From: an uncultured Methylococcaceae bacterium
GTDB taxonomy: Bacteria; Pseudomonadota; Gammaproteobacteria; Methylococcales; Methylococcaceae
Assembly (NCBI GenBank): GCA_903859815.1
Contig: CAIOOA010000067.1
Location: 1 to 64,000, forward strand
Direction of reading: 5' to 3'
Length of the DNA: 64,000 nucleotides
Notes under the pieces: model-generated
Databases searched by the model: none
The model's input: only the letters and a program-made list of their open reading frames with translations
What the model was told of the DNA's origin: nothing
Program-made: the position numbers and the translations under genes
Shown: piece by piece, positions 1 to 64,000 of the stretch
How the letters are laid out: each line of letters begins with the position of its first letter
Position numbering within the stretch: position 1 is the stretch's first letter

Positions 1-1
1 C

Positions 2-808
2 GGCGCGGACAACCCCGCGCAGGCACAACCCGGACTCAAGGCCCAATACAACACCGCGAAAGCGAACAAGGCGGCGATGACGGCAGCCTTGCGTTCCGCG
101 CAGAGCAACGGGCGGGCCTTGGCGATGGCTTGCATCGGCACCTTGAAGCCCAGGCTGGGCAACAAGTGGAGCGCGGCTTGGCAGGAAGCGGGCTTCGCCT
201 CCAGTTCCTTGCAAGTGCCGGCCAATCCGGTGTTTGTACTGCAACATTTGCATTCTTTTTATCTGGCCCACCCCGACTACGAGGTCAAAGAGCTGACCCC
301 GGACATCTCCTGCACGACTTTAGCCTGTGCCGGGGCGGTGAAAACCATCGCCGATGCGCAAGTCGCCAGCAATCGGAGCAATTTCGACACCGGCGAGGCG
401 CGGAACCGGCTCGAACAGGGTGTCAAAGCTGCAAGGATGCGCTTGTCCGGCTTGCGTGAGGAACTGGCGCGTTTGATTGCCGATGACGACCACCGCTGGT
501 ATGCCTTCGGCTTCGACCGCCCGTCGCATGTCGGCAGCCCGGAGACACCGGACAATGTCGTGGTCACGCCCGGTGCGGCGGGCAGCGGTCTGTTATTTGT
601 CGATTGGGACGATGCCCGCCGCGCCGACAGTTACCGGCTCCGCGCCATGGATGCCGACGGCAAAGTATTGGCCGAAGTGATGCCGCAAGACAGCGAGGCG
701 AAGCTGACCGGCTTGCCGACCGGGGCCACGGTGGCGTTGACCGTGACTGCGCGCAATGCTGCGGGGGAAAGCCCCGCCAGCGAGGCGGTTGAGGTGGAAG
801 TGCCGTAG
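2..808 (+). CDS. Fibronectin type III-like domain protein (5' end outside window)
   Basis: The frame is open from the first bases of the window, so the start lies upstream and only about 268 C-terminal residues are visible. The first part is helical and Ala/Arg rich, with a Cys pair in the stretch TTLACAGAV. The last 90 residues, from about PETPDNVVVTPG to the stop, have the look of a fibronectin type III beta-sandwich, including the typical ending TVTARNAAGESPASE. Such domains usually mediate binding on secreted or surface proteins. An internal ATG at 77 exists but coding potential continues upstream. Function is unknown. Confidence 0.7.
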   Translation, partial: GADNPAQAQPGLKAQYNTAKANKAAMTAALRSAQSNGRALAMACIGTLKPRLGNKWSAAWQEAGFASSSLQVPANPVFVLQHLHSFYLAHPDYEVKELTPDISCTTLACAGAVKTIADAQVASNRSNFDTGEARNRLEQGVKAARMRLSGLREELARLIADDDHRWYAFGFDRPSHVGSPETPDNVVVTPGAAGSGLLFVDWDDARRADSYRLRAMDADGKVLAEVMPQDSEAKLTGLPTGATVALTVTARNAAGESPASEAVEVEVP

Positions 809-837
809 GCATTCAAGGAGTCTGGGCAAGTCTATGC

Positions 838-1044
838 TTGGAGTGCAAGGCTGGCCTTGCCTATTCGTTGGAGTGCGAGGCATGCCTTGCCTATTCTTGG
901 AGTGCAAGGCTTGCCTTGCTCTTAGAGTGCAAGGCTTGCCTTGCTCTTGGAGTGCAAGGCTTGCCTTGCTCTTGGAGTGCAAGGCTTGCCTTGCTGGAAT
1001 TGTCAAGCAGTTGCGAACTCTCGCAAGGCAAGCCTTGCACTCCA
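838..1044. repeat. Tandem hairpin repeats, six direct copies and one inverted
   Basis: Six copies of a unit beginning TTGGAGTGCAAGG start at about 838, 868, 897, 922, 947 and 972, with spacing of 25-30 bases. A seventh copy is inverted at 1023-1044. Each intact core is a hairpin with 7-base arms (GCAAGGC and GCCTTGC) around two bases. There is no coding gene here: the ORFs that cross it translate the repeat on both strands. The unit has the same design as the TCAAAGC/GCTTTGA repeats elsewhere in the window. Confidence 0.9.
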
Positions 1045-1053
1045 TCCGTAGCG

Positions 1054-1206
1054 AAGTTCGACTCGGTTTTCAAAACCGAGTCGGACTTAAGCCAACAAAA
1101 ATTGTTCGTTCCCATACTCCCAGCTTGGGAACGCGATTTAATCGCTCCTGCGGGGAATGAACGCAGAACGTCAAAGGATAGGCTCCCACGCCGGAGCGTG
1201 GGAGCC
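1054..1206. repeat. Cluster of three long hairpins (REP-like)
   Basis: Three palindromes lie in a row before the KAP gene. The first is 1054-1088, with 17-base arms around one base and one mismatch. The second is 1107-1133, with arms CGTTCCCA and TGGGAACG. The third is 1181-1206, with 11-base perfect arms GGCTCCCACGC and GCGTGGGAGCC around CGGA. None has a convincing U-tract, so they look like REP-type intergenic elements rather than simple terminators. One could still stop transcription from the upstream gene. Confidence 0.7.
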
Positions 1207-1242
1207 ATCAAATACGATAGTGACAGGTAACATCCTTGGTAT

Positions 1243-4200
1243 ATGATGTTAGCTTCCGTCATCCCATGGAAAGTTCCCGTGCCAGTAGAATCCCGCCGCC
1301 CCCGTTCCGCCACGGCCTTGTTTGTCACCGCGCTGCTGCTGTTTGTGGTCGGCAGTCTGGTGGCATGGCAGCAACCGCCGCGCTTATTCCCGTTAAAGCC
1401 ACAAACCACTTCCGAATGGTGGCTGCAACCGCTGGAAGTCAATGCTTTTCAGCGAATGCCGCGTATGGGTGGAAGTCTTAGTGATGTATTCGTCGTGCCG
1501 ACGACCGGGGAGGTTTGGGCGGTGGGCGGTGTTATTTTGAGTCGGACTATTTCTTCAAGTATTCTTCGAAATGCGCTTAAAAACTTGAATACAGGTTTCA
1601 TTGTCCATAGCCGGGATGGCGGTAGGACTTGGGAACAGGTATTAATTTCGACCAAAACAGGCATACAGGCACTCAACACGATTTTTTTCACGGCTGACGG
1701 TTCACATGGCTGGGCGGCGGGAGACAAGGGCACGATCCTCACCACTGATAATGGCGGAAAGACTTGGCAACTCGAAACCAGCGGCACGACTGAAAACTTA
1801 AGTGGCATAGCCTTCGCCGCTGACGGCTTGCGCGGCTGGGCTGTGGGAGTCAATGGCACGATCCTCAACACCAGCGACGGCGGCAAAAGCTGGAACCCAC
1901 AAACCAGCATTAGCCAAGCAAGCCTTTACGGCATCACCTTCACCGCCGACGGAATGCGCGGCTGGGCGGTGGGAGATTATGGTACGATCCTCGCCAGCGT
2001 TGACGGCGGCAAAAACTGGAGCCCACAAACCAGCACTAGCCAAGGAGATATATACGCCATCGAATTCGCCGCCGACGGAATGCGCGGCTGGGCGGTGGGA
2101 AGGAACGGCACGATCCTCACCACCAGTAACGGCGGCAAAAGCTGGAACTCGCAAAATAGCCCTAGCAAGGAATCACTGTACAGTCTCGCCTTCACCGCCA
2201 ATGGCGATCAAGGCTGGGCTGTGGGAGATGATGGTACGATCCTCGCCACCGTCGACGGGGGCAAAACCTGGAACCTGCAAACCATCCCTAACACGCAAAC
2301 CATCCCTAACACGCAAACCCTTTATGGTGTCACCTTCGCTACAGACGGCTTGCACGGCTGGGCGGCGGGAGATTTTGGTACGATCCTCGCCACCGCTGAC
2401 GGCGGCACAACTTGGAGCCAGCAAACCAAGCATCAATCCCTTCACGGCATCGCCTTCGCCGCCGACGGCTTGCACGGCTTGGCGGTGGGAGAAGCAGGCA
2501 CGATCCTCGCCACTGCCGACGGCGGCACAACTTGGAACCCGCAAACCAGCCCTAGCCAAGAAAACCTTCGTGGCATCGCTCTTGACGCCGACGGCTCGCA
2601 CGGCTGGGCGGTGGGAACTAACGGCACGATTCTCGCCACCACCGACGGCGGCACAACTTGGAACCCGCAAACCCGCGATAGCATGGAATACCTTTACGGC
2701 GTGACCTTCGCCGCCGACGGCTTGCGCGGCTGGTCGGTGGGAACTCATGGCACGATCCTCGCCAGCGTTGACGGCGGCAAAACCTGGAACCCGCAAACCA
2801 GCCCTAGTACTAGTAAAGGAAACCTTTCCGGTGTCAATTTCGCCGCTGATGGCTTGCGTGGCTGGGTCGTGGGAGATAATGGCACGATCCTCGCCACTGC
2901 TGACGGCGGCAAAACTTGGAACCCGCAAACCAGCCCTAGCCAAGAAACCCTTTACGGCATCGCACTCGCCGCCGACGGCTTGCACGGCTGGGCTGTGGGA
3001 TGGAACGGCACGATCCTCGTCAGCTCCGACGGCGGCAAAACTTGGAACCCGCAAACTAACGCTAGCAAAGAATTCCTTTTTGGCGTGGCCCTCGCCACCG
3101 ACGGCTTGCGTGGCTGGGTTGTAGGATATAATGGCACAATCCTCGCCACTGTTGACGGCGGCAACACCTGGAACCTGCAAACTAGCCCTAGCAAAGAAGA
3201 CCTTCACGGCATCGCCTTCGCCGCCGATGCTCTACATGGCATCGTTGTCGGCAATGGCTTAACCCTCCTCACCACATCAAACGGCGGCAAAACCTGGTCA
3301 CCAGTCGAATATCACCGCTACCCCGCCCCTTGGTATTTCTTGCTTTGCCTAGTGTCATTAATTCTCGCCGGCTTAGGAACCCGCCGCCCACAAGCCCAAA
3401 CCCTAAGCGCCGGTGTGGCGGATTTGCTGGCTTCAGACCGGCCTTTGCAAGCCGGGGATGCCGATCCTTTGGGTTATGGCGATATCGCCGCCGGTTTATC
3501 GCGCTTCTTGCGCAATCCGCAAACCCTGCCGCCGTTGACGGTGGCAATCACGGGCGAATGGGGCAGCGGCAAGAGCTCCTTGATGAATTTGCTTAAGGCG
3601 GATTTGAAGAAAGCCGGTTTCCGCACGGTGTGGTTCAACGCTTGGCATCATCAAAAAGGCGAGCAATTGCTAGCCTCGCTGTTCGCCAATCTGCGCGCCC
3701 AAGCCATTCCGCCTTGGTTAAGCCATGCCGGTTGGTCATTCCGCTGGAAGTTGCTCTATCGACGCAGCCTTCGCCATGCCGTGTTACTGGTGGCATTATT
3801 GGTGCTGGTCAGCGCCAGTCTAGGTTATTTGGCGAATGATTTTCCGCATTTTCGCCAAGTGATCGCTTCCGGCCATTGGGACAAACTGAATGTGCAGAGA
3901 TTAGCCGCGTTATCGCCGATGCTGGGCGGGCTGGTCGTAGGGCTGGTGGCGCTGTTTAATGCGGTCAAAGGTTTTGGCCTAGACCCGACCAAGCTGATGG
4001 CATCGGTCTCAGTGGACGGCGGCAGCAAACTCAAGCCCTTAGAGCCGGGGGCGCGTTACCAGTTTGCCGAGGAATTCGCCGATGTCACCGAGGCACTGGA
4101 ACCGGGTCGGCTAGTCATTTTCATTGACGATTTGGATCGGTGCAGCAAGGAAAATGTATTGGAAGTGTTGGAGTCGGTCAATTTTCTGGTGTCCTCCGGC

Positions 4201-5616
4201 GGCTGCTTCGTCGTGATGGGCATAGCGCGGGAATGGGTGGAAACCTGCGTCGGCCTGAGTTTCAAGGAACTGGCCGAGGAGCATAACCATGGCTGCGATG
4301 ACAAAGCTTACCGCATCGAATTCGCCCGCAAGTATTTGCAAAAGCTCATCAATATCGAAGTGCCAGTGCCGAAATTGGACGCGGGCGACTCGCTGCGGCT
4401 GATGCCTGATGAACACGTCTTGCCGGAAGCGGGCAATCGGCTGCGGACGATGATATCGGCGGCTTTACTTTGGCTGGGCGAGGCGCGGCAGATGTTGTTG
4501 CTATTGCTATTGCTGGCGGTCGGCTTGGTGCTTGGTTTTGGGTTATCACAGCGTATCGGCAGCGGCTTGGAATGGGTCGGCGGCAAGCTGAATGGCACGG
4601 AGGCTACACTTAAGCCGGTGGAAATTCCTTGGCCTGCAAATTTAGATGTGAAACTAGCCGGGACGGATAGCGGGATGGGTGTTGGTTTGGCGAATCAATC
4701 AAAAAGTACCGATGGGCAATTGCTGCTACGGGCCGATCCAGAAGCAGATTGGGACAAAGGCGTGGTGCTTGGCAAACTGGGAGGGGCGGAATTAGTGTTG
4801 AAACGGCCTGCGGTGCTTGAGCCTGAGTTTGTCGGGCCAGTCAAGCAGACTGTTACTGAAACGACAACATCAGGTGAACCAAAGCAAGAAGTGGCTGAAC
4901 ACACTGGGCCATCATTCACACCGGGCGCAACAGATGACGGGCGTTCACTTTGGCATATCGGCCCACCCACTTTTATGAGCTTGGTGTTGCTGGGATTTGG
5001 CTTGGTGCTGCTATTGCGCAGCCCGGTCAAGCTGACGGAAGATTCCGACAAATTCATGGAGGCGCTAAAAACTTGGCATCCTTTAATCGCCGCCAGTTGC
5101 CCAACCCCGCGCATGGTCAAACGCTATTTGAATTGGGTAAGGTTTCTGGCAATGCGTTACCGGCCTATTGAGCCGGAAGCGCCGGGGATTATGAAACGTT
5201 TGGGTTTGCTGGCTAAACCCGAACCGACAGCAACAGAAACCGAAAAGGTTTTCGACGAGGATATTCTTGTCGCGCTGAGTGCTATTTACCAATATCGGAA
5301 GGAGTGGGTTTTGGATGTGGTGAAATTTGAGCAGATCAAGGATGCTGGTCCTGCTATCGAATTTACAATGGAAGGGATTGACGCGATAAATGAACAAGAC
5401 AAAATGGCGAAAAAGATTAGTGAAACAGAAGATGTCCAAGAAAATATGGCACAATCACTCGCCGCAGAGCGCCTAAGGCCAAAAACCATCGAGCGAAATA
5501 ATCGCCATAAACTACTGACCGAAGTTTTTGCCAGCCTCACCCTGGAAGACTGGCAAAAAGCCGCCGCACAACGCGAACGTTTTATTGCGGCGGTGGGCGA
5601 TGTGGATGTGGCTTGA
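1243..5616 (+). CDS. Membrane KAP-family P-loop ATPase with two N-terminal Ycf48-like beta-propellers
   Basis: This is a 1457-residue protein. Residues about 27-46 form an N-terminal membrane segment. Residues about 55-695 hold 14 repeats of about 42 residues of the type GWAVGxNGTILATxDGGKTW, the first one divergent; Ycf48/BNR-like repeats form seven-bladed propellers, so 14 suggests two. A second membrane segment follows at about 703-720. The KAP NTPase has Walker A GEWGSGKSS at 771-779, the WFNAWHH motif after it, two hydrophobic segments before Walker B, and Walker B FIDDLD around Asp962-Asp963. Two more hydrophobic segments and a helical tail follow. Predicted topology puts the propellers outside the inner membrane and the ATPase in the cytoplasm. 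KAP ATPases include the phage-exclusion protein PifA, but the role of this protein is unknown. The first of two adjacent ATGs was used. Confidence 0.85.
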   Translation: MMLASVIPWKVPVPVESRRPRSATALFVTALLLFVVGSLVAWQQPPRLFPLKPQTTSEWWLQPLEVNAFQRMPRMGGSLSDVFVVPTTGEVWAVGGVILSRTISSSILRNALKNLNTGFIVHSRDGGRTWEQVLISTKTGIQALNTIFFTADGSHGWAAGDKGTILTTDNGGKTWQLETSGTTENLSGIAFAADGLRGWAVGVNGTILNTSDGGKSWNPQTSISQASLYGITFTADGMRGWAVGDYGTILASVDGGKNWSPQTSTSQGDIYAIEFAADGMRGWAVGRNGTILTTSNGGKSWNSQNSPSKESLYSLAFTANGDQGWAVGDDGTILATVDGGKTWNLQTIPNTQTIPNTQTLYGVTFATDGLHGWAAGDFGTILATADGGTTWSQQTKHQSLHGIAFAADGLHGLAVGEAGTILATADGGTTWNPQTSPSQENLRGIALDADGSHGWAVGTNGTILATTDGGTTWNPQTRDSMEYLYGVTFAADGLRGWSVGTHGTILASVDGGKTWNPQTSPSTSKGNLSGVNFAADGLRGWVVGDNGTILATADGGKTWNPQTSPSQETLYGIALAADGLHGWAVGWNGTILVSSDGGKTWNPQTNASKEFLFGVALATDGLRGWVVGYNGTILATVDGGNTWNLQTSPSKEDLHGIAFAADALHGIVVGNGLTLLTTSNGGKTWSPVEYHRYPAPWYFLLCLVSLILAGLGTRRPQAQTLSAGVADLLASDRPLQAGDADPLGYGDIAAGLSRFLRNPQTLPPLTVAITGEWGSGKSSLMNLLKADLKKAGFRTVWFNAWHHQKGEQLLASLFANLRAQAIPPWLSHAGWSFRWKLLYRRSLRHAVLLVALLVLVSASLGYLANDFPHFRQVIASGHWDKLNVQRLAALSPMLGGLVVGLVALFNAVKGFGLDPTKLMASVSVDGGSKLKPLEPGARYQFAEEFADVTEALEPGRLVIFIDDLDRCSKENVLEVLESVNFLVSSGGCFVVMGIAREWVETCVGLSFKELAEEHNHGCDDKAYRIEFARKYLQKLINIEVPVPKLDAGDSLRLMPDEHVLPEAGNRLRTMISAALLWLGEARQMLLLLLLLAVGLVLGFGLSQRIGSGLEWVGGKLNGTEATLKPVEIPWPANLDVKLAGTDSGMGVGLANQSKSTDGQLLLRADPEADWDKGVVLGKLGGAELVLKRPAVLEPEFVGPVKQTVTETTTSGEPKQEVAEHTGPSFTPGATDDGRSLWHIGPPTFMSLVLLGFGLVLLLRSPVKLTEDSDKFMEALKTWHPLIAASCPTPRMVKRYLNWVRFLAMRYRPIEPEAPGIMKRLGLLAKPEPTATETEKVFDEDILVALSAIYQYRKEWVLDVVKFEQIKDAGPAIEFTMEGIDAINEQDKMAKKISETEDVQENMAQSLAAERLRPKTIERNNRHKLLTEVFASLTLEDWQKAAAQRERFIAAVGDVDVA
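1709..3300 (+). repeat. Intragenic tandem repeats, about 126 bp, encoding propeller blades
   Basis: The blades of the KAP fusion are repeated at DNA level about every 126 bp. Strings such as GACGGCGGC, GGCACGATCCTCGCCA and TGGAACCCGCAAACCAGC recur nearly unchanged in most units. Two units are longer: the one near 2281 duplicates a short IPNTQT-coding stretch, and the one near 2805 carries extra STSK residues. High DNA identity suggests recent duplication or gene conversion. Confidence 0.9.
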
Positions 5617-5701
5617 TCTCGCGGTTTTCGTTCTTCCATCCAAGCATCCAACCGAATGGAAACGACCTTCCACCGGAAAACAAATCATTCATTTAATGCT
5701 T

Positions 5702-6718
5702 TCAGGCAAAATCAGCATCCAACACGATCCGGTAACGCGCCTTGCCGGACTCCAAATGTTCCAGCGCATCGTTCACCCGGCTCATCGGGAAATGTTCGAC
5801 TTGCGGGGCGATGCCATGGCGAGCGGCAAAGTCGAGCATCTTGGTCAAAGTTGCAGAGCCACCCGTCGGTGAACCCGAAACACTTTTTTGCCCAAAGATC
5901 AAGTCAAGGGCAGGAATCGGCATCGGTTCCAGCACGGCCCCGACAACATGCAAACGGCCTTTGGGTTTCAATGTCTTCAGCAACGCGGTCCAATCCAACG
6001 GGACGTTGACCGTCACCATCAGCATGTCCAAGGAATTGGCGGCGTTGAGGATGGCATTGCTGTCCCGGCTGTTAATGACACGGTGTGCGCCAAAGCCTTT
6101 GGCTTCCTCGGCTTTCGAGTCGTGAGAGGTGAAGGCCGTCACTTCGCAACCCCAAGCCTTGGCGAATTTCAGGCCCATGTGGCCCAAACCGCCGATGCCG
6201 ACGACACCCACCCTGTCGGTGGGTTTGACACCGAAGTTTAACAGCGGTGAAAAGACGGTGACACCGCCGCATAACAAGGGACCGGCACTGGCAATGTCCA
6301 GCGCATCGGGCAGCGGAATCGCCCAAATCCAATGCGACCGCAACCTTTCCGCGAAACCGCCACGATGCCCGATGATGGTCGGTTGCGCCGAGGCACACAG
6401 GCTATTGTCGCCTTCCAAGCAGACAGGACAATGCATGCAACTGCCGGCATTCCAGCCCACGCCCACTTTCTGCCCGACCTGCAAGCCCTTCACCTGCTCG
6501 CCCACCGCGATAATGCGGCCTACGGCTTCATGTCCGGGAACGAGGGGGTATTGTGAAATGTTCCAATCATCGTTGATGACCGACAGGTCGGAATGGCAGA
6601 GTCCGCAATATTCGACGGCAATTTCGACTTCCTCCGGGCCGAGCGGTCCGGGGTTGAACGAAAATTTCTCCAGTTTTTGTTTTGGGCCTTGGCTGGCCCA
6701 TGCTTGGATTTCAGTCAT
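5702..6718 (-). CDS. Zinc-dependent alcohol dehydrogenase (YahK/cinnamyl-alcohol type)
   Basis: A 338-residue medium-chain dehydrogenase, expected to interconvert aldehydes and primary alcohols with NAD(P)H in the cytoplasm. The catalytic zinc region is GLCHSDLS and GHEAVGRI. The structural zinc loop has four cysteines spaced C-x2-C-x2-C-x7-C within SCMHCPVCLEGDNSLC. The nucleotide-binding loop is GIGGLGHMGLKFA. A reading start nine codons earlier (6745) is possible, but AGGAA lies eight bases before the ATG at 6718, which also begins the family-typical MTEIQAWA. It stands alone, head-to-head with the polysaccharide cluster across a MITE-like element. Substrate cannot be told from sequence. 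Confidence 0.9.
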   Translation of the reverse strand: MTEIQAWASQGPKQKLEKFSFNPGPLGPEEVEIAVEYCGLCHSDLSVINDDWNISQYPLVPGHEAVGRIIAVGEQVKGLQVGQKVGVGWNAGSCMHCPVCLEGDNSLCASAQPTIIGHRGGFAERLRSHWIWAIPLPDALDIASAGPLLCGGVTVFSPLLNFGVKPTDRVGVVGIGGLGHMGLKFAKAWGCEVTAFTSHDSKAEEAKGFGAHRVINSRDSNAILNAANSLDMLMVTVNVPLDWTALLKTLKPKGRLHVVGAVLEPMPIPALDLIFGQKSVSGSPTGGSATLTKMLDFAARHGIAPQVEHFPMSRVNDALEHLESGKARYRIVLDADFA

Positions 6719-6854
6719 TGTTTTATTCCTAAATGTGAACACCAAATCTATCGTTGGGAGAACTCTTATCCACTGTCATTCTACTGCTGGGTGGAATTGC
6801 CGTAACAGCATAACAAAGCCTTTACACTTTGCCATAAAAAAGCGGAATTCGGCG

Positions 6855-7127
6855 GCAATTCTCATTTTGAGGTAAAGAGTTGACACCTAACTCGTCATTC
6901 CTGCCGGGAAGCAGGACAAATCGGCAGGACAGCCGATTTGCTTAGGCAAGACGCCCGTAGTGTTCGGGACAGGGATGTTCCGAATGCATCCAGTCACAGG
7001 GACGTGAAACTAGGATTTGCCAATCATGTTTAATAAGACACTTATGCATCGACAAGTTACCATCCATGGCACTGGATTCCGGCAGTCCATGCCGGAATGA
7101 CGGTGTTTTGGCCATAATGAGAATTGC
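6855..7127. mobile_element. MITE-like element, copy 1
   Basis: This 273-bp non-coding element fills most of the gap between the dehydrogenase and the Wzt gene. Its ends are a perfect 12-base inverted repeat, GCAATTCTCATT at 6855-6866 and AATGAGAATTGC at 7116-7127. Inside is a second inverted pair, CGTCATTCCTGCC near 6893 and CCGGAATGACG near 7092. Interior text around AAATCGGCAGGA...CCGATTTGCTTAGG is shared with the copy at 47351. No transposase is encoded, so it would need one in trans. Confidence 0.7.
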
Positions 7128-7244
7128 TGTTGTGTAGGGGTAGGTCTTGAGATAAAATCAATTTAAAATAATTATACTAAGGTTAACTCTCCTGAATGAC
7201 CACCCTGCAAAAATACATGGCTCAATCGACCCAAAGGTTCAACC

Positions 7245-8474
7245 ATGTCTTCTGACTTTGCCATCCGCGTCAACAATCTAAGCAAATGCTACCAAATTTA
7301 TGAGGAGCCGCATCACCGGCTATTGCAAAGCATCTTTCGTGGGCGCAAGCAATTCTTCCGGGAATTTTGGGCTTTGCACAATGTGTCGTTTGACGTAAAA
7401 AAAGGGGAGACGGTCGGCATTATCGGCAAGAATGGATCGGGCAAGTCAACCCTGCTGCAACTTATTTGCGGCATAGTTTCGCCGTCCGAAGGTCAGGTGG
7501 AGACTAATGGACGGATTGCCGCGTTGCTTGAATTGGGCGCTGGCTTCAATCCCGAGTTCACCGGACGCGAAAATGTCTATATGAACGCGACCATCCTCGG
7601 CCTGAGCAAATCTGAGATTGACTTGCGGTTAGCCGATATCATCGCCTTTGCCGACATCGGTGAGTTTGTCGATCAACCGGTCAAAATCTATTCCAGCGGC
7701 ATGTTCGTGCGTTTGGCGTTTGCGGTTGCGGTGAATGTCGAACCAGAGATATTGGTTGTGGACGAAGCTTTGAGTGTCGGGGATGTGGCATTTCAAAACA
7801 AGTGCATCATGAAAATCAAGGATCTGCGTGACAAAGGGACGACTTTGTTGTTCGTCGCACACGACTTGAGCGTCTTACAGATGATTTGCGATCGGGTTGC
7901 ATGGATTAACCAAGGGCAAATCGTTATGATCGGTGATTCGATTGAAGTATGCCAAGAGTATTACGTCAGGACCATGGAGAGGCAGATGCCGGAAGCGATC
8001 CACACTGTCAGCATCCCACAAAAAGACACGGGTATGGCTAAATTCGTCAAGGTTGATCTTGATAGCCTAGGGCACTCTGGGGAGAATAATCCAGTGATTA
8101 ACGTCGGTAGCGCGATCCGGTTCAATTTTGCAGTTAAAGCAGAAAAGCCAATGGGTCGCACTGTATTCGCGGTGAGTATTTTCCGAGCCGATGGCGACTG
8201 GATGGTAGGGCAATCGAGTCTGGAGGCCGGCGTGTTTTGGCCGCCTACCAATCCGGGAGAAACCCAACGCGGTAGGGTTGTGTTTGAACCCAATTGCCTT
8301 GCACCCGGTGAGTACCTAGCCTCTTTCGCCGCCTATTCGGAAGACCTGTCGGTGTGCTATGCGCATACCGAACTCAACGTAGGTTTTTCGGTGCGCTGGA
8401 AATTTCCAACGTGGGGGCGCTTCGTCCATCCTTGCCGGTGGGTATCCCCTCTTGGGGAGGCGAGTCCGATATGA
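7245..8474 (+). CDS. Wzt-type ABC ATPase for surface polysaccharide export
   Basis: A 409-residue ATP-binding subunit of an ABC-2 polysaccharide exporter. Walker A is GKNGSGKST (61-69), the signature begins YSSGM (149-153), Walker B is ILVVDE (169-174) and the switch His is His206. Residues about 250-405 form the extra C-terminal domain that in Wzt of O8/O9a-type systems binds the modified end of the finished glycan before export. The partner permease (Wzm) is not in the window. The stop overlaps the start of the next methyltransferase gene as ATGA, suggesting coupled translation. The gene probably begins the operon, because a MITE-like element lies just upstream. Confidence 0.9.
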   Translation: MSSDFAIRVNNLSKCYQIYEEPHHRLLQSIFRGRKQFFREFWALHNVSFDVKKGETVGIIGKNGSGKSTLLQLICGIVSPSEGQVETNGRIAALLELGAGFNPEFTGRENVYMNATILGLSKSEIDLRLADIIAFADIGEFVDQPVKIYSSGMFVRLAFAVAVNVEPEILVVDEALSVGDVAFQNKCIMKIKDLRDKGTTLLFVAHDLSVLQMICDRVAWINQGQIVMIGDSIEVCQEYYVRTMERQMPEAIHTVSIPQKDTGMAKFVKVDLDSLGHSGENNPVINVGSAIRFNFAVKAEKPMGRTVFAVSIFRADGDWMVGQSSLEAGVFWPPTNPGETQRGRVVFEPNCLAPGEYLASFAAYSEDLSVCYAHTELNVGFSVRWKFPTWGRFVHPCRWVSPLGEASPI

Positions 8475-9193
8475 CTTCAGACATTCAATCGGATCTGCTG
8501 GGGGTTTCACGCATGAAATCCATGGAAGTGGACATTTCAAACCATCATTACATCGTCCTTAGCCTTCTCCATCAATGGCTTGAAGATGTAGCCCTCCCAC
8601 ATGCCAGAGGGGTCATGCTGGATTTTGGCTGCGGCGGACAGCCCTACAAGGCGTTGTTCAGCCAGCGTATCTCCCAATACATCGGAGCCGACGTGGCTGC
8701 ATCGAAGGATGTTCAGCTTGACATCGAAATTCAGCCGGGGAAACCAGTTCCACTCGCAGATGCCAGCGTGGACACCATTTTATCAACGCAGACACTTGAG
8801 CATGTCTTCAATGTCGAGTTTTATCTGAGTGAATGCCAGCGCTTGCTCAAACCAGGCGGCACTCTAATACTCACGGTGCCAATGCAGTGGCGGGTGCATG
8901 AAGTGCCTTACGACTATTGGCGCTTTACCCGTTATGGCCTTGTCGAACTTATGAGACGCCATGGCTTCAATACGTCTAGCATAACTCCCTGCGGTGGTGC
9001 GTGGGCTTTGGCCGGCCAAGTCATCAATAGCCATCTTTCCTTTTATTGGCGAGGTAACGGAATGCTTTATTCTTTAATCAACCGTCTGGCGTTATGGCTG
9101 GATCGCCGCTATCCCGACCCGGACGAAACGCTGAACCTAATGTGCCTAGGTCAGAAGCAGGAGGCTAACACAACGCCAGAGGAACTCGTCTAA
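8471..9193 (+). CDS. SAM-dependent methyltransferase, class I
   Basis: A 240-residue protein. Motif I is MLDFGCGGQPYK, and the later segment RLLKPGGTLILTVPMQW followed by YDYWRFTRYGL is typical of methyltransferases in glycan clusters. An open frame continues 39 codons upstream, but it overlaps the Wzt gene. The ATG at 8471 shares ATGA with the Wzt stop and is the best start. The neighbours suggest it methylates a sugar or glycan end, which is inference. Confidence 0.85.
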   Translation: MTSDIQSDLLGVSRMKSMEVDISNHHYIVLSLLHQWLEDVALPHARGVMLDFGCGGQPYKALFSQRISQYIGADVAASKDVQLDIEIQPGKPVPLADASVDTILSTQTLEHVFNVEFYLSECQRLLKPGGTLILTVPMQWRVHEVPYDYWRFTRYGLVELMRRHGFNTSSITPCGGAWALAGQVINSHLSFYWRGNGMLYSLINRLALWLDRRYPDPDETLNLMCLGQKQEANTTPEELV

Positions 9194-9212
9194 TGATGAT
9201 GCCGAGAAGTTT

Positions 9213-11141
9213 ATGAGTTTGAAGCCATCCCCCGCAAACTATGGCGAACGTGCCACTGAAATACCCCTGCCGACTTGTGCAGTCTCCCGCTCGTCTGAAG
9301 CGAAGCCGTTGTGCCAAGTGAATGGTTTCCAAGTTTGGCGCTGCCCTTCGTCGGCTACGGACTTTGTTTGGCCCAAGCCGACCGACACTATTCCCAAAGT
9401 TGATCCTGCTGGAGATAGGATTGGCAATGCTTGCGCAAACCATGAGGCGAGCGAATCTGTGTTGAACATAGCCACAGCCCTGCTGGATCGTTTCACCGAA
9501 GGTGCGAAAAAACTGTCGGTTCTCGACGTTGCCTGCGGATATGGGACATGCCTCCGCCTAGCAGCAGACAAGCGTTGGAAATGCTTTGGCATAGAACCTT
9601 CCGCCCACGCCCGTGAAGTTGCCGCTAAACGCCATGGGAACCGCATCAACATAGTAGAGCGGGCCGAAGACTTGCTGCCGCAGCGTTTCGATCTTATCTT
9701 CATGTTCGAAGCCCTTGAGCATCTAACAGACCCTTATCCCTTGTTCTTCACACTGTTCGGCAGGGACGCGATAGGGCCGGAAACCTTGGTTGTCATCACC
9801 ACACCGAATGCGCGCAGTCACGAGGCCATCGCCAATCCTTCTGGCTGGGCTTATCGGAATCCGCCTTCGCGACTTGTTTTCTATTCGGCCAGGTCTTTGG
9901 AAATCTTGTTGCGGCGCTTGATGTTCAAATCTCTGCACCTCGCGGGCATAGAACCGCTGCCATCCGGCCCAGCGTCACACTTTGATGATGAAGCTGCCTC
10001 ACTGAACGACGAACTAGGTGGTTTTTTAGGGCTTGTCGCCGAAGCGAAAGGCAGCGATTTCAAGGAATTCATGCATGAACGTTACGTACCCGGGGCATTT
10101 TGGAAGTTGACTGAGTACGAACACCTTCCACGCTATGCCTTGGCAGGCACCCTCGCCAATGGAAAAAGGGTCTTGGACTTTGGTTGCGGCACTGGCTACG
10201 GGTCTGCGATACTTGCGGAAGTCGCCGTTTCTGTTGTTGGCTTGGATATTTCAACGGATGCGATTGAGTGGGCTAAAGCCATGCACCGCAACCCCAGACT
10301 GGCTTTTGAATTGCGCTCAGATCTTGGTCGTGGCTTGCCGCCTGCTTCGTTTGACTTAGTGACTTGTTTTGAGATGATCGAGCATGTCGATTTTGAGATG
10401 CAGCAAGCAACCATCCAGAGCATTGCCAAGTTGCTGACACCGGAGGGGAAACTTGTCATCTCCACACCTGACCCCCGGTTCACCGCGGATTATGGCAATA
10501 ATCCTTACCATTTGCGGGAAATGTCTGAAGCGGAATTCATGGAATTGTTGCAACCCTGCTTCCGGCAGGTGACGATGCTAAAGCAATGGGTGCGCCCAAG
10601 CATCCTCATCGGCACTCAAACCTTCCCTGGTTTGGAACCCGTGGTGTTCGGCCCACTGGAGAAACATAGCGGCTACGACTCATTGGTAGGGTTTGTCGCC
10701 ATTTGTTCGAACCAAGCCTTCAGCCCCCCTCCGCACTTCTGCCAATTTGACACAACAACGAACTTCAATCGTAAAACCCTCGAAACGGAACACCAATTAA
10801 ACCGGCTCCGTTTTGAGAATCAATGTCTGCTCGACGGAAAGGCGCTTCTAGAAAGCCAAGCGATGGAACTCAACCGAGTTCTGGCGGAAACCCGAACATG
10901 GGTGGATACATTGATAGAAGGGAAGAATTGGCTCGAAGGCCAAGTTAACGCGCTCGAAGCGCAATTGCAGGAACTTGACCATGTATTGGAAGAGACCCGC
11001 GCTTGGCTGAAAGAGCGGGAAGGCTTACTCGCGGAAACCCAAGCCGTCAACTTGGCTCAGTCCTCTCAGATAAAGCGTCTGTTGGAGGAAGTCGAACACT
11101 ACCAAAATACCTCGCGCGAACCATTGGACAGCGAGCCCTAA
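9213..11141 (+). CDS. Two-domain methyltransferase with C-terminal coiled coil (WbdD-like design)
   Basis: A 642-residue protein with two class I methyltransferase domains. The first has motif I VLDVACGYGTCLRLA near residue 108; the second has VLDFGCGTGYGSAILA near residue 318 and CFEMIEHVDFE after it. From about residue 525 the chain is a charged heptad-like coiled coil (MELNRVLAETRTWV, ELDHVLEETRAWLKE and similar). A methyltransferase joined to a coiled coil beside a Wzt ATPase recalls WbdD, which caps E. coli O9a chains and measures length with its coiled coil. No kinase domain like that of WbdD was seen. The role as chain terminator is inference. Confidence 0.8.
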   Translation: MSLKPSPANYGERATEIPLPTCAVSRSSEAKPLCQVNGFQVWRCPSSATDFVWPKPTDTIPKVDPAGDRIGNACANHEASESVLNIATALLDRFTEGAKKLSVLDVACGYGTCLRLAADKRWKCFGIEPSAHAREVAAKRHGNRINIVERAEDLLPQRFDLIFMFEALEHLTDPYPLFFTLFGRDAIGPETLVVITTPNARSHEAIANPSGWAYRNPPSRLVFYSARSLEILLRRLMFKSLHLAGIEPLPSGPASHFDDEAASLNDELGGFLGLVAEAKGSDFKEFMHERYVPGAFWKLTEYEHLPRYALAGTLANGKRVLDFGCGTGYGSAILAEVAVSVVGLDISTDAIEWAKAMHRNPRLAFELRSDLGRGLPPASFDLVTCFEMIEHVDFEMQQATIQSIAKLLTPEGKLVISTPDPRFTADYGNNPYHLREMSEAEFMELLQPCFRQVTMLKQWVRPSILIGTQTFPGLEPVVFGPLEKHSGYDSLVGFVAICSNQAFSPPPHFCQFDTTTNFNRKTLETEHQLNRLRFENQCLLDGKALLESQAMELNRVLAETRTWVDTLIEGKNWLEGQVNALEAQLQELDHVLEETRAWLKEREGLLAETQAVNLAQSSQIKRLLEEVEHYQNTSREPLDSEP

Positions 11142-11207
11142 TAAACTGAAATCGAACGTGATCTAATTTAAGACTGGTCATGAACACGACTTTTAGGAAT
11201 TTTCTCA

Positions 11208-12086
11208 ATGGCTTTTAACGAACAACTTTTCCAGCGGCAGTTTAATAAGGAATGGTTTACCCAGTTTCGCTCAACTTATGAAGATATCAACGTCGACCGC
11301 CCATTAGAATCAACCAGTATTGGTTTTGATGAGACCGAACCGGGTTTTCGTGATTTCCTGCTTCAGGATAATCTGGACAAGCAGACGTTTGTGGACGAGT
11401 ATCTGCCCTATTTGGGGACATTTCTTCACGGCCCATTTCCGCTTCCGGGTCGGAGGGTCACCCGCAGCGCTTGGGACTGCCGGGGGAAGCTGGGTGCCTA
11501 TCAAGCCACGGGTGTGTTGCCCAAAGTGCGTGGCGCACGAGCACTCGACATTGGCTGCAATGCAGGCTATGACAGTTTTTTATTGAGTTCGCAAGGCGCA
11601 TTTGAAGTGGTTGGCATAGACCCTCACGGCTTTTATCATCAAGCCTTGTTTCTTAATGCAGTTTACGATGCCCCTGGTGTCCGTTTTATGAATCTGGGAT
11701 GGGAAGACTTGGATCCAAGATTCTTTGGTGGATTTGATTTTATCAATTGCCAAGGGCTAATCTATCATGTACGCGAACCGATGTTATTACTTGAAAAACT
11801 CGCCAGCATCATGACTCCCGGTGCGACACTGCTGATGGAAACCCACTTATTGTCTGAGCAGTCGACTCAGTCGCAGTTTGTCGAGGGTGCCTTCTGGGGC
11901 GATGAAACTTATTGGTGGATATTTGGTGATGAATGCCTCATGGGAATGCTCAGGTCCGCTGGTTTCAAGGATGTCAGGATGCCATTAAAGGCTGATTGCG
12001 ATAGCCGTAACCCTAACGACCCGCATATCACCGTAGAAGGCTATCCAGCCGGGGCTAGAGGCTGGTTTGTGGCGACCAAGGGGTAG
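11208..12086 (+). CDS. CmoB/DUF1698-like SAM methyltransferase
   Basis: A 292-residue class I methyltransferase. Motif I is ALDIGCNAGYDSFLLS, followed by VVGIDPHGFYHQALFLNAV and the FDFINCQGLIYHVREPMLLL segment seen in relatives of CmoB (DUF1698). It is shorter than CmoB, and its place in the polysaccharide operon suggests a glycan or lipid substrate rather than tRNA. It is the third methyltransferase gene in a row. Confidence 0.8.
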   Translation: MAFNEQLFQRQFNKEWFTQFRSTYEDINVDRPLESTSIGFDETEPGFRDFLLQDNLDKQTFVDEYLPYLGTFLHGPFPLPGRRVTRSAWDCRGKLGAYQATGVLPKVRGARALDIGCNAGYDSFLLSSQGAFEVVGIDPHGFYHQALFLNAVYDAPGVRFMNLGWEDLDPRFFGGFDFINCQGLIYHVREPMLLLEKLASIMTPGATLLMETHLLSEQSTQSQFVEGAFWGDETYWWIFGDECLMGMLRSAGFKDVRMPLKADCDSRNPNDPHITVEGYPAGARGWFVATKG

Positions 12087-12131
12087 CCAAAAGGGTTACG
12101 GATTATCCCAGGCTGCGTCGATATGCCAAGG

Positions 12132-12164
12132 CTACGATTGCGACAGAATGTCCGGCAATCGTAG
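12132..12164. other. Inverted repeat before the GT2-GT4 gene
   Basis: Perfect 10-base arms CTACGATTGC and GCAATCGTAG surround a 13-base loop, between the methyltransferase stop and the start at 12207. There is no U-tract, so it is not a classical terminator. It could be an RNA processing or attenuation structure. Confidence 0.4.
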
Positions 12165-12206
12165 TTGGCAACCCTCGCCTGAATTTTACTTTTCATCCAA
12201 CAAGCC

Positions 12207-14519
12207 ATGATTGATCCTAAACAGCCAAATTATGCTTCCCCGCCGTCTTGCCATAGCCGGGCTTTGTATGAGTATATGCCGAAAAATCCAGAGCTGGGTC
12301 CGCTGGTATCGATCATAACCCCCTATTTCAACACCGATGGAGTATTCTTTCAAACAGCGGGGTCAATTGCGAGACAGTCGCTGCAAAACTATGAATGGGT
12401 CATCGTCGACGATGGCAGCACCGATGCCGCGTCACTGGCACAGCTTGATCGCGTTGCCTCCCAAGACCCACGAATTCGTGTAGTCCGACAAGTCAATGCC
12501 GGACCGGCAGCGGCGCGTAACACCGCCTTTCGGCACAGTGTAGGCCGCTATATCTGCCTGCTGGACAGCGACGACCTGATCGAGCCAACATTCCTTGAAA
12601 AATGCGTTTGGTTCCTTGAATCAAATTCGAATTTCGGGTTTTGCAATAGTTGGTCGGTAAACTTTGGCGACCAAGAGTTTCTTTGGGAATTGGGGTTTGA
12701 GCGTGGCAGCCAATATCTGGAGGCCAACAGCGCTCCGCCGATGTCAGTCATCAAGCGCCAAGCCTTTGCCGATGCGGAAGGGTTTGATGAGAATATCCGC
12801 TTTGGGCACGAGGATTGGGATTTCTGGCTTAGATTGGCCAGTCTAGGGCATTGGGGTCACACTTTGCCGGAATACTTGGCATGGTATCGCAAACGTGCCC
12901 ACGGTCGTTTCAGCCAAGTGATGTCAACGGGTACGACCAATAGCGACTTCGAGCAATGGATTGCAAAGAAATACCAAAGCCTTGCTGACAATTTCCCTGC
13001 CCCTACCATCCGCCATGTGGAGCCTTTTGAAAGCGTCGACTTGACGGTGAGAGTGGACAATCCGCTAAAGCGTGGAACCGGCAAGCGCATCCTTATGGTG
13101 TATCCTTGGTTGGTGACTGGCGGGGCCGACAAAGTCAATCTCGATTGGATTACGACGCTAACACACTATGGTTGGCAGGTCACGGTTTGTGCGACGCTTG
13201 AGTCTCACAACGATTGGTTGCCACGCTTCGCCGCGCTAACCCCTGACGTGTTCGTGCTGCCGAACTTCTTACGGCTTGTCGATTTTCCGCCGTTCCTAAG
13301 CTACCTGATCGAATCACGCGGCATCGACTTGGTCATGATTTCGGGCAGCACCTTCGGTTACCTAGTCTTGCCTAGCCTTCGTTCCAATCACCCTGGGGTT
13401 GCCTTTGTTGATCTTTGCCATGTGGAAGAGCCCCATTGGCAAAATGGCGGGCATCCTCGTTTTGCTGTAGGTTACCAAAATTTGCTGGAACTCAACTTGG
13501 TGACGACACGCCATCTGCAAGAGTGGATGGTTGGGCATAGCGCCGATCCTAATCGGATTGAGGTTTGCTACACCGGAATCGATGTCTCCAAGTTAACTCC
13601 GCAGGCAGAAAGGCGTTCCGCCGTCCGAGAGTCATTCGGACTGGATGCCACGTCGCCGGTGATCATCTTCGCGGGGCGACTCTGTGAGCAGAAACGGCCC
13701 CTGTTTCTGGCTGAAATCCTCAGTTCGCTTCGTGACCATGGCATTCGCTTTCAGGCGCTTATCATTGGTGACGGCGAACTCAAACCGCAACTCGAATCCA
13801 CAATCATCGAATTGGGCCTAGCCGACAACGCCCGTCTGCTTGGGAACGTCGGACACGACACTTGGCTTGAAGCCTTGGCCGTTGCCGATGCCTTCTTGCT
13901 GCCATCTTTATATGAAGGCATATCGGTCGCCCTGCTGGAAGCGATGGGCATGGGGGTTGTTCCTGTCACCGCCGCAGTTGGAGGTCAGGAAGAAGTGATA
14001 CTGCCCGATTGCGGTTTTCTGATTTCGCACGGGAAGGATGAGTTGAATGCCTATGTCGATGCTCTCGCTCGGCTGATAGCCGACGAAACCCTACGCTCAA
14101 GCTTAGGCACTGCGGCGCGGTCAAGGATAGTCGGCCATTTTAACCGCGAGTTTACCGATGCCCATTTGGTTGAAACGCTGAACCGGGCCGTCGCGATGGT
14201 CGGAAGTAAACCGCCTGTTCGTCTCCCGGCTAGCTTGGAAATAGAGTTGGCTACCCAGGCGGTCGAGTATACGCGCCTAAGCAATGCGGCAAGTTTCCTT
14301 TGGGAACACTGGCAACGGAGCAGGGAAATGCAACAGAGTACGGAACCCCCTCCAACATCAAACGAGCCGACTTTGCCGCCAACTCCACCCGCTATTCCTG
14401 TCAGGTTGCAATGGTTGCTCGAACGCTTCTTTCGTTCGCGTCTTGGGCAATGGTTGCGCTTTAATTCCGTAGCAAGGCGCATTAGGGAATGGCTTGGAGA
14501 GTGTAAAGGGATAAAGTAA
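12207..14519 (+). CDS. Bifunctional glycosyltransferase, GT2 fused to GT4
   Basis: A 770-residue protein. Residues about 33-260 are a GT2 (GT-A fold) domain with DDGSTD at 68-73 and the metal/nucleotide motif DSDD at 120-123. From about 305 to 690 a GT4 (GT-B fold) domain follows, with LMVYPWLVTGGADKVNL, VIIFAGRLCEQKRP and the donor-site segment LYEGISVALLEAMGMG. The C-terminus is Pro-rich and then basic (RVRRIREWL-like), perhaps for membrane contact. A protein with two transferase domains can add two successive sugars to the growing chain on the cytoplasmic face. Donor sugars are unknown. Confidence 0.88.
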   Translation: MIDPKQPNYASPPSCHSRALYEYMPKNPELGPLVSIITPYFNTDGVFFQTAGSIARQSLQNYEWVIVDDGSTDAASLAQLDRVASQDPRIRVVRQVNAGPAAARNTAFRHSVGRYICLLDSDDLIEPTFLEKCVWFLESNSNFGFCNSWSVNFGDQEFLWELGFERGSQYLEANSAPPMSVIKRQAFADAEGFDENIRFGHEDWDFWLRLASLGHWGHTLPEYLAWYRKRAHGRFSQVMSTGTTNSDFEQWIAKKYQSLADNFPAPTIRHVEPFESVDLTVRVDNPLKRGTGKRILMVYPWLVTGGADKVNLDWITTLTHYGWQVTVCATLESHNDWLPRFAALTPDVFVLPNFLRLVDFPPFLSYLIESRGIDLVMISGSTFGYLVLPSLRSNHPGVAFVDLCHVEEPHWQNGGHPRFAVGYQNLLELNLVTTRHLQEWMVGHSADPNRIEVCYTGIDVSKLTPQAERRSAVRESFGLDATSPVIIFAGRLCEQKRPLFLAEILSSLRDHGIRFQALIIGDGELKPQLESTIIELGLADNARLLGNVGHDTWLEALAVADAFLLPSLYEGISVALLEAMGMGVVPVTAAVGGQEEVILPDCGFLISHGKDELNAYVDALARLIADETLRSSLGTAARSRIVGHFNREFTDAHLVETLNRAVAMVGSKPPVRLPASLEIELATQAVEYTRLSNAASFLWEHWQRSREMQQSTEPPPTSNEPTLPPTPPAIPVRLQWLLERFFRSRLGQWLRFNSVARRIREWLGECKGIK

Positions 14520-14544
14520 AGAACTATCAATACCGTAAATTTTT

Positions 14545-15879
14545 GTGAAAAATATGAATATTAGCTTTATTATTAGCTTTATAAAGGGTTGGAGTCGTGG
14601 GTTTTTAATTTGCGTATCTTTATTTGTTTTGCTTGGCTTTGCAAGTATTATCTCGCATAATGAACAAGCAAAAATCCGTGCGCATATTGTAGTTGGTTTG
14701 CAAGAAATTGAGAGCTTGAATACAACCAAGGATAATTGGACAGATTGCCTAGTGATATCGGGAACCATAGTCCCTGACCTAAACTTATTAGAGTATTTTG
14801 GAAGTCCAAAACTCATCATTGACAAGCCTTGCTCATTTATTGATGCGGCTCTGCTCGATACAAGTAAAGTTCTTTGGAATAGTTATGATCGTTATTGGCA
14901 TGGGTCGGTTTATCTAGCGACAGTCGCGCTCAGACTTTTTGACTTGTCGGTTGTTCAATACATTTATAAATTCGCCATGGTGCTGTCACTGATTTGCCTA
15001 TGCTTAGCTGGATTTAAATTAAAGCATGACCTTAGAGTGCCGCTCATCTTGGTTTGCCTCGGAGTCTTTACCGGGGTTGGAATCAATTCGTATGGTGGGC
15101 ATTTAGGTCATTCTCCGACTTATTTCTTACCGCTTTTTGCTTTTGCCGTTTTCATTGTTTTAGGCTTTGATAAATTAACCATTTTTGAGGCGGCTACATT
15201 TGGTGCAGTGATAGGGACAATAGCCGGTTACTTTGATTTGCTTTCGGGTGGAATACCATTTTCTCTTGCTATGTCAATATTTGTTTGGTATTTGTTATGG
15301 TTAAATATCCCATTACAAGACCAAAAATTCAAAGGGCTGTTCATTGGCATTGCTATATTATGTCTAGCCTATGTTTTTTCAGTGTTTATGCTTGTGACCA
15401 TCAAGCTATTTTCTGCGGCAGTATTGCTTGGTCACCCTGACGCGATTCCCGGATTTAAAGGGGAGCTACTGTGGCGCATGTCAGGTGAAGAAATTAATGC
15501 AGAAGGTCGCTTGGATGCCGCAGCTATGGCCGCCAAGGAATTATGGGTTCACAGGGATTATGCATTTATTGGTGGAGCCAAGGGGGGTAGCATCGTCTTT
15601 TGGGTTGGCGGCTTTGCATGGATACTGGCACTTTGCGTTTCCTGGTATAACTATATAATCTCACGTAACACTAAAGAAATCCTATATTTTTTGATGCCAT
15701 TCCTAGCAGCCATGGTTGTCCCTCTTTGGTTCCTGGTTTTTAGCAACCACGGTTTTATCCATGCCTGGTTCATGACCCGAGTAATCTGCCTTATCCCTGT
15801 ATTCGGTATTGTCTCCGTCTACATGTGCCTTGTTCGCTGTAAGTTAAACCGAAGTAGCCTTGATGCCTTGGTCAATTGA
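14545..15879 (+). CDS. Polytopic membrane protein of the polysaccharide cluster
   Basis: This 444-residue protein has about ten hydrophobic segments, the first at about 15-35, followed by a soluble loop of about 80 residues. It could be an O-antigen polymerase, ligase or GT-C type enzyme, but no diagnostic motif was recognised. The sequence is more AT-rich than its neighbours. The GTG at 14545 was used; an ATG at 14554 is an alternative. Confidence 0.6.
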   Translation: MKNMNISFIISFIKGWSRGFLICVSLFVLLGFASIISHNEQAKIRAHIVVGLQEIESLNTTKDNWTDCLVISGTIVPDLNLLEYFGSPKLIIDKPCSFIDAALLDTSKVLWNSYDRYWHGSVYLATVALRLFDLSVVQYIYKFAMVLSLICLCLAGFKLKHDLRVPLILVCLGVFTGVGINSYGGHLGHSPTYFLPLFAFAVFIVLGFDKLTIFEAATFGAVIGTIAGYFDLLSGGIPFSLAMSIFVWYLLWLNIPLQDQKFKGLFIGIAILCLAYVFSVFMLVTIKLFSAAVLLGHPDAIPGFKGELLWRMSGEEINAEGRLDAAAMAAKELWVHRDYAFIGGAKGGSIVFWVGGFAWILALCVSWYNYIISRNTKEILYFLMPFLAAMVVPLWFLVFSNHGFIHAWFMTRVICLIPVFGIVSVYMCLVRCKLNRSSLDALVN

Positions 15880-16041
15880 GAATTGCTGGGAGAGGACTTA
15901 AACTGGCATGACATGAGTCTGATTGTGGCAAAATATACACATCAATCCCGGCATTGAACCGCAAGTTAACCGCTTGATTTGTTCGGTTTGCTTGCCGTGG
16001 CAATTCTTTTGGTAGTTGACAGCTTCACAGGGTTCTAATAT

Positions 16042-17001
16042 TTGGAAAAAACAATTAAAACAAACTTGCGTTACCTAGTGTTGGGAGGCAAAGGTTTCAT
16101 TGGCTCTCATTTGGTGGACGAATTGATGGCCATGGGTGCATTTGTGCGTTGCTTCGAACGCCCGCATGTGGTGTCATTGGGGAAGGATCATGAGGGGGAT
16201 TCGAATTACGAATTATTTGAAGGTGATTTTGTCAGCGAAGCGGATATCGAGGCAGCGCTAGATGGCTGCGATACTTGCTTTCACCTCATTTCAACGACAC
16301 AGCCAAAATCCTCCAACCAAGATCCGGTGTTCGATGTGGAAAGTAATCTGTTGGGAACCATCAGGCTGCTGGACCATGCTGTGAAAAGTGGCTTGAAAAA
16401 AATTATCTTCGTATCATCGGGGGGGACGGTCTATGGCAAACCGCTGCAAACCCCTATCCCTGAAACACATCCGACCAACCCGCTTTGCTCCTATGGCATT
16501 AACAAGCTATCCATCGAAAAGTATTTAGGTTTGTACCACGAATTATACGGATTGGACTACACCGTGCTGCGAATGTCAAACCCGTTTGGAGAACGCCAGA
16601 GGACAGATGCAAGCCAAGGCGCCGTGGCAGTTTTCTTAGGCAAGGCGATTCGTGGGGAAACCATAGAAATATGGGGTGACGGTTCGGTCGTCCGTGATTA
16701 TGTGTATATCCACGATGTTATTTTGGCATTGCTTGCCGCGCTCGATTGCTCGTGCGAGGAACATGTATTTAACATTGGCTCAGGAAAAGGCGTGAGTTTG
16801 AACGAATTACTTGACAGCATCGAAAACATCACCCTTTACCCCACCCGGCGTCGCTATGTAAAATCCAGGCTATTCGACGTACCCGACAATGTGTTGGACA
16901 TTGATAGGGCGGTTTCCCTACTGGATTGGTCACCCCAGATTTCCTTTGAGGATGGTTTGATGCGTTTTGCGAAATGGCTTGAAAACCAACAGAAGATATA
17001 A
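16042..17001 (+). CDS. NAD-dependent sugar epimerase/dehydratase (SDR)
   Basis: A 319-residue extended SDR enzyme acting on nucleotide sugars. The NAD loop is GGKGFIGSH near the N-terminus. The catalytic Ser-Tyr-Lys set is seen in VSSGGTVYG and YGINK. NPFGERQ and RDYVYIHDV are the usual substrate-site segments of UDP-hexose 4-epimerase relatives. It begins at TTG, with AGGG upstream; no better ATG lies in frame before the NAD-binding strand. It probably supplies an activated sugar for the glycan built by this cluster. Confidence 0.85.
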   Translation: MEKTIKTNLRYLVLGGKGFIGSHLVDELMAMGAFVRCFERPHVVSLGKDHEGDSNYELFEGDFVSEADIEAALDGCDTCFHLISTTQPKSSNQDPVFDVESNLLGTIRLLDHAVKSGLKKIIFVSSGGTVYGKPLQTPIPETHPTNPLCSYGINKLSIEKYLGLYHELYGLDYTVLRMSNPFGERQRTDASQGAVAVFLGKAIRGETIEIWGDGSVVRDYVYIHDVILALLAALDCSCEEHVFNIGSGKGVSLNELLDSIENITLYPTRRRYVKSRLFDVPDNVLDIDRAVSLLDWSPQISFEDGLMRFAKWLENQQKI

Positions 17002-17029
17002 TGGAGTCCAGTGACTGGGTAGTTTCCCA

Positions 17030-18991
17030 ATGTCGAAAGCAGATGAGGGTAGTCAAGGATTCAACCCAAATCGTTTGAATCGATTTATTTTATTTAACCG
17101 TTGTCATCGAAAAAAAATGCAAAAAAAAAAACGATTAACAACCGATGATTTTCCTGAATTGATGGCAAAGCATAGTAGGAAAGGTTTTGCCGAGCCAGAG
17201 GCTTATTTGTATTGGCTTGCCATGATGGAAGCCCACGGTGATCGAATTGAGAGGCTAAAACTTCAACTGGATGAGCGCGATAAAGAAATAGCCAAATTAA
17301 ATCAGACCCTCCAGGAAATATTTGATAGCACTAGTTGGAAGGTAAGTGCCCCATTGCGGTGGTTACGCAAATCAGCCCACGCAGATAATATCATTGCCAC
17401 TTGCCGGAATGCCTATGCTGATTTAAAGTCTAAGGTGCAGCATAAATTAGAGAATCCCCCCGAACCGAAAGTTTTTCAAGGACTGGACCACTTTGGGAGT
17501 AAGGTGGATATCGACCCTAGTCGTGAAACTGTTTTGATTGTAACCCATGAAGCATCAAGAACGGGTGCGCCGATATTAAGCCTTAACCTAGCCAAAGGGT
17601 TCCACAAAAAATACAATGTGGTTTCTTTATTACTAGGTCTTGGCGCATTAGTTGATGATTTCAAGAGAAACTCTGATATTGTCATAGGACCTATTGAAAA
17701 TCGATATGACGAGTTATCGGTTTCCAATATTGTTGATAAGTTGCTGGATTATCTTGACATCAGATTTGCTATCGTCAATTCCATTGAATCTAGAAACGTG
17801 CTTCCTGCTTTGGGAAGGCGCTTTGTCCCTACGGTGGCTCTAATTCATGAATTTGCCGCCTATACTCGACCAAGGGAAGCTTTCATTCAAGCCACTTTTT
17901 GGGCAACCAAAGTAGTGTTTCCTGACGAAATCATTCGGGAAAATGCCATATCCCACCATCCCGAGCTAGTCGGTAATCATTCCTTAATCCTCCCACAAGG
18001 GCGTTGCTTACTCTCTGAAGTCACTGCAAATAGGGTATCGACATCAGCGGAAAGGGAAGCCATATCGAAAGTTTTTCGTCCAGTGAACAAGCAACCAGAA
18101 ACCATCGTGATACTGGGCGCAGGGTCGGTTCACTTCCGCAAGGGAGTCGATATTTTTCTCGATTGCGCGGTACACATCGCACGGTCAAATTTCCGTGACA
18201 CCTGTCGTTTCGTGTGGGTTGGAGGGGGGTTCGACCCGGAACATGATGCTGACTATTCGGCTTATTTGGCCGATCAAATCCAGCGATCAGGATTGGAAAA
18301 TCAGGTTGCTTTTTTAGATGAAGTGTCGGAAATGGATTACGCCTATGAGCAAGCCGATATCTTATTGCTGAGTTCCCGTTTGGACCCCTTGCCCAATGTG
18401 GCGATTGATTCAATGTTTCACGGCATTCCAGTCCTCTGCATGGATCAAACCACTGGCATCGCTGGACTATTGAAAAAAAATGGATTGTCTGAGGAATGTG
18501 TAGCGCCTTACCTAGACGTTGAAGCATTGTCCATGAAGTTATCACGACTCATAGAGTCGCCAAATTACAGAATAATGGTCGGGGAAAAACTTAAAGCATT
18601 AGCTCCGACTCTTTTCGATATGGATACTTATATCGAAACTCTGGATAAACAGGGCATCCAAGCCATGGCGCAGACTTTACAGGAAAGGGAAGATTGCCTT
18701 CAAATTATCAAGTCGGGCTGTTTTGACCCGGACATTTCCCCACCGATTCAGCCTAATAATGCCGTTCCCCCTTTAAATTCCATACGTGAATATGTCAGGG
18801 CTTGGGCAAGCCAGGTTGGCAGAAGAAACCCGTATCAGGGTTTTAATGCTGATATTTATCTGGAACAGCGTGGAAATGAGGTGGCAGGGGAACCTTACGC
18901 TGATTACTTGCGCTCAGGCAAGCCTTCCGGCCCTTGGCTTACTGAAGACATCCTGCCCGAAACCATGGTTGAGGTTAAAGACAATGCATGA
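17030..18991 (+). CDS. Glycosyltransferase, GT4-like, with N-terminal coiled coil
   Basis: A protein of up to 653 residues. After a basic N-terminus comes a short coiled coil (RLKLQLDERDKEIAKLNQTLQEIF) and the SWKVSAPLRWLRK signature common before GT-B domains in large surface-glycan enzymes. The transferase part includes TGAPILSLNLAKGF, VILGAGSVHFRKGVDIFLD and LLSSRLDPLPNVAIDSM. The tail (FNADIYLEQ to YLRSGKPSGPWL) matches the short C-terminal module found in such proteins. The ATG at 17117 is an alternative start. A run of 11 A residues just after that ATG could promote slippage. Confidence 0.8.
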   Translation: MSKADEGSQGFNPNRLNRFILFNRCHRKKMQKKKRLTTDDFPELMAKHSRKGFAEPEAYLYWLAMMEAHGDRIERLKLQLDERDKEIAKLNQTLQEIFDSTSWKVSAPLRWLRKSAHADNIIATCRNAYADLKSKVQHKLENPPEPKVFQGLDHFGSKVDIDPSRETVLIVTHEASRTGAPILSLNLAKGFHKKYNVVSLLLGLGALVDDFKRNSDIVIGPIENRYDELSVSNIVDKLLDYLDIRFAIVNSIESRNVLPALGRRFVPTVALIHEFAAYTRPREAFIQATFWATKVVFPDEIIRENAISHHPELVGNHSLILPQGRCLLSEVTANRVSTSAEREAISKVFRPVNKQPETIVILGAGSVHFRKGVDIFLDCAVHIARSNFRDTCRFVWVGGGFDPEHDADYSAYLADQIQRSGLENQVAFLDEVSEMDYAYEQADILLLSSRLDPLPNVAIDSMFHGIPVLCMDQTTGIAGLLKKNGLSEECVAPYLDVEALSMKLSRLIESPNYRIMVGEKLKALAPTLFDMDTYIETLDKQGIQAMAQTLQEREDCLQIIKSGCFDPDISPPIQPNNAVPPLNSIREYVRAWASQVGRRNPYQGFNADIYLEQRGNEVAGEPYADYLRSGKPSGPWLTEDILPETMVEVKDNA

Positions 18992-19060
18992 GAATGGCTT
19001 TTTTCCATCCAATCGCCTTTCGATCAATTTGAATTTACCTCCTTGCCCAATATATTTGAC

Positions 19061-20464
19061 ATGCCTTTTGAACAAATTTACCTATTGATATTAATAGGAT
19101 TTGGCTTTTTGCTAATCATTCTGCTTTGGCTGGTCATTCGCTTGTCTTTACGCATGTCATGGTTGCAAAGTCGCATGGAGGAAGGGCAAGGCAACCATGA
19201 GAAATTGGAGCGTGTCTTGCGGACAGACATGGCGGACAACCGGCGAGAAACCAACGAAACGCTTAGGCAAAGTCGTGCAGAATTTAATTCTGCCATTCAA
19301 AGCTTGGGCAAGACGCTTAATGACCGTTTTGAACAATCCAGCCGGACCTTGGAAGAAAAACTGTTAGGGTTCCAAAGCCAAGCACAAAAGGATGCTAGGG
19401 AGGGGCGCACCGAACAATCGACTAGCTTGAAAAATTTTGGCGAGCAATTGACCGGGCAATTGCAGCATCTGACTCAACGCAACAATGAAGGTTTGGATAT
19501 CCTGCGCCAAACTTTGGAAACCAAGTTGTCAGCCATTCAAACCGACAATAGCCAGAAATTGGAACAGATGCGCCTGACGGTGGACGAAAAGCTGCACAAT
19601 ACCCTCGAACAACGCTTAGGTGATTCGTTCAAATTGGTGAGTGATCGCTTGGAGCAAGTCCATAAGGGCTTGGGTGAAATGCAGGCATTGGCTTCCGGCG
19701 TGGGTGACCTCAAAAGGGTGCTGACTAACGTCAAAATTCGGGGAACGTGGGGCGAAGTGCAATTGGATAATTTGTTGGAACAAGTGTTAAGCCCCGAGCA
19801 ATATGCCAAAAATGTTGTCACTCGGCCCAATAGTAATGAGCGGGTTGAATTTGCCATCAAATTGCCGGGGCGCAACGATGGCACTGATAAGGTATGGCTG
19901 CCGATTGACGCGAAGTTTCCGCTCGAAGATTATCAAAAATTGATGGAAGCCCAAGACTTGGGCGATATCGTGAAAATGGAGGAATCCAGAAAAGCCTTGG
20001 AATCCCGCATACGCGAAGAGGCCAAAACACTACGCGACAAATATTTGGAACCGCCATTTACCACTGACTTTGGCCTACTCTTTTTGCCTATAGAGGGTTT
20101 ATACGCAGAAGTCATCCGCAGACCGGGCCTGTCCGACTATCTGCAACGAGAATGCCGCGTGACTGTGACCGGACCCACTACCCTGACAGCCATTCTCAAT
20201 AGTCTGCAAATGGGCTTTCGCACCCTAGCGATTGAAAAGCGATCTAGCGAGGTCTGGCAAGTGCTCGGCGCAGTAAAAACGGAATTTGGAAAATTTGGCG
20301 AGGTGTTAGCCAAAACCAAGAAGAAGCTGGATGAAGCCCGAAATACGATAGACGAGGCTGAGAAACGTAGCCGCTCCATGGATCGCAAACTTAGGCAAGT
20401 TGAGTCTTTGCCTGTCAGTGAAGCGCAAATTTTGTTGGACGAAGTACCAATCTTAGACAATTAG
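19061..20464 (+). CDS. rmuC: DNA recombination protein RmuC
   Basis: A 467-residue protein. It has a single N-terminal membrane segment (about 6-27), a long coiled coil to about residue 210, then the RmuC nuclease-like core: VKIRGTWGEVQLDNLLEQVL, VWLPIDAKFPLEDYQ and LLFLPIEGLYAEV. RmuC limits recombination between inverted repeats in E. coli. A TTG at 19043 could add six residues, but the ATG at 19061 fits the family better. It stands alone at the end of the glycan cluster. Confidence 0.92.
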   Translation: MPFEQIYLLILIGFGFLLIILLWLVIRLSLRMSWLQSRMEEGQGNHEKLERVLRTDMADNRRETNETLRQSRAEFNSAIQSLGKTLNDRFEQSSRTLEEKLLGFQSQAQKDAREGRTEQSTSLKNFGEQLTGQLQHLTQRNNEGLDILRQTLETKLSAIQTDNSQKLEQMRLTVDEKLHNTLEQRLGDSFKLVSDRLEQVHKGLGEMQALASGVGDLKRVLTNVKIRGTWGEVQLDNLLEQVLSPEQYAKNVVTRPNSNERVEFAIKLPGRNDGTDKVWLPIDAKFPLEDYQKLMEAQDLGDIVKMEESRKALESRIREEAKTLRDKYLEPPFTTDFGLLFLPIEGLYAEVIRRPGLSDYLQRECRVTVTGPTTLTAILNSLQMGFRTLAIEKRSSEVWQVLGAVKTEFGKFGEVLAKTKKKLDEARNTIDEAEKRSRSMDRKLRQVESLPVSEAQILLDEVPILDN

Positions 20465-20538
20465 AAATGGCGGGGTTGGCACCAGCAAGACCCGTCTTGC
20501 CATCGCCTTGTGCGTAAAAGCTTGCTTTGACTTGGGCT

Positions 20539-20618
20539 TGGAGCGTCAAAGCTTGCTTTGACAGGCGAAGCAAGCTTCGCTTATTCAAACTCATGTCAAA
20601 GCGAACTTTGACGCTCCA
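20539..20618. repeat. Hairpin repeats, three arms variants
   Basis: Three small hairpins lie side by side. The first, at about 20539-20566, has arms TCAAAGC/GCTTTGA preceded by GGAGCG. The second, 20565-20580, has arms GCGAAGC/GCTTCGC. The third, 20595-20618, is inverted with arms TCAAAG/CTTTGA and then CGCTCC. They belong to the repeat family found at 838, 23635, 34714 and 48726. Confidence 0.85.
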
Positions 20619-20723
20619 ATCCGAGGCTGCTGCGTAACATCAGTCAGTAACGCTTTCCTTGAAGCTCGGCTTCCGTTTCATTCCATCTGGGCTACGACAC
20701 TAGAATTGCCTCTTCCGTCATAT

Positions 20724-20746
20724 AAGTTGTATAATTTATACCTATT
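20724..20746. promoter_or_regulatory. Possible NsrR-like operator upstream of norCB
   Basis: The 23-base site begins AAGTTGTAT and, after five bases, continues ATAC. This matches half-site features of NsrR operators (AAGNTGYAT...ATRCNNCTT) imperfectly. It lies about 190 bases before norC. The match is partial and AT-rich sequence gives such hits by chance. Confidence 0.25.
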
Positions 20747-20792
20747 CAATCAAGATTGAAAAAACCACAAGCTTAAAATCTGCTTGCCAGTC

Positions 20793-20812
20793 TGCATAAC
20801 TGTTGTTATGCA
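20793..20812. promoter_or_regulatory. Perfect inverted repeat upstream of norCB, possible operator
   Basis: Arms TGCATAAC and GTTATGCA flank TGTT, giving a perfect 20-base dyad 120 bases before the norC start. Dyads of this size are typical of dimeric regulators. It could serve a nitric-oxide-responsive regulator, but it matches no consensus I can name with confidence. Confidence 0.35.
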
Positions 20813-20846
20813 CAGGACGCAAAAGTTCCTTATTTTCTAGCATGGG

Positions 20847-20874
20847 GGAGCGTCAAAGCCAGCTTTGACGCTCC
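20847..20874. repeat. Long hairpin of the TCAAAGC family before norC
   Basis: Perfect 13-base arms, GGAGCGTCAAAGC and GCTTTGACGCTCC, surround CA. This copy has the GGAGCG box on both sides, so the whole repeat is symmetrical. It lies 57 bases before the norC ATG and would fold in the leader RNA if transcription starts upstream. Confidence 0.8.
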
Positions 20875-20931
20875 AAACCTGATTTGTGTGACTTCCACTT
20901 CTTCAACTTAAACATTCATTTGAAATCAACT

Positions 20932-21537
20932 ATGAGCCAGCAACCTCCCAACTGGGCATCCGAAGCCCGCTGGAAAAAAATCGCCATTTGGGTGACGGCA
21001 GGGTCTTTTGTCCTGCTGATCTTCCTGACCTTCGACACCTTGTCGAAAACCTCTGTGGGCGGCGAGCGTGTCCGCGCTTACAGCGTCATCAACCAAGAAA
21101 TCGACTATCGCTTTAACGCGCAGAAAAACCGTTTCATGCCGGTCATCGGCAAGGAAGCCCCGTTGTTTGGCAAAGTCGTCACCGAAACCGAAGCCGAGCA
21201 ATTGGTGACACTGGGCAAGAAAACCGTGCAATCGAAAAACTGCATGAATTGCCATACGCTGCTCGGCAATGGCGCATATTATGCGCCAGACCTAACCAAG
21301 GCTTGGCTGGACCCGAATTGGATAGACGCGGCCAATCGTGAAAACCTGATGCTGGCCTTCCTCAAAGACCCCGTGGGCAATGCCCGCGCCAATGCTTCCG
21401 GGCGCAAAATGCCGAATCTGGGCATCACCGATGAAGAAGCCCATGGCATCGTCGCATTCCTGAAATGGATGTCGGCCATCGACACTAACGGTTTCCCGAA
21501 TAATTTTAAGACCCTCAATGCCAAGGAGCAGCCATGA
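20932..21537 (+). CDS. norC: Nitric oxide reductase subunit C (cytochrome c)
   Basis: A 201-residue membrane-anchored cytochrome c that passes electrons to NorB for reduction of NO to N2O at the periplasmic face. One membrane anchor spans residues about 17-35. The heme c site is CMNCH at 104-108, in the family-typical context SKNCMNCHTLLGNGAYYAPDL. The Met ligand is in GRKMPNLGI. An upstream in-frame ATG adds 16 residues, but MSQQPPNWASEARWKK is the usual N-terminus. The stop overlaps the norB start as ATGA. Confidence 0.95.
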   Translation: MSQQPPNWASEARWKKIAIWVTAGSFVLLIFLTFDTLSKTSVGGERVRAYSVINQEIDYRFNAQKNRFMPVIGKEAPLFGKVVTETEAEQLVTLGKKTVQSKNCMNCHTLLGNGAYYAPDLTKAWLDPNWIDAANRENLMLAFLKDPVGNARANASGRKMPNLGITDEEAHGIVAFLKWMSAIDTNGFPNNFKTLNAKEQP

Positions 21538-23015
21538 GCGCAATTCTCTCTAATGTGTCAGGCAAGGTGACTTCATTGTTTGCCTTCACGGAAAACCCGC
21601 ATTTGAATGGCGGTCAAAAACTCGCCTCGAAATATTTCACCGTGGCGATGGTGCTGTTTTTGGCCCAACTGCTATTCGGTTTATTGGCAGCAATTCAATT
21701 CATCTGGCCCGATTTCTTGTTCGGTTGGCTGGATTTCAGCGTCAACCGCATGATCCACACCAATGCCATGGTGGTTTGGCTGTTGTATGGGTTCCTCGGC
21801 TCGGTGTATTGGTTTCTGGAAGAAGAAAGCGGCTCGGAAATCGTCGGCTTGAAGTTGGGCGTGATTGGCTTTTATGTGCTGACCATCGCAGTTACGTTGG
21901 TGGTGTTGGTGTATTTATTAATCCAAACCGGGCCGGGCAAAGATGCCAGCATTTGGTTCATCAACGAGGGCCGCGAATACATCGAAGCCCCGCGTTGGGC
22001 GGACATCGGCATCGTCGTGGTCATCTTGGTTTTTTTCTACAATGTCGCCGCGACATTTGCCAAAGGCCGTTGGTCCGGCGTTTCGGGTGTGTTGACCTTG
22101 GACTTGATCGCTTTGGCGGGTTTATATACGGCAGGCATGTTTTATCTGACCAATATCACCGCCGACCAATATTGGTGGTGGTGGGTCATCCACTTGTGGG
22201 TGGAAGCCACTTGGGAGGTCTTGGTTGGATGCATCATGGCTTGGTCGCTGATGCATTTGCTGGGGGCTAGGCGCAAGATTGTGCAGACTTGGCTGTACAT
22301 CGAAGTGGCACTGATGTTCGGTTCGGGCATTTTGGGCTTGGGCCATCATTATTTTTGGATTGGCACCCCGGATTACTGGTTTTCCATCGGCGGATTTTTC
22401 TCGGCTTTGGAACCGATTCCGCTGGTCGCCATGGTCGTGCATTCGGTTTATGACGCAGGTGTTCATAAATTCAAAGCCACCAACCATCCCGCGATGGCTT
22501 GGATCATCGCCCATACCTTTGGCAATTTCATCGGCGCGGGGGTGTGGGGTTTCATGCAAACTTTGCCACAAATCAATTTGTACACGCACGGTACTCAATG
22601 GTCGGCTTCCCATGGTCATATTGCCTTTTTCGGTGCTTATGCCACCATCAACATCGCGTTTTTCTATATGGCGGTGCAGAAATGGCGGGGCAATGTCTGG
22701 ATGAGCGGCGACTTGCCGGGTAATGGCTGGAAGTGGAAATGGTCGATAGGCTTGCTCAATTTCGGCGTACTCGGCATGACGGTTGCCTTGTTGATAGCAG
22801 GTTACGAGCAAGCTTTCATCGAACGGGCCATGCAAGGCTCAACTTGGGACGCTTATTTTGCTGCCCAAAGCCACCCTTGGTTTCGTGAGGCCATGGTGTG
22901 GAGGACGGTGTTTGGCTTGGTCACAATCGGCGGATTGGGTTTGTTGATCTGGGATTTAATGACGATAGGCAAGGATGAAAGCCGGCCCGCTTTGGCGCTG
23001 ACGCATGAGGATTAG
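21534..23015 (+). CDS. norB: Nitric oxide reductase subunit B (catalytic)
   Basis: A 493-residue, roughly 12-helix heme-copper-family subunit that reduces NO to N2O. By comparison with known NorB, His75 and His362 fit the low-spin heme b ligands and His360 the heme b3 ligand. His220, His271, His272 and Glu224 fit the non-heme iron site. Glu293 in SALEPIP is also conserved. No norD, norQ or norE follows, although norD/norQ usually accompany cNOR, so these must lie elsewhere. The pair serves NO detoxification or partial denitrification. Confidence 0.95.
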   Translation: MSAILSNVSGKVTSLFAFTENPHLNGGQKLASKYFTVAMVLFLAQLLFGLLAAIQFIWPDFLFGWLDFSVNRMIHTNAMVVWLLYGFLGSVYWFLEEESGSEIVGLKLGVIGFYVLTIAVTLVVLVYLLIQTGPGKDASIWFINEGREYIEAPRWADIGIVVVILVFFYNVAATFAKGRWSGVSGVLTLDLIALAGLYTAGMFYLTNITADQYWWWWVIHLWVEATWEVLVGCIMAWSLMHLLGARRKIVQTWLYIEVALMFGSGILGLGHHYFWIGTPDYWFSIGGFFSALEPIPLVAMVVHSVYDAGVHKFKATNHPAMAWIIAHTFGNFIGAGVWGFMQTLPQINLYTHGTQWSASHGHIAFFGAYATINIAFFYMAVQKWRGNVWMSGDLPGNGWKWKWSIGLLNFGVLGMTVALLIAGYEQAFIERAMQGSTWDAYFAAQSHPWFREAMVWRTVFGLVTIGGLGLLIWDLMTIGKDESRPALALTHED

Positions 23016-23177
23016 TGGGTTTAGGTTGGGTTAGATTATTGAAACAGCGGAATAAGCCTGTCTTGTGCGAAGCCGAAAGGCCAGCCCAAGCAGGCGTTTG
23101 CGGAAAAAAAACTAGCAATGATTCTTGGTTTATTAGGGCATAAGACTCTGACGTATTGCAGCGATAAATGTTTCGGC

Positions 23178-23522
23178 TCATAAGCGGATACCTTCGGTGG
23201 CGATGTTCTTTAGTAGGCTGGGATTCGAGTAGGTTTCTGGATGCTCCCATTCATCAAGCCATACAGGCAATGGTGAAATGTTGATCCCGGTTTCCATCAA
23301 CACATCAAACGCCAAATCGGACATCGCCAGCTTGGTTGGGAGGAAGCGCAGATGTTCGCCTCGCAACAACACAGCCACGTCTGCGTCACTATCCGGCCTA
23401 TGTGTCTGGCGGGCGCGGCTACCGAAAAGAATGGCGCCAGCCACATCGAACTGTTTAGCCAGTTCAGTGATAAAAAGCCGCGCTGCTTGGGCGGTGGCGG
23501 GATCAATGGGGGTGTTCGGCAT
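23178..23522 (-). CDS. MNT-type nucleotidyltransferase (orphan MntA-like)
   Basis: A 114-residue protein with the minimal nucleotidyltransferase motif GSRARQ followed by DSDADVAV, which provides the metal-binding aspartates. Such proteins usually act as antitoxins that AMPylate a HEPN ribonuclease encoded next door. No HEPN gene is visible on either side: 162 bases lie on one side and a tandem repeat on the other. It may be a remnant of a HEPN-MNT pair. Confidence 0.8.
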   Translation of the reverse strand: MPNTPIDPATAQAARLFITELAKQFDVAGAILFGSRARQTHRPDSDADVAVLLRGEHLRFLPTKLAMSDLAFDVLMETGINISPLPVWLDEWEHPETYSNPSLLKNIATEGIRL

Positions 23523-23634
23523 GGCTGCGCAATCTCAAAAGTGAAAATATTCGCGACTGTCTATTAGGCTTTTATTGATCGTTACTAAGCTCCACGCTTG
23601 CAGTGATTGCTTTGGCTTGTATAAGCTTGCTTCG

Positions 23635-23774
23635 CCTGTCAAAGCAAGCTTTGACGTTCCCTTAACGAGCCTGTCAAAGCAAGCTTTGACGCTCCCTTAA
23701 CGAACCTGTCAAAGCAAGCTTTGACGCTCCCTTAACGAACCTGTCAAAGCAAGCTTTGACGCTCTCTTAACGAG
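23635..23774. repeat. Tandem repeat, four copies of 35 bp
   Basis: Four units start at 23635, 23670, 23705 and 23740. Each holds CCTGTCAAAGCAAGCTTTGA, then a GCTCC-type box and CTTAACGA. The hairpin arms are TCAAAGC and GCTTTGA. Units 2 and 3 are almost identical. The array lies between the MNT gene and the DUF4124-like gene and has no coding potential. Confidence 0.95.
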
Positions 23775-23784
23775 CGTTTATCAG

Positions 23785-24282
23785 TCATTCCGTCTTACCG
23801 GGTGATATCTTCATTATTTCGGGCCTTTCTTGGCTTGGTGCTGGCAGGGTAATTCGACCCTCCGTCCCCTGCCCCGGCTTGGGGAAAACCCCCATCCATG
23901 TCCGTGACCGACCACTGCCGATGGTCGGTGTCGAGTCTTTGAGTACGCGCAAAGCCTCTTCGGCAGATTTTGCTTTGCGTAAAGCGGTTTCGGTATCGCG
24001 TTGTTTTTTTTCCACTAACATCTGTTCTTCTTCCCTTTTGTCTTCCTCGTCCCGTATCCTTTTCTTTTCCAACTCCCTCGCCACTTCCTCGGGGTTGGGT
24101 TGCAACACTCGAAGTTCGACGGGATGGCAATTCTGCCCATCTTTTGGGGCGGACGTGAAGTTGATTTTGCCTCCGGTTAAACATTTGTAAACAGTTTCGG
24201 CCTTGGTCTCCACGCTGAAAAGGCCCGCCAAACCGATGAGGCAAAACAGCTTAGCCAATAGGCTGACAGTTGTAGTTTTCAT
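23785..24282 (-). CDS. Secreted DUF4124-like protein
   Basis: A 165-residue protein with an N-terminal signal peptide (hydrophobic SLLAKLFCLIGLAGLF). After cleavage comes a DUF4124-like segment, TVYKCLTGGKINFTSAPKDGQNC, with two cysteines. Then follow a highly charged helix (about 70-115) and a Pro/Ser-rich tail. The start was moved six codons inward from a possible 24300 start because GAGGGTGGG lies just before the ATG at 24282. It begins 11 bases after the stop of the unknown gene upstream, so the two probably form an operon. Function unknown; periplasmic. Confidence 0.75.
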   Translation of the reverse strand: MKTTTVSLLAKLFCLIGLAGLFSVETKAETVYKCLTGGKINFTSAPKDGQNCHPVELRVLQPNPEEVARELEKKRIRDEEDKREEEQMLVEKKQRDTETALRKAKSAEEALRVLKDSTPTIGSGRSRTWMGVFPKPGQGTEGRITLPAPSQERPEIMKISPGKTE

Positions 24283-24293
24283 CCCACCCTCTA

Positions 24294-25115
24294 TTAACAT
24301 TCTATTTTGTTGGAATCAGGCTGAATCATCCTCTTTTCCACTTCTGCCACCCAGTCCATACCCAATAATGCAATCATTCGATTGGAAACCTCATCCTTTG
24401 CCCTCTGTGACAGGTCATTGGGGTGGTGCACGACTTCCCGACGCAGATGAAACTCAACCAAAATAGCCCTAAGAAACTGTGAGGCGTGCATGGTGTGGGT
24501 GTTCATATCGCTGATGAGATAATCGAATTTAGTCGAAAATACCGCATCATTAAGGTAAGTGTCAAACTGTCCATTAGCCTTTGCTTCGAGTAAGCAGCAA
24601 AAGAATTCCTTTTGCTGGTGGTGCATGTCGGGATTGTGGAAAAATTTCCAAGCATGTTCCAGATCATGAATCATGAATGCGAAGGCATCGGGCTTCGACA
24701 GCACCGGCTTGAGCATTCTAGGCCAAGATGACAGTACTGTCACGGGTCTTGTCCCCTCCACCTGCATTTTAAGCACTTCAGCAGAGGTGGGGATATGTTC
24801 GCACAAGGTCAAAGGCCAATCCCCCCTCAGCCAAGCAGCCAATGCCGTCGGAACATTGCCGATGACGCCAAAAAATTGATAGCGCTCGAAATAGTCCAGC
24901 AAATAGTTCCGAACTTGCTGCCTAGCCAGCGACGCAGTTTCCTCGTACCATGTCGAAGGATTGGGGCGGGGATCATGTTTATATCGCCTTGATGCAAACC
25001 GTTTGCCGTGGCTGGCAGTCTGCCAGTGCAGAAAGTAAAGGGCTGCGTAGGACGGGTCATCAACCTCCCCAGTACGCCACCGGGCGATGGTATGGGACAG
25101 ATGGGTCAATTCCAC
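24294..25115 (-). CDS. Conserved hypothetical protein with HDLEHA motif
   Basis: A 273-residue soluble, mostly helical protein that I do not recognise. It has a His/Asp/Glu-rich centre, FAFMIHDLEHAWKFFHNP followed by MHHQQKEFF, which could bind a metal as in iron- or HD-type enzymes. There is no signal peptide or membrane segment. The start is GTG with a weak ribosome site. It lies just upstream of the DUF4124-like gene on the same strand. Confidence 0.7.
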   Translation of the reverse strand: MELTHLSHTIARWRTGEVDDPSYAALYFLHWQTASHGKRFASRRYKHDPRPNPSTWYEETASLARQQVRNYLLDYFERYQFFGVIGNVPTALAAWLRGDWPLTLCEHIPTSAEVLKMQVEGTRPVTVLSSWPRMLKPVLSKPDAFAFMIHDLEHAWKFFHNPDMHHQQKEFFCCLLEAKANGQFDTYLNDAVFSTKFDYLISDMNTHTMHASQFLRAILVEFHLRREVVHHPNDLSQRAKDEVSNRMIALLGMDWVAEVEKRMIQPDSNKIEC

Positions 25116-25210
25116 AGATGACTCTAAAGTGATTAAAGATTATGGATTATAACAAAGGGAAGGAATAGTGGAGGACGGTTGAGAACCCAATGCCGTTTTG
25201 AATAAGACCA

Positions 25211-25275
25211 TATGCCGGAAACGGTCGCTTAAGCGACCGTTTCGACTTCGCTCAGGACAGGCTTATTCCGGCATA
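25211..25275. repeat. Nested palindrome element
   Basis: A perfect 24-base palindrome at 25219-25242 (each arm AAACGGTCGCTT or its complement) lies inside outer arms TATGCCGGAA (25211-25220) and TTCCGGCATA (25266-25275). The interior also carries TTCGACTTCGCTCAGGACAG, related to text near 23050. A-tracts follow it on the plus strand, so it is not a rho-independent terminator for either neighbour. Confidence 0.75.
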
Positions 25276-25289
25276 AAAAAAGTTAAATA

Positions 25290-25928
25290 TTAACTATATC
25301 GTCCACTGACAGCCGCCTTGGCGGGTTCGATGCCATGCTTGCGCAAACGCTCGGCCGCATAAGCGCTTCCGGTCTTCATCCAAATCTCATAAAGCCGTAG
25401 CACATCGGTTTGCGAACCAAGGGGGGTGTTATCGCCGACTTCTGCCAAAGCATCAACAAAAGCTTGGAATTTGACTGACAATTCGCCAAAAATCGCCCTA
25501 AAAGTGCGCGAACGCACCGAACTGGATGCTTGTTCGGACAACACGCCATAAGCACTGCCGCCCATGGCGATGTAATAATCGATGTCCACCAATTTCCGGC
25601 TAAAGCTTGCGGCAAACAAACCGGCGACCACCAAGGCCACATCCCCTAGTCTACGCAATGCGGCTTCTCGCTCTTCCAGAGATGTTGCCTTGACCGCATC
25701 CGCATAAGTCAAGGCCAAAGGTTGCCCAACTAGGCCCGGTTGGCTGGCAGGGAAAAGGTTTTCCGCCCGCGCAAACCACGCCAGCAAGTTGACGACGTAA
25801 AACACCGTGTCCTCCTCCGCTTTCACTTTTTGGTGGGACAGGGCCGAACTCAATGAATCCTTAAAGTATTCCGTGACATTCATGTCGACAATTAAAGCTT
25901 GTTTACCGATGTTAGATTCGCGTTGCAT
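25290..25928 (-). CDS. Conserved hypothetical protein
   Basis: A 212-residue helical soluble protein of unknown function, with no catalytic motif seen. The GAGGAG ribosome site lies eight bases before the ATG at 25928; the open frame continues 11 codons upstream but lacks such a site there. A small-residue helical hairpin (ALVVAGLFAASF, YYIAMGGSAYGVLS) is in the middle. It is transcribed alone. Confidence 0.7.
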   Translation of the reverse strand: MQRESNIGKQALIVDMNVTEYFKDSLSSALSHQKVKAEEDTVFYVVNLLAWFARAENLFPASQPGLVGQPLALTYADAVKATSLEEREAALRRLGDVALVVAGLFAASFSRKLVDIDYYIAMGGSAYGVLSEQASSSVRSRTFRAIFGELSVKFQAFVDALAEVGDNTPLGSQTDVLRLYEIWMKTGSAYAAERLRKHGIEPAKAAVSGRYS

Positions 25929-26035
25929 GGCTTCACTCCTCGCTTCGAAACTCAATGTCACAGAATTCCATCCTCTTAATAGATGGACTACTCTTTTACC
26001 TAAACATAAGTCATGCCAATATTAGACTCCCTAGC

Positions 26036-26515
26036 TTACAATCCCAAATCACTCAATCCTGGATGGTCATCCGGCCTACGACCTTGAGGCCAATGGAATT
26101 TTCTATCCGATTCTATGATCGGAAGATCATTGATGCTGGCAAAACGCTTACGCATCAGGCCATTGTCATCGAACTCCCAATTTTCATTGCCATAAGAACG
26201 AAACCAGTTACCGGCATCATCATGCCATTCATAGGCAAAGCGCACGGCAATGCGGTTGCCGTCGAACGCCCATAATTCTTTAATCAGCCGGTAATCCAGT
26301 TCCCTAGCCCATTTGCGGGTCAGAAACTGGATAATCTCTTCCCTGCCTTGAGGAAACTCGGCCCGGTTGCGCCATTGGCTATCCGAAGTGTACGCCAAGG
26401 CAACCCGGTTAGGATCGCGTCCATTCCAACCGTCTTCAGCCATTCGCACTTTCTGGGCTGCGGTTTCATGGGTAAAGGGTGGCAAGGGAGGGCGGGTTTC
26501 ATTGGAAATGCTCAT
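26036..26515 (-). CDS. DUF1348 family protein (NTF2/SnoaL-like fold)
   Basis: A 159-residue protein of the DUF1348 family. The N-terminus [21 protein letters not shown] and the central segments [29 protein letters not shown] and [12 protein letters not shown] are characteristic. The fold is a small cone-shaped barrel with a pocket; the biochemical role is not established. The ATG at 26515 is preceded by AGAGG, while a TTG two codons earlier is less likely. Confidence 0.88.
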
Positions 26516-26551
26516 AGGCAAACCTCTTGATGGATTTTAAGTTGCACACTA

Positions 26552-26574
26552 AAGACATTATTGGATAGTGTCTT
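26552..26574. promoter_or_regulatory. Dyad upstream of the DUF1348 gene, possible operator
   Basis: Arms AAGACATTAT and ATAGTGTCTT match at 9 of 10 positions around three bases, 37 bases before the DUF1348 start codon. Size and place suit a dimeric repressor site. The rest of the gap up to 26879 holds nothing I can support. Confidence 0.35.
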
Positions 26575-26879
26575 GGCGAAAAAGTAAAGCATGCCGTTTT
26601 CTCTGATGCATGATCATTCTTCTTTACCCATTAACTTCAATACTCTGTGACATTGCGATCAAGTTGCCTAGACCTTCTAAATGTAGCCGACTTTTCCGTC
26701 CCGCATCTCCAATGTCAGACTACTGGGGAGGGCTATTTTGGATTTGAGGTGCCAATGTGGGTTGAACTTTTTGGGGATTGGTGTATCTTATTGGACGAAC
26801 ACTCCACTAACTGGAAAGTTGACATCGGCCTGCGCGGTTAATGGTTTGGACGGGGGCTAGATGTCTATGCTCCCGCTCA

Positions 26880-27380
26880 TCATTCCCGCCTGTACAGCAA
26901 CACTCCTTCCCTCTTGGTTTCAAAATACGTTTTGCTTGTCGATTGATAACCAGACCATCCCGTCCATAATGCCCCAGTTTTCTTGTACGCTGTGATGATA
27001 TGCGTCAGCTTTCCACGAATCAAATAGCTTGATAGCAAATAAAGCGTCTCATCCTGATAATCTCCCGATTCAAGCCTGATTTCGTCTGGATTTTTTACTG
27101 TATCCGCAATGTATAGAAGATAATGGAACCTGCCACCACGTTTTATTTTTGACGCGCCTGTCTTGTGGTCGGTGAACATTTCACGAGAAATCAGCAACTC
27201 ATGCCCTGTTTGATTGGTGATTTGCGCATCCTCATTCCATTTTGAATCAAATTCCTGCATGAACTTAATCATGTATTCACGCTCACTAAGCCCATCAGGC
27301 ATAATTTGAATCGAAGTGCCTGAACGAGGCTCCGGCATGGGCTTGTCCCTTTCCAGTCCTACTGCTATTTGCGTCAACAA
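26880..27380 (-). CDS. PBECR2-like nuclease-domain protein, possibly 5'-truncated
   Basis: About 166 residues resembling the barnase/EndoU/colicin/RelE-like domain called PBECR2, found in phage head proteins and polymorphic toxins. Key text is GHELLISREMFTDHK, then FHYLLYIADTVKNPDEIRL and ITAYKKTGALWTGW. No ATG or good ribosome site starts the frame: it would begin at TTG, and coding-like residues (NTLFWRKDYGAK) continue upstream to a stop near 27425. It may be the broken end of a longer toxin or phage gene. No immunity gene was recognised beside it. Confidence 0.5.
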   Translation of the reverse strand: MLTQIAVGLERDKPMPEPRSGTSIQIMPDGLSEREYMIKFMQEFDSKWNEDAQITNQTGHELLISREMFTDHKTGASKIKRGGRFHYLLYIADTVKNPDEIRLESGDYQDETLYLLSSYLIRGKLTHIITAYKKTGALWTGWSGYQSTSKTYFETKREGVLLYRRE

Positions 27381-27538
27381 TTTCGCCCCATAGTCTTTGC
27401 GCCAAAAGAGCGTATTATGCCGCTACCTGCTCGCCAAATGCACCGCAGAAAACAAGTCGCCACATTGTGAAGGATATGAAATACGGCTCGCCATCAGTAA
27501 AATAGGCGCAGTTAAGTACAAGCCGTGTCGAGCAAACC

Positions 27539-29434
27539 ATGCAAATTATAAAATTCATCAGCGTCCTCTCATTTGCGCTCACCACGGCTTGTGCATTCCA
27601 CGGTGCAACTAAAGATGCCGGTTCTGTCACCGTTCGCGTGATTGCCTTCAATGATTTCCACGGCAATTTGCAATCCCCCGGTGATTTTTTGGGGGTCTCG
27701 TCGGGCGGGGTGGATTACCTAGCCGGGTATGTCAATCTTCTGAAACAGGAACACACCTATCATGTTGTCGTATCAGCAGGCGATCTGACCGGGGCAAGCC
27801 CTTTGCTTTCGGGTGCATTTCATGACGAGGGTACGATAGAAACGATAAACCGGCTCGGTTTGGAATTTAATGCAGTCGGCAATCACGAATTCGATGATGG
27901 CAGGGATGAACTCCTGCGCAAACAAAACGGTGGCTGCCATCCGGGCGGTGTCATTGGACAAGACACTTGCCTAGGCTCGGCAGTTACCCATCCAGTGCCA
28001 GTGCCTTATCCGTATGAGGGGGCCAAGTTTAAATATCTGTCGGCCAATGTAGTCGTCAACGCCACTGGTAAAACCTTGTTCCCGGCTTATGGCATTAAAA
28101 GCTTTGCCACTGATTCAGGCAAGAAAATTGATATTGGATTCATCGGCATGACCTTGAAAGCCACGCCGAGCATCACCAGCCCGGTCAGCGTGGATGGCTT
28201 GAGTTTTTTGGATGAAGTGCAGACGGTCAATAAGCTGATCCCAACGCTACGCGCCCTTGGCGTAGAGGCGATTGTGGTATTGATTCATCAAGGGGGGCAG
28301 CAAGGCTCGACTGAGCCTAATGCCATTAACGATTGCTCCCTACAATCCGGCGGGGTGGATTCAGCGAATGCCTTGCAACCGCTTAGGCAAATTGTCCAAG
28401 GTTTGGATAATGCGGTGGATTTGGTGGTTTCCGGTCACACACACAAGGAATATACTTGCCGTCTGCCCAATCGGTCGGGACGATTTATCCCAGTGACCCA
28501 AGCCGGTAGCTATGGTCGCGTTCTGACCTCGATTGATTTGAGCATCGATTTGGCTACCGGCGATGTCATCGATTCCTCTTTTCATAATTCCGTTGTGGAT
28601 CGGTCCAACTCCGCTATAACCCCGGATTCAACGATCAAATCCATCGTGGATGCCTATCATGCTCATATTTCACCCATTGAAGACCGGGTTGTTGCGACCA
28701 TTCTTGGTCCCGTACTCAATGCTGAATTACCAGCCCGAAGCCCTGCAACGGGGACGACAGGTGAATTGCCAGCAGGTGATTTGATAGCCGATGCCATGTT
28801 TGCAGCCACGGCCAAGACTGTTCTTGGCGCGGCTCAGATTGCTTTTACGAATATGGGGGGTGTCCGTTCCGATTTTGCCAACAAGGGGATCTCACAAACT
28901 TATCCCCATCAGGTCACCTATGGCGATAGTTACAAGGTTCAGCCCTTTGGCAACCATTTGGTCACCATGAACCTGACCGCACAGCAACTCAAGGATGGGT
29001 TGGAAATGCAATTCCCGGGCAATGCTTGTGTGACACCCAGTGGCATCAATCACCAAGACAGGTTGAGATTCTTGCAGCCCTCCAACGGATTTTATTTTTC
29101 TTGGAGTGAAACCGGGGCAAACTGCCATAAAATTCGAGATGTCAGGTTGACCACCTATGATTCTTCGGGGAATGTCGCCAGCATTGATACAATCGTCAGC
29201 AATGGCATCCCGGTTTCAATGAAGACTTACCGCGTGACAGTGAATAATTACATCGCCGAAGGGGGCGATAACATGACAGCCTTTCAAAGTGGCACGGCAA
29301 GGATTGCCGGTATGAAGGACATTGATGCCACCTTAGACTATCTAGCCCAATTCAAAACGCCGAATCCCAATAATAATGGCTATGATCCAAATGCCCCCAG
29401 TCTGCACAAACCGCGAATCGAAAAACTGCAATGA
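27539..29434 (+). CDS. 5'-nucleotidase/UshA-like metallophosphoesterase, exported
   Basis: A 631-residue exported enzyme likely to hydrolyse nucleotides or related phosphate esters outside the inner membrane. The signal sequence ends in TTAC at Cys18, so it may be a lipoprotein, although the lipobox is imperfect. The metallophosphoesterase domain shows NDFHGN (38-43), GDLTGASPLLSG, GNHEFDDG and VSGHTHKEY. The C-terminal 5'-nucleotidase domain shows NMGGVRSDF, VTYGDSYKVQPFGN and NNYIAEGGDNM. It is transcribed alone. Exact substrate is open. Confidence 0.9.
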   Translation: MQIIKFISVLSFALTTACAFHGATKDAGSVTVRVIAFNDFHGNLQSPGDFLGVSSGGVDYLAGYVNLLKQEHTYHVVVSAGDLTGASPLLSGAFHDEGTIETINRLGLEFNAVGNHEFDDGRDELLRKQNGGCHPGGVIGQDTCLGSAVTHPVPVPYPYEGAKFKYLSANVVVNATGKTLFPAYGIKSFATDSGKKIDIGFIGMTLKATPSITSPVSVDGLSFLDEVQTVNKLIPTLRALGVEAIVVLIHQGGQQGSTEPNAINDCSLQSGGVDSANALQPLRQIVQGLDNAVDLVVSGHTHKEYTCRLPNRSGRFIPVTQAGSYGRVLTSIDLSIDLATGDVIDSSFHNSVVDRSNSAITPDSTIKSIVDAYHAHISPIEDRVVATILGPVLNAELPARSPATGTTGELPAGDLIADAMFAATAKTVLGAAQIAFTNMGGVRSDFANKGISQTYPHQVTYGDSYKVQPFGNHLVTMNLTAQQLKDGLEMQFPGNACVTPSGINHQDRLRFLQPSNGFYFSWSETGANCHKIRDVRLTTYDSSGNVASIDTIVSNGIPVSMKTYRVTVNNYIAEGGDNMTAFQSGTARIAGMKDIDATLDYLAQFKTPNPNNNGYDPNAPSLHKPRIEKLQ

Positions 29435-29537
29435 CAGTTTGTTTTGCTGTGATGGCATGAACAAGGGACAATAGACGCATGTTCCCGACAGGCTTTGCTG
29501 CCATTACCTTGACCGAAACCAATCAACTATATTCAAC

Positions 29538-30905
29538 ATGAGCAATCCCAATGTATCCCCGATAGCAATGGCTGCCGTTTCGGCCAGACTGGAACGCCTG
29601 CCGGTTTGCGGCTTCCATCGTCGCTTCATTACACTGATTAGCTTGGGGGGATGGTTCGATTTTTTTGACATTTTCATGATGGCTTATTTGGGGGCGGCTT
29701 TGCAACAGTCCGGCTTCATGACCCGTGAAGAATTCGGCATAACCTTGGCTGCGGGTTTTGTCGGCATGTTTTTCGGCACGGTATTGTTCGGCATGGGCAG
29801 TGACCGTTTCGGGCGGCGCCCGGCTTTCATATTCATGTTGTTGATTTATTCCTTATTCACGCTAATGGGCGCTTTTGCACCCAATGCACATTGGTTGATG
29901 GCGGCAAGACTACTCGCCGGGGTTGGCATTGGCGCGGAATTGGTGGTGATTGACACCTATGTCACTGAAATGATGCCTAGCCGGGTGCGAGGGCGTTATG
30001 TGGCAATCACCCAATTGGTCGGATTTAGCGCCATTCCTGTCGTGGCCTTTCTTTCCAAATTATTGGTTCCTACGCATTGGCTGTTGGACGGTTGGCGTTG
30101 GGTGATGATTATCGGTGCTGCCGGCGCGGTGTTCGTCTGGTATCTGCGCCGTGCATTGCCGGAATCGCCACGTTGGCTGGAAGGCCAAGGCCGGCATGAA
30201 GAGGCCGAGGCCGTCATGGAGAAAATAGAATATCAAGTGGCTAGTGAAGCCGGGCCATTATTACCGACTCCCTTGGTGGCTTCCGCACCCGTCATAGAGA
30301 AAGGCCGCATAGCCGAATTGCTGCAACCGGCTTACCGTAGCCGCACGTTGTTGATGTTGGGCTTCCATTTATTGCAAACCATAGGGATTTATGGCTTTGC
30401 CAATTGGGCACCGACTTTTCTGCTATCACAGGGCAAAACCTTGGGGCAATCTTTGGAATATGGCTTTTGGATTGCCTTGGTCAGTCCAATTGGGCCGCTA
30501 CTGGGCTTGCTGACCACTGAATTATTCCAACGCCGCACGGCCTTGGTGGTGTTGCCTCTGCTGATTGCCGCGACTGGATTTCTGTTTCCATTCGCCATTT
30601 CAGGGCTGATGGTCATAGGGGTAGGCGCTGCCATCACCATATTTTGTTATTGGTTTTCTGCGGTTCTCCATGCCTATCAAGCTGAATTGTTTCCGACACG
30701 CCTAAGGGCGACCGGGGTTGGGTTCACCTATAGTTTGAGCCGTTTAAGTGCAGCCTTTTCGTCGGTGATTATCGGAGCCTTGTTATCCCATGGCGTAATG
30801 GCCGTTTTCATATTCACTGGCGGGGCAATGGTGCTGTGCGCATTGTTGGTGGCGGTGTGGGGGCCAAAAACCAATGCGGTGATATTGGAAAAGTTATCCG
30901 AGTAG
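29538..30905 (+). CDS. MFS transporter, metabolite:proton symporter type
   Basis: A 455-residue 12-helix major facilitator transporter. The loop motif between helices 2 and 3 is GSDRFGRRPAF, and PESPRWLEGQGRHEEAE follows helix 6, as in the sugar porter and aromatic-acid:H+ symporter groups. The FDFFD segment at the start of helix 1 is common in the latter. Substrate unknown. It stands alone between the nucleotidase and the acylation cassette. Confidence 0.85.
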   Translation: MSNPNVSPIAMAAVSARLERLPVCGFHRRFITLISLGGWFDFFDIFMMAYLGAALQQSGFMTREEFGITLAAGFVGMFFGTVLFGMGSDRFGRRPAFIFMLLIYSLFTLMGAFAPNAHWLMAARLLAGVGIGAELVVIDTYVTEMMPSRVRGRYVAITQLVGFSAIPVVAFLSKLLVPTHWLLDGWRWVMIIGAAGAVFVWYLRRALPESPRWLEGQGRHEEAEAVMEKIEYQVASEAGPLLPTPLVASAPVIEKGRIAELLQPAYRSRTLLMLGFHLLQTIGIYGFANWAPTFLLSQGKTLGQSLEYGFWIALVSPIGPLLGLLTTELFQRRTALVVLPLLIAATGFLFPFAISGLMVIGVGAAITIFCYWFSAVLHAYQAELFPTRLRATGVGFTYSLSRLSAAFSSVIIGALLSHGVMAVFIFTGGAMVLCALLVAVWGPKTNAVILEKLSE

Positions 30906-30975
30906 TCATGATTAAGCTGGATCAGTAGAATTATGAACGTGTACAATTCAGCCGTTGTTTATAGGTTTCAGTTTG

Positions 30976-32067
30976 ATGGATGCTCATAAGCGTTATGCAA
31001 TTTCCCTATTAGTCTTGGCATTGGTCGGGGTGATCGTTCTCCTTTCAGCCAGTTATTATCTACAGCCTTTGTCGGGGGATATGACCCGTGTCGGCGGCTA
31101 TGCGGAAAATGACTTTGGCTGGAATCAACCACAACGAGTCTTTGCCAATGCACCCTTCTTGCATCTGAGCCAATACGATCAATATGCCGATGTGTTGGTT
31201 TTGGGGGACTCTTTTTCCTTCGGTAGTCTCGATGGTTCAGTGAACATGACTTGGCAACAGTTCTTTTCCGACAGCACCGGGCTTACCGTTGCCACCATCA
31301 ACCATTACACCAAGTTTGAACCAATAGCCCAATATGGGCCTGATTTATTGTATAAAATCGTCAACGGTGAAACCTTCCAAAACCATCCCCCGCGTTTATT
31401 CATTTTGGAAGTGATCGAGCGGCAATTGGATATTCTTCCGATTTGGGCTGGGAATTGCCAGCTTGGGCATACCATTGAGCATAAACCTGATATTAAGCAA
31501 AACCCCTCACCCCCAAACTTGGTGGAGGTCAATCGTAAAACCAAGCCTCCCTCCCTGCAACAGCAGATAGGCTACGCCCGAAAATATTTATATGGGCTGG
31601 TTTCCAAGCACTGGGATAAAGATCAAGCAGTCTATCAAGTGGAGTTGTCCACCCCTAAGTTATTTTCCAATAAACAGAACAACAGGCTATTAGGCTATAA
31701 GGATGATTTTAAAATATTGACTTGGAACGATCAGTATCTAGCCAATATCCGTTGCAATCTGCTAAATGCACAAAATCTCGTGCAGAAAAATGGCAAAACC
31801 CTGTTTGTTGCCATGATCGTGCCTGACAAATTGTCAGCTTATTCAAATTATTTGAAGGATAAATCCTATGTCAACACCAGCATCATTGACCGCTTGGCTG
31901 CCGATCCCTCTTTGAATCTGGTTCGGATTGACCGGCCATTGTCCAAACTCATTGATGAGGGGGTAGTGGATGTTTATTTGCCCAATGACATGCATTGGGG
32001 TTATCGGGGTCATGAGGCTGCTGCTGCCGCCTTGGTTCAGTATCTTGTCGAATTTTCGGGAAAATGA
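30976..32067 (+). CDS. AlgJ/AlgX-like SGNH protein 1
   Basis: A 363-residue membrane-anchored protein with one N-terminal helix (about 8-28) and a periplasmic SGNH-hydrolase-like domain. Asp78-Ser79 in LVLGDSFSFG carry the nucleophile, and PNDMHWGYRG near the C-terminus supplies Asp and His. Such proteins receive an acyl group from an MBOAT partner and place it on a polysaccharide. The open frame starts at 30955, but MDAHKRY at 30976 aligns with the N-terminus of its paralogue at 33624. Both paralogues are exactly 363 residues. Confidence 0.85.
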   Translation: MDAHKRYAISLLVLALVGVIVLLSASYYLQPLSGDMTRVGGYAENDFGWNQPQRVFANAPFLHLSQYDQYADVLVLGDSFSFGSLDGSVNMTWQQFFSDSTGLTVATINHYTKFEPIAQYGPDLLYKIVNGETFQNHPPRLFILEVIERQLDILPIWAGNCQLGHTIEHKPDIKQNPSPPNLVEVNRKTKPPSLQQQIGYARKYLYGLVSKHWDKDQAVYQVELSTPKLFSNKQNNRLLGYKDDFKILTWNDQYLANIRCNLLNAQNLVQKNGKTLFVAMIVPDKLSAYSNYLKDKSYVNTSIIDRLAADPSLNLVRIDRPLSKLIDEGVVDVYLPNDMHWGYRGHEAAAAALVQYLVEFSGK

Positions 32068-32142
32068 ATGGCTTTGGTTTGAGCCACATCAATCCTATAA
32101 TTAACCCTCCACGCTTACTGTCCAACGGTCATTTTAGTATTT

Positions 32143-33624
32143 ATGCTATTTAATTCTTACGAGTTCATCTTCCTTTTCTTGCCGATTACGCTGTTGATTT
32201 TCTTCAAATTGGGGCAATATCAGCAACGTCTCGCCGCCGCGTGGTTGGCAGTGGCTTCATTGTTCTTCTATGCTTGGTGGAACCCCATTTTTGTCAGCTT
32301 GCTTCTTGGTTCAATCGCATTCAACTATGGCATTGGGGTGGCCTTGGTCCATCAAATCGACCGCCAACGCAACCAGCATAAACAGTGGACTTTGTTGATT
32401 GGCGTCACCGCCAATTTGGTGCTGCTAGGCTACTTCAAATATTTTAATTTCTTTGTCAGTAGTCTCAACACAGGTTTAGGCACTCATTTCGCCGTTGAAA
32501 ATATTATTTTGCCCTTGGGCATTTCGTTTTTCACGTTTACCCAAATTGCCTATTTAGTGGATGCTTCGCGGGGATTGGTGCGGGAATTTAATTTTATTCA
32601 CTATGTACTGTTCGTCACTTATTTCCCTCATTTGATTGCAGGTCCTGTGTTGCATCACAAGGAAATGATGCCGCAGTTCGACAAGCCACAAACTTACCGT
32701 CTGAATTATGAATGCCTATCGGTCGGCCTAACCATCTTCACCATTGGCTTGTTTAAAAAAGTCATGCTGGCCGATGAAATGATTAAATATGTCAAACCCG
32801 TTTTCGACGCAGCCGCCCATGGGCAAACCCTGACTTTCAAGGAAACGTGGGGCGGTGCTTTGTCTTACTCATTGCAATTATATTTCGACTTCTCCGGCTA
32901 TTCAGACATGGCTATCGGCCTGTCAAGGATGTTTGGCGTGAAATTGCCATTGAATTTCAACTCGCCTTACAAAGCCGTCAATATCATCGATTTTTGGCGG
33001 CGTTGGCACATGACCTTATCGCGTTTTTTGCGGGATTATCTGTACATTCCCCTGGGCGGAAACCGCAAGGGTCCATTCAGAAGATATGCCAACTTATTCA
33101 TGACGATGCTGTTAGGTGGCTTATGGCATGGCGCGGGTTGGACTTTTGTCATTTGGGGAGGGTTGCATGGGGTTTATTTAATCATTAACCATGCTTGGCG
33201 AGGTTTACGGCAAAAACTTGGACACGATTTGGAGAAAAGCACTTGGCCCGGCAGATTGCTCAGCGGTTTCGTCACCTTTGTAGCCGTCGTTTTCGCTTGG
33301 GTGTTTTTCCGCGCCGACAACCTTCAGGCTGGACTTTCCATGACGCAATCCATGTTAGGCATCAATGGTTTTTCGTTCCAAGGTCATTTTCGTTTGAACA
33401 CCATCGGGGGCATGTTATTCATTGCATGGGTGCTGCCCAATACTCAACAAATCATGGCCCGGTTTGACCCGGCTTTGCCCATCCGGGGTGAGGAATTGGG
33501 TTCAGCGCCAAAATGGTTGCAATGGCAACCCAATTGGGTTTGGCTGGTGTCCATTTTCATGATGGCTTACCTTTCCCTGTCTCAAGGCGACAAAATCAGT
33601 GACTTTTTGTATTTCCAATTCTAA
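32143..33624 (+). CDS. MBOAT O-acyltransferase (AlgI-like)
   Basis: A 493-residue polytopic membrane protein of the AlgI/DltB type that moves acyl groups across the inner membrane for polysaccharide O-acylation. Family features are FNSYEFIFLFLP at the start, FFDFSGYSDMA-type text (YFDFSGYSDMAIGLS), FWRRWHMTLSRFLRDYLYIPLGG, and LGGLWHGAGWTFVIWGGLHG with His329 and the conserved active-site His342. The last base of its stop is the first base of the next start, so the next gene is translationally coupled. Confidence 0.92.
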   Translation: MLFNSYEFIFLFLPITLLIFFKLGQYQQRLAAAWLAVASLFFYAWWNPIFVSLLLGSIAFNYGIGVALVHQIDRQRNQHKQWTLLIGVTANLVLLGYFKYFNFFVSSLNTGLGTHFAVENIILPLGISFFTFTQIAYLVDASRGLVREFNFIHYVLFVTYFPHLIAGPVLHHKEMMPQFDKPQTYRLNYECLSVGLTIFTIGLFKKVMLADEMIKYVKPVFDAAAHGQTLTFKETWGGALSYSLQLYFDFSGYSDMAIGLSRMFGVKLPLNFNSPYKAVNIIDFWRRWHMTLSRFLRDYLYIPLGGNRKGPFRRYANLFMTMLLGGLWHGAGWTFVIWGGLHGVYLIINHAWRGLRQKLGHDLEKSTWPGRLLSGFVTFVAVVFAWVFFRADNLQAGLSMTQSMLGINGFSFQGHFRLNTIGGMLFIAWVLPNTQQIMARFDPALPIRGEELGSAPKWLQWQPNWVWLVSIFMMAYLSLSQGDKISDFLYFQF

Positions 33625-34715
33625 TGAATACCCATAAACGTTATTCATTGTGGTTGGTTGGGCTAGTCGTAGGCGGGATTTCGATCCTGCTGACGACAGG
33701 TTTTTACCTACAGCCACTATCGGGCGATCAAACCCGTTTAGGCGGCTATGCCGAAAATGATTTTGGTTGGAATCAACCGCAGCGGGTTTTCACTAAGCCA
33801 GCGCCACCCTTGCAACGCACTTATGAGCATTATAGTGATGTGCTGGTCGTTGCCGACTCGTTCTCTTTTGCAGGCAATGTGGGGCAGTTAAATTATCCAT
33901 GGCAGACATTTTTAACTGCCAAGACGGGTTTGTCGGTTTCCACCATTATTCATTATTTGGAAGGCTCCGAACCGCCCGCCTATGACCCATTTATGCTGTA
34001 TAAAATTGTCAACAGTGAAACCTTCCAAAAGACTCCCCCGCGCATTTTCATCATGGAAGTCATCGAACGTCAATTGGGCATACTCTATGACCTTCCCGGC
34101 AATTGCCAAGCCAAGCCAGATTTCTCTCCGAGTTTTACGCTAAACCCAGTTGACGATTTGAAAGCATCCGAACTGGCTTATCGAAATTTAGACCGTCCCC
34201 CGATGTTGGAGCAATTGACCTATGCCAAAAAATATTTGTCACGGTATATTAAAGCCCTCTGGGATAAAAGCCCCATCGTGGAAAAATTGGACTTGACCAC
34301 AGGCAATTTGTTTTCCAATTATCAAAGTGATCGATTATTGGTATATGAAAATGATCTCAAAAAAAAATCTTGGGACGACCACAAGCTTGCCATTATTCAA
34401 TGTCAGTTGCTCAAGATGCAGAATACTATCCAGCAGAACGGTAAAACCCTATTTGTCGCCATGTTAGTGCCCGATAAATTGAGTGCCTATTCCAAATATT
34501 TGCGCGATCAATCCTTGGCGAATTTGAGCGTGATTGAGCGTTTGGCTTCCAACCCCGCTTTGCACTTGGTCAGGGTAGATTTGCCGGTCAAAGCACTCAT
34601 TGATGAAGGCGTGGTGGATGTTTTTCTGCCTAATGACACGCATTGGGCTTATCGAGGACAGCTAGCTGCTGCCGAGGCTGTGGCGCAATATCTGAGAAGA
34701 TTTGAAAGCCATTAG
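33624..34715 (+). CDS. AlgJ/AlgX-like SGNH protein 2
   Basis: A paralogue of the gene at 30976, also 363 residues, with the same N-terminal anchor and the shared block GGYAENDFGWNQPQRVF. Asp78-Ser79 lie in VVADSFSFA, where Ala replaces the usual Gly before Asp-Ser. The C-terminal Asp/His motif is PNDTHWAYRG. It overlaps the MBOAT stop by one base. Two different SGNH partners around one MBOAT suggest two acceptor sites or stages of O-acylation. Confidence 0.85.
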   Translation: MNTHKRYSLWLVGLVVGGISILLTTGFYLQPLSGDQTRLGGYAENDFGWNQPQRVFTKPAPPLQRTYEHYSDVLVVADSFSFAGNVGQLNYPWQTFLTAKTGLSVSTIIHYLEGSEPPAYDPFMLYKIVNSETFQKTPPRIFIMEVIERQLGILYDLPGNCQAKPDFSPSFTLNPVDDLKASELAYRNLDRPPMLEQLTYAKKYLSRYIKALWDKSPIVEKLDLTTGNLFSNYQSDRLLVYENDLKKKSWDDHKLAIIQCQLLKMQNTIQQNGKTLFVAMLVPDKLSAYSKYLRDQSLANLSVIERLASNPALHLVRVDLPVKALIDEGVVDVFLPNDTHWAYRGQLAAAEAVAQYLRRFESH

Positions 34716-34808
34716 AGTCAAAGCAAGCTTTGACGCTCCAATACCAGAGTCAAAGCAAGCTTTGATGTTCCAATACCAGAGTCAAAGCAAGCTTTGACGC
34801 TCCAATAT
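34714..34808. repeat. Tandem hairpin repeat, three copies of 32 bp
   Basis: Three units start at 34714, 34746 and 34778, each with AGAGTCAAAGCAAGCTTTGA then a GCTCCAATA-type tail. The middle copy has TGTTCC in place of CGCTCC. The array begins within the stop codon of the second AlgJ-like gene and ends about 30 bases before the next start. It is the same family as the arrays at 23635 and 20539. Confidence 0.95.
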
Positions 34809-34840
34809 TAGGCTTGACATTAATAATTCAATCATTGGCT

Positions 34841-36673
34841 ATGAGTTTTCATCCCAGTAAACAATATCGGGCGCTTATCCAAGCATTAAACCACCCCTTT
34901 GCGCCACGATGGGCGTGTTTTATAATCCCATTGTTATTTGGGTTGGTTTCGGTTTATTTGGGTCAAGACACCAACTGGGATTTGCAAAACTACCATCTAT
35001 ACAACCCTTATGCTTGGCTAAACGACAGAATCGGTTTTGATTTGGCCCCGGCGCAAATGCAAACCTATTTCAACCCCTTGCTAGATGTTCCCTATTTCCA
35101 AATGATTAGGCATTGGCCTGCCCCTTGGGTTGGCTTTGTCATGGGCGCAGTCCATGGGCTTGCCTTCGTATTATTACTGGCAATTGTCAGACAACTATTG
35201 CCGGAAACAACCAACGAAGACAGCAATCGAATGTGCATATTGCTGGCCTTGGCTGGATGCATTTCACCCGGTTTTTTGTCAGAACTCGGCAATACCATGG
35301 GTGATAATGCGACAGCTTTATTTGTGCTTGCCTCTTTGCTGGTTTTATTGCATGGCTGGTGGAAATTGGGCAATGGCTCTTGGATAGCCGTTTGGTTTCC
35401 GTTATTGTCCGGGGTATTAATGGGTTTTGGGACAGGATTGAAACTAACCAATGCTGTCTATGCAATGGCTTTGTGCCTGGCTTGCTTCGCTTTACCCTTC
35501 CATTGGCTGACCCGCTTGCGGATTGCTTTTATCTTCGGCTTGGGGGTGTTATTAGGTTTTGCAGTCACTGCGGGTTATTGGCATTGGGAACTATGGCAAC
35601 GCTATGGCAACCCGCTGTTCCCCCAATTCAATTCCCTCTTCAAGAGTCCCTTGGCCTCGCAGATATTAATATTGGATACTCGCTGGCTGCCGAAAGGCTG
35701 GGGAGAAATTATTTCTTGGCCGTTTATCTTTACGATCAACCCGGAACGCATTGGAGAATTGGAAGCTTGGCAAATTACTTGGCCACTATTGTATATTTTG
35801 TTTGCCGGGTGGGCTTATGTGGCTTGGCGGGACAGGCATTCAAGCCAGCCTATCTCCACTTCACAGCCGCGTTCACGATTTCTGCTAGTGTTCATCGCTT
35901 TGGGTTATCTAATCTGGATGAAACTCTTCAGCATCCAACGTTATCTAGTCCCGCTGGAATTGCTAATACCGATGGCAATATGGATTTTAGTCCATCGAAT
36001 TTTTCCGGCTGAATACGCCCGTAAAGTGGCAGTCAGGGTATTGATGCTATCAGCCTTCGTGGTGTTGTTGGGCTTGAATACCTGGGAGCATAAATCTTGG
36101 GCTAATACGGGTTTTAGGGTGACAACACCCCAATTGAGCAACCCGGAACAAACCACCATCATTTTTGCCGGGGGTTCGCCTATGGCGTGGATGGTTCCGT
36201 TTTTTCCCAAACCCATAGTCTTTGCCTCGGTGATGGGGACTTTCCCGGAAAGCCCGGCCTATGCCAAACAGCTTCAATCGATTCTTGCACAACGTTCCGG
36301 GCCAGTGTTTTTAATCCTAGAAGCCAAATCCAATTTTAGGCTGAATGCGGCCATCAAGATGAACGATAAATTTGGCCGATGGGGTTTGACACAATTCGAT
36401 GCGGGATGTGAAGCTTTGCGTTGGGCGTTTAAAAAATTCAATGTCCATGCCGTCATCCAAGCATCCCATCGTCAAGGATTCCAATGCGAAATCCGCCTTC
36501 CTGTGGAAGATTATCGCAACATTGATGTCGAAAACCGAGTTTTGACCCTGGCTAAATCCAACATCTTGGAAGCCTATGGCTTGCAAGTTGAACCAGATTC
36601 TTGCGTGGAATATTCGGCATTCATCGGCGACCATCGAATGCCTTATCAATTATGCCGAGTGAATTCATTTTAG
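34841..36673 (+). CDS. Polytopic membrane protein, GT-C glycosyltransferase-like
   Basis: A protein of about 610 residues with roughly ten membrane helices and a C-terminal soluble part of about 140 residues. The first periplasmic loop has DTNWDLQNYHLYNPYA, reminiscent of the acidic first loop of GT-C enzymes that use lipid-linked sugars. No specific family was recognised. A TTG at 34814 would add nine residues, but the ATG is preferred. It converges with the phosphohexomutase gene and overlaps it by four bases. Confidence 0.65.
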   Translation: MSFHPSKQYRALIQALNHPFAPRWACFIIPLLFGLVSVYLGQDTNWDLQNYHLYNPYAWLNDRIGFDLAPAQMQTYFNPLLDVPYFQMIRHWPAPWVGFVMGAVHGLAFVLLLAIVRQLLPETTNEDSNRMCILLALAGCISPGFLSELGNTMGDNATALFVLASLLVLLHGWWKLGNGSWIAVWFPLLSGVLMGFGTGLKLTNAVYAMALCLACFALPFHWLTRLRIAFIFGLGVLLGFAVTAGYWHWELWQRYGNPLFPQFNSLFKSPLASQILILDTRWLPKGWGEIISWPFIFTINPERIGELEAWQITWPLLYILFAGWAYVAWRDRHSSQPISTSQPRSRFLLVFIALGYLIWMKLFSIQRYLVPLELLIPMAIWILVHRIFPAEYARKVAVRVLMLSAFVVLLGLNTWEHKSWANTGFRVTTPQLSNPEQTTIIFAGGSPMAWMVPFFPKPIVFASVMGTFPESPAYAKQLQSILAQRSGPVFLILEAKSNFRLNAAIKMNDKFGRWGLTQFDAGCEALRWAFKKFNVHAVIQASHRQGFQCEIRLPVEDYRNIDVENRVLTLAKSNILEAYGLQVEPDSCVEYSAFIGDHRMPYQLCRVNSF

Positions 36674-38409
36674 CCATCAATGAGACGCTCCATGCATCTC
36701 AAAATCCCATCAGGCTCGGCAATGGCGAATTTCACGATGGTTTCGGCACGATCAACCGTATTGGCAACGGCATAAATTCGCAACTCGTCGGCATTGCCCG
36801 ATGGTCTAATATGGGCAACATCGCCGTTGTCAAAATAAATCCGCACACCGTCCAAATAATTGATGCGGTTGATAAACCCGAAACCCATGTCCGGGGTGAA
36901 AAAACTTTTCAGTTCAGCAGATATATTTTCGGCAGCTTGTGCTAAGGCATCGACATTCGTCAATGGGAAATTGTTTTCATCCAATAATTCAATTCCACCC
37001 AAACCAAACCTCACGTCCATCACCCTTTCATCAGCCAGAGAAAAACGTTTAATGATTTGTTGGCTGCGAGAACGGGGAAATGCCTTCAACAGGGCAGAAC
37101 GGCTATACCGTGCGGGTAACTGGTTGAATAATTGGCATAATGACAATCCCTTTTCCCTAGCTGCATACAGCACCGCCAATATCGGTAACAAAGCATCACG
37201 GGTGGGCAAGGCTGTTAACGACTTTCCATTGCGAATGATGGTAGAGGCAGTCAGGAATCCACCATTGGCTTCAAAACCACACACGGCTTGTTTGCCTGAC
37301 GCGACGGACTTTTCCATTCCAGCCACGACGAAAGGAGAGCCAATGCGGGTCTTCGGTGCAAGCTTGGGTTGCAGCCCACTGATGTCAATGGCATCGTTGC
37401 AACTGATGGGAACCACGACAGCATCCGCGCCCAGAAACTCAGCCGTGACCATGCCAACTAAATCCCCTCCAAAGAAACGCACCTTGCCTGCCTCCACCCC
37501 CAAGATCATGGGCCGGTCGGAATCCCCATCGGTGGAAATGATGGCATCGATTCGCCCAAAATGGGCAAAGGTTTCATCGTGCAAGGCTTGAATGGATTGT
37601 ATCTGCACCTCGTCCATGTTTTCAGTGTCGATGGGTATGAAGGTTTCACTTCTACCCACCGCAACCACCTCTGCCCCAAGTTTGCTCAAAATTTCCTTAA
37701 GGAGATCCCGACCCACTGCCGAATGTTGATAGACCGCCACCCGCAAACCCTGTAAGGACAAATCACCAAAAAAATCGACATATCGGCTTATATAAGCTTG
37801 ATATGCGGCATTATTCTGTGGCATCAATTCCTGATGGCCTGATTTGAAACGTCCATTTTCATCAAACAACGAAGTGTTGAATGGCTGAGAATTAAGCCTT
37901 CGCCGAATTTCATCCACTTTTTCTTGTATGGGGCTTTCGTGTTCCTTAAGCAACTCCCCAATGGAGGTATTGGTTTTATAACCATTCCTGTCAAAAGGAA
38001 TGTGGCTACCCGTAATCATGATGCTGCCTTTACCGTGAGTAAAAGCGTAGTAAGCCAAGGCCGGGGTCGGGATTTGGCCTAGGTTGACTGGTTTCAGACC
38101 AGCATCGCGAATCACCTGTTCGATGGTTTGGGCAAGCTCCCCCCTACCCTGCTGTTCTGGCACGTATCGGCTTGAGCTTGGACGTAAATCATAGCCATAG
38201 AAGAATTCATCGCCTTTGACGATTCCCCCTTCTTTTGTTGGAAGTGATTGCAAATATTCCAATTCCGCGAGGGCGTTGATATAGACTTCCAATTGGGTGA
38301 GGTGGATGACTTCACCTCTTCTGCCGCTAGTGCCAAATTTAAGCTCTTGCGGTTGGAAGGATAACTTTGATTGCAAGGTTTCAGAGGTCGGAGCGATATT
38401 GTTCTTCAT
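36670..38409 (-). CDS. Phosphohexomutase (phosphomannomutase/phosphoglucomutase family)
   Basis: A 579-residue alpha-D-phosphohexomutase that interconverts sugar 1- and 6-phosphates, feeding nucleotide-sugar synthesis. The phosphoserine loop is TGSHIP with Ser135, the magnesium loop is DGDSDR at 294-299, the sugar loop is GFEANGGF and the phosphate-binding loop is RPSGNADELR. It is about 100 residues longer than typical bacterial ManB/AlgC, with a distinct N-terminal extension (FGTSGRRGEVIHLTQLEV) as in a long phosphomannomutase subgroup. It lies four bases upstream of the lpxH region on the same strand order (lpxH is downstream of cyclophilin, not of this gene). Confidence 0.88.
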   Translation of the reverse strand: MKNNIAPTSETLQSKLSFQPQELKFGTSGRRGEVIHLTQLEVYINALAELEYLQSLPTKEGGIVKGDEFFYGYDLRPSSSRYVPEQQGRGELAQTIEQVIRDAGLKPVNLGQIPTPALAYYAFTHGKGSIMITGSHIPFDRNGYKTNTSIGELLKEHESPIQEKVDEIRRRLNSQPFNTSLFDENGRFKSGHQELMPQNNAAYQAYISRYVDFFGDLSLQGLRVAVYQHSAVGRDLLKEILSKLGAEVVAVGRSETFIPIDTENMDEVQIQSIQALHDETFAHFGRIDAIISTDGDSDRPMILGVEAGKVRFFGGDLVGMVTAEFLGADAVVVPISCNDAIDISGLQPKLAPKTRIGSPFVVAGMEKSVASGKQAVCGFEANGGFLTASTIIRNGKSLTALPTRDALLPILAVLYAAREKGLSLCQLFNQLPARYSRSALLKAFPRSRSQQIIKRFSLADERVMDVRFGLGGIELLDENNFPLTNVDALAQAAENISAELKSFFTPDMGFGFINRINYLDGVRIYFDNGDVAHIRPSGNADELRIYAVANTVDRAETIVKFAIAEPDGILRCMERLIDG

Positions 38410-38413
38410 TTGT

Positions 38414-39142
38414 TTAATTTATTTCTTCGATAAACCATTGCCCATTGCTGTTCCAATTGAGCGCCTGTCCTTTCGATTTCCATTCAGCCAATACGAAACG
38501 ATGGGCCGGTTTGCCATCCACAGTCAATTCATGGACTGCCGGACGGTGGGTATGACCGTGTATCAAAATGGAAATGCCATGATCTCGCAGGGTGTCAATG
38601 ACGGCTTGTGGATTGGCATCCATGATTTCGGTTGTTTTCTTACCCTTGTCCAAACCACTTTTGAAGCGATACCACCGGGCGTACCATTGCCTCAGAAAAA
38701 GTGGTTTGGACAAGGCATTTTGTTTCCACTCGGAAGAACGGACGCGGATTCTTGCGGCTTGATACTGCACATCGTCGGTGCAAAGCAAATCGCCATGGGT
38801 GACAATAGCGGGCACTCCGTAAAGATCAATGATGGCAAAATCACCCAATAAACTTGCGCCAGTATCCCGACTAAAGCCTTCGCCGACTAAAAAATCCCGA
38901 TTGCCATGTTGGAAATAGACCAAAGTGCCGGATTCCACCAGTCGCTTAAGTGCAAATTTGACTTCTCGATTGGGAGATGCGTTGTCATCATCACCAATAT
39001 AGGCATCGAATAAATCGCCAAGGATATACAAGCGTTCCGCCGCGTTGGCCCGAGTGTCGAGAAAAGTCAAAAATCTCCGCGTGGTTTCAGGACGGCTTGC
39101 GGAAAGATGAAGATCGGAAATGAAAAGGGTTTCGGCGGGCAT
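38414..39142 (-). CDS. lpxH: UDP-2,3-diacylglucosamine diphosphatase
   Basis: A 242-residue peripheral membrane metallophosphoesterase that makes lipid X from UDP-2,3-diacylglucosamine in lipid A synthesis. Metal-binding motifs are ISDLHLS (Asp10, His12), GDLFDAYIGDD, GNRDFLVG, VTHGDLLC and HGHTHRPAV. The open frame extends 18 codons further, but MPAETLFISDLHL is the standard start. The phosphohexomutase start is only four bases beyond its stop on the same strand, so the two are probably cotranscribed. Confidence 0.95.
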   Translation of the reverse strand: MPAETLFISDLHLSASRPETTRRFLTFLDTRANAAERLYILGDLFDAYIGDDDNASPNREVKFALKRLVESGTLVYFQHGNRDFLVGEGFSRDTGASLLGDFAIIDLYGVPAIVTHGDLLCTDDVQYQAARIRVRSSEWKQNALSKPLFLRQWYARWYRFKSGLDKGKKTTEIMDANPQAVIDTLRDHGISILIHGHTHRPAVHELTVDGKPAHRFVLAEWKSKGQALNWNSNGQWFIEEIN

Positions 39143-39224
39143 TGAATAGCAAGCAGCAAGGATGGGAGGGACGATGCAAATGCGAGGGCGACGCAAAAAA
39201 ATCGCCGCCCAAACTCAAAAAGCC

Positions 39225-39836
39225 TTATTCGCTGACCACAGTGGCTTTGTTGATCACAATCGGGGTCTTCGGCACATCGGTAGGGAAAGGGCCGCCCGAA
39301 CCGGTTGGGATTTTGCCAAAGCCATCGACGACATCCATCCCCTCGACCACTTCACCAAACACGGCATAACCCCAACCCTTAGGAGTGGGATTAGTGTGAT
39401 TGAGGAAAGAATTGTCGATGAAGTTGATGAAAAACTGTGCCGTGGCCGAATTCGGGTCACTGGTTCTAGCCATGGCAATGCTCCCTCGTTTGTTCTGCAA
39501 TCCGTTGTCAGCCTCGTTCTTAATCGGAGCATGAGTGGGTTTCTGTTTAAAATCAGTGGTGAAACCGCCACCTTGGGCCATGAAACCCGGAATGATTCGA
39601 TGAAAGATCGTGCCGTCGTAGAAACCTTCTTTCACATAGGTCAAAAAGTTAGCCACGCTGGCTGGCGCTTTCGCCTTATCCAGTTGGATGACAAAATTAC
39701 CTTGAGTCGTTTCAAATTTTACTTGTATCGCGTGTTCGGTCATTTTTTTAGGTGCCTTGTGGGCTTTTGCCGCCAGTGAGGCGTCAGTGAAAGCCATTAA
39801 AAAAAGGGAAATGAAAAGGCTGGTTAGCAATCGCAT
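39225..39836 (-). CDS. Periplasmic peptidyl-prolyl cis-trans isomerase, cyclophilin type
   Basis: A 203-residue cyclophilin that speeds proline isomerisation in the periplasm. A signal peptide (LLTSLFISLFLMAF to about ALA) precedes the domain. Catalytic text is FHRIIPGFMAQGGGF and ARTSDPNSATAQFFIN; SFLNHTNPTPKGWGYAVFGEV follows. The frame is open 36 codons further up, but AAGGAA lies nine bases before the ATG at 39836 and the signal peptide starts there. It is followed by lpxH after 82 bases on the same strand. Confidence 0.93.
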   Translation of the reverse strand: MRLLTSLFISLFLMAFTDASLAAKAHKAPKKMTEHAIQVKFETTQGNFVIQLDKAKAPASVANFLTYVKEGFYDGTIFHRIIPGFMAQGGGFTTDFKQKPTHAPIKNEADNGLQNKRGSIAMARTSDPNSATAQFFINFIDNSFLNHTNPTPKGWGYAVFGEVVEGMDVVDGFGKIPTGSGGPFPTDVPKTPIVINKATVVSE

Positions 39837-40085
39837 GATGATATTTCCTTGATGCTCATTCAAAGTTGGGTAATCACTACACCCTGTTTGCAACAGAGTC
39901 CATTTTAATTCAATTGGCCCATTGGGTCGAGCCATGGCTTGCAATTCTCCTGTTTGAGTCTGGCATAGAGGGATGGCTTGGGTTAAACTTCAGTGAGAAA
40001 CAATCGAGTAGTGAATAGTTTGGCTTTATTGTTTCCTGATATTTCCACTTAACATACTCGCCTACAATCAAAACAGGTGTTGCTG

Positions 40086-41276
40086 ATGAAATATTCATTA
40101 TTGCCAATACTGATAACCCTATTTTTCATGTCATCATACGCTTCTGTTGCGAACGCGGATGCCAATTTAGACATCAAAACGACTTATCGGATGGCCGAGG
40201 CCGCTAAATGTAGTTATTACACTGAAGGCTTCATGAAATCAGAGATGAGCGTTATCCAATGCCTTCAAGAGGTTAAAAATTCACCGGAACTTTCCGGGGT
40301 AACTGACAAGGATGTTTTTAGCTGGACCGAGGATAAGGACGGCTACATCCTAATCAACACGCCACAAGAAGTGATACTCGCCATGCGCGGTACCTTGCCG
40401 CCGATACCCCGAGACGGAGCGGATTTCATAACGCTCAAGGATTGGCTTAACAACTTTACCGCCCTGCCGGATAAGGAGGGCTTCCACAACGGATTCATCC
40501 AGTCTTGGAATCACATCAAGACGAGTTTGGAACAAAAAGAGGCCAAGGCGTTTTTGGAGACTGCGTTTAAGGGAAACGCCAATAAAAAATTCATGGTGAC
40601 GGGACACAGCAAAGCCGGGGCTTTGGCGATCATTGCAGCGATAAAGATGTCCAAACATCATGGATGGACAATGCAGGAACCGAACGGGGTTTATTCCTTC
40701 GAAGGCGCACGACCACTGACGGCAGAAGGCGCGAAATCTTATGTTGGCAAACTTTCAAACCTTTATCGTATCGAGTACAAGGACGATATTGTTCCATTGG
40801 TTCCCCCCGGAGCTTGGTTGAAAAGCCAAGCAAATCAAATTTCACCTATATTTGCTAAAATTTTTTCAAACGTTGACAATATTGCCTATGATTCTTTTGG
40901 ATTGGGAAACTTGTATTATATCGACGGGAAAAACAATATGAATCTCGTGACGGACGAGCATGCGATTCTTCCTTCTCGAATTAATAATGTTGCAAGCACC
41001 TACACCAAAGCTTTATTGCCGACTGAAGCTCTTAGAGTAGTGGTTTCTGATAAACAATTACCGATGTGTTTGCCGGTGGAGAACAATCATACCGCCCATA
41101 TCGATTATCTTCGGCTGAAGGTCGAAGGGAAAAATCCGTTACCGGGATATTTTATTGAGTCCAGTTGGGACAAATATTGTAACCTCGATAAGCTTTCCGA
41201 TGCATTATTAAAAGACACCCTGCACAAACTTGGCGAATTGTGCGTCGGCTCTTGTGACTTCCTGCGCAATTTTTAG
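40086..41276 (+). CDS. Exported lipase-like alpha/beta hydrolase (class 3 lipase related)
   Basis: A 396-residue protein. A signal peptide (LLPILITLFFMSSYASVANA) is followed by a fold resembling class 3 lipases: VILAMRGTL, the nucleophile elbow GHSKAGA with its Ser, an Asp candidate in EYKDDIVPLVPP and a His candidate in DEHAILP. It has several extra cysteines. The ATG at 40086 has CAGG upstream; GTG at 40077 is an alternative. It would act in the periplasm or outside. Substrate unknown. It precedes the TIR island. Confidence 0.75.
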   Translation: MKYSLLPILITLFFMSSYASVANADANLDIKTTYRMAEAAKCSYYTEGFMKSEMSVIQCLQEVKNSPELSGVTDKDVFSWTEDKDGYILINTPQEVILAMRGTLPPIPRDGADFITLKDWLNNFTALPDKEGFHNGFIQSWNHIKTSLEQKEAKAFLETAFKGNANKKFMVTGHSKAGALAIIAAIKMSKHHGWTMQEPNGVYSFEGARPLTAEGAKSYVGKLSNLYRIEYKDDIVPLVPPGAWLKSQANQISPIFAKIFSNVDNIAYDSFGLGNLYYIDGKNNMNLVTDEHAILPSRINNVASTYTKALLPTEALRVVVSDKQLPMCLPVENNHTAHIDYLRLKVEGKNPLPGYFIESSWDKYCNLDKLSDALLKDTLHKLGELCVGSCDFLRNF

Positions 41277-41336
41277 GGCCGTAGCTCCATATCATTTGCC
41301 CATGCGGAAGAAACCTCCACATGCAGAATTTAACCT

Positions 41337-41945
41337 ATGAAGAACCTAGATTCAATCAAAGCTAGAATGGAAGAAATTTTGGGGGATGGAGCATCTACCA
41401 ATTTGAAGATGCCTTTTATCCCCCATATCCACATGAGTCTGTGCGTGGCAGAGTCGATTGAAAAACGGCTGAAACCCATTGATTATGAAAGACTGGTTTT
41501 GATTATTCTTTGCCATGACTTAATCATGAAGTATGATGACTTCAACTTCCCGGAGAAAATCATATCCTTGTTGAAGGAATATCATGTCAACCTAGCCGAT
41601 TTGCGAATAGTCTCCTTCAAGCATTTGAGGGATAAGTTAGGCCATAATGACTGGAATGTGATAGTCCCTTTATATGTGTCAAACCTTGTCAAATATAATA
41701 ACGAAGTCTGCCTAATTCATAGTTTGATCTGCTGGACGAATCATATTATTTATTGCGTCAAGAATAACAATCAAACCTATTTGTCAAACCTCCACCTCAT
41801 TTACTCCGAATTTCAGCGCGAACTGGCTGACACGCTTCCAAACTACGGCTATCAATCATTAATCGCTGACCTGTTAGGGCAGTACCAACTCCAATTGGAA
41901 CTGGCCGAGACCGCCTTGCATCCGGCTGAGGGGACTCATCTTTGA
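41337..41945 (+). CDS. Hypothetical protein duplicated around the TIR island (full copy)
   Basis: A 202-residue soluble protein, mostly helical, that I do not recognise. It has His/Asp residues (HIHMSLCVAE, ILCHDLIMKYDD, HLRDKLGHNDW) that recall HD-type arrangements but do not make a clear HD motif. Its last 45 residues are repeated in a short frame at 47602-47751. The MITE-like element begins 43 bases after its stop and then the TIR operon follows. Confidence 0.65.
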   Translation: MKNLDSIKARMEEILGDGASTNLKMPFIPHIHMSLCVAESIEKRLKPIDYERLVLIILCHDLIMKYDDFNFPEKIISLLKEYHVNLADLRIVSFKHLRDKLGHNDWNVIVPLYVSNLVKYNNEVCLIHSLICWTNHIIYCVKNNNQTYLSNLHLIYSEFQRELADTLPNYGYQSLIADLLGQYQLQLELAETALHPAEGTHL

Positions 41946-41988
41946 AAAGGGAAATCCGTATAGGGAAACGGGGAACAAACACACCAGA

Positions 41989-42173
41989 GCAATCGCATGA
42001 AGGCTAAATCTTCGTCATTCCGGCATGGATCGCCGGAATCCAGATTGCAGGGATGCAGAAAACCCTTGTCCGTCGGGAGAGTTTGCCATCCTTGGACGAT
42101 GGATTCCGACCTCCCTGATCGGAATGACGACACTTTTTTCTCTTTGACGATGTGAATTGGTTTACACGATTGC
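41989..42173. mobile_element. MITE-like element, copy 2 (left of TIR operon)
   Basis: This 185-bp non-coding element has outer ends GCAATCG (41989-41995) and CGATTGC (42167-42173) and inner ends CGTCATTCCGG (42013) and CGGAATGACG (42120-42129). The right half, from CCCTTGTCCGTCGGGAGAG to GGAATGACG, is nearly identical to the copy at 47351 and in the same orientation. It lies 68 bases before the first TIR gene. Confidence 0.7.
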
Positions 42174-42241
42174 CCTGACAAACACACGAACATGAATGGC
42201 GGCAAAGTACAGCGTGTCAAATATTATCAATAGGAGATTTT

Positions 42242-43153
42242 ATGCGGGTTTTTGTCAGTTATAGCCACCAGCAAGGCCCATGGGTTTGGGATCGGCTGGT
42301 TCCGGTATTGAAAGCGGGCGGGGCGGAGGTGTTGATTGACAAAGAACGCTTCCAAATCGGCAAAGCGATGGTCGGGCAGATGGACGCTTTGCAAGCTCAG
42401 GCAGACCGGCATCTACTGATATTCTCGCCCGATTATCTTGCCAGCGCTTACTGCCAACATGAAATGAAACAAGCCGTGGCGCTCGATCCGAGTTTTAGCC
42501 AAGGGTTTATCGCGCCGGTCATGCGCGAGGCTTGCAGCTTGCCGCAGCCTTTTTTCAAGTACAAACCGCTCTATGCCGATCTGCAAGATGATTCCAAAGC
42601 CGAAGTGTGGGACAAACTCCTGCTGTTATGCGATGCGACGGGTTTAGGCGCGAGAGCCACCGACTGGCTGGCGGCGCGGGATGAAATTCGCAAATACCTG
42701 GAACGCAACCAATCGGTGAATCTGGTGGTAATTGGCGACGGGGTGAATTGGCGCGGCTTGCTGGAACATCTCGCCGCTGATTACCTGCCGGATTTAGCAC
42801 AGGTTGATTTCCAAAATCCTAGTACAACAAGCCGGGCTGGATTGTTGGCAGAAATTAGAACCGCAATTGGCTCAAAAACGCCCATTCCATCAATGCCAAA
42901 TGATTTAGCGGCCTTTGTTAAATTGTTCAATACTAGATCATCACCTATCCGTTTATGCCTGAGTCATTTTGATCTGGTATCTCACCGCTCATATTATGAT
43001 GTCAATCTATTCAGTACCTTGCGCTATTTATGTATGGGAACTGGGCAATTGGTTCTATTAGTGCAATCTAGAATACCTTTTGAAGCTTTAATCCAACAGG
43101 ATCATGTCCTATCTGGTATTGATATAAAAATGGTTGAGTTACATGGCCGGTAA
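42242..43153 (+). CDS. TIR-domain protein 1 of the TIR-TIR-ATPase operon
   Basis: A 303-residue protein. Residues 1-90 are a TIR domain: VFVSYSHQ strand A, LIDKERFQIG, LLIFSPDYLASAYCQHEM with Glu74 in the place of the catalytic Glu of NAD-cleaving TIRs. After it comes VNLVVIGDGVNWRGLLEHL and then RLCLSHFDLVSHRSYYDVNLFSTLRYLC and LLVQSRIPFEAL, which looks like an ATPase-derived or sensor module without a Walker A. AGGAG lies six bases before the ATG. GC content falls from about 55-57% (42301-42360, 42661-42720) to about 38% (43021-43080) inside this gene. Confidence 0.85.
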   Translation: MRVFVSYSHQQGPWVWDRLVPVLKAGGAEVLIDKERFQIGKAMVGQMDALQAQADRHLLIFSPDYLASAYCQHEMKQAVALDPSFSQGFIAPVMREACSLPQPFFKYKPLYADLQDDSKAEVWDKLLLLCDATGLGARATDWLAARDEIRKYLERNQSVNLVVIGDGVNWRGLLEHLAADYLPDLAQVDFQNPSTTSRAGLLAEIRTAIGSKTPIPSMPNDLAAFVKLFNTRSSPIRLCLSHFDLVSHRSYYDVNLFSTLRYLCMGTGQLVLLVQSRIPFEALIQQDHVLSGIDIKMVELHGR

Positions 43154-43191
43154 AAGACTTGAATATCAAAAATTTAAAACTGGAATATCAC

Positions 43192-43827
43192 ATGGAATAC
43201 GAACATAGAGTTTTCTTAAGCTATGCTAGAGAACAACATTGGACTCCGTGGGTGCGAAATCGATTCGTACCTCGTTTCAGTGCTTATCTGGAAAAAGAAT
43301 TCGGCCGGTTGCACCCTGATTGCGATGAGAATGAGCGCCCAATGATTTTTGTTGATAGTCAAATTCAAACGGGTGCACATTGGGAAAAGGTACTTAAGAA
43401 CAAAGTGGCTCGTTCTCAGGTAATGGTGGCTCTAGTGTGTGCCGCATATTTCCAGAGAGAATGGTGTTGCCGAGAAATGGCATTGATGATGGAGAGAGAG
43501 CGTTACTGTGGTTTAGAGGGCCATGATGAAAATTACGGCTTGTTAATTCCAGTTCGACTTGGCGATGGTTTATTTTTTCCGGATTTGATTAAACGTGTTC
43601 AGTATCATGATTTCGAGGATTGCGCATATTTGGACATTCCTCCAGGTAGTGAAATGTCATTGAGGTTAGAGAGTAATATAAAGAAACTAGCTACAACTGT
43701 GGCAAAAACTCTATTGCAAATCCCAGATTATAATAATGGTTGGCTTAATTTCACTGGCGAAGATTATATACCACTATTAGCGTACAAAAAAAATTACAAT
43801 CCTACCCCTTTTCGTATTCTCCCATAA
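43192..43827 (+). CDS. TIR-domain protein 2 of the TIR-TIR-ATPase operon
   Basis: A 211-residue single-domain TIR protein. EHRVFLSYAREQ is strand A, IFVDSQIQTGAHWEKVL follows, and QREWCCREMALMM carries the WCxxE box with Glu95 as candidate catalytic residue for NAD cleavage. The rest (YGLLIPVRLGDGLFFPDLI and LESNIKKLATTVAKTL) completes the fold. It is AT-rich. TTG at 43159 would put the start five bases after the previous stop; ATG at 43192 is preferred because the TIR fold begins there. The ATPase gene follows after five bases. Confidence 0.85.
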   Translation: MEYEHRVFLSYAREQHWTPWVRNRFVPRFSAYLEKEFGRLHPDCDENERPMIFVDSQIQTGAHWEKVLKNKVARSQVMVALVCAAYFQREWCCREMALMMERERYCGLEGHDENYGLLIPVRLGDGLFFPDLIKRVQYHDFEDCAYLDIPPGSEMSLRLESNIKKLATTVAKTLLQIPDYNNGWLNFTGEDYIPLLAYKKNYNPTPFRILP

Positions 43828-43832
43828 TAGCC

Positions 43833-46478
43833 ATGAAAATAAACATCCCTTTGGTTTACGCTAGTCCAGAAGTTGGTAACGTTGTGACTTTCTATTCATT
43901 TAAGGGGGGCGTAGGCCGCTCTATGGCTTTGGCAAACATTGCTGTCCTACTGGCGCGAGCCGGAAAGCGTGTTCTATGTATTGACTGGGATTTAGAGGCA
44001 CCAGGTCTAGATCGTTACTTCCGTGCCATTCCATTGTCCGCTCCAAAACATGAACCCATAATTCTTGAATCATCCAAATCTGGTGGTTTGTTAGATATTC
44101 TTGAAAAATCGATACCTCAGCAGCTTGAGCCATGGCGTAATTATGTCACGACTAGGATTGCAGCAGACGGTAGCAGGGTAGAATTCATTGGAAGTGGTGA
44201 CGATGTGGAGGGCTATTCAAGACGGCTAGCCAACTTTAGTTGGCCTGATTATTTTGCTGAACGTGGGGGAGGCGATATTATTGAAGCTTTGCGTGCAGAA
44301 CTAAAATCAGAGTACGACTTTATCTTATTAGATTCTCGTACTGGTTTAACCGATTCAAGCGGGATATGCACTATTCACATGCCAGACCTATTAATTCTAT
44401 TGTTTGCTGTAAATTATCAAAGCATTGACTGGTGTAAACGAGTGGCAGACAGTATCAGGGCTGGACGGCGGGAATTGCCTTATGACCGGGCCTTTTTGCC
44501 GATAATTCCCGTATTAGCTCGCTTCGATGCCAAAGAAGAAAGTGACAGTGCTGCCATAGCGATCCAACAAGTCACCGAACATTTTTCCAAGTATTTCAGT
44601 GATTGGTTGCCCAGTGCGATAAATCCACGAGATATGTTGAATTGGATTGTGTTGCCGTACATTCCACGCTATAGTTTTTATGAATCTCTAGCCGTAGAAG
44701 ATGAGGCATTTTCTGGCCCTGATGGACTAGCCTTTCGCTATTCTGTATTGTTCAACTTGATTCAATCAAAGTTTCGGAATTTACGAGCAATCCTTGCCGA
44801 AATAGGTCTGCCTGGGGCAGCATTTCAGCCAATGCTTCCACCTATTTCTGATGTTCGATCTGAATTAGAGAATGACCCTTATGCACTTCATCGTTACATA
44901 CAATCCGTTATAGATCGCTCTCATGAAGAACCGCTGCAAGCCGTCGATTCATTAGAGATTTTATCTCGTCTTGCTTCGCCACCAGAAACAGAACGATTAT
45001 TAGAAAAAAGCATAGAAATATTGGCAGAAGCAGCTTTATCAGACCCAAAAGAAATATCACGTCTAGCTTGTAAGATTATTCGTGTAGCAGGACGTGAAAG
45101 AAATTTAAGTGGTATAGGTGATATGTTGTCTAAGTTACCTGAGGGTGATGTTGAATACTTATATAATATGTCGCATATAAAAAAAGAAACTTCAGATATA
45201 TCTGCGCTACAGATAGCTATTGAAAAAGAGCATATCCTGAATTATAAAAAGACATACTCTGCTATTTTGGTTGATAAAATAGAAAATTTTTCTAGTTGGT
45301 TGATCTCATACCCAGAGCCTCTTGGTGGTGAATTACGGCAAGCAGCAATAATATGGCTTGAGATAGCTAAGAATCAATATCATGGAATAAGACATGAATT
45401 TATTCCGCAGTTTTTTCGTGCAGGTGTTCCAGTAAGTCGAGAAAGAGAGGCTTATATTCCTAGGTCATCTGTGTTGGACGAATTAAATCGTATATTAAAC
45501 GTGCACGTTGGCTGTTTCTGCCTTGTTATTTATGGCCGCCGCCGGATAGGCAAAACCACGTTATTACGCAATTTGGAGGGTTTTCTACCCGTCAGCATCC
45601 AAATTGGTGTCTTGTCCATGCAAAATCCTATAGCCTTTATCAGTTTGGAAGGGTGGTTGACGGTGGTGTCAGAGCCGGTGCTAGTGGTTTGGCCTGAGCG
45701 GGAACGGCCCAAGGTGCCGGATAGTTTGCCGTCATTTTTTCGCCTACTGGGCGAATGCAACCAGCGGTTGGAGGCAGCGGGACAGCGTTTGTTACTGGCA
45801 ATAGACGAATACGAAAACCTAGACCGCAAGCTCGGCGAGGGGGTGTTTCCGTTGGATTTGCTGCATATGCTGCGCGAGTCCATCCAAACCCATAGGCGCA
45901 TTGTCTGGCTGTTCGCCGGTAGCCACACCATTGAGGAACTGACCCACGCCGAGTGGCCTTCGTATCTGATCAGCGCCAGCACGGTGGAAGTCCCGGCGTT
46001 CACCGAGGCGGAAACCCGTTTGCTGCTGACCGAACCGATGAAGCATTCGCGGCTGTTCGAGCGCGACGAGTCCAAGCGCCCGCGCTTCGAACCGGGGTTT
46101 TGGGGCGAAGATGGCATAGCCCGCATTCAAGCCGAAACTGCCGGTTGGCCGCACCTCGTGCAATTGCTGGCGGAAACCGCCGTGGACCTGTGCAACGAAC
46201 GGCAAAGCCCGCAAGTGGATGCGGCTTTGTTAGACGATGCCATCGCCAAGGCGGTGACGGCGGGGGATACGGTGTTGCGGCAATTGCTAAAAGGCGAATC
46301 AACCGAGGCGGATTGGGCTTGGCTGGTGGGCTTCCGTCGCTTGGATGCTTTGCCGATCCCCGAAGACGAAGCGGTGTTTTTGTCCCTGCGCCGCCGTTGG
46401 TTGGTGGTGGATGCGGAACCGGGGGAATGGCGGCTGCGCGTACCGTTGTTGCTGCGCTGGTTGCGGGAGCGGGGGTAG
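43833..46478 (+). CDS. KGGVGR-motif ATPase fused to a second GKT P-loop ATPase
   Basis: An 881-residue protein. The N-terminus is a MinD/ParA-like ATPase with a variant deviant Walker A, KGGVGRS at 24-30, then VLCIDWDLEAPGLDRYF and FILLDSRTGLTDSSG. The middle, about 330-540, is helical. A second P-loop GRRRIGKTT starts at Gly568, followed by a Walker B-like LLLAIDEYENLD, a sensor-like LFAGSHTIEEL and a winged-helix-like C-terminus (LRRRWLVVDAEPGEWRLRVPLLLRWL), as in STAND/AAA-like regulators. GC content is about 33% at 45181-45240 but about 63% at 46021-46080, a sharp break near 45,500 just before the second ATPase. It probably senses a trigger and controls the TIR effectors; this is inference. 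Confidence 0.88.
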   Translation: MKINIPLVYASPEVGNVVTFYSFKGGVGRSMALANIAVLLARAGKRVLCIDWDLEAPGLDRYFRAIPLSAPKHEPIILESSKSGGLLDILEKSIPQQLEPWRNYVTTRIAADGSRVEFIGSGDDVEGYSRRLANFSWPDYFAERGGGDIIEALRAELKSEYDFILLDSRTGLTDSSGICTIHMPDLLILLFAVNYQSIDWCKRVADSIRAGRRELPYDRAFLPIIPVLARFDAKEESDSAAIAIQQVTEHFSKYFSDWLPSAINPRDMLNWIVLPYIPRYSFYESLAVEDEAFSGPDGLAFRYSVLFNLIQSKFRNLRAILAEIGLPGAAFQPMLPPISDVRSELENDPYALHRYIQSVIDRSHEEPLQAVDSLEILSRLASPPETERLLEKSIEILAEAALSDPKEISRLACKIIRVAGRERNLSGIGDMLSKLPEGDVEYLYNMSHIKKETSDISALQIAIEKEHILNYKKTYSAILVDKIENFSSWLISYPEPLGGELRQAAIIWLEIAKNQYHGIRHEFIPQFFRAGVPVSREREAYIPRSSVLDELNRILNVHVGCFCLVIYGRRRIGKTTLLRNLEGFLPVSIQIGVLSMQNPIAFISLEGWLTVVSEPVLVVWPERERPKVPDSLPSFFRLLGECNQRLEAAGQRLLLAIDEYENLDRKLGEGVFPLDLLHMLRESIQTHRRIVWLFAGSHTIEELTHAEWPSYLISASTVEVPAFTEAETRLLLTEPMKHSRLFERDESKRPRFEPGFWGEDGIARIQAETAGWPHLVQLLAETAVDLCNERQSPQVDAALLDDAIAKAVTAGDTVLRQLLKGESTEADWAWLVGFRRLDALPIPEDEAVFLSLRRRWLVVDAEPGEWRLRVPLLLRWLRERG

Positions 46479-46602
46479 CGAAGCGCGGCAAGTTTTGTAG
46501 GCTTGCGATTTATGTTTTGGGCAGGGCAACCGCCATCCGCTAAATCACGAAAACTGAGGACGGGATTACAATTCACTTTCGGCGTTTTAAGGAATGATCC
46601 TC

Positions 46603-47040
46603 AAGCCTTGCGGAGCATTCCTTCCTCATTATTTACCTGTGCGCATGTCATTTATACTATTGCAAATGTCTTTTTCATTGTTGCCCGAAGCTTGCGGAGC
46701 ATTGCACGGTTCTTTTGTACCGTTGCAAATGTCTCGATCATCATTGCAACTGTATTTTGCACCCATACAAGCGTCTTGTTCACCAATGTATCTGTCTCTT
46801 TCACCCGTGCAAGCCTCTACCCAAGCATTCCCCTAAGCTTGCGGAGCATTCCCTAAACAGTACGCACCGGACCCATGCCCCGCGCATCAATCCTCAAGCT
46901 TCGGGGATTGCTCCCTGAGACCTGCGGAACAGTGAAAGTGACAGTTGCAATGGTTAAAAGGATTGCCGAACAGGTTAAAAAGGTCTGAGAAACAGTCGAA
47001 ATGAAGCAAGGATTGCTCCTCGCAACTTGGGCAATAGTGC
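46603..47040. repeat. Degenerate 21-bp repeat array plus GCGGAGCATT repeats
   Basis: Units close to TTGCAAATGTCTNNTTCACCA recur about every 21 bases between 46,640 and 46,810 on the plus strand. Related units lie in inverted orientation at about 46,930-47,000 (read as CATTGCAACTGTCACTTTC on the minus strand). Interspersed are copies of AAGCTTGCGGAGCATTCC at 46603, 46687 and 46833, and a variant at 46892. ORFs across it only translate the repeat (IATVxFT-like heptads in both directions), and no ribosome site was found. This fills the gap between the ATPase gene and 47087. Confidence 0.75.
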
Positions 47041-47086
47041 AAATCGGATATAATTCAGTAAGCAGATACAGAACACGGTAAACGCA

Positions 47087-47350
47087 ATGGCAACGATTAC
47101 ATTCGATACACACAAATTCATACGGCGATTGGAAACTTCAGGTTTCACCCTAGAGCAAGCAGAGGCCGTGGCGGAGGCTTTTCGCGAGGCATCCGGGGAA
47201 GCTGAATTGGCGACACGGCAAGATTTGAGAGAATTGAATCTTCATTTGGAAGCCAAAATCAACGACATCAAATTTGATTTGGTGAAATGGATAGCGGGGA
47301 TGTTGCTCGCCCAAGCTGGTTTGGTGGCCGCATTGGTGAAGCTACTATAA
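47087..47350 (+). CDS. DUF1640-like coiled-coil protein with C-terminal membrane segment
   Basis: An 87-residue protein. HKFIRRLETSGFTLEQAEAVAEAF followed by ATRQDLRELNLHLEAKINDIKFDL is the pattern of bacterial CCDC90/DUF1640 proteins, which are coiled coils ending in one membrane helix (here about 66-85). Role unknown. It lies between the repeat array and the right-hand MITE-like element. It may be cargo of the island or an unrelated resident. Confidence 0.8.
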   Translation: MATITFDTHKFIRRLETSGFTLEQAEAVAEAFREASGEAELATRQDLRELNLHLEAKINDIKFDLVKWIAGMLLAQAGLVAALVKLL

Positions 47351-47598
47351 ATCACATGAAGACTAAAACCTCGTCATTTCGGCATTGATTGCAAATCGGC
47401 AGGATAGCCGATTTGCTTAGGTCAGCCGCCCGAGGGGTGAGCTACATGGAAGTACCAAATGCATCCAAATTGCAGGGAAGACTCTAGCCCTTGTCCGTTG
47501 GGAGAGTTTGCCATCCTTGGACGATGGATTCCGACATCCCTGATCGGAATGACGGCACTTTTTTTCCTTTTATTCTGATTTGAATTGCTTCATGCGAT
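47351..47598. mobile_element. MITE-like element, copy 3 (right of TIR operon)
   Basis: This 248-bp element has ends ATCACATGAAG (47351-47361) and CTTCATGCGAT (47588-47598), complementary at 10 of 11 bases. The inner pair is CGTCATTTCGG and CGGAATGACG. Its left interior matches copy 1 (AAATCGGCAGGAT...GATTTGCTTAGG) and its right half matches copy 2. It starts right after the DUF1640-like stop and ends three bases before the short ORF. Confidence 0.75.
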
Positions 47599-47601
47599 CT
47601 C

Positions 47602-47751
47602 ATGTACTGCGAATTTGAGCGTGAATTAGCAGACACGCTTACAAACTACGGCTATCAGTCATTAATCACTGACCTGTTAGGCCAGTACCAACTTCAATTG
47701 GAACTCGCCGAAACCGCCTTGCATCCGGTTGAGGGGACGCATTCGAAATAG
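47602..47751 (+). pseudogene. 3' fragment paralogous to the 41337 gene (49-codon frame)
   Basis: An ATG just after the MITE-like element opens 49 codons, MYCEFERELADTLTNYG onward, matching the last 45 residues of the protein at 41337-41945. Changes between the copies are mostly silent: by my count about eight silent and four replacing. The 5' three quarters of the gene are missing. It is either a remnant cut by the element or a small protein that keeps the C-terminal helix pair. Confidence 0.75.
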
Positions 47752-47878
47752 GCGAAGTACGACAGTTGCTCATTAAGCTACGGATTTTTTGTTGCATTTT
47801 TGACATATAATAAGCTAAGTGATAGCTAAAACATGCAGCCAAAATATTATTAGCTTGACTGCTTTGTTAGGCATCATG

Positions 47879-48412
47879 CTAGTCAATGTAAACATGTTTT
47901 ATTTTATAAACATACTCTGGCTTGTTTAAGTATTGCATAGCCTTATCCCACAATGGGTTTGTACGGTTATACAGATTATTGGCAAGAGCCTTTATCTCTG
48001 GTGGTGCGTCGTCCCGAAAATAGTTTTTGTTGCTTCGGTTCTTATCGTAGCTCACGCCTGTTATCTTAAATTTCGTTGCTGCCACGTTTTTTGACTTCTG
48101 CTGCTCAATGTCCTTGTGAGCGGTTTCCCATGTTATGGCGCGTACCATCAAATAATACTCACGTTCATTAAATTTTCCATCAATGGTATACGCGGATTTT
48201 GAGGGATATTCAGGTTGTATTTTTTTCTTATATACGCCACCTATAACGAATCGAAAATGTAAATTATCCGGGGACATCTCATAGCGTCGGCAATCGATAA
48301 TATCTACCCAATGCCCTTTTGCCTGAACAAGATGCTTCTTCACAAAGAGAACTGCAAAAGACTCTTCGGTGTTAGCGTATTCAAGGTATTTTTTTAGAAG
48401 CTTGTCGTGCAT
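47879..48412 (-). CDS. Hypothetical protein, AT-rich
   Basis: A 177-residue soluble protein that I do not recognise. It is lysine- and tyrosine-rich, without signal peptide or membrane segment. Segments of note are HWVDIIDCRRYEM, YTIDGKFNEREYYLMVRAITWE and a C-terminal NPLWDKAMQYLNKPEYVYKIK. The base composition differs from the housekeeping genes to its right, consistent with the accessory island. About 130 bases separate it from the short ORF. Confidence 0.65.
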   Translation of the reverse strand: MHDKLLKKYLEYANTEESFAVLFVKKHLVQAKGHWVDIIDCRRYEMSPDNLHFRFVIGGVYKKKIQPEYPSKSAYTIDGKFNEREYYLMVRAITWETAHKDIEQQKSKNVAATKFKITGVSYDKNRSNKNYFRDDAPPEIKALANNLYNRTNPLWDKAMQYLNKPEYVYKIKHVYID

Positions 48413-48725
48413 TGTTCAAGAGGTTATGGAACCCGTACTCCGTAAATGGTACTAATAAGTTGTTAGGATTTTAGCCGAACTCAAAACTCAAAACTAGGGT
48501 AGTCACAATAAAACCCTGACTTCAGGGAGTTTTAACCTTCGTATATCATTCTAGCGAGGATAAATTTCCATTTTGCCCTCTCTTGCTTCCCTGTGTCAGG
48601 CATTCGAGGCCAAATCGCGGAGGAGTTTGCAACCCCGCTGCTTAAGTTTTTACATGATAACAAGCTTCCGCCAAAACATGAAATACCGCGAACGGGATTA
48701 CAAATCCCGTCCTGTGTTAGGAACA

Positions 48726-48766
48726 GCAAAGCTTGCTTTGCCTGTCAAAGCAAGCTTTGACGCTCC
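48726..48766. repeat. Two hairpin repeats before aguA
   Basis: Two adjacent hairpins: GCAAAGC/GCTTTGC around TT at 48726-48741, and TCAAAGC/GCTTTGA around AA followed by CGCTCC. They belong to the window-wide family. A smaller dyad, CGGGATT and AATCCCG, lies near 48694. The rest of 48413-48834 holds nothing else I can support. Confidence 0.85.
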
Positions 48767-48834
48767 AAACCTATAGGCGAAACATCAATACTTTTTCGCC
48801 ATTTGGCAGTAAAATTGCCATCTAGCATTCCCTT

Positions 48835-49893
48835 TTGGATAAACCAGTGACTGAACATCCCACAATTCACTTCCCGCCCGAATGGGCGGAACAATCCGCT
48901 GTTTTACTGGCTTGGCCTCATGCTCAAAGCGAATTCAACCCTTGGCGATCCGATGTGGAAGCCACTTACGAAGAAATCGCCATCGCGGTTGCGCAACGGC
49001 AACGCTTGATTATCGCCTGTTATGATGAAGCATTGCGCGATCAAGTGGCCGCAAGGCTGAAACCCTATCTTGCCAACATCAGCTTTGCGGTAATCCCTTA
49101 CGATCTGGAATGGGTGCGCGACACGGCCCCATTGACGGTGGAAATCGGCCCGAAAGCCAAGCTATTGGATTTCCGCTTCAACGGATGGGGCAACAAATAT
49201 GATCTCAGCAATGATATTGCTTTTGCCCGTAACCTCCATAAATCGGGTGTGCTTGGCAGAACCTCGATGGAATCGCTTGATTTTGTATTGGAAGGCGGCA
49301 GTTTGGAAACCGACGGCGAAGGGACTTTGCTCACCACCGCCCGTTGTTTGCTGAATCCCAACCGCAATCCTGAGTTGACCCAAAGTCAGATTGAAGAACA
49401 ACTAAAATCCGCTTTAGGGCTTAACCGTATACTGTGGCTGCATCATGGCTTTGCCGAAGGCGACGACACCGATGCCCATGTGGATACCTTGGCTAGATTC
49501 TGTTCCCCCACCACCATCGCCTACACCGCGTCGAACGATCCGCAAGACCCAAACCATGCCGAGCTAAGCGCGATGGAAGAGGAATTAAAGGCTTTGCGCA
49601 CCGCCGACGACAAACCTTATAAATTAGTCCCATTGCCGGTTCCCAAGCCTATTTTTAGCGAAGAAGGCGAGCGATTGCCCGCCACTTATGCCAATTTCTT
49701 GATAATTAATAAAGCGGTGCTGGTTCCGGTTTATGACGACGATGAAGACGCAACCGCTTTTATCCGCTTGTCGAATTGCTTTCCGAACCGTGATTTGATT
49801 GGGATTGACGCGACCCCATTGATTCGACAATTTGGCAGCATTCACTGCATGACCATGCAATTTCCAAAATCTTTATTATTGCCTGAACTATGA
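48835..49893 (+). CDS. aguA: Agmatine deiminase
   Basis: A 352-residue enzyme converting agmatine to N-carbamoylputrescine in putrescine synthesis. Family segments are PPEWAEQSAVLLAWPH, DLEWVRDTAPL, EGGSLETDGEGTLLTT, and HVDTLARF; the catalytic Cys lies in GSIHC about 15 residues from the C-terminus. The start is TTG at 48835, since no ATG stands before the conserved N-terminus; GTG at 48847 is an alternative. The stop overlaps the aguB start as ATGA. Confidence 0.93.
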   Translation: MDKPVTEHPTIHFPPEWAEQSAVLLAWPHAQSEFNPWRSDVEATYEEIAIAVAQRQRLIIACYDEALRDQVAARLKPYLANISFAVIPYDLEWVRDTAPLTVEIGPKAKLLDFRFNGWGNKYDLSNDIAFARNLHKSGVLGRTSMESLDFVLEGGSLETDGEGTLLTTARCLLNPNRNPELTQSQIEEQLKSALGLNRILWLHHGFAEGDDTDAHVDTLARFCSPTTIAYTASNDPQDPNHAELSAMEEELKALRTADDKPYKLVPLPVPKPIFSEEGERLPATYANFLIINKAVLVPVYDDDEDATAFIRLSNCFPNRDLIGIDATPLIRQFGSIHCMTMQFPKSLLLPEL

Positions 49894-50777
49894 ACAAATC
49901 CCTGACCGTTGCCTTAGTCCAACAAGCTTGCGGCTCCACGCGGGATGCCAATCTGGCTGAATCAATCAAGCATATTCGCCAAGCCAAGGAATTGGGCGCG
50001 GAATTAGTATTGTTGCCGGAATTGCATTTAGGGCCGTATTTTTGCCAAGTCGAAGACACCGAAAACTTTAACCTAGCCGAAACCATCCCCGGACCCACCA
50101 GCGAGGCATTGGGACAGGTTGCCAAAGAATTGGGCATTGTCATTGTCGCCTCTTTGTTTGAGCGCCGCGCACCGGGGCTTTATCACAATACCGCCGTGGT
50201 GCTGGAAAAAGACGGAACACTGGCGGGAAAATATCGCAAGATGCATATCCCCGACGACCCCGGCTACTACGAAAAGTTTTATTTCACCCCCGGTGACATC
50301 GGCTTCAAGCCCATTCAAACCTCGGTGGGCAAACTGGGTTTGTTGGTTTGTTGGGATCAATGGTATCCTGAAGCCGCTAGGCTGATGGCACTGGCCGGGG
50401 CAGACTTGTTGCTCTACCCCACGGCGATAGGCTGGAATTCCGATGACTCTGAGGCAGAACGGCAACGTCAACTGGACGCTTGGATCACCATCCAGCGTGG
50501 TCATGCCGTTGCCAACGGCTTGCCGGTGCTGTCTTGCAATCGCATCGGTCATGAACCCGACCCCAGCCCGAACAGCCAAGGCATACAATTTTGGGGCAAT
50601 AGCTTTGTGGCTGGGCCACAAGGGGAATTTCTGGCCCATCTCGATGACCAAGCATGTAAAATAATCCTCGTAGAATTGGATCTCAAACGCTCGGAAGAGG
50701 TGCGCAGAATCTGGCCTTTCCTGCGTGACCGGCGCATTGACGAATACGGTGGATTGGTCAAGCGGTTTTTGGATTAA
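49890..50777 (+). CDS. aguB: N-carbamoylputrescine amidase
   Basis: A 295-residue nitrilase-family enzyme hydrolysing N-carbamoylputrescine to putrescine, CO2 and ammonia. The Glu-Lys-Cys triad is Glu44 (LLPELHLG), Lys117 (KYRKMHIPDDP) and Cys154 (LLVCWDQWYPE). Translational overlap with aguA completes the plant/bacterial agmatine route. Confidence 0.95.
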   Translation: MNKSLTVALVQQACGSTRDANLAESIKHIRQAKELGAELVLLPELHLGPYFCQVEDTENFNLAETIPGPTSEALGQVAKELGIVIVASLFERRAPGLYHNTAVVLEKDGTLAGKYRKMHIPDDPGYYEKFYFTPGDIGFKPIQTSVGKLGLLVCWDQWYPEAARLMALAGADLLLYPTAIGWNSDDSEAERQRQLDAWITIQRGHAVANGLPVLSCNRIGHEPDPSPNSQGIQFWGNSFVAGPQGEFLAHLDDQACKIILVELDLKRSEEVRRIWPFLRDRRIDEYGGLVKRFLD

Positions 50778-50842
50778 CCTACATATAATCCCCTCCCAGA
50801 ATGGAGAGGGTCTAAGGTGAAGGATTTGGACAAACGCAAGCA

Positions 50843-51934
50843 ATGAAAAACATGAACAAACGAAAATTTGAACGCGATCCAGATGATAGGATAATAGCCG
50901 GGGTATGCGGAGGATTGGCGAGATACTTTGGTGTCAGTTCCAAAATAGTCCGCATCTTATTTCTTATACCCTTTATCCCATCGTTCCTTTTCCCCCTCGG
51001 TGCTTGGATTTCTTCGGGGTCCGCCATTTTGACCTACATTCTTTTTTGGGTGATTGGGCCGATGCGACGTTCCACGATTGAAAACCTTTCTAGGGATATG
51101 CGCAAGAAGGCCAGATCCTTGGACAAGCTTGTCAATGACACCTGCGCAAGGGTCAATCTTCCTGGATTGTCTGCCCGCTTGAAAAATGTGCATGAGATGA
51201 TTCAAACCCTGCTGCCTGAATTGGAGAGCAAGTCCCTCAGCAAAGAACCGGAATTGCGCCCCGTTTATGATGCCGCCTTGGTGCATTTGCCCGAATTATT
51301 GGAGAATTTCTTAAGGCTGCCATCAAATTATGCTCAGGGCCAGCCTATCAGTGGAGTCAAAACCGCCCAAGACCATTTGTCTGACGAGTTGCAGAAACTG
51401 GAAAGGACTTTAGTCAATGTCACTAAAGGTCGTTATGGGCAGAAATTTGCTCGCTCGGTCGACGCTTTGGATAGCATTAGCTCTCGCTATGAAGACGACC
51501 CAACCGCCCCTTACCGTTTGAAGCTCGAATCCCTACAAAGTAAAATGGCAAGCCGCTTGGACCCGGAGGCCACCGCCAAGCTGGAAAATATTAAAAACTC
51601 ATTGATCGCCGCTTTGGGCCGCTTGATGCAAACGGTTGACGAATCGGATGCCAATCTTTACAACGTCAAACAAATTGCCTTGGAATATCTGCCCAACACC
51701 GTGGACAAATACCTTGCCTTGCCTCAAGGTTTGGCCGACAACGAACCCTTGTCGCAGGGGAAAACGGCGCAAGCCGCTTTCCATGAACAATTAAATGTCC
51801 TCGACGGTGCGCTAAATCGAATGGTCACTAGCCTGTATCAAGAAGATGCTCAGGGCTTGTTCGTGCATGGTCATTTTTTGCGCGATAAATTCCTCGATGG
51901 ACAAGTGGAATGGTTGGGAAATGACAAAGCTTGA
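50843..51934 (+). CDS. PspC-domain membrane protein with duplicated helical module
   Basis: A 363-residue protein. Residues about 5-70 are a PspC domain (RDPDDRIIAGVCGGLARYFG, then two hydrophobic stretches ending in ILFWVIGP). The remaining 290 residues are helical and contain an internal repeat: LPELLENFLRLPSNYAQGQP with SGVKTAQDHL matches LPNTVDKYLALPQGLADNEP with SQGKTAQAAF about 180 residues later. PspC domains take part in envelope-stress signalling; the C-terminal module is of unknown function. It stands between aguB and the restriction-modification genes. Confidence 0.8.
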   Translation: MKNMNKRKFERDPDDRIIAGVCGGLARYFGVSSKIVRILFLIPFIPSFLFPLGAWISSGSAILTYILFWVIGPMRRSTIENLSRDMRKKARSLDKLVNDTCARVNLPGLSARLKNVHEMIQTLLPELESKSLSKEPELRPVYDAALVHLPELLENFLRLPSNYAQGQPISGVKTAQDHLSDELQKLERTLVNVTKGRYGQKFARSVDALDSISSRYEDDPTAPYRLKLESLQSKMASRLDPEATAKLENIKNSLIAALGRLMQTVDESDANLYNVKQIALEYLPNTVDKYLALPQGLADNEPLSQGKTAQAAFHEQLNVLDGALNRMVTSLYQEDAQGLFVHGHFLRDKFLDGQVEWLGNDKA

Positions 51935-51967
51935 ATATGGCTTTAGTTTTGGCCGTTTAAGCGAATA

Positions 51968-52921
51968 ATGGCACTTTCGTCCTTGGAAATCTGCGCTGGC
52001 GCTGGCGGACAAGCTTTAGGCTTGGAACGGGCGGGGTTCGACCATGCCTGTTTGGTCGAAATCGAACCACCAGCCTGCGCCACTTTACGCCTTAACCGCC
52101 CCAATTGGAACGTAGTGGAGGGCGATTTGCGCCAGTTTGACGGAACACCCTTTCGAGGCATAGATCTACTGGCCGGCGGGGTCCCCTGCCCTCCGTTTTC
52201 CAGAGCGGGCAAACAAATGGGTTCCGATGATGACCGGGACCTATTTCCAGAAGCCATCCGCCTCGTTGATGAATGCCGCCCCCAAGCCGTGATGTTGGAA
52301 AATGTGCGCGGTTTATTGGATGCCGTGTTTGGGGATTATCGCAACAAAGTCGAAAAACAATTGATCAAATTGGGTTACAAGCCGGGCTGGAAACTGCTCA
52401 ATGCTAGTGATTATGGGGTATCCCAACTCAGACCGCGTGTGGTTTTCGTCGGTATCCGCAAAGATATAGCCGATCATTTTGATTGGCCGGAACCGCTTAA
52501 AATTCAGCCACCCACCGTGGGTGAGTTGCTCTATGATTTGATGGGCAAGCATGGTTGGCGCGGCGTGGATCGCTGGCGGGAGCAAGCCAATATGATCGCG
52601 CCGACTTTGGTGGGCGGGTCAAAAAAACATGGCGGGCCTGATCTAGGGCCAACCCGCGCCAGGCAAGCGTGGGCAGCACTAGGCGTCAATGGGCTTGGGT
52701 TATGGGATGATGCACCTCCGCGTGATTTCGTCGGAATGCCGCGCCTGACAACCCGCATGACGGCACGCATTCAAGGCTTTCCCGACGACTGGGCTTTCTT
52801 CGGCAAGAAAACCCCGGTTTATCGTCAAATCGGGAATGCCTTTCCTCCGCCTGTGGCCGCAGCCGTGGCAAACAAAATTCACCAAGCCTTGACGGTCAGG
52901 CGAAGCTTCAAAGTCGCTTAG
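51968..52921 (+). CDS. C5-cytosine DNA methyltransferase of a type II RM system
   Basis: A 317-residue enzyme. Motif I is EICAGAGGQALGLERAGF, motif IV is GGVPCPPFS with catalytic Cys74, motif VI is ENVRG at 111-115, and motif X is YRQIGNAFPPPVA. The variable target domain spans about 190-260. It is shorter than many but has all core motifs. The nuclease gene follows directly, and the NgoMIV likeness of that partner suggests a CCGG-centred target such as GCCGGC, which is inference. Confidence 0.92.
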   Translation: MALSSLEICAGAGGQALGLERAGFDHACLVEIEPPACATLRLNRPNWNVVEGDLRQFDGTPFRGIDLLAGGVPCPPFSRAGKQMGSDDDRDLFPEAIRLVDECRPQAVMLENVRGLLDAVFGDYRNKVEKQLIKLGYKPGWKLLNASDYGVSQLRPRVVFVGIRKDIADHFDWPEPLKIQPPTVGELLYDLMGKHGWRGVDRWREQANMIAPTLVGGSKKHGGPDLGPTRARQAWAALGVNGLGLWDDAPPRDFVGMPRLTTRMTARIQGFPDDWAFFGKKTPVYRQIGNAFPPPVAAAVANKIHQALTVRRSFKVA

Positions 52922-53047
52922 ACACACACAGTGGCCATCATTAAACCCGGCTCCCAAGAATCTTTGAAATTTGGCGAGGAAACCGATTCGGCTCCTCGTT
53001 TTGACCAAACGAATGTAGCCCCCTGCCCTGCTCCCAGCTATCCCGGC

Positions 53048-53947
53048 ATGAAGCATGACAATCAGATGACGCTCCCCAACTTTCCACCCACCAGCACGGA
53101 ATTTAGCCAAGCCCGCAAAGCCTTTCATAAAGAATTACTGGAAACTGTGTTGACGCTGAATGCCGCAGGGGTAGCCAGCAATGCCGACAAAGACAATCGG
53201 GCCAGTGTCGCGATTGCGGCGGGCATCGCCCGTTTGCTGGAAGCGGAGACACAAGCCGAACGCTTGGCAGGGCAAACCTCGGGCAATCGCTTTGAAGATG
53301 CCTGTGCGGGTTTTGTCCGCAACACCTTTAGCAAACTCAGCCACCTGCGTCCGGGATCATGGGATGTTCATCAAGTCACCGGGCGAAACCGGCTGGAAAT
53401 TGCCAAATACGAACAGTTTGCCCATTTGGTCGCCTTGGACGAAGCGGCAAGGGGCAATCCAGCCCTAGCCGCAGCATTAGGCAGCGATTACACGATCACG
53501 CCGGATGTGGTGGTCGTCCGCCACACCGAGTCGGATGATGCCATCAACGCCCATGCCCGGCTGGTGGATGCATCGATTTCGCGCCATGCGAGTTTGCGTC
53601 AGGCAACTGGGGGCGGACCCTTGCTTCATGCCAGCATTTCTTGCAAATGGACCATCCGCAGCGACCGCGCCCAAAATGCGCGATCCGAAGCCTTGAACCT
53701 GATTCGCAACCGCAAGGGCCATCTTCCCCACATCATGGTGGTGACGGCGGAACCCACACCCTCCCGTTTGGCTTCCATCGCCTTAGGCACGGGAGACATC
53801 GACTGCGTTTACCATTTTGCGCTCTATGAATTGCAAGAATCCCTGCAACAATTGAACATGATTGATGCGATTGACCTGTTGATGGTGATGGTGGACGGCA
53901 AACGGCTTAAAGACATTTCCGATTTGCCGTTGGATTTGGCGGTGTGA
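53048..53947 (+). CDS. Type II restriction endonuclease, NgoMIV-like
   Basis: About 299 residues. The active site fits the NgoMIV/Cfr10I arrangement: PD at 152-153, SCK at 198-200 and a Glu candidate in GNRFEDAC. The RSDR motif at 204-207, used by CCGG-type enzymes to read the target, follows at once. Text around SCKWTIRSDRAQNARSE is highly typical of that family. The frame is open from a GTG at 52931; the ATG at 53048 gives the usual length. Its 3' end overlaps maf on the other strand by 41 bases. Confidence 0.85.
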   Translation: MKHDNQMTLPNFPPTSTEFSQARKAFHKELLETVLTLNAAGVASNADKDNRASVAIAAGIARLLEAETQAERLAGQTSGNRFEDACAGFVRNTFSKLSHLRPGSWDVHQVTGRNRLEIAKYEQFAHLVALDEAARGNPALAAALGSDYTITPDVVVVRHTESDDAINAHARLVDASISRHASLRQATGGGPLLHASISCKWTIRSDRAQNARSEALNLIRNRKGHLPHIMVVTAEPTPSRLASIALGTGDIDCVYHFALYELQESLQQLNMIDAIDLLMVMVDGKRLKDISDLPLDLAV

Positions 53948-54524
53948 CCAGCACCTCAATCCCCGCTTCGCGCAACAGCCCTGCCGTTTCAAAGACTGGC
54001 AAACCCATCACACCCGAGAAACTGCCTTCGAGATGGGCGACAAAAATCGCGCCCAAGCCCTGAATGGCGTAAGCCCCTGCTTTGTCGCAAGGCTCGCCCG
54101 TCGCCCAATAGGCTTCGATTTCCTCGTCGGCAATTTCGCGAAAGCGCACCTTGCTAATACTCATCGCTTGCCAATGATGATTGCCTGAGCGCAGGGAAAT
54201 GGCACTTAACACTTGATGTTCGCGCCCTGACAAACGGCTTAGCATGTCTCTGGCATGGTCAATACCGCTCGGTTTGCCGAAAACCTCCCCGTTCAAAACC
54301 ACTTCGGTATCCGCACCTAGCACAGGCAAACGAGATTGGCATGAAAGCTGGCCTAGCCAAGACTTCTCAGCGGCAACACGATGGACATAATGTTCAGCTT
54401 GCTCACCTTGCCGTGGAATTTCGTCGGCTTCCACGGTCACGGCCTCAAAGACTAGGCCCATTTGCGCCAACAATTCACGGCGGCGTGGGGAAGCGGAGGC
54501 CAATATAATTTTTGGGGTATTCAT
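53907..54524 (-). CDS. maf: Maf nucleoside-triphosphate pyrophosphatase, YhdE type
   Basis: A 205-residue house-cleaning enzyme that hydrolyses non-standard or excess dTTP/UTP. Motifs are [16 protein letters not shown], the catalytic region [18 protein letters not shown], and [17 protein letters not shown]. The open frame extends 35 codons upstream into rlmH; the ATG at 54524 overlaps the rlmH stop as ATGA. The C-terminus runs into the restriction gene. Confidence 0.93.
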
Positions 54525-54988
54525 CGGTGATAAGGATGGTTGTGCAGAATGCTCCATGCCCGGTAAAGTTGCTCGGCAAGCACAATGCGAACCAGAGGAT
54601 GTGGAAACGTCAACGCAGACAGCCGCCAACGATCATCGGCTTTAGCCAGACAACTCTGGGCCAAACCGTCCGGCCCACCCACTAACAAGGAAACATTGCG
54701 CCCGTCCCCTAGCCAGCGCGACAAAGCTTCTGCCAACTGCGGGGTGGACCATTCCTTGCCACTCAAATCCAAGGCCACCACACGATCCCCTGAGGGTATT
54801 GCAGCCAGCATTCTCTGCCCTTCATCATCCATGACACGCTCAATGTCGGTATGCTTGCCACGCTTACCGGGCGTGATTTCCCGGAGCTTTAGCTCACATT
54901 CTCTTGGCATCCGCTTGGCATATTCCGTGTAGCCTTGGGTGACCCAATCTGGCATGCGATTGCCTACGCAGAGCAAGTTTATTTGCAT
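54521..54988 (-). CDS. rlmH: 23S rRNA pseudouridine-1915 N3-methyltransferase
   Basis: A 155-residue SPOUT methyltransferase acting on the 70S ribosome. Family text is [31 protein letters not shown], the SAM-knot LLVGGPDGL and [30 protein letters not shown], which is the conserved C-terminus. Full length. It starts ten bases after the kup stop, so kup-rlmH-maf are likely one transcript. Confidence 0.97.
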
Positions 54989-54997
54989 GGCCCGGCT

Positions 54998-56887
54998 TTA
55001 TATTTCCACCAAGGTTCCGATTTCTATAGCTTGCTTGGAGGGTATGCCAAAAAACAGGATGGGATTGGAAGAATTGCGGAACATAAATATGAAAATCCGT
55101 TCCTGCCAAGCGTTCAAGGCCGGGTTGCTGGAAGGAACCAAGGTTTCACGTCCAGTGAAAAACATAGCCTCGTGCAAATCGAACTTTACTCCACGCTCGT
55201 TGATCATCTGTAAAGCATAATAAATGTCGGGCGATTGGGTAAACCCAAAGTTGATGGTGACGCGATAAAAGTTTTGCCCGAGATCTTCGATTTCCAAACG
55301 GTCTTTGGCAACCACATAGGGTATGTCTTGGGTGGTGACGGTCAACAAGATCACCCTATCATGCAAAATTTTATTGTATTCGACATTCTTCAACAGCGCG
55401 AACGGCAGGCTGATATGACGGCTATACAGGAAAATGCTGGTGCCGGGGACACGTATCAGAGGTGATTCTTTGATTTGGGTCATGAAATCGGTCAGCGACA
55501 TCGATGAACGTTGCAAATGCCGAATCAGAGCAGTGCGACCTTTTTTCCAAGTGGTCATGAAAAAGAACAGGAAAAGGGCAATTAGCAATGGGAACCAGCC
55601 ACCGTCAATAATTTTGATGGCATTAGCCCCCAAGAAAGACAGATCGACAGCGAGGAAAACGACAAGGAAGGTGACAGCCCAACGCAATTTCCATTTCCAA
55701 ACATCCATTGCCACGATGAAGGCCAAACTGGTATCTATCGCCATAGTTCCAGTTACGGCAAACCCATAAGCCGATGCCAAATGACTGGAAGATTGGAATA
55801 CCAATACGAGGATCAACACGGCAATCAATAGAAACCGGTTAACCGCAGGGGAGTAGACCTGTCCCATTTCAGAATTTGAGGTATGGATAAAACGCAAACG
55901 CGGGATGTAATCCAACTGCACCGCCTGCCGGGTAATGGAAAATGCCCCCGAAATGACCGCTTGCGAGGCAATCACGGTGGCCGCTGTGGACAGGGCGATG
56001 AGTGGGTATAACGCCCATTCCGGTGCCAACAGGTAAAACGGATTCTTGATTGCCGAAGGATCGCGCAAGATTAACGCCCCTTGCCCTAGATAATTCAGCA
56101 ACAGTGCAGGCATCACGAAGAGCAACCAGCTAAACTGTATAGGTTTTCGGCCAAAATGCCCCATGTCGGCATAGAGCGCCTCGGCACCCGTCAAGGCCAG
56201 CACCACAGCGCCCAAGGCTAAGAAACCGTGCCAATGGTGCTTGATGAAAAAATTCAGCCCATATTTCGGGTTGAACGCCATCAGAATGTCAGGTGATTTT
56301 ATCAGGCTGTCGATTCCCATCAGCGCCAAAGTGATAAACCAGAAAACCATCACCGGGCCGAACAATTTACCCACCTTGTCAGTGCCCATGCTCTGAAACA
56401 GAAACAAGCCAATCAACACGCAGAGCGTTATCGGTATGACATAAGGGTGCAAGGCCGGCGCGGCCACCTCAAGCCCTTCAACCGCGCTTAACACTGAAAT
56501 TGCCGGGGTTATAATGCCGTCGCCGTAAAACAATGCGGCCCCAAACAATCCTAGGCTGATGATGATGGCGCGATGATGATTCTTATGCCTGCCTCGCAAA
56601 GCCAATGCCATCAATGCCATGATGCCACCTTCGCCCCGGTTGTCCGCCCGCATGACGAAAACCACATACTTCAGGCATATCACCATGATTAGGGACCAGA
56701 AAATCAGCGAAATGGAGCCGTACACCGTCACCTTGTCCGGTGACAAGCCATGTGCCTCATTGAAGATTTCCTTCATTGTGTACAATGGGCTAGTGCCGAC
56801 ATCGCCATACACAACGCCTATGGCGCCTAGGGCAAGGGCAGCGAAATTTGATTTATGATGTGAATGTGATTGGTCAATAGTGGGCAT
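54998..56887 (-). CDS. kup: Low-affinity potassium transporter Kup
   Basis: A 629-residue KUP/HAK potassium:proton symporter with about 12 membrane helices and a C-terminal cytoplasmic part. Signature text includes GDVGTSPLYTMKEIF, ADNRGEGGIMALMAL, YGDGIITPAISVLSAVEG and GAEALYADMGHFG. Length is normal for the family. It heads the kup-rlmH-maf group. Confidence 0.96.
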   Translation of the reverse strand: MPTIDQSHSHHKSNFAALALGAIGVVYGDVGTSPLYTMKEIFNEAHGLSPDKVTVYGSISLIFWSLIMVICLKYVVFVMRADNRGEGGIMALMALALRGRHKNHHRAIIISLGLFGAALFYGDGIITPAISVLSAVEGLEVAAPALHPYVIPITLCVLIGLFLFQSMGTDKVGKLFGPVMVFWFITLALMGIDSLIKSPDILMAFNPKYGLNFFIKHHWHGFLALGAVVLALTGAEALYADMGHFGRKPIQFSWLLFVMPALLLNYLGQGALILRDPSAIKNPFYLLAPEWALYPLIALSTAATVIASQAVISGAFSITRQAVQLDYIPRLRFIHTSNSEMGQVYSPAVNRFLLIAVLILVLVFQSSSHLASAYGFAVTGTMAIDTSLAFIVAMDVWKWKLRWAVTFLVVFLAVDLSFLGANAIKIIDGGWFPLLIALFLFFFMTTWKKGRTALIRHLQRSSMSLTDFMTQIKESPLIRVPGTSIFLYSRHISLPFALLKNVEYNKILHDRVILLTVTTQDIPYVVAKDRLEIEDLGQNFYRVTINFGFTQSPDIYYALQMINERGVKFDLHEAMFFTGRETLVPSSNPALNAWQERIFIFMFRNSSNPILFFGIPSKQAIEIGTLVEI

Positions 56888-57002
56888 GTCGGTTCCTTCA
56901 AGGACCGTTGCAAAAATAAGGATGGATTCAAGCTTGCGTGAAAAGTGCTTTGCATAGACAATAATTTTATTCGTTGTATGAGGAAATAGCGACTAAACTG
57001 AT

Positions 57003-57287
57003 ATGAAAGCCAACTGCGCAATGAGTTTTAAAAGGGTTGCCTGCGGTACGCAGGCCCATGCATTATGCCTAGACATCAGTTCTTCGGGCATTTTATTTGA
57101 AGCATCCGAGGCCGCCGATGTGGGAAGGGCGCTCGAAATCCGTACATTTCCCGCCGACCGAATCACCCCTCCCCTGACCGCTCTCATTGAGGTCATTCGT
57201 TGCACCAAGACCGATGAGGGCCATTTTCGGATCGTCGGTGCCATCAAGGGAATTAAAAGCCAAGCCCCAGACCCAATCAACTCTTAA
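57003..57287 (+). CDS. PilZ-like domain protein
   Basis: A 94-residue single-domain protein. CLDISSSGILFEA followed by VGRALEIRTFPADR fits the PilZ pattern (DxSxxG), though the Arg-rich N-terminal switch usually needed for cyclic-di-GMP is only partly seen (SFKRVACG). It may bind a second messenger weakly or not at all. Its stop is two bases before the queD-like start, so they are probably cotranscribed. Confidence 0.7.
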   Translation: MKANCAMSFKRVACGTQAHALCLDISSSGILFEASEAADVGRALEIRTFPADRITPPLTALIEVIRCTKTDEGHFRIVGAIKGIKSQAPDPINS

Positions 57288-57289
57288 CC

Positions 57290-57700
57290 ATGTACTCAAT
57301 CACCAAAGAAATTTATTTTTGTTATGGTCATCGGCTGATGAACCATCCCGGAAAATGTAAAAACATCCACGGGCATAGTGTTAAAGCCGCCATCACCTTG
57401 CAATCCGAACGGCTCAACGAGCAAGGCATGGTTTGTGATTTTGCCGACATCGCAGCCGCTTCGGCCGCTTTCATCGATTCCGAATTGGATCATAATTTCC
57501 TGTTGCACAAAGACGACCCTCTGGTTGGGATGCTGCAACAAGCCAATGAACGTTGCATGGTCTTGCACGAACACCCCACGGCTGAATACATTGCCAAGCT
57601 CATTTTCGATTTCATCCTCGCGAAAGGTTATCCCGTGCGTGAGGTCACCCTCTGGGAAACCGCCAGTGCCTGCGCCAGTTACCGGGAAACCCACAGCTAA
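57290..57700 (+). CDS. 6-pyruvoyl tetrahydropterin synthase / QueD-like protein
   Basis: A 136-residue T-fold enzyme. Zinc ligands fit His14 (YGHRL) and His27/His29 (IHGH), the catalytic Cys is Cys23 (PGKCKN), and Asp67-His68 lie in ELDHNFLLH. HPTAEYIAKLIFD and TLWETASACASY complete the pattern. QueD makes 6-carboxytetrahydropterin for queuosine; a related activity is possible. It lies directly before the DUF1249 gene. Confidence 0.88.
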   Translation: MYSITKEIYFCYGHRLMNHPGKCKNIHGHSVKAAITLQSERLNEQGMVCDFADIAAASAAFIDSELDHNFLLHKDDPLVGMLQQANERCMVLHEHPTAEYIAKLIFDFILAKGYPVREVTLWETASACASYRETHS

Positions 57701-57705
57701 TCCCC

Positions 57706-58173
57706 ATGTATTTTCTTGAACCTTTGGCAAAATCCTACTGGCTGTCGAAACTCTGTGAAGCCAACTACGAACGTTTACTCCGGTTGATACCCGATTTGAC
57801 CCAAATGGCGGGAACCTGCGTCGCCCATGCCGACGGCAAGCCCTCCCTACACATGCAATTGCAGAAAAACTCGCGCTACACCTTGACCTTGGAGTTGACC
57901 CATAGCTTTGGGTTAGGGCTGCTTAAACCCCAAATGGAGCCTTCAGTCAGGGTGAGGGTGTATTTGGATGTTCGCGCAGCCGAAATGCTGGGCGATCATG
58001 ACCGCCCCAAAGTGTACGAGGCGTTCAGGTGGGGCGGCAAGGGCAGGGAAATGCTGGATTACAAATGGAAACTGAATTATTTCCTGTCAAAATGGCTAGA
58101 CCATTGCCTTGCCAATGATTATTGCTTTAGCATGACTCGCAGTGAGCAGAACACCTGTACCGAAGAAGTGTAA
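57706..58173 (+). CDS. DUF1249 protein (YqiB family)
   Basis: A 155-residue protein matching E. coli YqiB: KLCEANYERLLRLIPDL near the start, THSFGLGLLKPQMEPSVRVRVYLDVRAAEML in the middle and KWKLNYFLSKWLDHCLANDY near the end. Function is not established. It starts five bases after the QueD-like stop, so the three genes from 57003 form an operon. Confidence 0.9.
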   Translation: MYFLEPLAKSYWLSKLCEANYERLLRLIPDLTQMAGTCVAHADGKPSLHMQLQKNSRYTLTLELTHSFGLGLLKPQMEPSVRVRVYLDVRAAEMLGDHDRPKVYEAFRWGGKGREMLDYKWKLNYFLSKWLDHCLANDYCFSMTRSEQNTCTEEV

Positions 58174-58269
58174 ATCTCAAGGCAATAGCCTGTCGCAATG
58201 TTGTAAAATCATCCGGTCCAATCGAATACCCTCTTTCAACCACTTAAACAAGCAGAAAGGCGAACACCA

Positions 58270-59490
58270 ATGAATGCTGTGGCAAACCCATCCGAAACGC
58301 TTACCCTGACACCACCCGAACCGGTCAAACCCGTCGCACCGGAACAGGCGTCCTCCCTCGTCAAGTTGGACGAGAAGACCATCGCCAAACTTGATGAAAG
58401 AGTCACCAGCTTCATCGATAACATCGTGCAATTGGACTCACACAGCCCCGAGTTCATTGGCAAGGTCAACAGTATCCATGCGCTAGGGAGCGATCAAATA
58501 CGTGCAGCAGCCAGTATCTCAAACCGCTTGCTGGACCGGCCCGTTGCCAGCCTGAACGAAGGGCTTGGCGATGGTCATTCCAAAGTCTCTAAGAGCCTGC
58601 TGGATTTAAGGGAAACCATCGAAAGCCTAGATCCGACAAGGCAAGGGAATTTGTTGGAACCACGAAAAATACTGGGGTTCATACCTTGGGGCAACAAACT
58701 CCAAGATTATTTCCGGAAGTATCAATCTTCACAAACCCACTTAAACGCCATAATCGTGAACCTTTATGACAGCAAAGTGGAGTTAGAAAAAGACAATGCC
58801 GCAATCAAACAGGAAAGAGAGAATGCGTGGGATTTAATGCAAAAACTTGAGCAATATGCCCATCTCGGAAAAAAATTGGACGCGGCTTTGGAAGCCAAAG
58901 TGGCCGAAATTGAAGCCACCGACCCGGAAAAAGCGCGTGTGGTCAAGGAGGAAATGCTGTTTTATATACGCCAGAAGGTACAGGATTTGCTGACCCAACT
59001 GGCCGTCACCATCCAAGGCTATCTGGCTATGGACATGGTGCGCAAAAACAACCTGGAACTCATCAAAGGCGTGGACAGGGCGACTACGACGACCGTTTCC
59101 GCATTGAGGACGGCAGTGATTGTATCGCAAGCCCTTGCCAACCAAAAATTGGTGCTGGATCAAATCTCCGCGTTAAACACGACTACCGGCAACATGATCG
59201 AGGGCACTTCCGAATTGCTGAAACAGCAATCTACGCTGACTCACGAGCAGGCCGCCAGTTCCACCGTGAATTTGGAGCAATTGAAAAAGGCTTTCCAAAA
59301 CATCTACGATACGATGGACACGGTTGCCAACTTCAAAGTCCAAGCCTTGGATAATATGAAGCAGACCGTCAATACCTTGTCAGCCGAAGTGGAAAAGTCC
59401 AAGTCATACCTAGACAGAGTGCGTGACGACAAAGTACAAACAACCGTATCCGAAATCGCTGCCCAAACTAAAAGTGAATTGCAATTGTAA
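58270..59490 (+). CDS. TelA/KlaA family toxic-anion resistance protein
   Basis: A 406-residue soluble helical protein. Residues about 75-390 match the TelA family: SNRLLDRPVASL, RKILGFIPWGNKLQDYFRKYQSSQTHLNAI, QLAVTIQGYLAMDMVRKNNLELIKGVDRATTTTVSALRTAV. Members were linked to tellurite resistance and to stress responses, but the mechanism is not clear. The N-terminus is Pro/Thr rich. No tellurite or TerD-type genes lie nearby. Confidence 0.9.
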   Translation: MNAVANPSETLTLTPPEPVKPVAPEQASSLVKLDEKTIAKLDERVTSFIDNIVQLDSHSPEFIGKVNSIHALGSDQIRAAASISNRLLDRPVASLNEGLGDGHSKVSKSLLDLRETIESLDPTRQGNLLEPRKILGFIPWGNKLQDYFRKYQSSQTHLNAIIVNLYDSKVELEKDNAAIKQERENAWDLMQKLEQYAHLGKKLDAALEAKVAEIEATDPEKARVVKEEMLFYIRQKVQDLLTQLAVTIQGYLAMDMVRKNNLELIKGVDRATTTTVSALRTAVIVSQALANQKLVLDQISALNTTTGNMIEGTSELLKQQSTLTHEQAASSTVNLEQLKKAFQNIYDTMDTVANFKVQALDNMKQTVNTLSAEVEKSKSYLDRVRDDKVQTTVSEIAAQTKSELQL

Positions 59491-59612
59491 GCAAAACCTT
59501 CAAAGCCCATGCGTCCTAAAAAATGGGTATGCATGGGCCAACAGTTAATTCAATGCTGGAAATTCGTGGCATAATGTCTGCTTTGAACCTGCTTTCCACT
59601 TAGCCCTTTGAT

Positions 59613-60596
59613 ATGACTGCACTCATCGACGACAAGGAATTGCAGCGGATCGGCCTGAATGTTGTTCGGATCGAAGCGGAAGCCGTTGCCTCGCTGGTCG
59701 AGCGCATAGATGCCAACTTCGTTTCAGCGTGTCGTCTGATGCATGACTGCGTCGGTCGGATTGTCGTCACCGGCATGGGAAAATCGGGTCATATTGGGGG
59801 CAAAATAGCCGCAACCCTGGCCAGCACTGGAACCCCTGCCTTTTTTGTCCATCCTGGCGAGGCCAGCCATGGTGATTTAGGGATGATCACTTGCAAAGAC
59901 GTGGTGCTTGCCTTGTCCAATTCGGGGGAGTCGGTGGAAATTCTGACCATCTTGCCGGTGATCAAACGGATGGGTGCCGCGCTGATCAGCATGACGGGCA
60001 ACGCTTCTTCCACGCTGGCTCGCCAAGCTGAGGTGCACATCAATATTGGTGTCCGAGAGGAAGCCTGCACCCTAGGCTTGGCCCCCACATCAAGCACGAC
60101 GGCGGCTTTGGTCATGGGGGATGCCTTGGCAGTCGCCTTGCTGGAAGCAAGGGGCTTCACCCGTGAGGATTTTGCCCTGTCCCATCCGGGAGGAAGGTTG
60201 GGTCGCCAGCTTTTGCTCAGGGTGTCGGACATTATGCACACTGGCGATAAGATGCCCGCCGTGACCGAAACCCAACTGGTGCGCGAGGCAGTTTTGCAGA
60301 TGACCGCCAAAAAACTGGGCATGACCGCGGTACTCAATGCAGAGGCACGTGTCATGGGCATTTTCACTGACGGAGATTTGCGCAGATTATTTGAGCGTGG
60401 CGGGGATGTCCATGCCATTCCGATCAAGGACGTGATGACACCGGGGTGTCAACGAATTAAGGCCGACCGTCTGGCTGCCGAGGCATTGCGCATGATGGAG
60501 GCAAAACGCATCAACGCCTTATTGGTGGTGGACGATGAAAACCGGCTTATTGGAGCCCTAAACATGCACGACTTATTGAGTGCAGGCGTAGTCTGA
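59613..60596 (+). CDS. kdsD: Arabinose-5-phosphate isomerase
   Basis: A 327-residue enzyme converting ribulose 5-phosphate to arabinose 5-phosphate, the first step to Kdo. The N-terminal SIS domain shows VVTGMGKSGHIGGKIAATLASTGTPAFFVHPGEASHGDLGMI and ALSNSGESVEI. Two CBS domains follow from about residue 205. It starts the kdsD-kdsC-lptC-lptA-lptB run. Confidence 0.97.
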   Translation: MTALIDDKELQRIGLNVVRIEAEAVASLVERIDANFVSACRLMHDCVGRIVVTGMGKSGHIGGKIAATLASTGTPAFFVHPGEASHGDLGMITCKDVVLALSNSGESVEILTILPVIKRMGAALISMTGNASSTLARQAEVHINIGVREEACTLGLAPTSSTTAALVMGDALAVALLEARGFTREDFALSHPGGRLGRQLLLRVSDIMHTGDKMPAVTETQLVREAVLQMTAKKLGMTAVLNAEARVMGIFTDGDLRRLFERGGDVHAIPIKDVMTPGCQRIKADRLAAEALRMMEAKRINALLVVDDENRLIGALNMHDLLSAGVV

Positions 60597-60614
60597 TTTC
60601 CAAAAGGTAATATA

Positions 60615-61139
60615 ATGATGGCAGAAATCTTGGAAAGGGCAGCAAATATCAAATTGGTGATTTTTGATGTCGATGGAGTGCTGACCGATGGCAAACTTTT
60701 TTTCGACGAGCATGGCAACGAATACAAGCCGTTCCATTCCCGTGATGGCTTAGGTATTTGCATGTTACGGGAAACCGGGGTAGAGGTCGCGGTGATTTCA
60801 GGCCGGGCATCCAAATCAGTCGCCCAACGCATGGCGAGTCTGGGCATTGAAAGAGTCTTTCAGGGGCAGCGCCACAAACTCATTGCTTATGAAAGTCTGC
60901 GGGTGGAATTGAACTTGGAACCCGAACAAATTGCCCACGTTGGCGACGATTTACTCGATTTGCCCCTAATGCGCAGGGTCGGCCTGTCCATCGCCGTGGC
61001 TGATGCCCATCCGGCCATCTTGCCGTTTGCTCATTGGGTCACCTTAAAGCCAGGCGGGAATGGGGCCGCACGCGAAGTCTGCGACATGATCATGGAAGCC
61101 CAAGGCAATCTGGCCAAGATGATTGAAAGCCATTATTAA
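60615..61139 (+). CDS. kdsC: 3-deoxy-D-manno-octulosonate 8-phosphate phosphatase
   Basis: A 174-residue HAD phosphatase that yields free Kdo. The nucleophile motif is FDVDGVLTDG with Asp18 and Asp20; ISGR and HVGDDLLDLPLM are the later HAD motifs. It lacks a cap domain, as usual for KdsC. It lies 18 bases after kdsD and seven bases before lptC. Confidence 0.97.
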   Translation: MMAEILERAANIKLVIFDVDGVLTDGKLFFDEHGNEYKPFHSRDGLGICMLRETGVEVAVISGRASKSVAQRMASLGIERVFQGQRHKLIAYESLRVELNLEPEQIAHVGDDLLDLPLMRRVGLSIAVADAHPAILPFAHWVTLKPGGNGAAREVCDMIMEAQGNLAKMIESHY

Positions 61140-61146
61140 CCGCCCT

Positions 61147-61719
61147 ATGAAGCTGAACCTGAAATCCATTGCATCCAAATTGCTGCTGATCCTGCTGGCG
61201 GGCGGAACTTGGTGGCTGTCCGATTATTTTAGCCCAAAGGATACGGTGGAACATAAAGCCAAACATGACCATATTGACTATTATTCCAAGAACATCACCC
61301 GAACCGTGCTAACCACTGAAGGCACACCTAAGGAAATGCTCGTTGCGTCCATGATGACACATTACAAGGGCGATGATGACCGGACCGAATTGAACCAACC
61401 GATTCAGACGCTTTATAAGAAGGACGGTCAGCCTTGGGTCATCCACTCGTCAGAAGGGACTTTGCTGGACGGGGGAAAAACTGTCTTGCTGCGGGGCGAT
61501 GTTTTGATAACACGAAAGAACGACAAGGGTGAAGAGTTGCGCATTATCACCTCTAACGTCAAATACATTCCCGAACAGGAATATGCAGAAACCGCCGAGC
61601 ATGTGAAGATGCTAGGGCCGGGCGATGAAAGTAGCGGCATGGGTGCCGAAGTCAATTTTGAACCGTTTCTTGTCATTAACCTACTCGCCGATGTGAAGAG
61701 AAAGCATGAAATCCGTTAA
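61147..61719 (+). CDS. lptC: LPS export protein LptC
   Basis: A 190-residue inner-membrane protein with one N-terminal helix (SKLLLILLAGGTWWL) and a periplasmic beta-jellyroll that passes LPS from LptBFG to LptA. GTPKEMLVASMMTHYKGDDDRTELNQP and AETAEHVKML are characteristic. A TTG at 61123 inside kdsC could add eight residues; the ATG at 61147 is preferred. It overlaps lptA by 14 bases. Confidence 0.93.
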   Translation: MKLNLKSIASKLLLILLAGGTWWLSDYFSPKDTVEHKAKHDHIDYYSKNITRTVLTTEGTPKEMLVASMMTHYKGDDDRTELNQPIQTLYKKDGQPWVIHSSEGTLLDGGKTVLLRGDVLITRKNDKGEELRIITSNVKYIPEQEYAETAEHVKMLGPGDESSGMGAEVNFEPFLVINLLADVKRKHEIR

Positions 61720-62230
61720 CCAAGCATTCCTGCTGGCGATGTTGGCGCTTGTCAATTGTCCTGCACTGGCCCTTGACACCGATTCCAAACAACCCATGTA
61801 CATTGAAGCAGACAGTGCGACCTACGATGAAGGCAAAGGGGTCACCGAATACCGGGGGAATGTTCGCTACACTCAGGGCAGCATCGAATCGCTGTCGGAC
61901 AAAATGATTGTCTACCAAAAAGACGGCAAGACACAAAAAGTCGAGTCATTTGGCAAACCCACACGGATCAAGCAGACACCGGAACCCGGCAAGCCTGATT
62001 GGCACGGACTGGGGCTTAGGTCCGAGTACTTTCCTGAAACCAGCGTGTTGATCCTGTATGAAAAAGCCATGGCTTGGCAGGGCGAAAACCCCGATACCAG
62101 CAACAAGGTGACCAGCGAGCGCATTCAATACGATAGTAAAAATTCGGTGATGAAGGCTGGCACACCCACTAGCAAGGGTGATCGTGTCCGGGTGACTTTG
62201 CAACCTGAAAAGGAAGAGGACTCGCAGTAG
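61706..62230 (+). CDS. lptA: LPS transport periplasmic protein LptA
   Basis: A 174-residue protein with a signal peptide ([16 protein letters not shown]) and an OstA/LptA jellyroll that forms the periplasmic LPS bridge. [31 protein letters not shown] is the conserved start of the domain. lptB follows after five bases. Confidence 0.95.
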
Positions 62231-62235
62231 CCCTC

Positions 62236-62961
62236 ATGACTTTACTCACCACAGAATCCCTTGAAAAAACCTACAACAAACGGCGTGTAGTGGGCGGTGT
62301 CTCCCTGCGGATGAACAGCGGGGAAATCGTTGGTTTGCTTGGGCCGAATGGAGCGGGAAAAACCACCAGTTTCTATATGATCGTCGGCCTGATTAGCCCG
62401 GATTCGGGCAATATTTTTCTCGACAATCGCCCAATCACCCACATGCCCATGCATGCGCGTGCTCGCCTTGGCTTGGGTTATTTACCCCAGGAACCTTCGA
62501 TTTTCCGCAAACTGACCGTTTCCGACAACCTTCGCGCAGTTTTGGAGTTGCGCGGAGACCTCACTGCCGGACAGATGGAACTGCGCATCGAGGAGTTGCT
62601 GGAAGAATTCAGCATTGCCCACCTTCGCAACCAACCCTCCATAGGTTTGTCCGGGGGCGAAAGGCGAAGGGTGGAAATCGCCCGTGCATTGGCCTGTGAA
62701 CCCCGCTTCATGCTGCTCGACGAACCTTTTGCCGGGGTTGACCCATTATCCATCATCGATATTCAAAGGATCATTGACCATTTGCGCAATCGGGGGATTG
62801 GCATTCTGATCACCGAACATAATGTCAGGGAAACCTTGGGCATCTGTGACCGCGCCTACATTTTGAATGAAGGCAAGGTGATTGCGGAAGGTGATTCAGA
62901 GGAAATCGTCGCCAATCAAGAAGTGCGCAAGGTTTATTTGGGGGAAAACTTCTCGCTTTGA
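62236..62961 (+). CDS. lptB: LPS export ABC ATPase LptB
   Basis: A 241-residue ATPase powering LPS extraction with LptF/LptG. Walker A is GPNGAGKTT, the Q-loop region is [16 protein letters not shown], the signature is [15 protein letters not shown] and Walker B is [12 protein letters not shown]. The last 66 bases overlap the convergent methyltransferase gene. rpoN, which follows lptB in most gammaproteobacteria, is not here. Confidence 0.97.
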
Positions 62962-64000
62962 CAATGCGGATAGAGCTTGCCTTTCCCATGATTCCTCATC
63001 GGTTTCTTTGTAGCGGGAAAATGGAAAACCACCAGGTGCCTTGCTCTCCTCGCCTGACATGTGGCTGAGGATGGCTCGCCCGACGGCAAGGCCGAGTCCA
63101 ACTGGAACGGCATTGCCAATCTGTCGGTATTGATCGTTAAGCGACCCGCATACTGTCCAATCGTCAGGAAATTGCTGAATACGCTTGTACTCTTCGATTG
63201 ATAATGGCCTGTTTTCGGTTGGGTGACAAATATCGGTAGCTGGCATATTGGGCGATGTAACCAATGTGCAGGAGGGTTTATCCCAATCCAAGCGCCGCAA
63301 AAACCCCGTTTTGCCTCCCCCTGCATAATAAGACTTGCCAAGGGCTTCTTTTTGCAATTCCTCGGGTAAATGCTTCCAATATTGACCACTCTTAAGCAAC
63401 CGGTAGAATCTCAATCGATTTTCCGGGAACTCAACATAATGATGCTCGACATTTTCTATGTTTGCCAAGGCATCACGCAAGGTTCTCCACCTTGGAAGGT
63501 CGAATGAAGCGTTCTGTGAATGCGTAGGGACTAAATGCGGAACCTTATCACCACGTCTGTGGCAAATGACAATCACCCGTTCACGGCTCTGTGGAACGCC
63601 AAAATTAGCGGCGTTGTAAAGATTGAAGCTGATTCCGTAACCCCCTTTGCGTAACAGGCTGATAATATGCAACAGCGCCCCGCCGGGATGCTCCCCTTCT
63701 CCCGGAGTCCAGTCTTCCCCCCTTTCCGCATGAGGTCTATGGCTTAATGGTGCAGAAAGCAGTCCCCGGACATTCTCAATGACGGCATAGCGTGGCCGTA
63801 ATTCCAAGATGAGTTCAATATATTTCAGTAGGGCATTACCCCGATCATCCTTGAATCCACGACGCGCCCCGGCTGTTGAAAATGCTTGGCAGGGGGGACC
63901 GCCAACAATGACATCAATTTCATCATTGGCACGAAGCCCGACGGCGTTTCGAACGTCATCGGCAGAATAATCCCATAGATTGCCGAGCAAGGCCAAATCA
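62896..64000 (-). CDS. C5-cytosine DNA methyltransferase (5' end outside window)
   Basis: At least 367 residues of a Dcm-type enzyme; the frame is open to the right edge, so the start and motif I are missing. Motif IV is [13 protein letters not shown], motif VI is [10 protein letters not shown], motif VIII is [13 protein letters not shown] and motif X is [13 protein letters not shown]. The target domain lies between. It differs clearly from the enzyme at 51968. Its cognate nuclease, if any, would lie beyond the window. Its 3' end overlaps lptB. Confidence 0.93.

What the first reader, a model, noticed from the sequence alone, without database searches (positions are those of the whole stretch)
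1243..5616. KAP ATPase fused to two extracytoplasmic beta-propellers
Fourteen Ycf48/BNR-like blades lie between two predicted membrane segments and are followed by a complete KAP NTPase with its own membrane hairpin. This joins what looks like an outside sensor or binding platform to a cytoplasmic ATPase in one chain. KAP proteins include phage-exclusion PifA, and I know of no described member with this front end.
Basis: partly seen in the sequence, partly recalled or inferred. Interest (0 to 1): 0.78.

Follow-up and report, generated by a model that had tools for sequence, protein, structure and literature searches.

The report
Membrane ATPase with periplasmic twin propellers
One bacterial gene encodes a membrane protein whose two ring-shaped recognition domains probably face outside while its KAP-type ATPase faces inside; it belongs to a widespread, seemingly undescribed family whose rings are rebuilt over evolution much like immune-type sensors, although its job is untested.

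Summary
Window 1243-5616 (+) is one 1457-aa ORF: signal anchor, 14 Asp-box (Ycf48/BNR) blades, a second membrane segment, then a KAP NTPase with a membrane hairpin between Walker A and B and a second membrane pair after Walker B. AlphaFold and PDB comparison favour two seven-bladed rings. A frame error is excluded: a closed relative genome and dozens of other loci have the same joined frame.

It is not a one-off. A KAP-only query found 392 relatives in one-per-species genomes (best 80 kept); of 78 N-terminal parts scanned (window plus 77 of 82 loci), 62 match PSII_BNR and 8 WD40. Ring number switches between one and two at least nine times on a quick tree. Blades are re-amplified within proteins, and variation concentrates at four unit positions (10, 12, 28, 29), close to the published layout of fungal HET-D/E recognition repeats. 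One phage carries the gene inside its head-tail module.

Best reading: a transmembrane non-self or envelope-threat receptor signalling through a RdrA-like ATPase. Against it: no defence-gene neighbourhood, no plasmid copy found, overall purifying selection, one phage only. Architecture rests on sequence and prediction; function is inferred. My literature searches found no description of the fusion.

The parts
1243..5616 (+). propeller-KAP gene, 1457 aa, single ORF
1309..1365 (+). TM1, signal anchor, N-in (residues 23-41)
   Evidence: hydropathy; K/R before>after in 51 of 59 members
1372..1461 (+). N-terminal collar QPP...WWLQPLEVNAFQRMPR (residues 44-73); E65 and R71 invariant in the 17 aligned long members
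1474..2415 (+). Asp-box blades 1-7, predicted ring 1 (residues 78-391)
2416..3306 (+). Asp-box blades 8-14, predicted ring 2 (residues 392-688)
   Evidence: 7bie aligned over 398-688, Z 36.8
3307..3336 (+). exit motif EYHRYPAPWY (residues 689-698); consensus xYxRxPAPW over 68 aligned rows
3325..3381 (+). TM2 (residues 695-713)
3553..3579 (+). Walker A GEWGSGKSS (771-779)
3631..3654 (+). WFNAWHHQ motif (797-804); AWHHQ in 61 of 71 tree rows, partly biased by the fetch pattern
3778..3957 (+). KAP membrane hairpin TM3/TM4 (846-864, 887-905)
   Evidence: two segments between Walker A and B in 54 of 64 members
4120..4140 (+). Walker B FIDDLDR (960-966)
4492..4548 (+). TM5 (1084-1102)
   Evidence: at least two segments after Walker B in 60 of 64 members
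4549..4971 (+). second predicted extracytoplasmic loop, about 140 aa, low confidence in the model
4972..5028 (+). TM6 (1244-1262)
5029..5613 (+). C-terminal helical domain, predicted cytoplasmic (1263-1457)

Best explanation
A single-gene transmembrane receptor of the conflict (non-self / envelope-threat) type. The one or two seven-bladed propellers sit outside the inner membrane and bind a ligand with their top face, where four residues per blade vary. Binding is passed through the conserved entry and exit collars and TM2 to the cytoplasmic KAP (AAA+/STAND-like) ATPase, which probably works in a ring as RdrA does and uses its four further membrane segments to act on the membrane itself (block of entry, depolarisation or growth arrest). 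SHOWN by computation: architecture, family, frequent 7/14 blade counts, blade re-amplification, concentration of variation at four positions, one phage copy. INFERRED: extracytoplasmic location of the rings, ligand binding, ring assembly of the ATPase, and the conflict role.
For: Architecture and N-in TM1. Two seven-bladed rings predicted; best PDB match 2ymu, a 14-blade repetitive propeller. Closest solved structure to the KAP part is RdrA of the RADAR anti-phage system, Z 16.9, 256 residues, rmsd 4.5. KAP relatives in defence: PADLOC PifA and QatA models; Tmn and QatA in print (passages). Blades are re-amplified per protein: mean identity at the same position is about that at other positions in four of five pairs (0.63/0.63 window vs L094; 0.53/0.53 L080 vs L116; 0.49/0.47; 0.39/0.38; the closest pair L080/L081 is 0.69/0.59), and the best match is at the blade's own position in 2 of 13 blades in each pair. 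Variation at positions 10, 12, 28, 29: chosen identically by leave-one-out in 9 of 9 proteins, and again high in 4 of 4 proteins not used to define them, the phage copy included (p 0.0068 or less). HET-D/HET-E WD40 repeats: concerted evolution and four selected codons 7, 9, 25, 27 on the top face (PMC1805685 passages); the first members of the two pairs are 18 apart in both cases and lie in equivalent loops. Strictly invariant residues in the blades of 17 aligned members are only G, W and one Asp-box D, so no sign of a conserved catalytic site. Propeller type and ring number vary over one KAP core. Sporadic: in the class, own genome and one other of 369 have it; phyla are mixed in the tree. 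One phage carries an intact 14-blade copy between minor-tail and tape-measure genes; two contigs with different IMG sample numbers, 99.76% identical over 14.7 kb.
Against: No defence-gene neighbourhood: among 140 immediate neighbours (one per side, first 500 aa) no PADLOC family matches more than 1 and no Pfam family more than 2; scattered single PADLOC hits exist (for example a DRT helicase model, GajB/UvrD, DndA/SspA, PD-T4-6). No place in 72,556 plasmids covers 80% of the KAP query; no match in 50,697 phage records; in 2.9 million viral contigs five pattern scans gave only that one phage with a propeller. dN/dS of the propeller is 0.21-0.48 in 8 pairs (several pairs share species): higher than the KAP core (0.05-0.20), but the C-terminus (0.17-0.47) is similar, and no region shows positive selection. 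N:S per site at the four positions exceeds 1 only in L083 (3.34; rest 0.50; p 0.038); in the other 8 of 9 proteins it is 0.34-0.87, which relaxed constraint also explains. Free 28-blade proteins show the same four positions somewhat more variable than the rest (p 0.002-0.072 in 6 controls), so part of the pattern is generic to the blade.
Confidence: 0.42

Rival explanations
1. Envelope-status sensor or assembly factor: the propellers bind periplasmic host proteins or glycans (as Ycf48 serves photosystem II assembly) and the KAP ATPase drives assembly, scaffolding or stress signalling, as a bacterial analogue of the Kidins220 scaffold (comparison from recall).
For: Ycf48 is the closest solved propeller by sequence (5ojp, 8am5, E about 2e-22). 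Purifying selection over the whole chain. Neighbours are mostly ordinary chromosomal genes without a shared theme; the window gene lies beside an alcohol dehydrogenase and a polysaccharide-export/glycosyltransferase region.
Against: Sporadic distribution (fusion seen in 3 of 61 relatives, own genome counted; 2 of 369 in the class, own counted), cross-phylum mixing, WD40 in place of BNR propellers in some members and blade re-amplification do not look like a fixed host partner.
Confidence: 0.27
2. Inner-membrane exclusion device that blocks DNA entry directly (phage superinfection or conjugation), without regulated signalling.
For: PifA relationship at family level; copy in a phage morphogenesis module near the tape-measure gene. 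From recall, not from a call: HK97 gp15, a superinfection-exclusion moron, lies in the tail region and its action depends on the tape measure.
Against: Only one phage found with it; none found on plasmids.
Confidence: 0.18
3. Adhesion, kin-recognition or glycan-binding protein in which ATP hydrolysis controls display or clustering of the propellers.
For: Asp-box tandem propellers resemble GH74 proteins in fold; NCBIfam F510_1955 glycosylhydrolase 102 bits, below its cut-off of 175.
Against: Predicted to be anchored in the inner membrane at both ends of the propeller region, so unlikely to reach other cells in Gram-negatives; strictly invariant blade residues are only G, W and one Asp-box D.
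Confidence: 0.1

Closest known systems
KAP P-loop NTPases PifA, QatA and Tmn (anti-phage)
   Same: KAP NTPase; Tmn is described with two transmembrane domains (PMC11846954 passage); QatA is a KAP-family NTPase (PMC13279940 passage)
   Different: No propeller reported in the passages seen; QatA acts in a qatABCD operon; here a gene without conserved neighbours and with six predicted membrane segments
RdrA of RADAR (8hr8, 8fnu)
   Same: Closest solved fold to the NTPase part (Z 16.9)
   Different: Partner RdrB, heptameric ring in the entry titles; sequence similarity not significant (8fnu E 0.39); no propeller front end in the match
Fungal HET-D/HET-E NWD receptors (PMC1805685, passages seen)
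   Same: NTPase plus propeller of near-identical, concertedly evolving blades; four variable top-face positions
   Different: NACHT/WD-repeat organisation, not described there as membrane-spanning, with positive selection shown and a known incompatibility function
WRAP, 14-blade propeller (2ymu; PMC9218822 passages seen)
   Same: 14 near-identical blades forming two seven-bladed rings, on a protein with an NTPase (STAND) part
   Different: WD40 blades at the C-terminus of a STAND protein; window blades are Asp-box and N-terminal to a KAP NTPase
Ycf48/HCF136
   Same: Asp-box propeller family (PSII_BNR)
   Different: Free propeller; PRK13684 equivalog cut-off not reached (240.9 of 326 bits)

Membership tests
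KAP NTPase (PF07693) | Pfam gathering score | tested here: met
   86.2 bits, cut-off 20
KAP NTPase (PF07693) | Walker A and Walker B conserved | tested here: met
   G90, D276, D277, D279, R280 invariant and K91 at least 90% in 68 rows
KAP NTPase (PF07693) | transmembrane hairpin inserted between Walker A and B | tested here: met
   window two segments; 54 of 64 members
PifA | full-length match to the PifA profile | tested here: inconclusive
   two stretches, best covers profile positions 6-99 of 720; the other is not printed
PifA | exclusion of phage T7 | not testable with these tools
   needs an assay
QatA | NCBIfam equivalog cut-off | tested here: not met
   92.3 bits, cut-off 600
QatA | qatBCD beside the gene | tested here: not met
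   window neighbours are an fn3-like ORF and a zinc alcohol dehydrogenase, then an ABC transporter and methyltransferases
Tmn | sequence match to Tmn | not tested
   no Tmn sequence was fetched; no family of that name appears
RADAR RdrA | RdrA-like NTPase fold | tested here: met
   8hr8 Z 16.9, 256 residues, rmsd 4.5
RADAR RdrA | rdrB beside the gene, heptameric ring | not tested
   no PADLOC family in more than one of 140 neighbours (only 25 of 82 families are printed); oligomer not modelled
Ycf48 | PRK13684 equivalog cut-off and single seven-bladed ring | tested here: not met
   240.9 of 326 bits; 14 blades
STAND/NLR receptor | NACHT domain | tested here: not met
   PF05729 NACHT 12.4 bits, cut-off 26.7
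HIC-type recognition propeller (HET-D/E-like) | near-identical blades evolving in concert | tested here: met
   four of five pairs, the closest pair keeps some positional signal
HIC-type recognition propeller (HET-D/E-like) | positive selection at few top-face positions | tested here: inconclusive
   variation concentrated at four positions; N:S ratio above 1 only in L083 of 9
GH74 xyloglucanase | two-ring propeller fold | tested here: met
   fold matches
GH74 xyloglucanase | catalytic aspartates | tested here: inconclusive
   only G, W and one Asp-box D strictly invariant in the blades of 17 aligned members; residues not mapped one by one

The most novel reading that the evidence does not exclude
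Propeller-KAP proteins are a prokaryotic, membrane-spanning counterpart of NLR/HET-type receptors: the recognition propeller is outside, is repeatedly rebuilt from one blade with four variable top-face residues per blade, and drives a RdrA-like ATPase ring inside that acts on the membrane. Bacteria use it against phage or other envelope intruders, and at least one phage carries it to exclude competitors. HET-like blade diversification would then have arisen independently in Asp-box propellers.
Probability: 0.28. Interest if true: 0.88.

Novelty: new variant of a known kind. Interest (0 to 1): 0.66.

Why it matters
How KAP defence proteins detect infection is open (for Tmn the mechanism is called unexplored in PMC11846954, passage). 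A family in which a candidate sensor is fused, predicted to lie outside the membrane and visibly re-amplified makes the ligand question testable. It would also be a case of recognition repeats evolving like fungal non-self receptors but across a membrane and in a different propeller lineage. Even if the role is host envelope sensing, it is a widespread and apparently undescribed receptor architecture (392 KAP relatives found in a one-genome-per-species collection; most of the 78 N-parts scanned carry a propeller).

Tried and rejected
Frame-joining artefact: rejected (G019, G003 ORF, many loci).

Sensor swap in one genome: L083 and L084 (same Siccirubricoccus contig) looked like identical KAP cores with propellers 58% alike. 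The DNA is 99% identical with many indels, and L083/L089 repeat 17 kb at 99.9%: a frameshifted copy and probable assembly redundancy. Dropped.

Defence-island association: tested on 140 immediate neighbours, not found. With PHROGs two families of unknown function match 4 and 3 neighbours, five more match 2; not followed up. Conserved neighbour gene: clusters are generic families (10 loci with a GGDEF-type protein, 10 with mixed kinase/transporter ORFs, 6 with mixed ORFs) or close relatives.

Plasmid or isolate-phage carriage: 14 plasmid records with a KAP match, none covering 80% of the query, 6 of 14 annotated qatA; they were not checked for propellers. No match in INPHARED phages. Sixteen other viral KAP loci were checked by Asp-box count only: no box in the qualifying ORFs, and two loci had no qualifying ORF; WD40 was not looked for there.

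Strong arms-race claim: rejected as stated, because dN/dS is below 1 in every region and pair.

Blade quantisation as a law: 18 of 24 non-redundant, fully tiled N-parts have exactly 7 or 14 blades; the other six give 13, 13, 12, 12, 6 and 4. The tiling rule was set after the counts were seen, and the blade profile was built from these same proteins. Non-tiled or divergent members were not counted.

KAP original paper (Aravind 2004): not held. Literature searches for the fusion; two searches gave one paper, on DGR antigen sensors, which does not describe the fusion in the passages seen. Searches were looser KAP searches; one search was swamped by the word Qatar.

Full report
WHAT IS THERE. The window holds one 1457-aa ORF at 1243-5616 (+). 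Pfam finds PSII_BNR (E 1.5e-75) over the front and KAP_NTPase (E 3e-24) behind, in two stretches. There are 14 Asp boxes with a period of about 42 aa (13 by the first expression; 14); a blade profile also gives 14. TRF sees the same region as an 11.9-copy 126-nt array and a 384-nt, about three-blade, duplication at 84%.

NOT A JOINED FRAME. A same-family genome (G019, three contigs) has a 1545-aa orthologue on a 4.4-Mb contig, 39% identical, with 14 blades, the exit motif and KAP. In G003 one ORF runs through the last blades, TM2 and Walker A (about 64% identity); that allele is otherwise interrupted and split over contig ends. Two further genomes therefore carry the junction near 3,340, before counting the wider family.

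STRUCTURE. The model of residues 1-719 has mean pLDDT 88.9 and pTM 0.81 with regular strand units. Foldseek's first match is 2ymu, then GH74, AIP1 and other tandem propellers. VIA-align places the seven-bladed 7bie on residues 398-688 (282 residues, rmsd 2.0, Z 36.8) and 2ymu over 72-679 (561 residues, rmsd 7.8). Ring 2 (blades 8-14) is thus well supported; ring 1 rests on the tandem matches and on the count. Many single-ring rows run 69..680 with only about 277 aligned residues, which suggests that an N-terminal segment closes ring 2; I could not open coordinates to check. The KAP model (687-1457) has pLDDT 75.4 and pTM 0.73, poor in the loop between TM5 and TM6. Its closest solved relative is RdrA of RADAR (Z 16.9, 256 residues, rmsd 4.5; Foldseek E 1.8e-4); a profile search by sequence gave nothing significant.

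A FAMILY. The KAP part alone (linker onwards; propeller absent from the query) was used to scan 84,980 species genomes: 392 relatives, best 80 kept, in Pseudomonadota, Acidobacteriota, KSB1, Verrucomicrobiota, Planctomycetota, Spirochaetota and others. With two viral contigs this makes 82 loci. N-terminal parts of the window and 77 of these (five had under 120 aa) were scanned: PSII_BNR in 62 of 78, WD40 in 8 of 78. Some rows are duplicates (L083/L089, L090/L091, L121/L122; L084 is a damaged copy). Of ten members then looked at singly because the blade profile found few or no blades, three were WD40-rich, one had a PASTA domain, two had a weak PSII_BNR match only and four gave no Pfam family. 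TM1 is N-in in 51 of 59 members; two segments lie between Walker A and B in 54 of 64 and at least two after Walker B in 60 of 64.

RINGS COME IN SEVENS. In 27 fully tiled N-parts the blade count is 14 in 15, 7 in 6, 13 in 2, 12 in 2, 6 in 1 and 4 in 1; without three identical copies, 18 of 24 are exactly 7 or 14. The eight full-length free giant BNR proteins examined in the genus (two of them in the window's own genome) have 28 blades each by the same profile; they end in a short tail that looks like a SHOCT domain (label from recall, not tested). On a quick KAP tree the one-ring/two-ring label (by N-part length, set by me; L088 set by blade count) needs 15 changes, at least 9 forced by starred branches; the label is somewhat clustered compared with shuffles (17 of 500 as low).

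HOW THE BLADES EVOLVE. Mean blade-core identity within a protein is 0.58-0.90 in ten proteins. Between proteins, blades at the same position are about as alike as blades at different positions in four of five pairs; in the closest pair, L080/L081, same-position identity is higher (0.69 against 0.59). A blade's best match is at its own position in only 2 of 13 blades in each of five pairs. Blades are therefore largely rebuilt lineage by lineage. Variation is concentrated at unit positions 10, 12, 28 and 29: leave-one-out picks the same four in 9 of 9 proteins, and in four further proteins, including the phage copy, they are again high (p 0.0068 or less). In the model these lie at the start of strand A and in the B-C turn, the same face by general propeller geometry. 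In HET-D/E repeats the selected codons are 7, 9, 25 and 27, in the D-A loop and a beta-turn on the top face (PMC1805685, passages). Limits: six free 28-blade proteins show a weaker bias at the same places (p 0.002-0.072) and their blades are more diverged; the N:S ratio exceeds 1 only in L083. Pooled N:S at the four positions is 170:69 against 521:434 elsewhere (p 3.5e-6); relaxed constraint could give this.

SELECTION. In 8 of 8 pairs dN/dS is below 1 everywhere: propeller 0.21-0.48, KAP core 0.05-0.20, C-terminus 0.17-0.47; three pairs come from one trio of endosymbionts and two from one Bradyrhizobium trio, so they are not independent. The genes look functional. The propeller evolves faster than the ATPase core but is not under overall positive selection.

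CONTEXT. No conserved neighbour beyond generic families and close relatives; no PADLOC family in more than one of 140 immediate neighbours; no Pfam family in more than two; two PHROG families of unknown function in four and three. The window gene lies between an fn3-like ORF (fn3 just under its cut-off) and a zinc alcohol dehydrogenase, next to an ABC transporter with a Wzt C-terminal domain, methyltransferases and glycosyltransferases. The fusion is rare: own genome and one other (G418, at least 8 boxes before its KAP) of 369 class genomes; seen in 3 of 61 relatives, own included. One phage (IMG/VR, two contigs 99.76% identical over 14.7 kb) has an intact 1308-aa, 14-blade copy between a minor-tail and a tape-measure gene, with unassigned ORFs in between, head maturation protease, scaffold and major head genes upstream and a tail-spike-like gene downstream. 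Further viral scans found no second phage with it; these scans use short peptide patterns and can miss distant copies.

READING. Architecture and family are well supported. The receptor role and especially the conflict role are inference from the KAP kinship, the HET-like blade pattern, sporadic spread and the phage copy, set against the absence of defence neighbours. I put the conflict-receptor reading at 0.42, envelope sensing or assembly at 0.27.

NOVELTY. Searches for KAP with propeller or Ycf48 terms returned no paper describing the fusion; the library holds open-licence papers only, and the original KAP paper was not available. The KAP domain and both propeller types are known, so this is a new variant of a known kind.

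Noticed in passing
L121:6000-9926 (IMGVR_UViG_3300014489_000164) and L122:5935-9858: Phage contigs carry an intact 14-blade propeller-KAP gene between minor-tail and tape-measure genes; a possible exclusion moron.
   Followed up: partly
G000:C251 (L023:298-4704) and G000:C185 (L024:5935-10467): The window's genome encodes two free giant Asp-box proteins with 28 blades each and a SHOCT-like tail; some relatives in the genus have them too.
   Followed up: partly
window 837-1044: Six copies of a 25-nt repeat with a palindromic core (CTTGGAGTGCAAGGCTTGCCTTGCT) followed by an inverted copy, just upstream of the gene.
   Followed up: no
L026 (G003 C307), L027 (C314), L028 (C297): G003 has an interrupted propeller-KAP allele and two C-terminal copies that both start at a contig end near residue 1061, which suggests a repeated KAP core collapsed in assembly.
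   Followed up: partly
L083, L084, L089 (NZ_JAHREN010000003.1): The same stretch with a propeller-KAP gene appears up to three times on one contig, one copy full of indels; probably an assembly fault.
   Followed up: yes
blade 1 to blade 2 junction in L025, L041, L044, L045, L066, L099 and others: Many members carry a 70-140-aa insert between the first two detected blades (PASTA match in L065's N-part); the window protein lacks it.
   Followed up: no
window 7245-18991: ABC transporter with Wzt C-terminal domain, methyltransferases and glycosyltransferases: a polysaccharide synthesis and export region beside the gene.
   Followed up: partly
neighbours of L041-L121 (alignment A6): phrog_5982 matches 4 and phrog_20458 matches 3 of 140 immediate neighbours of propeller-KAP genes; function unknown.
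   Followed up: no
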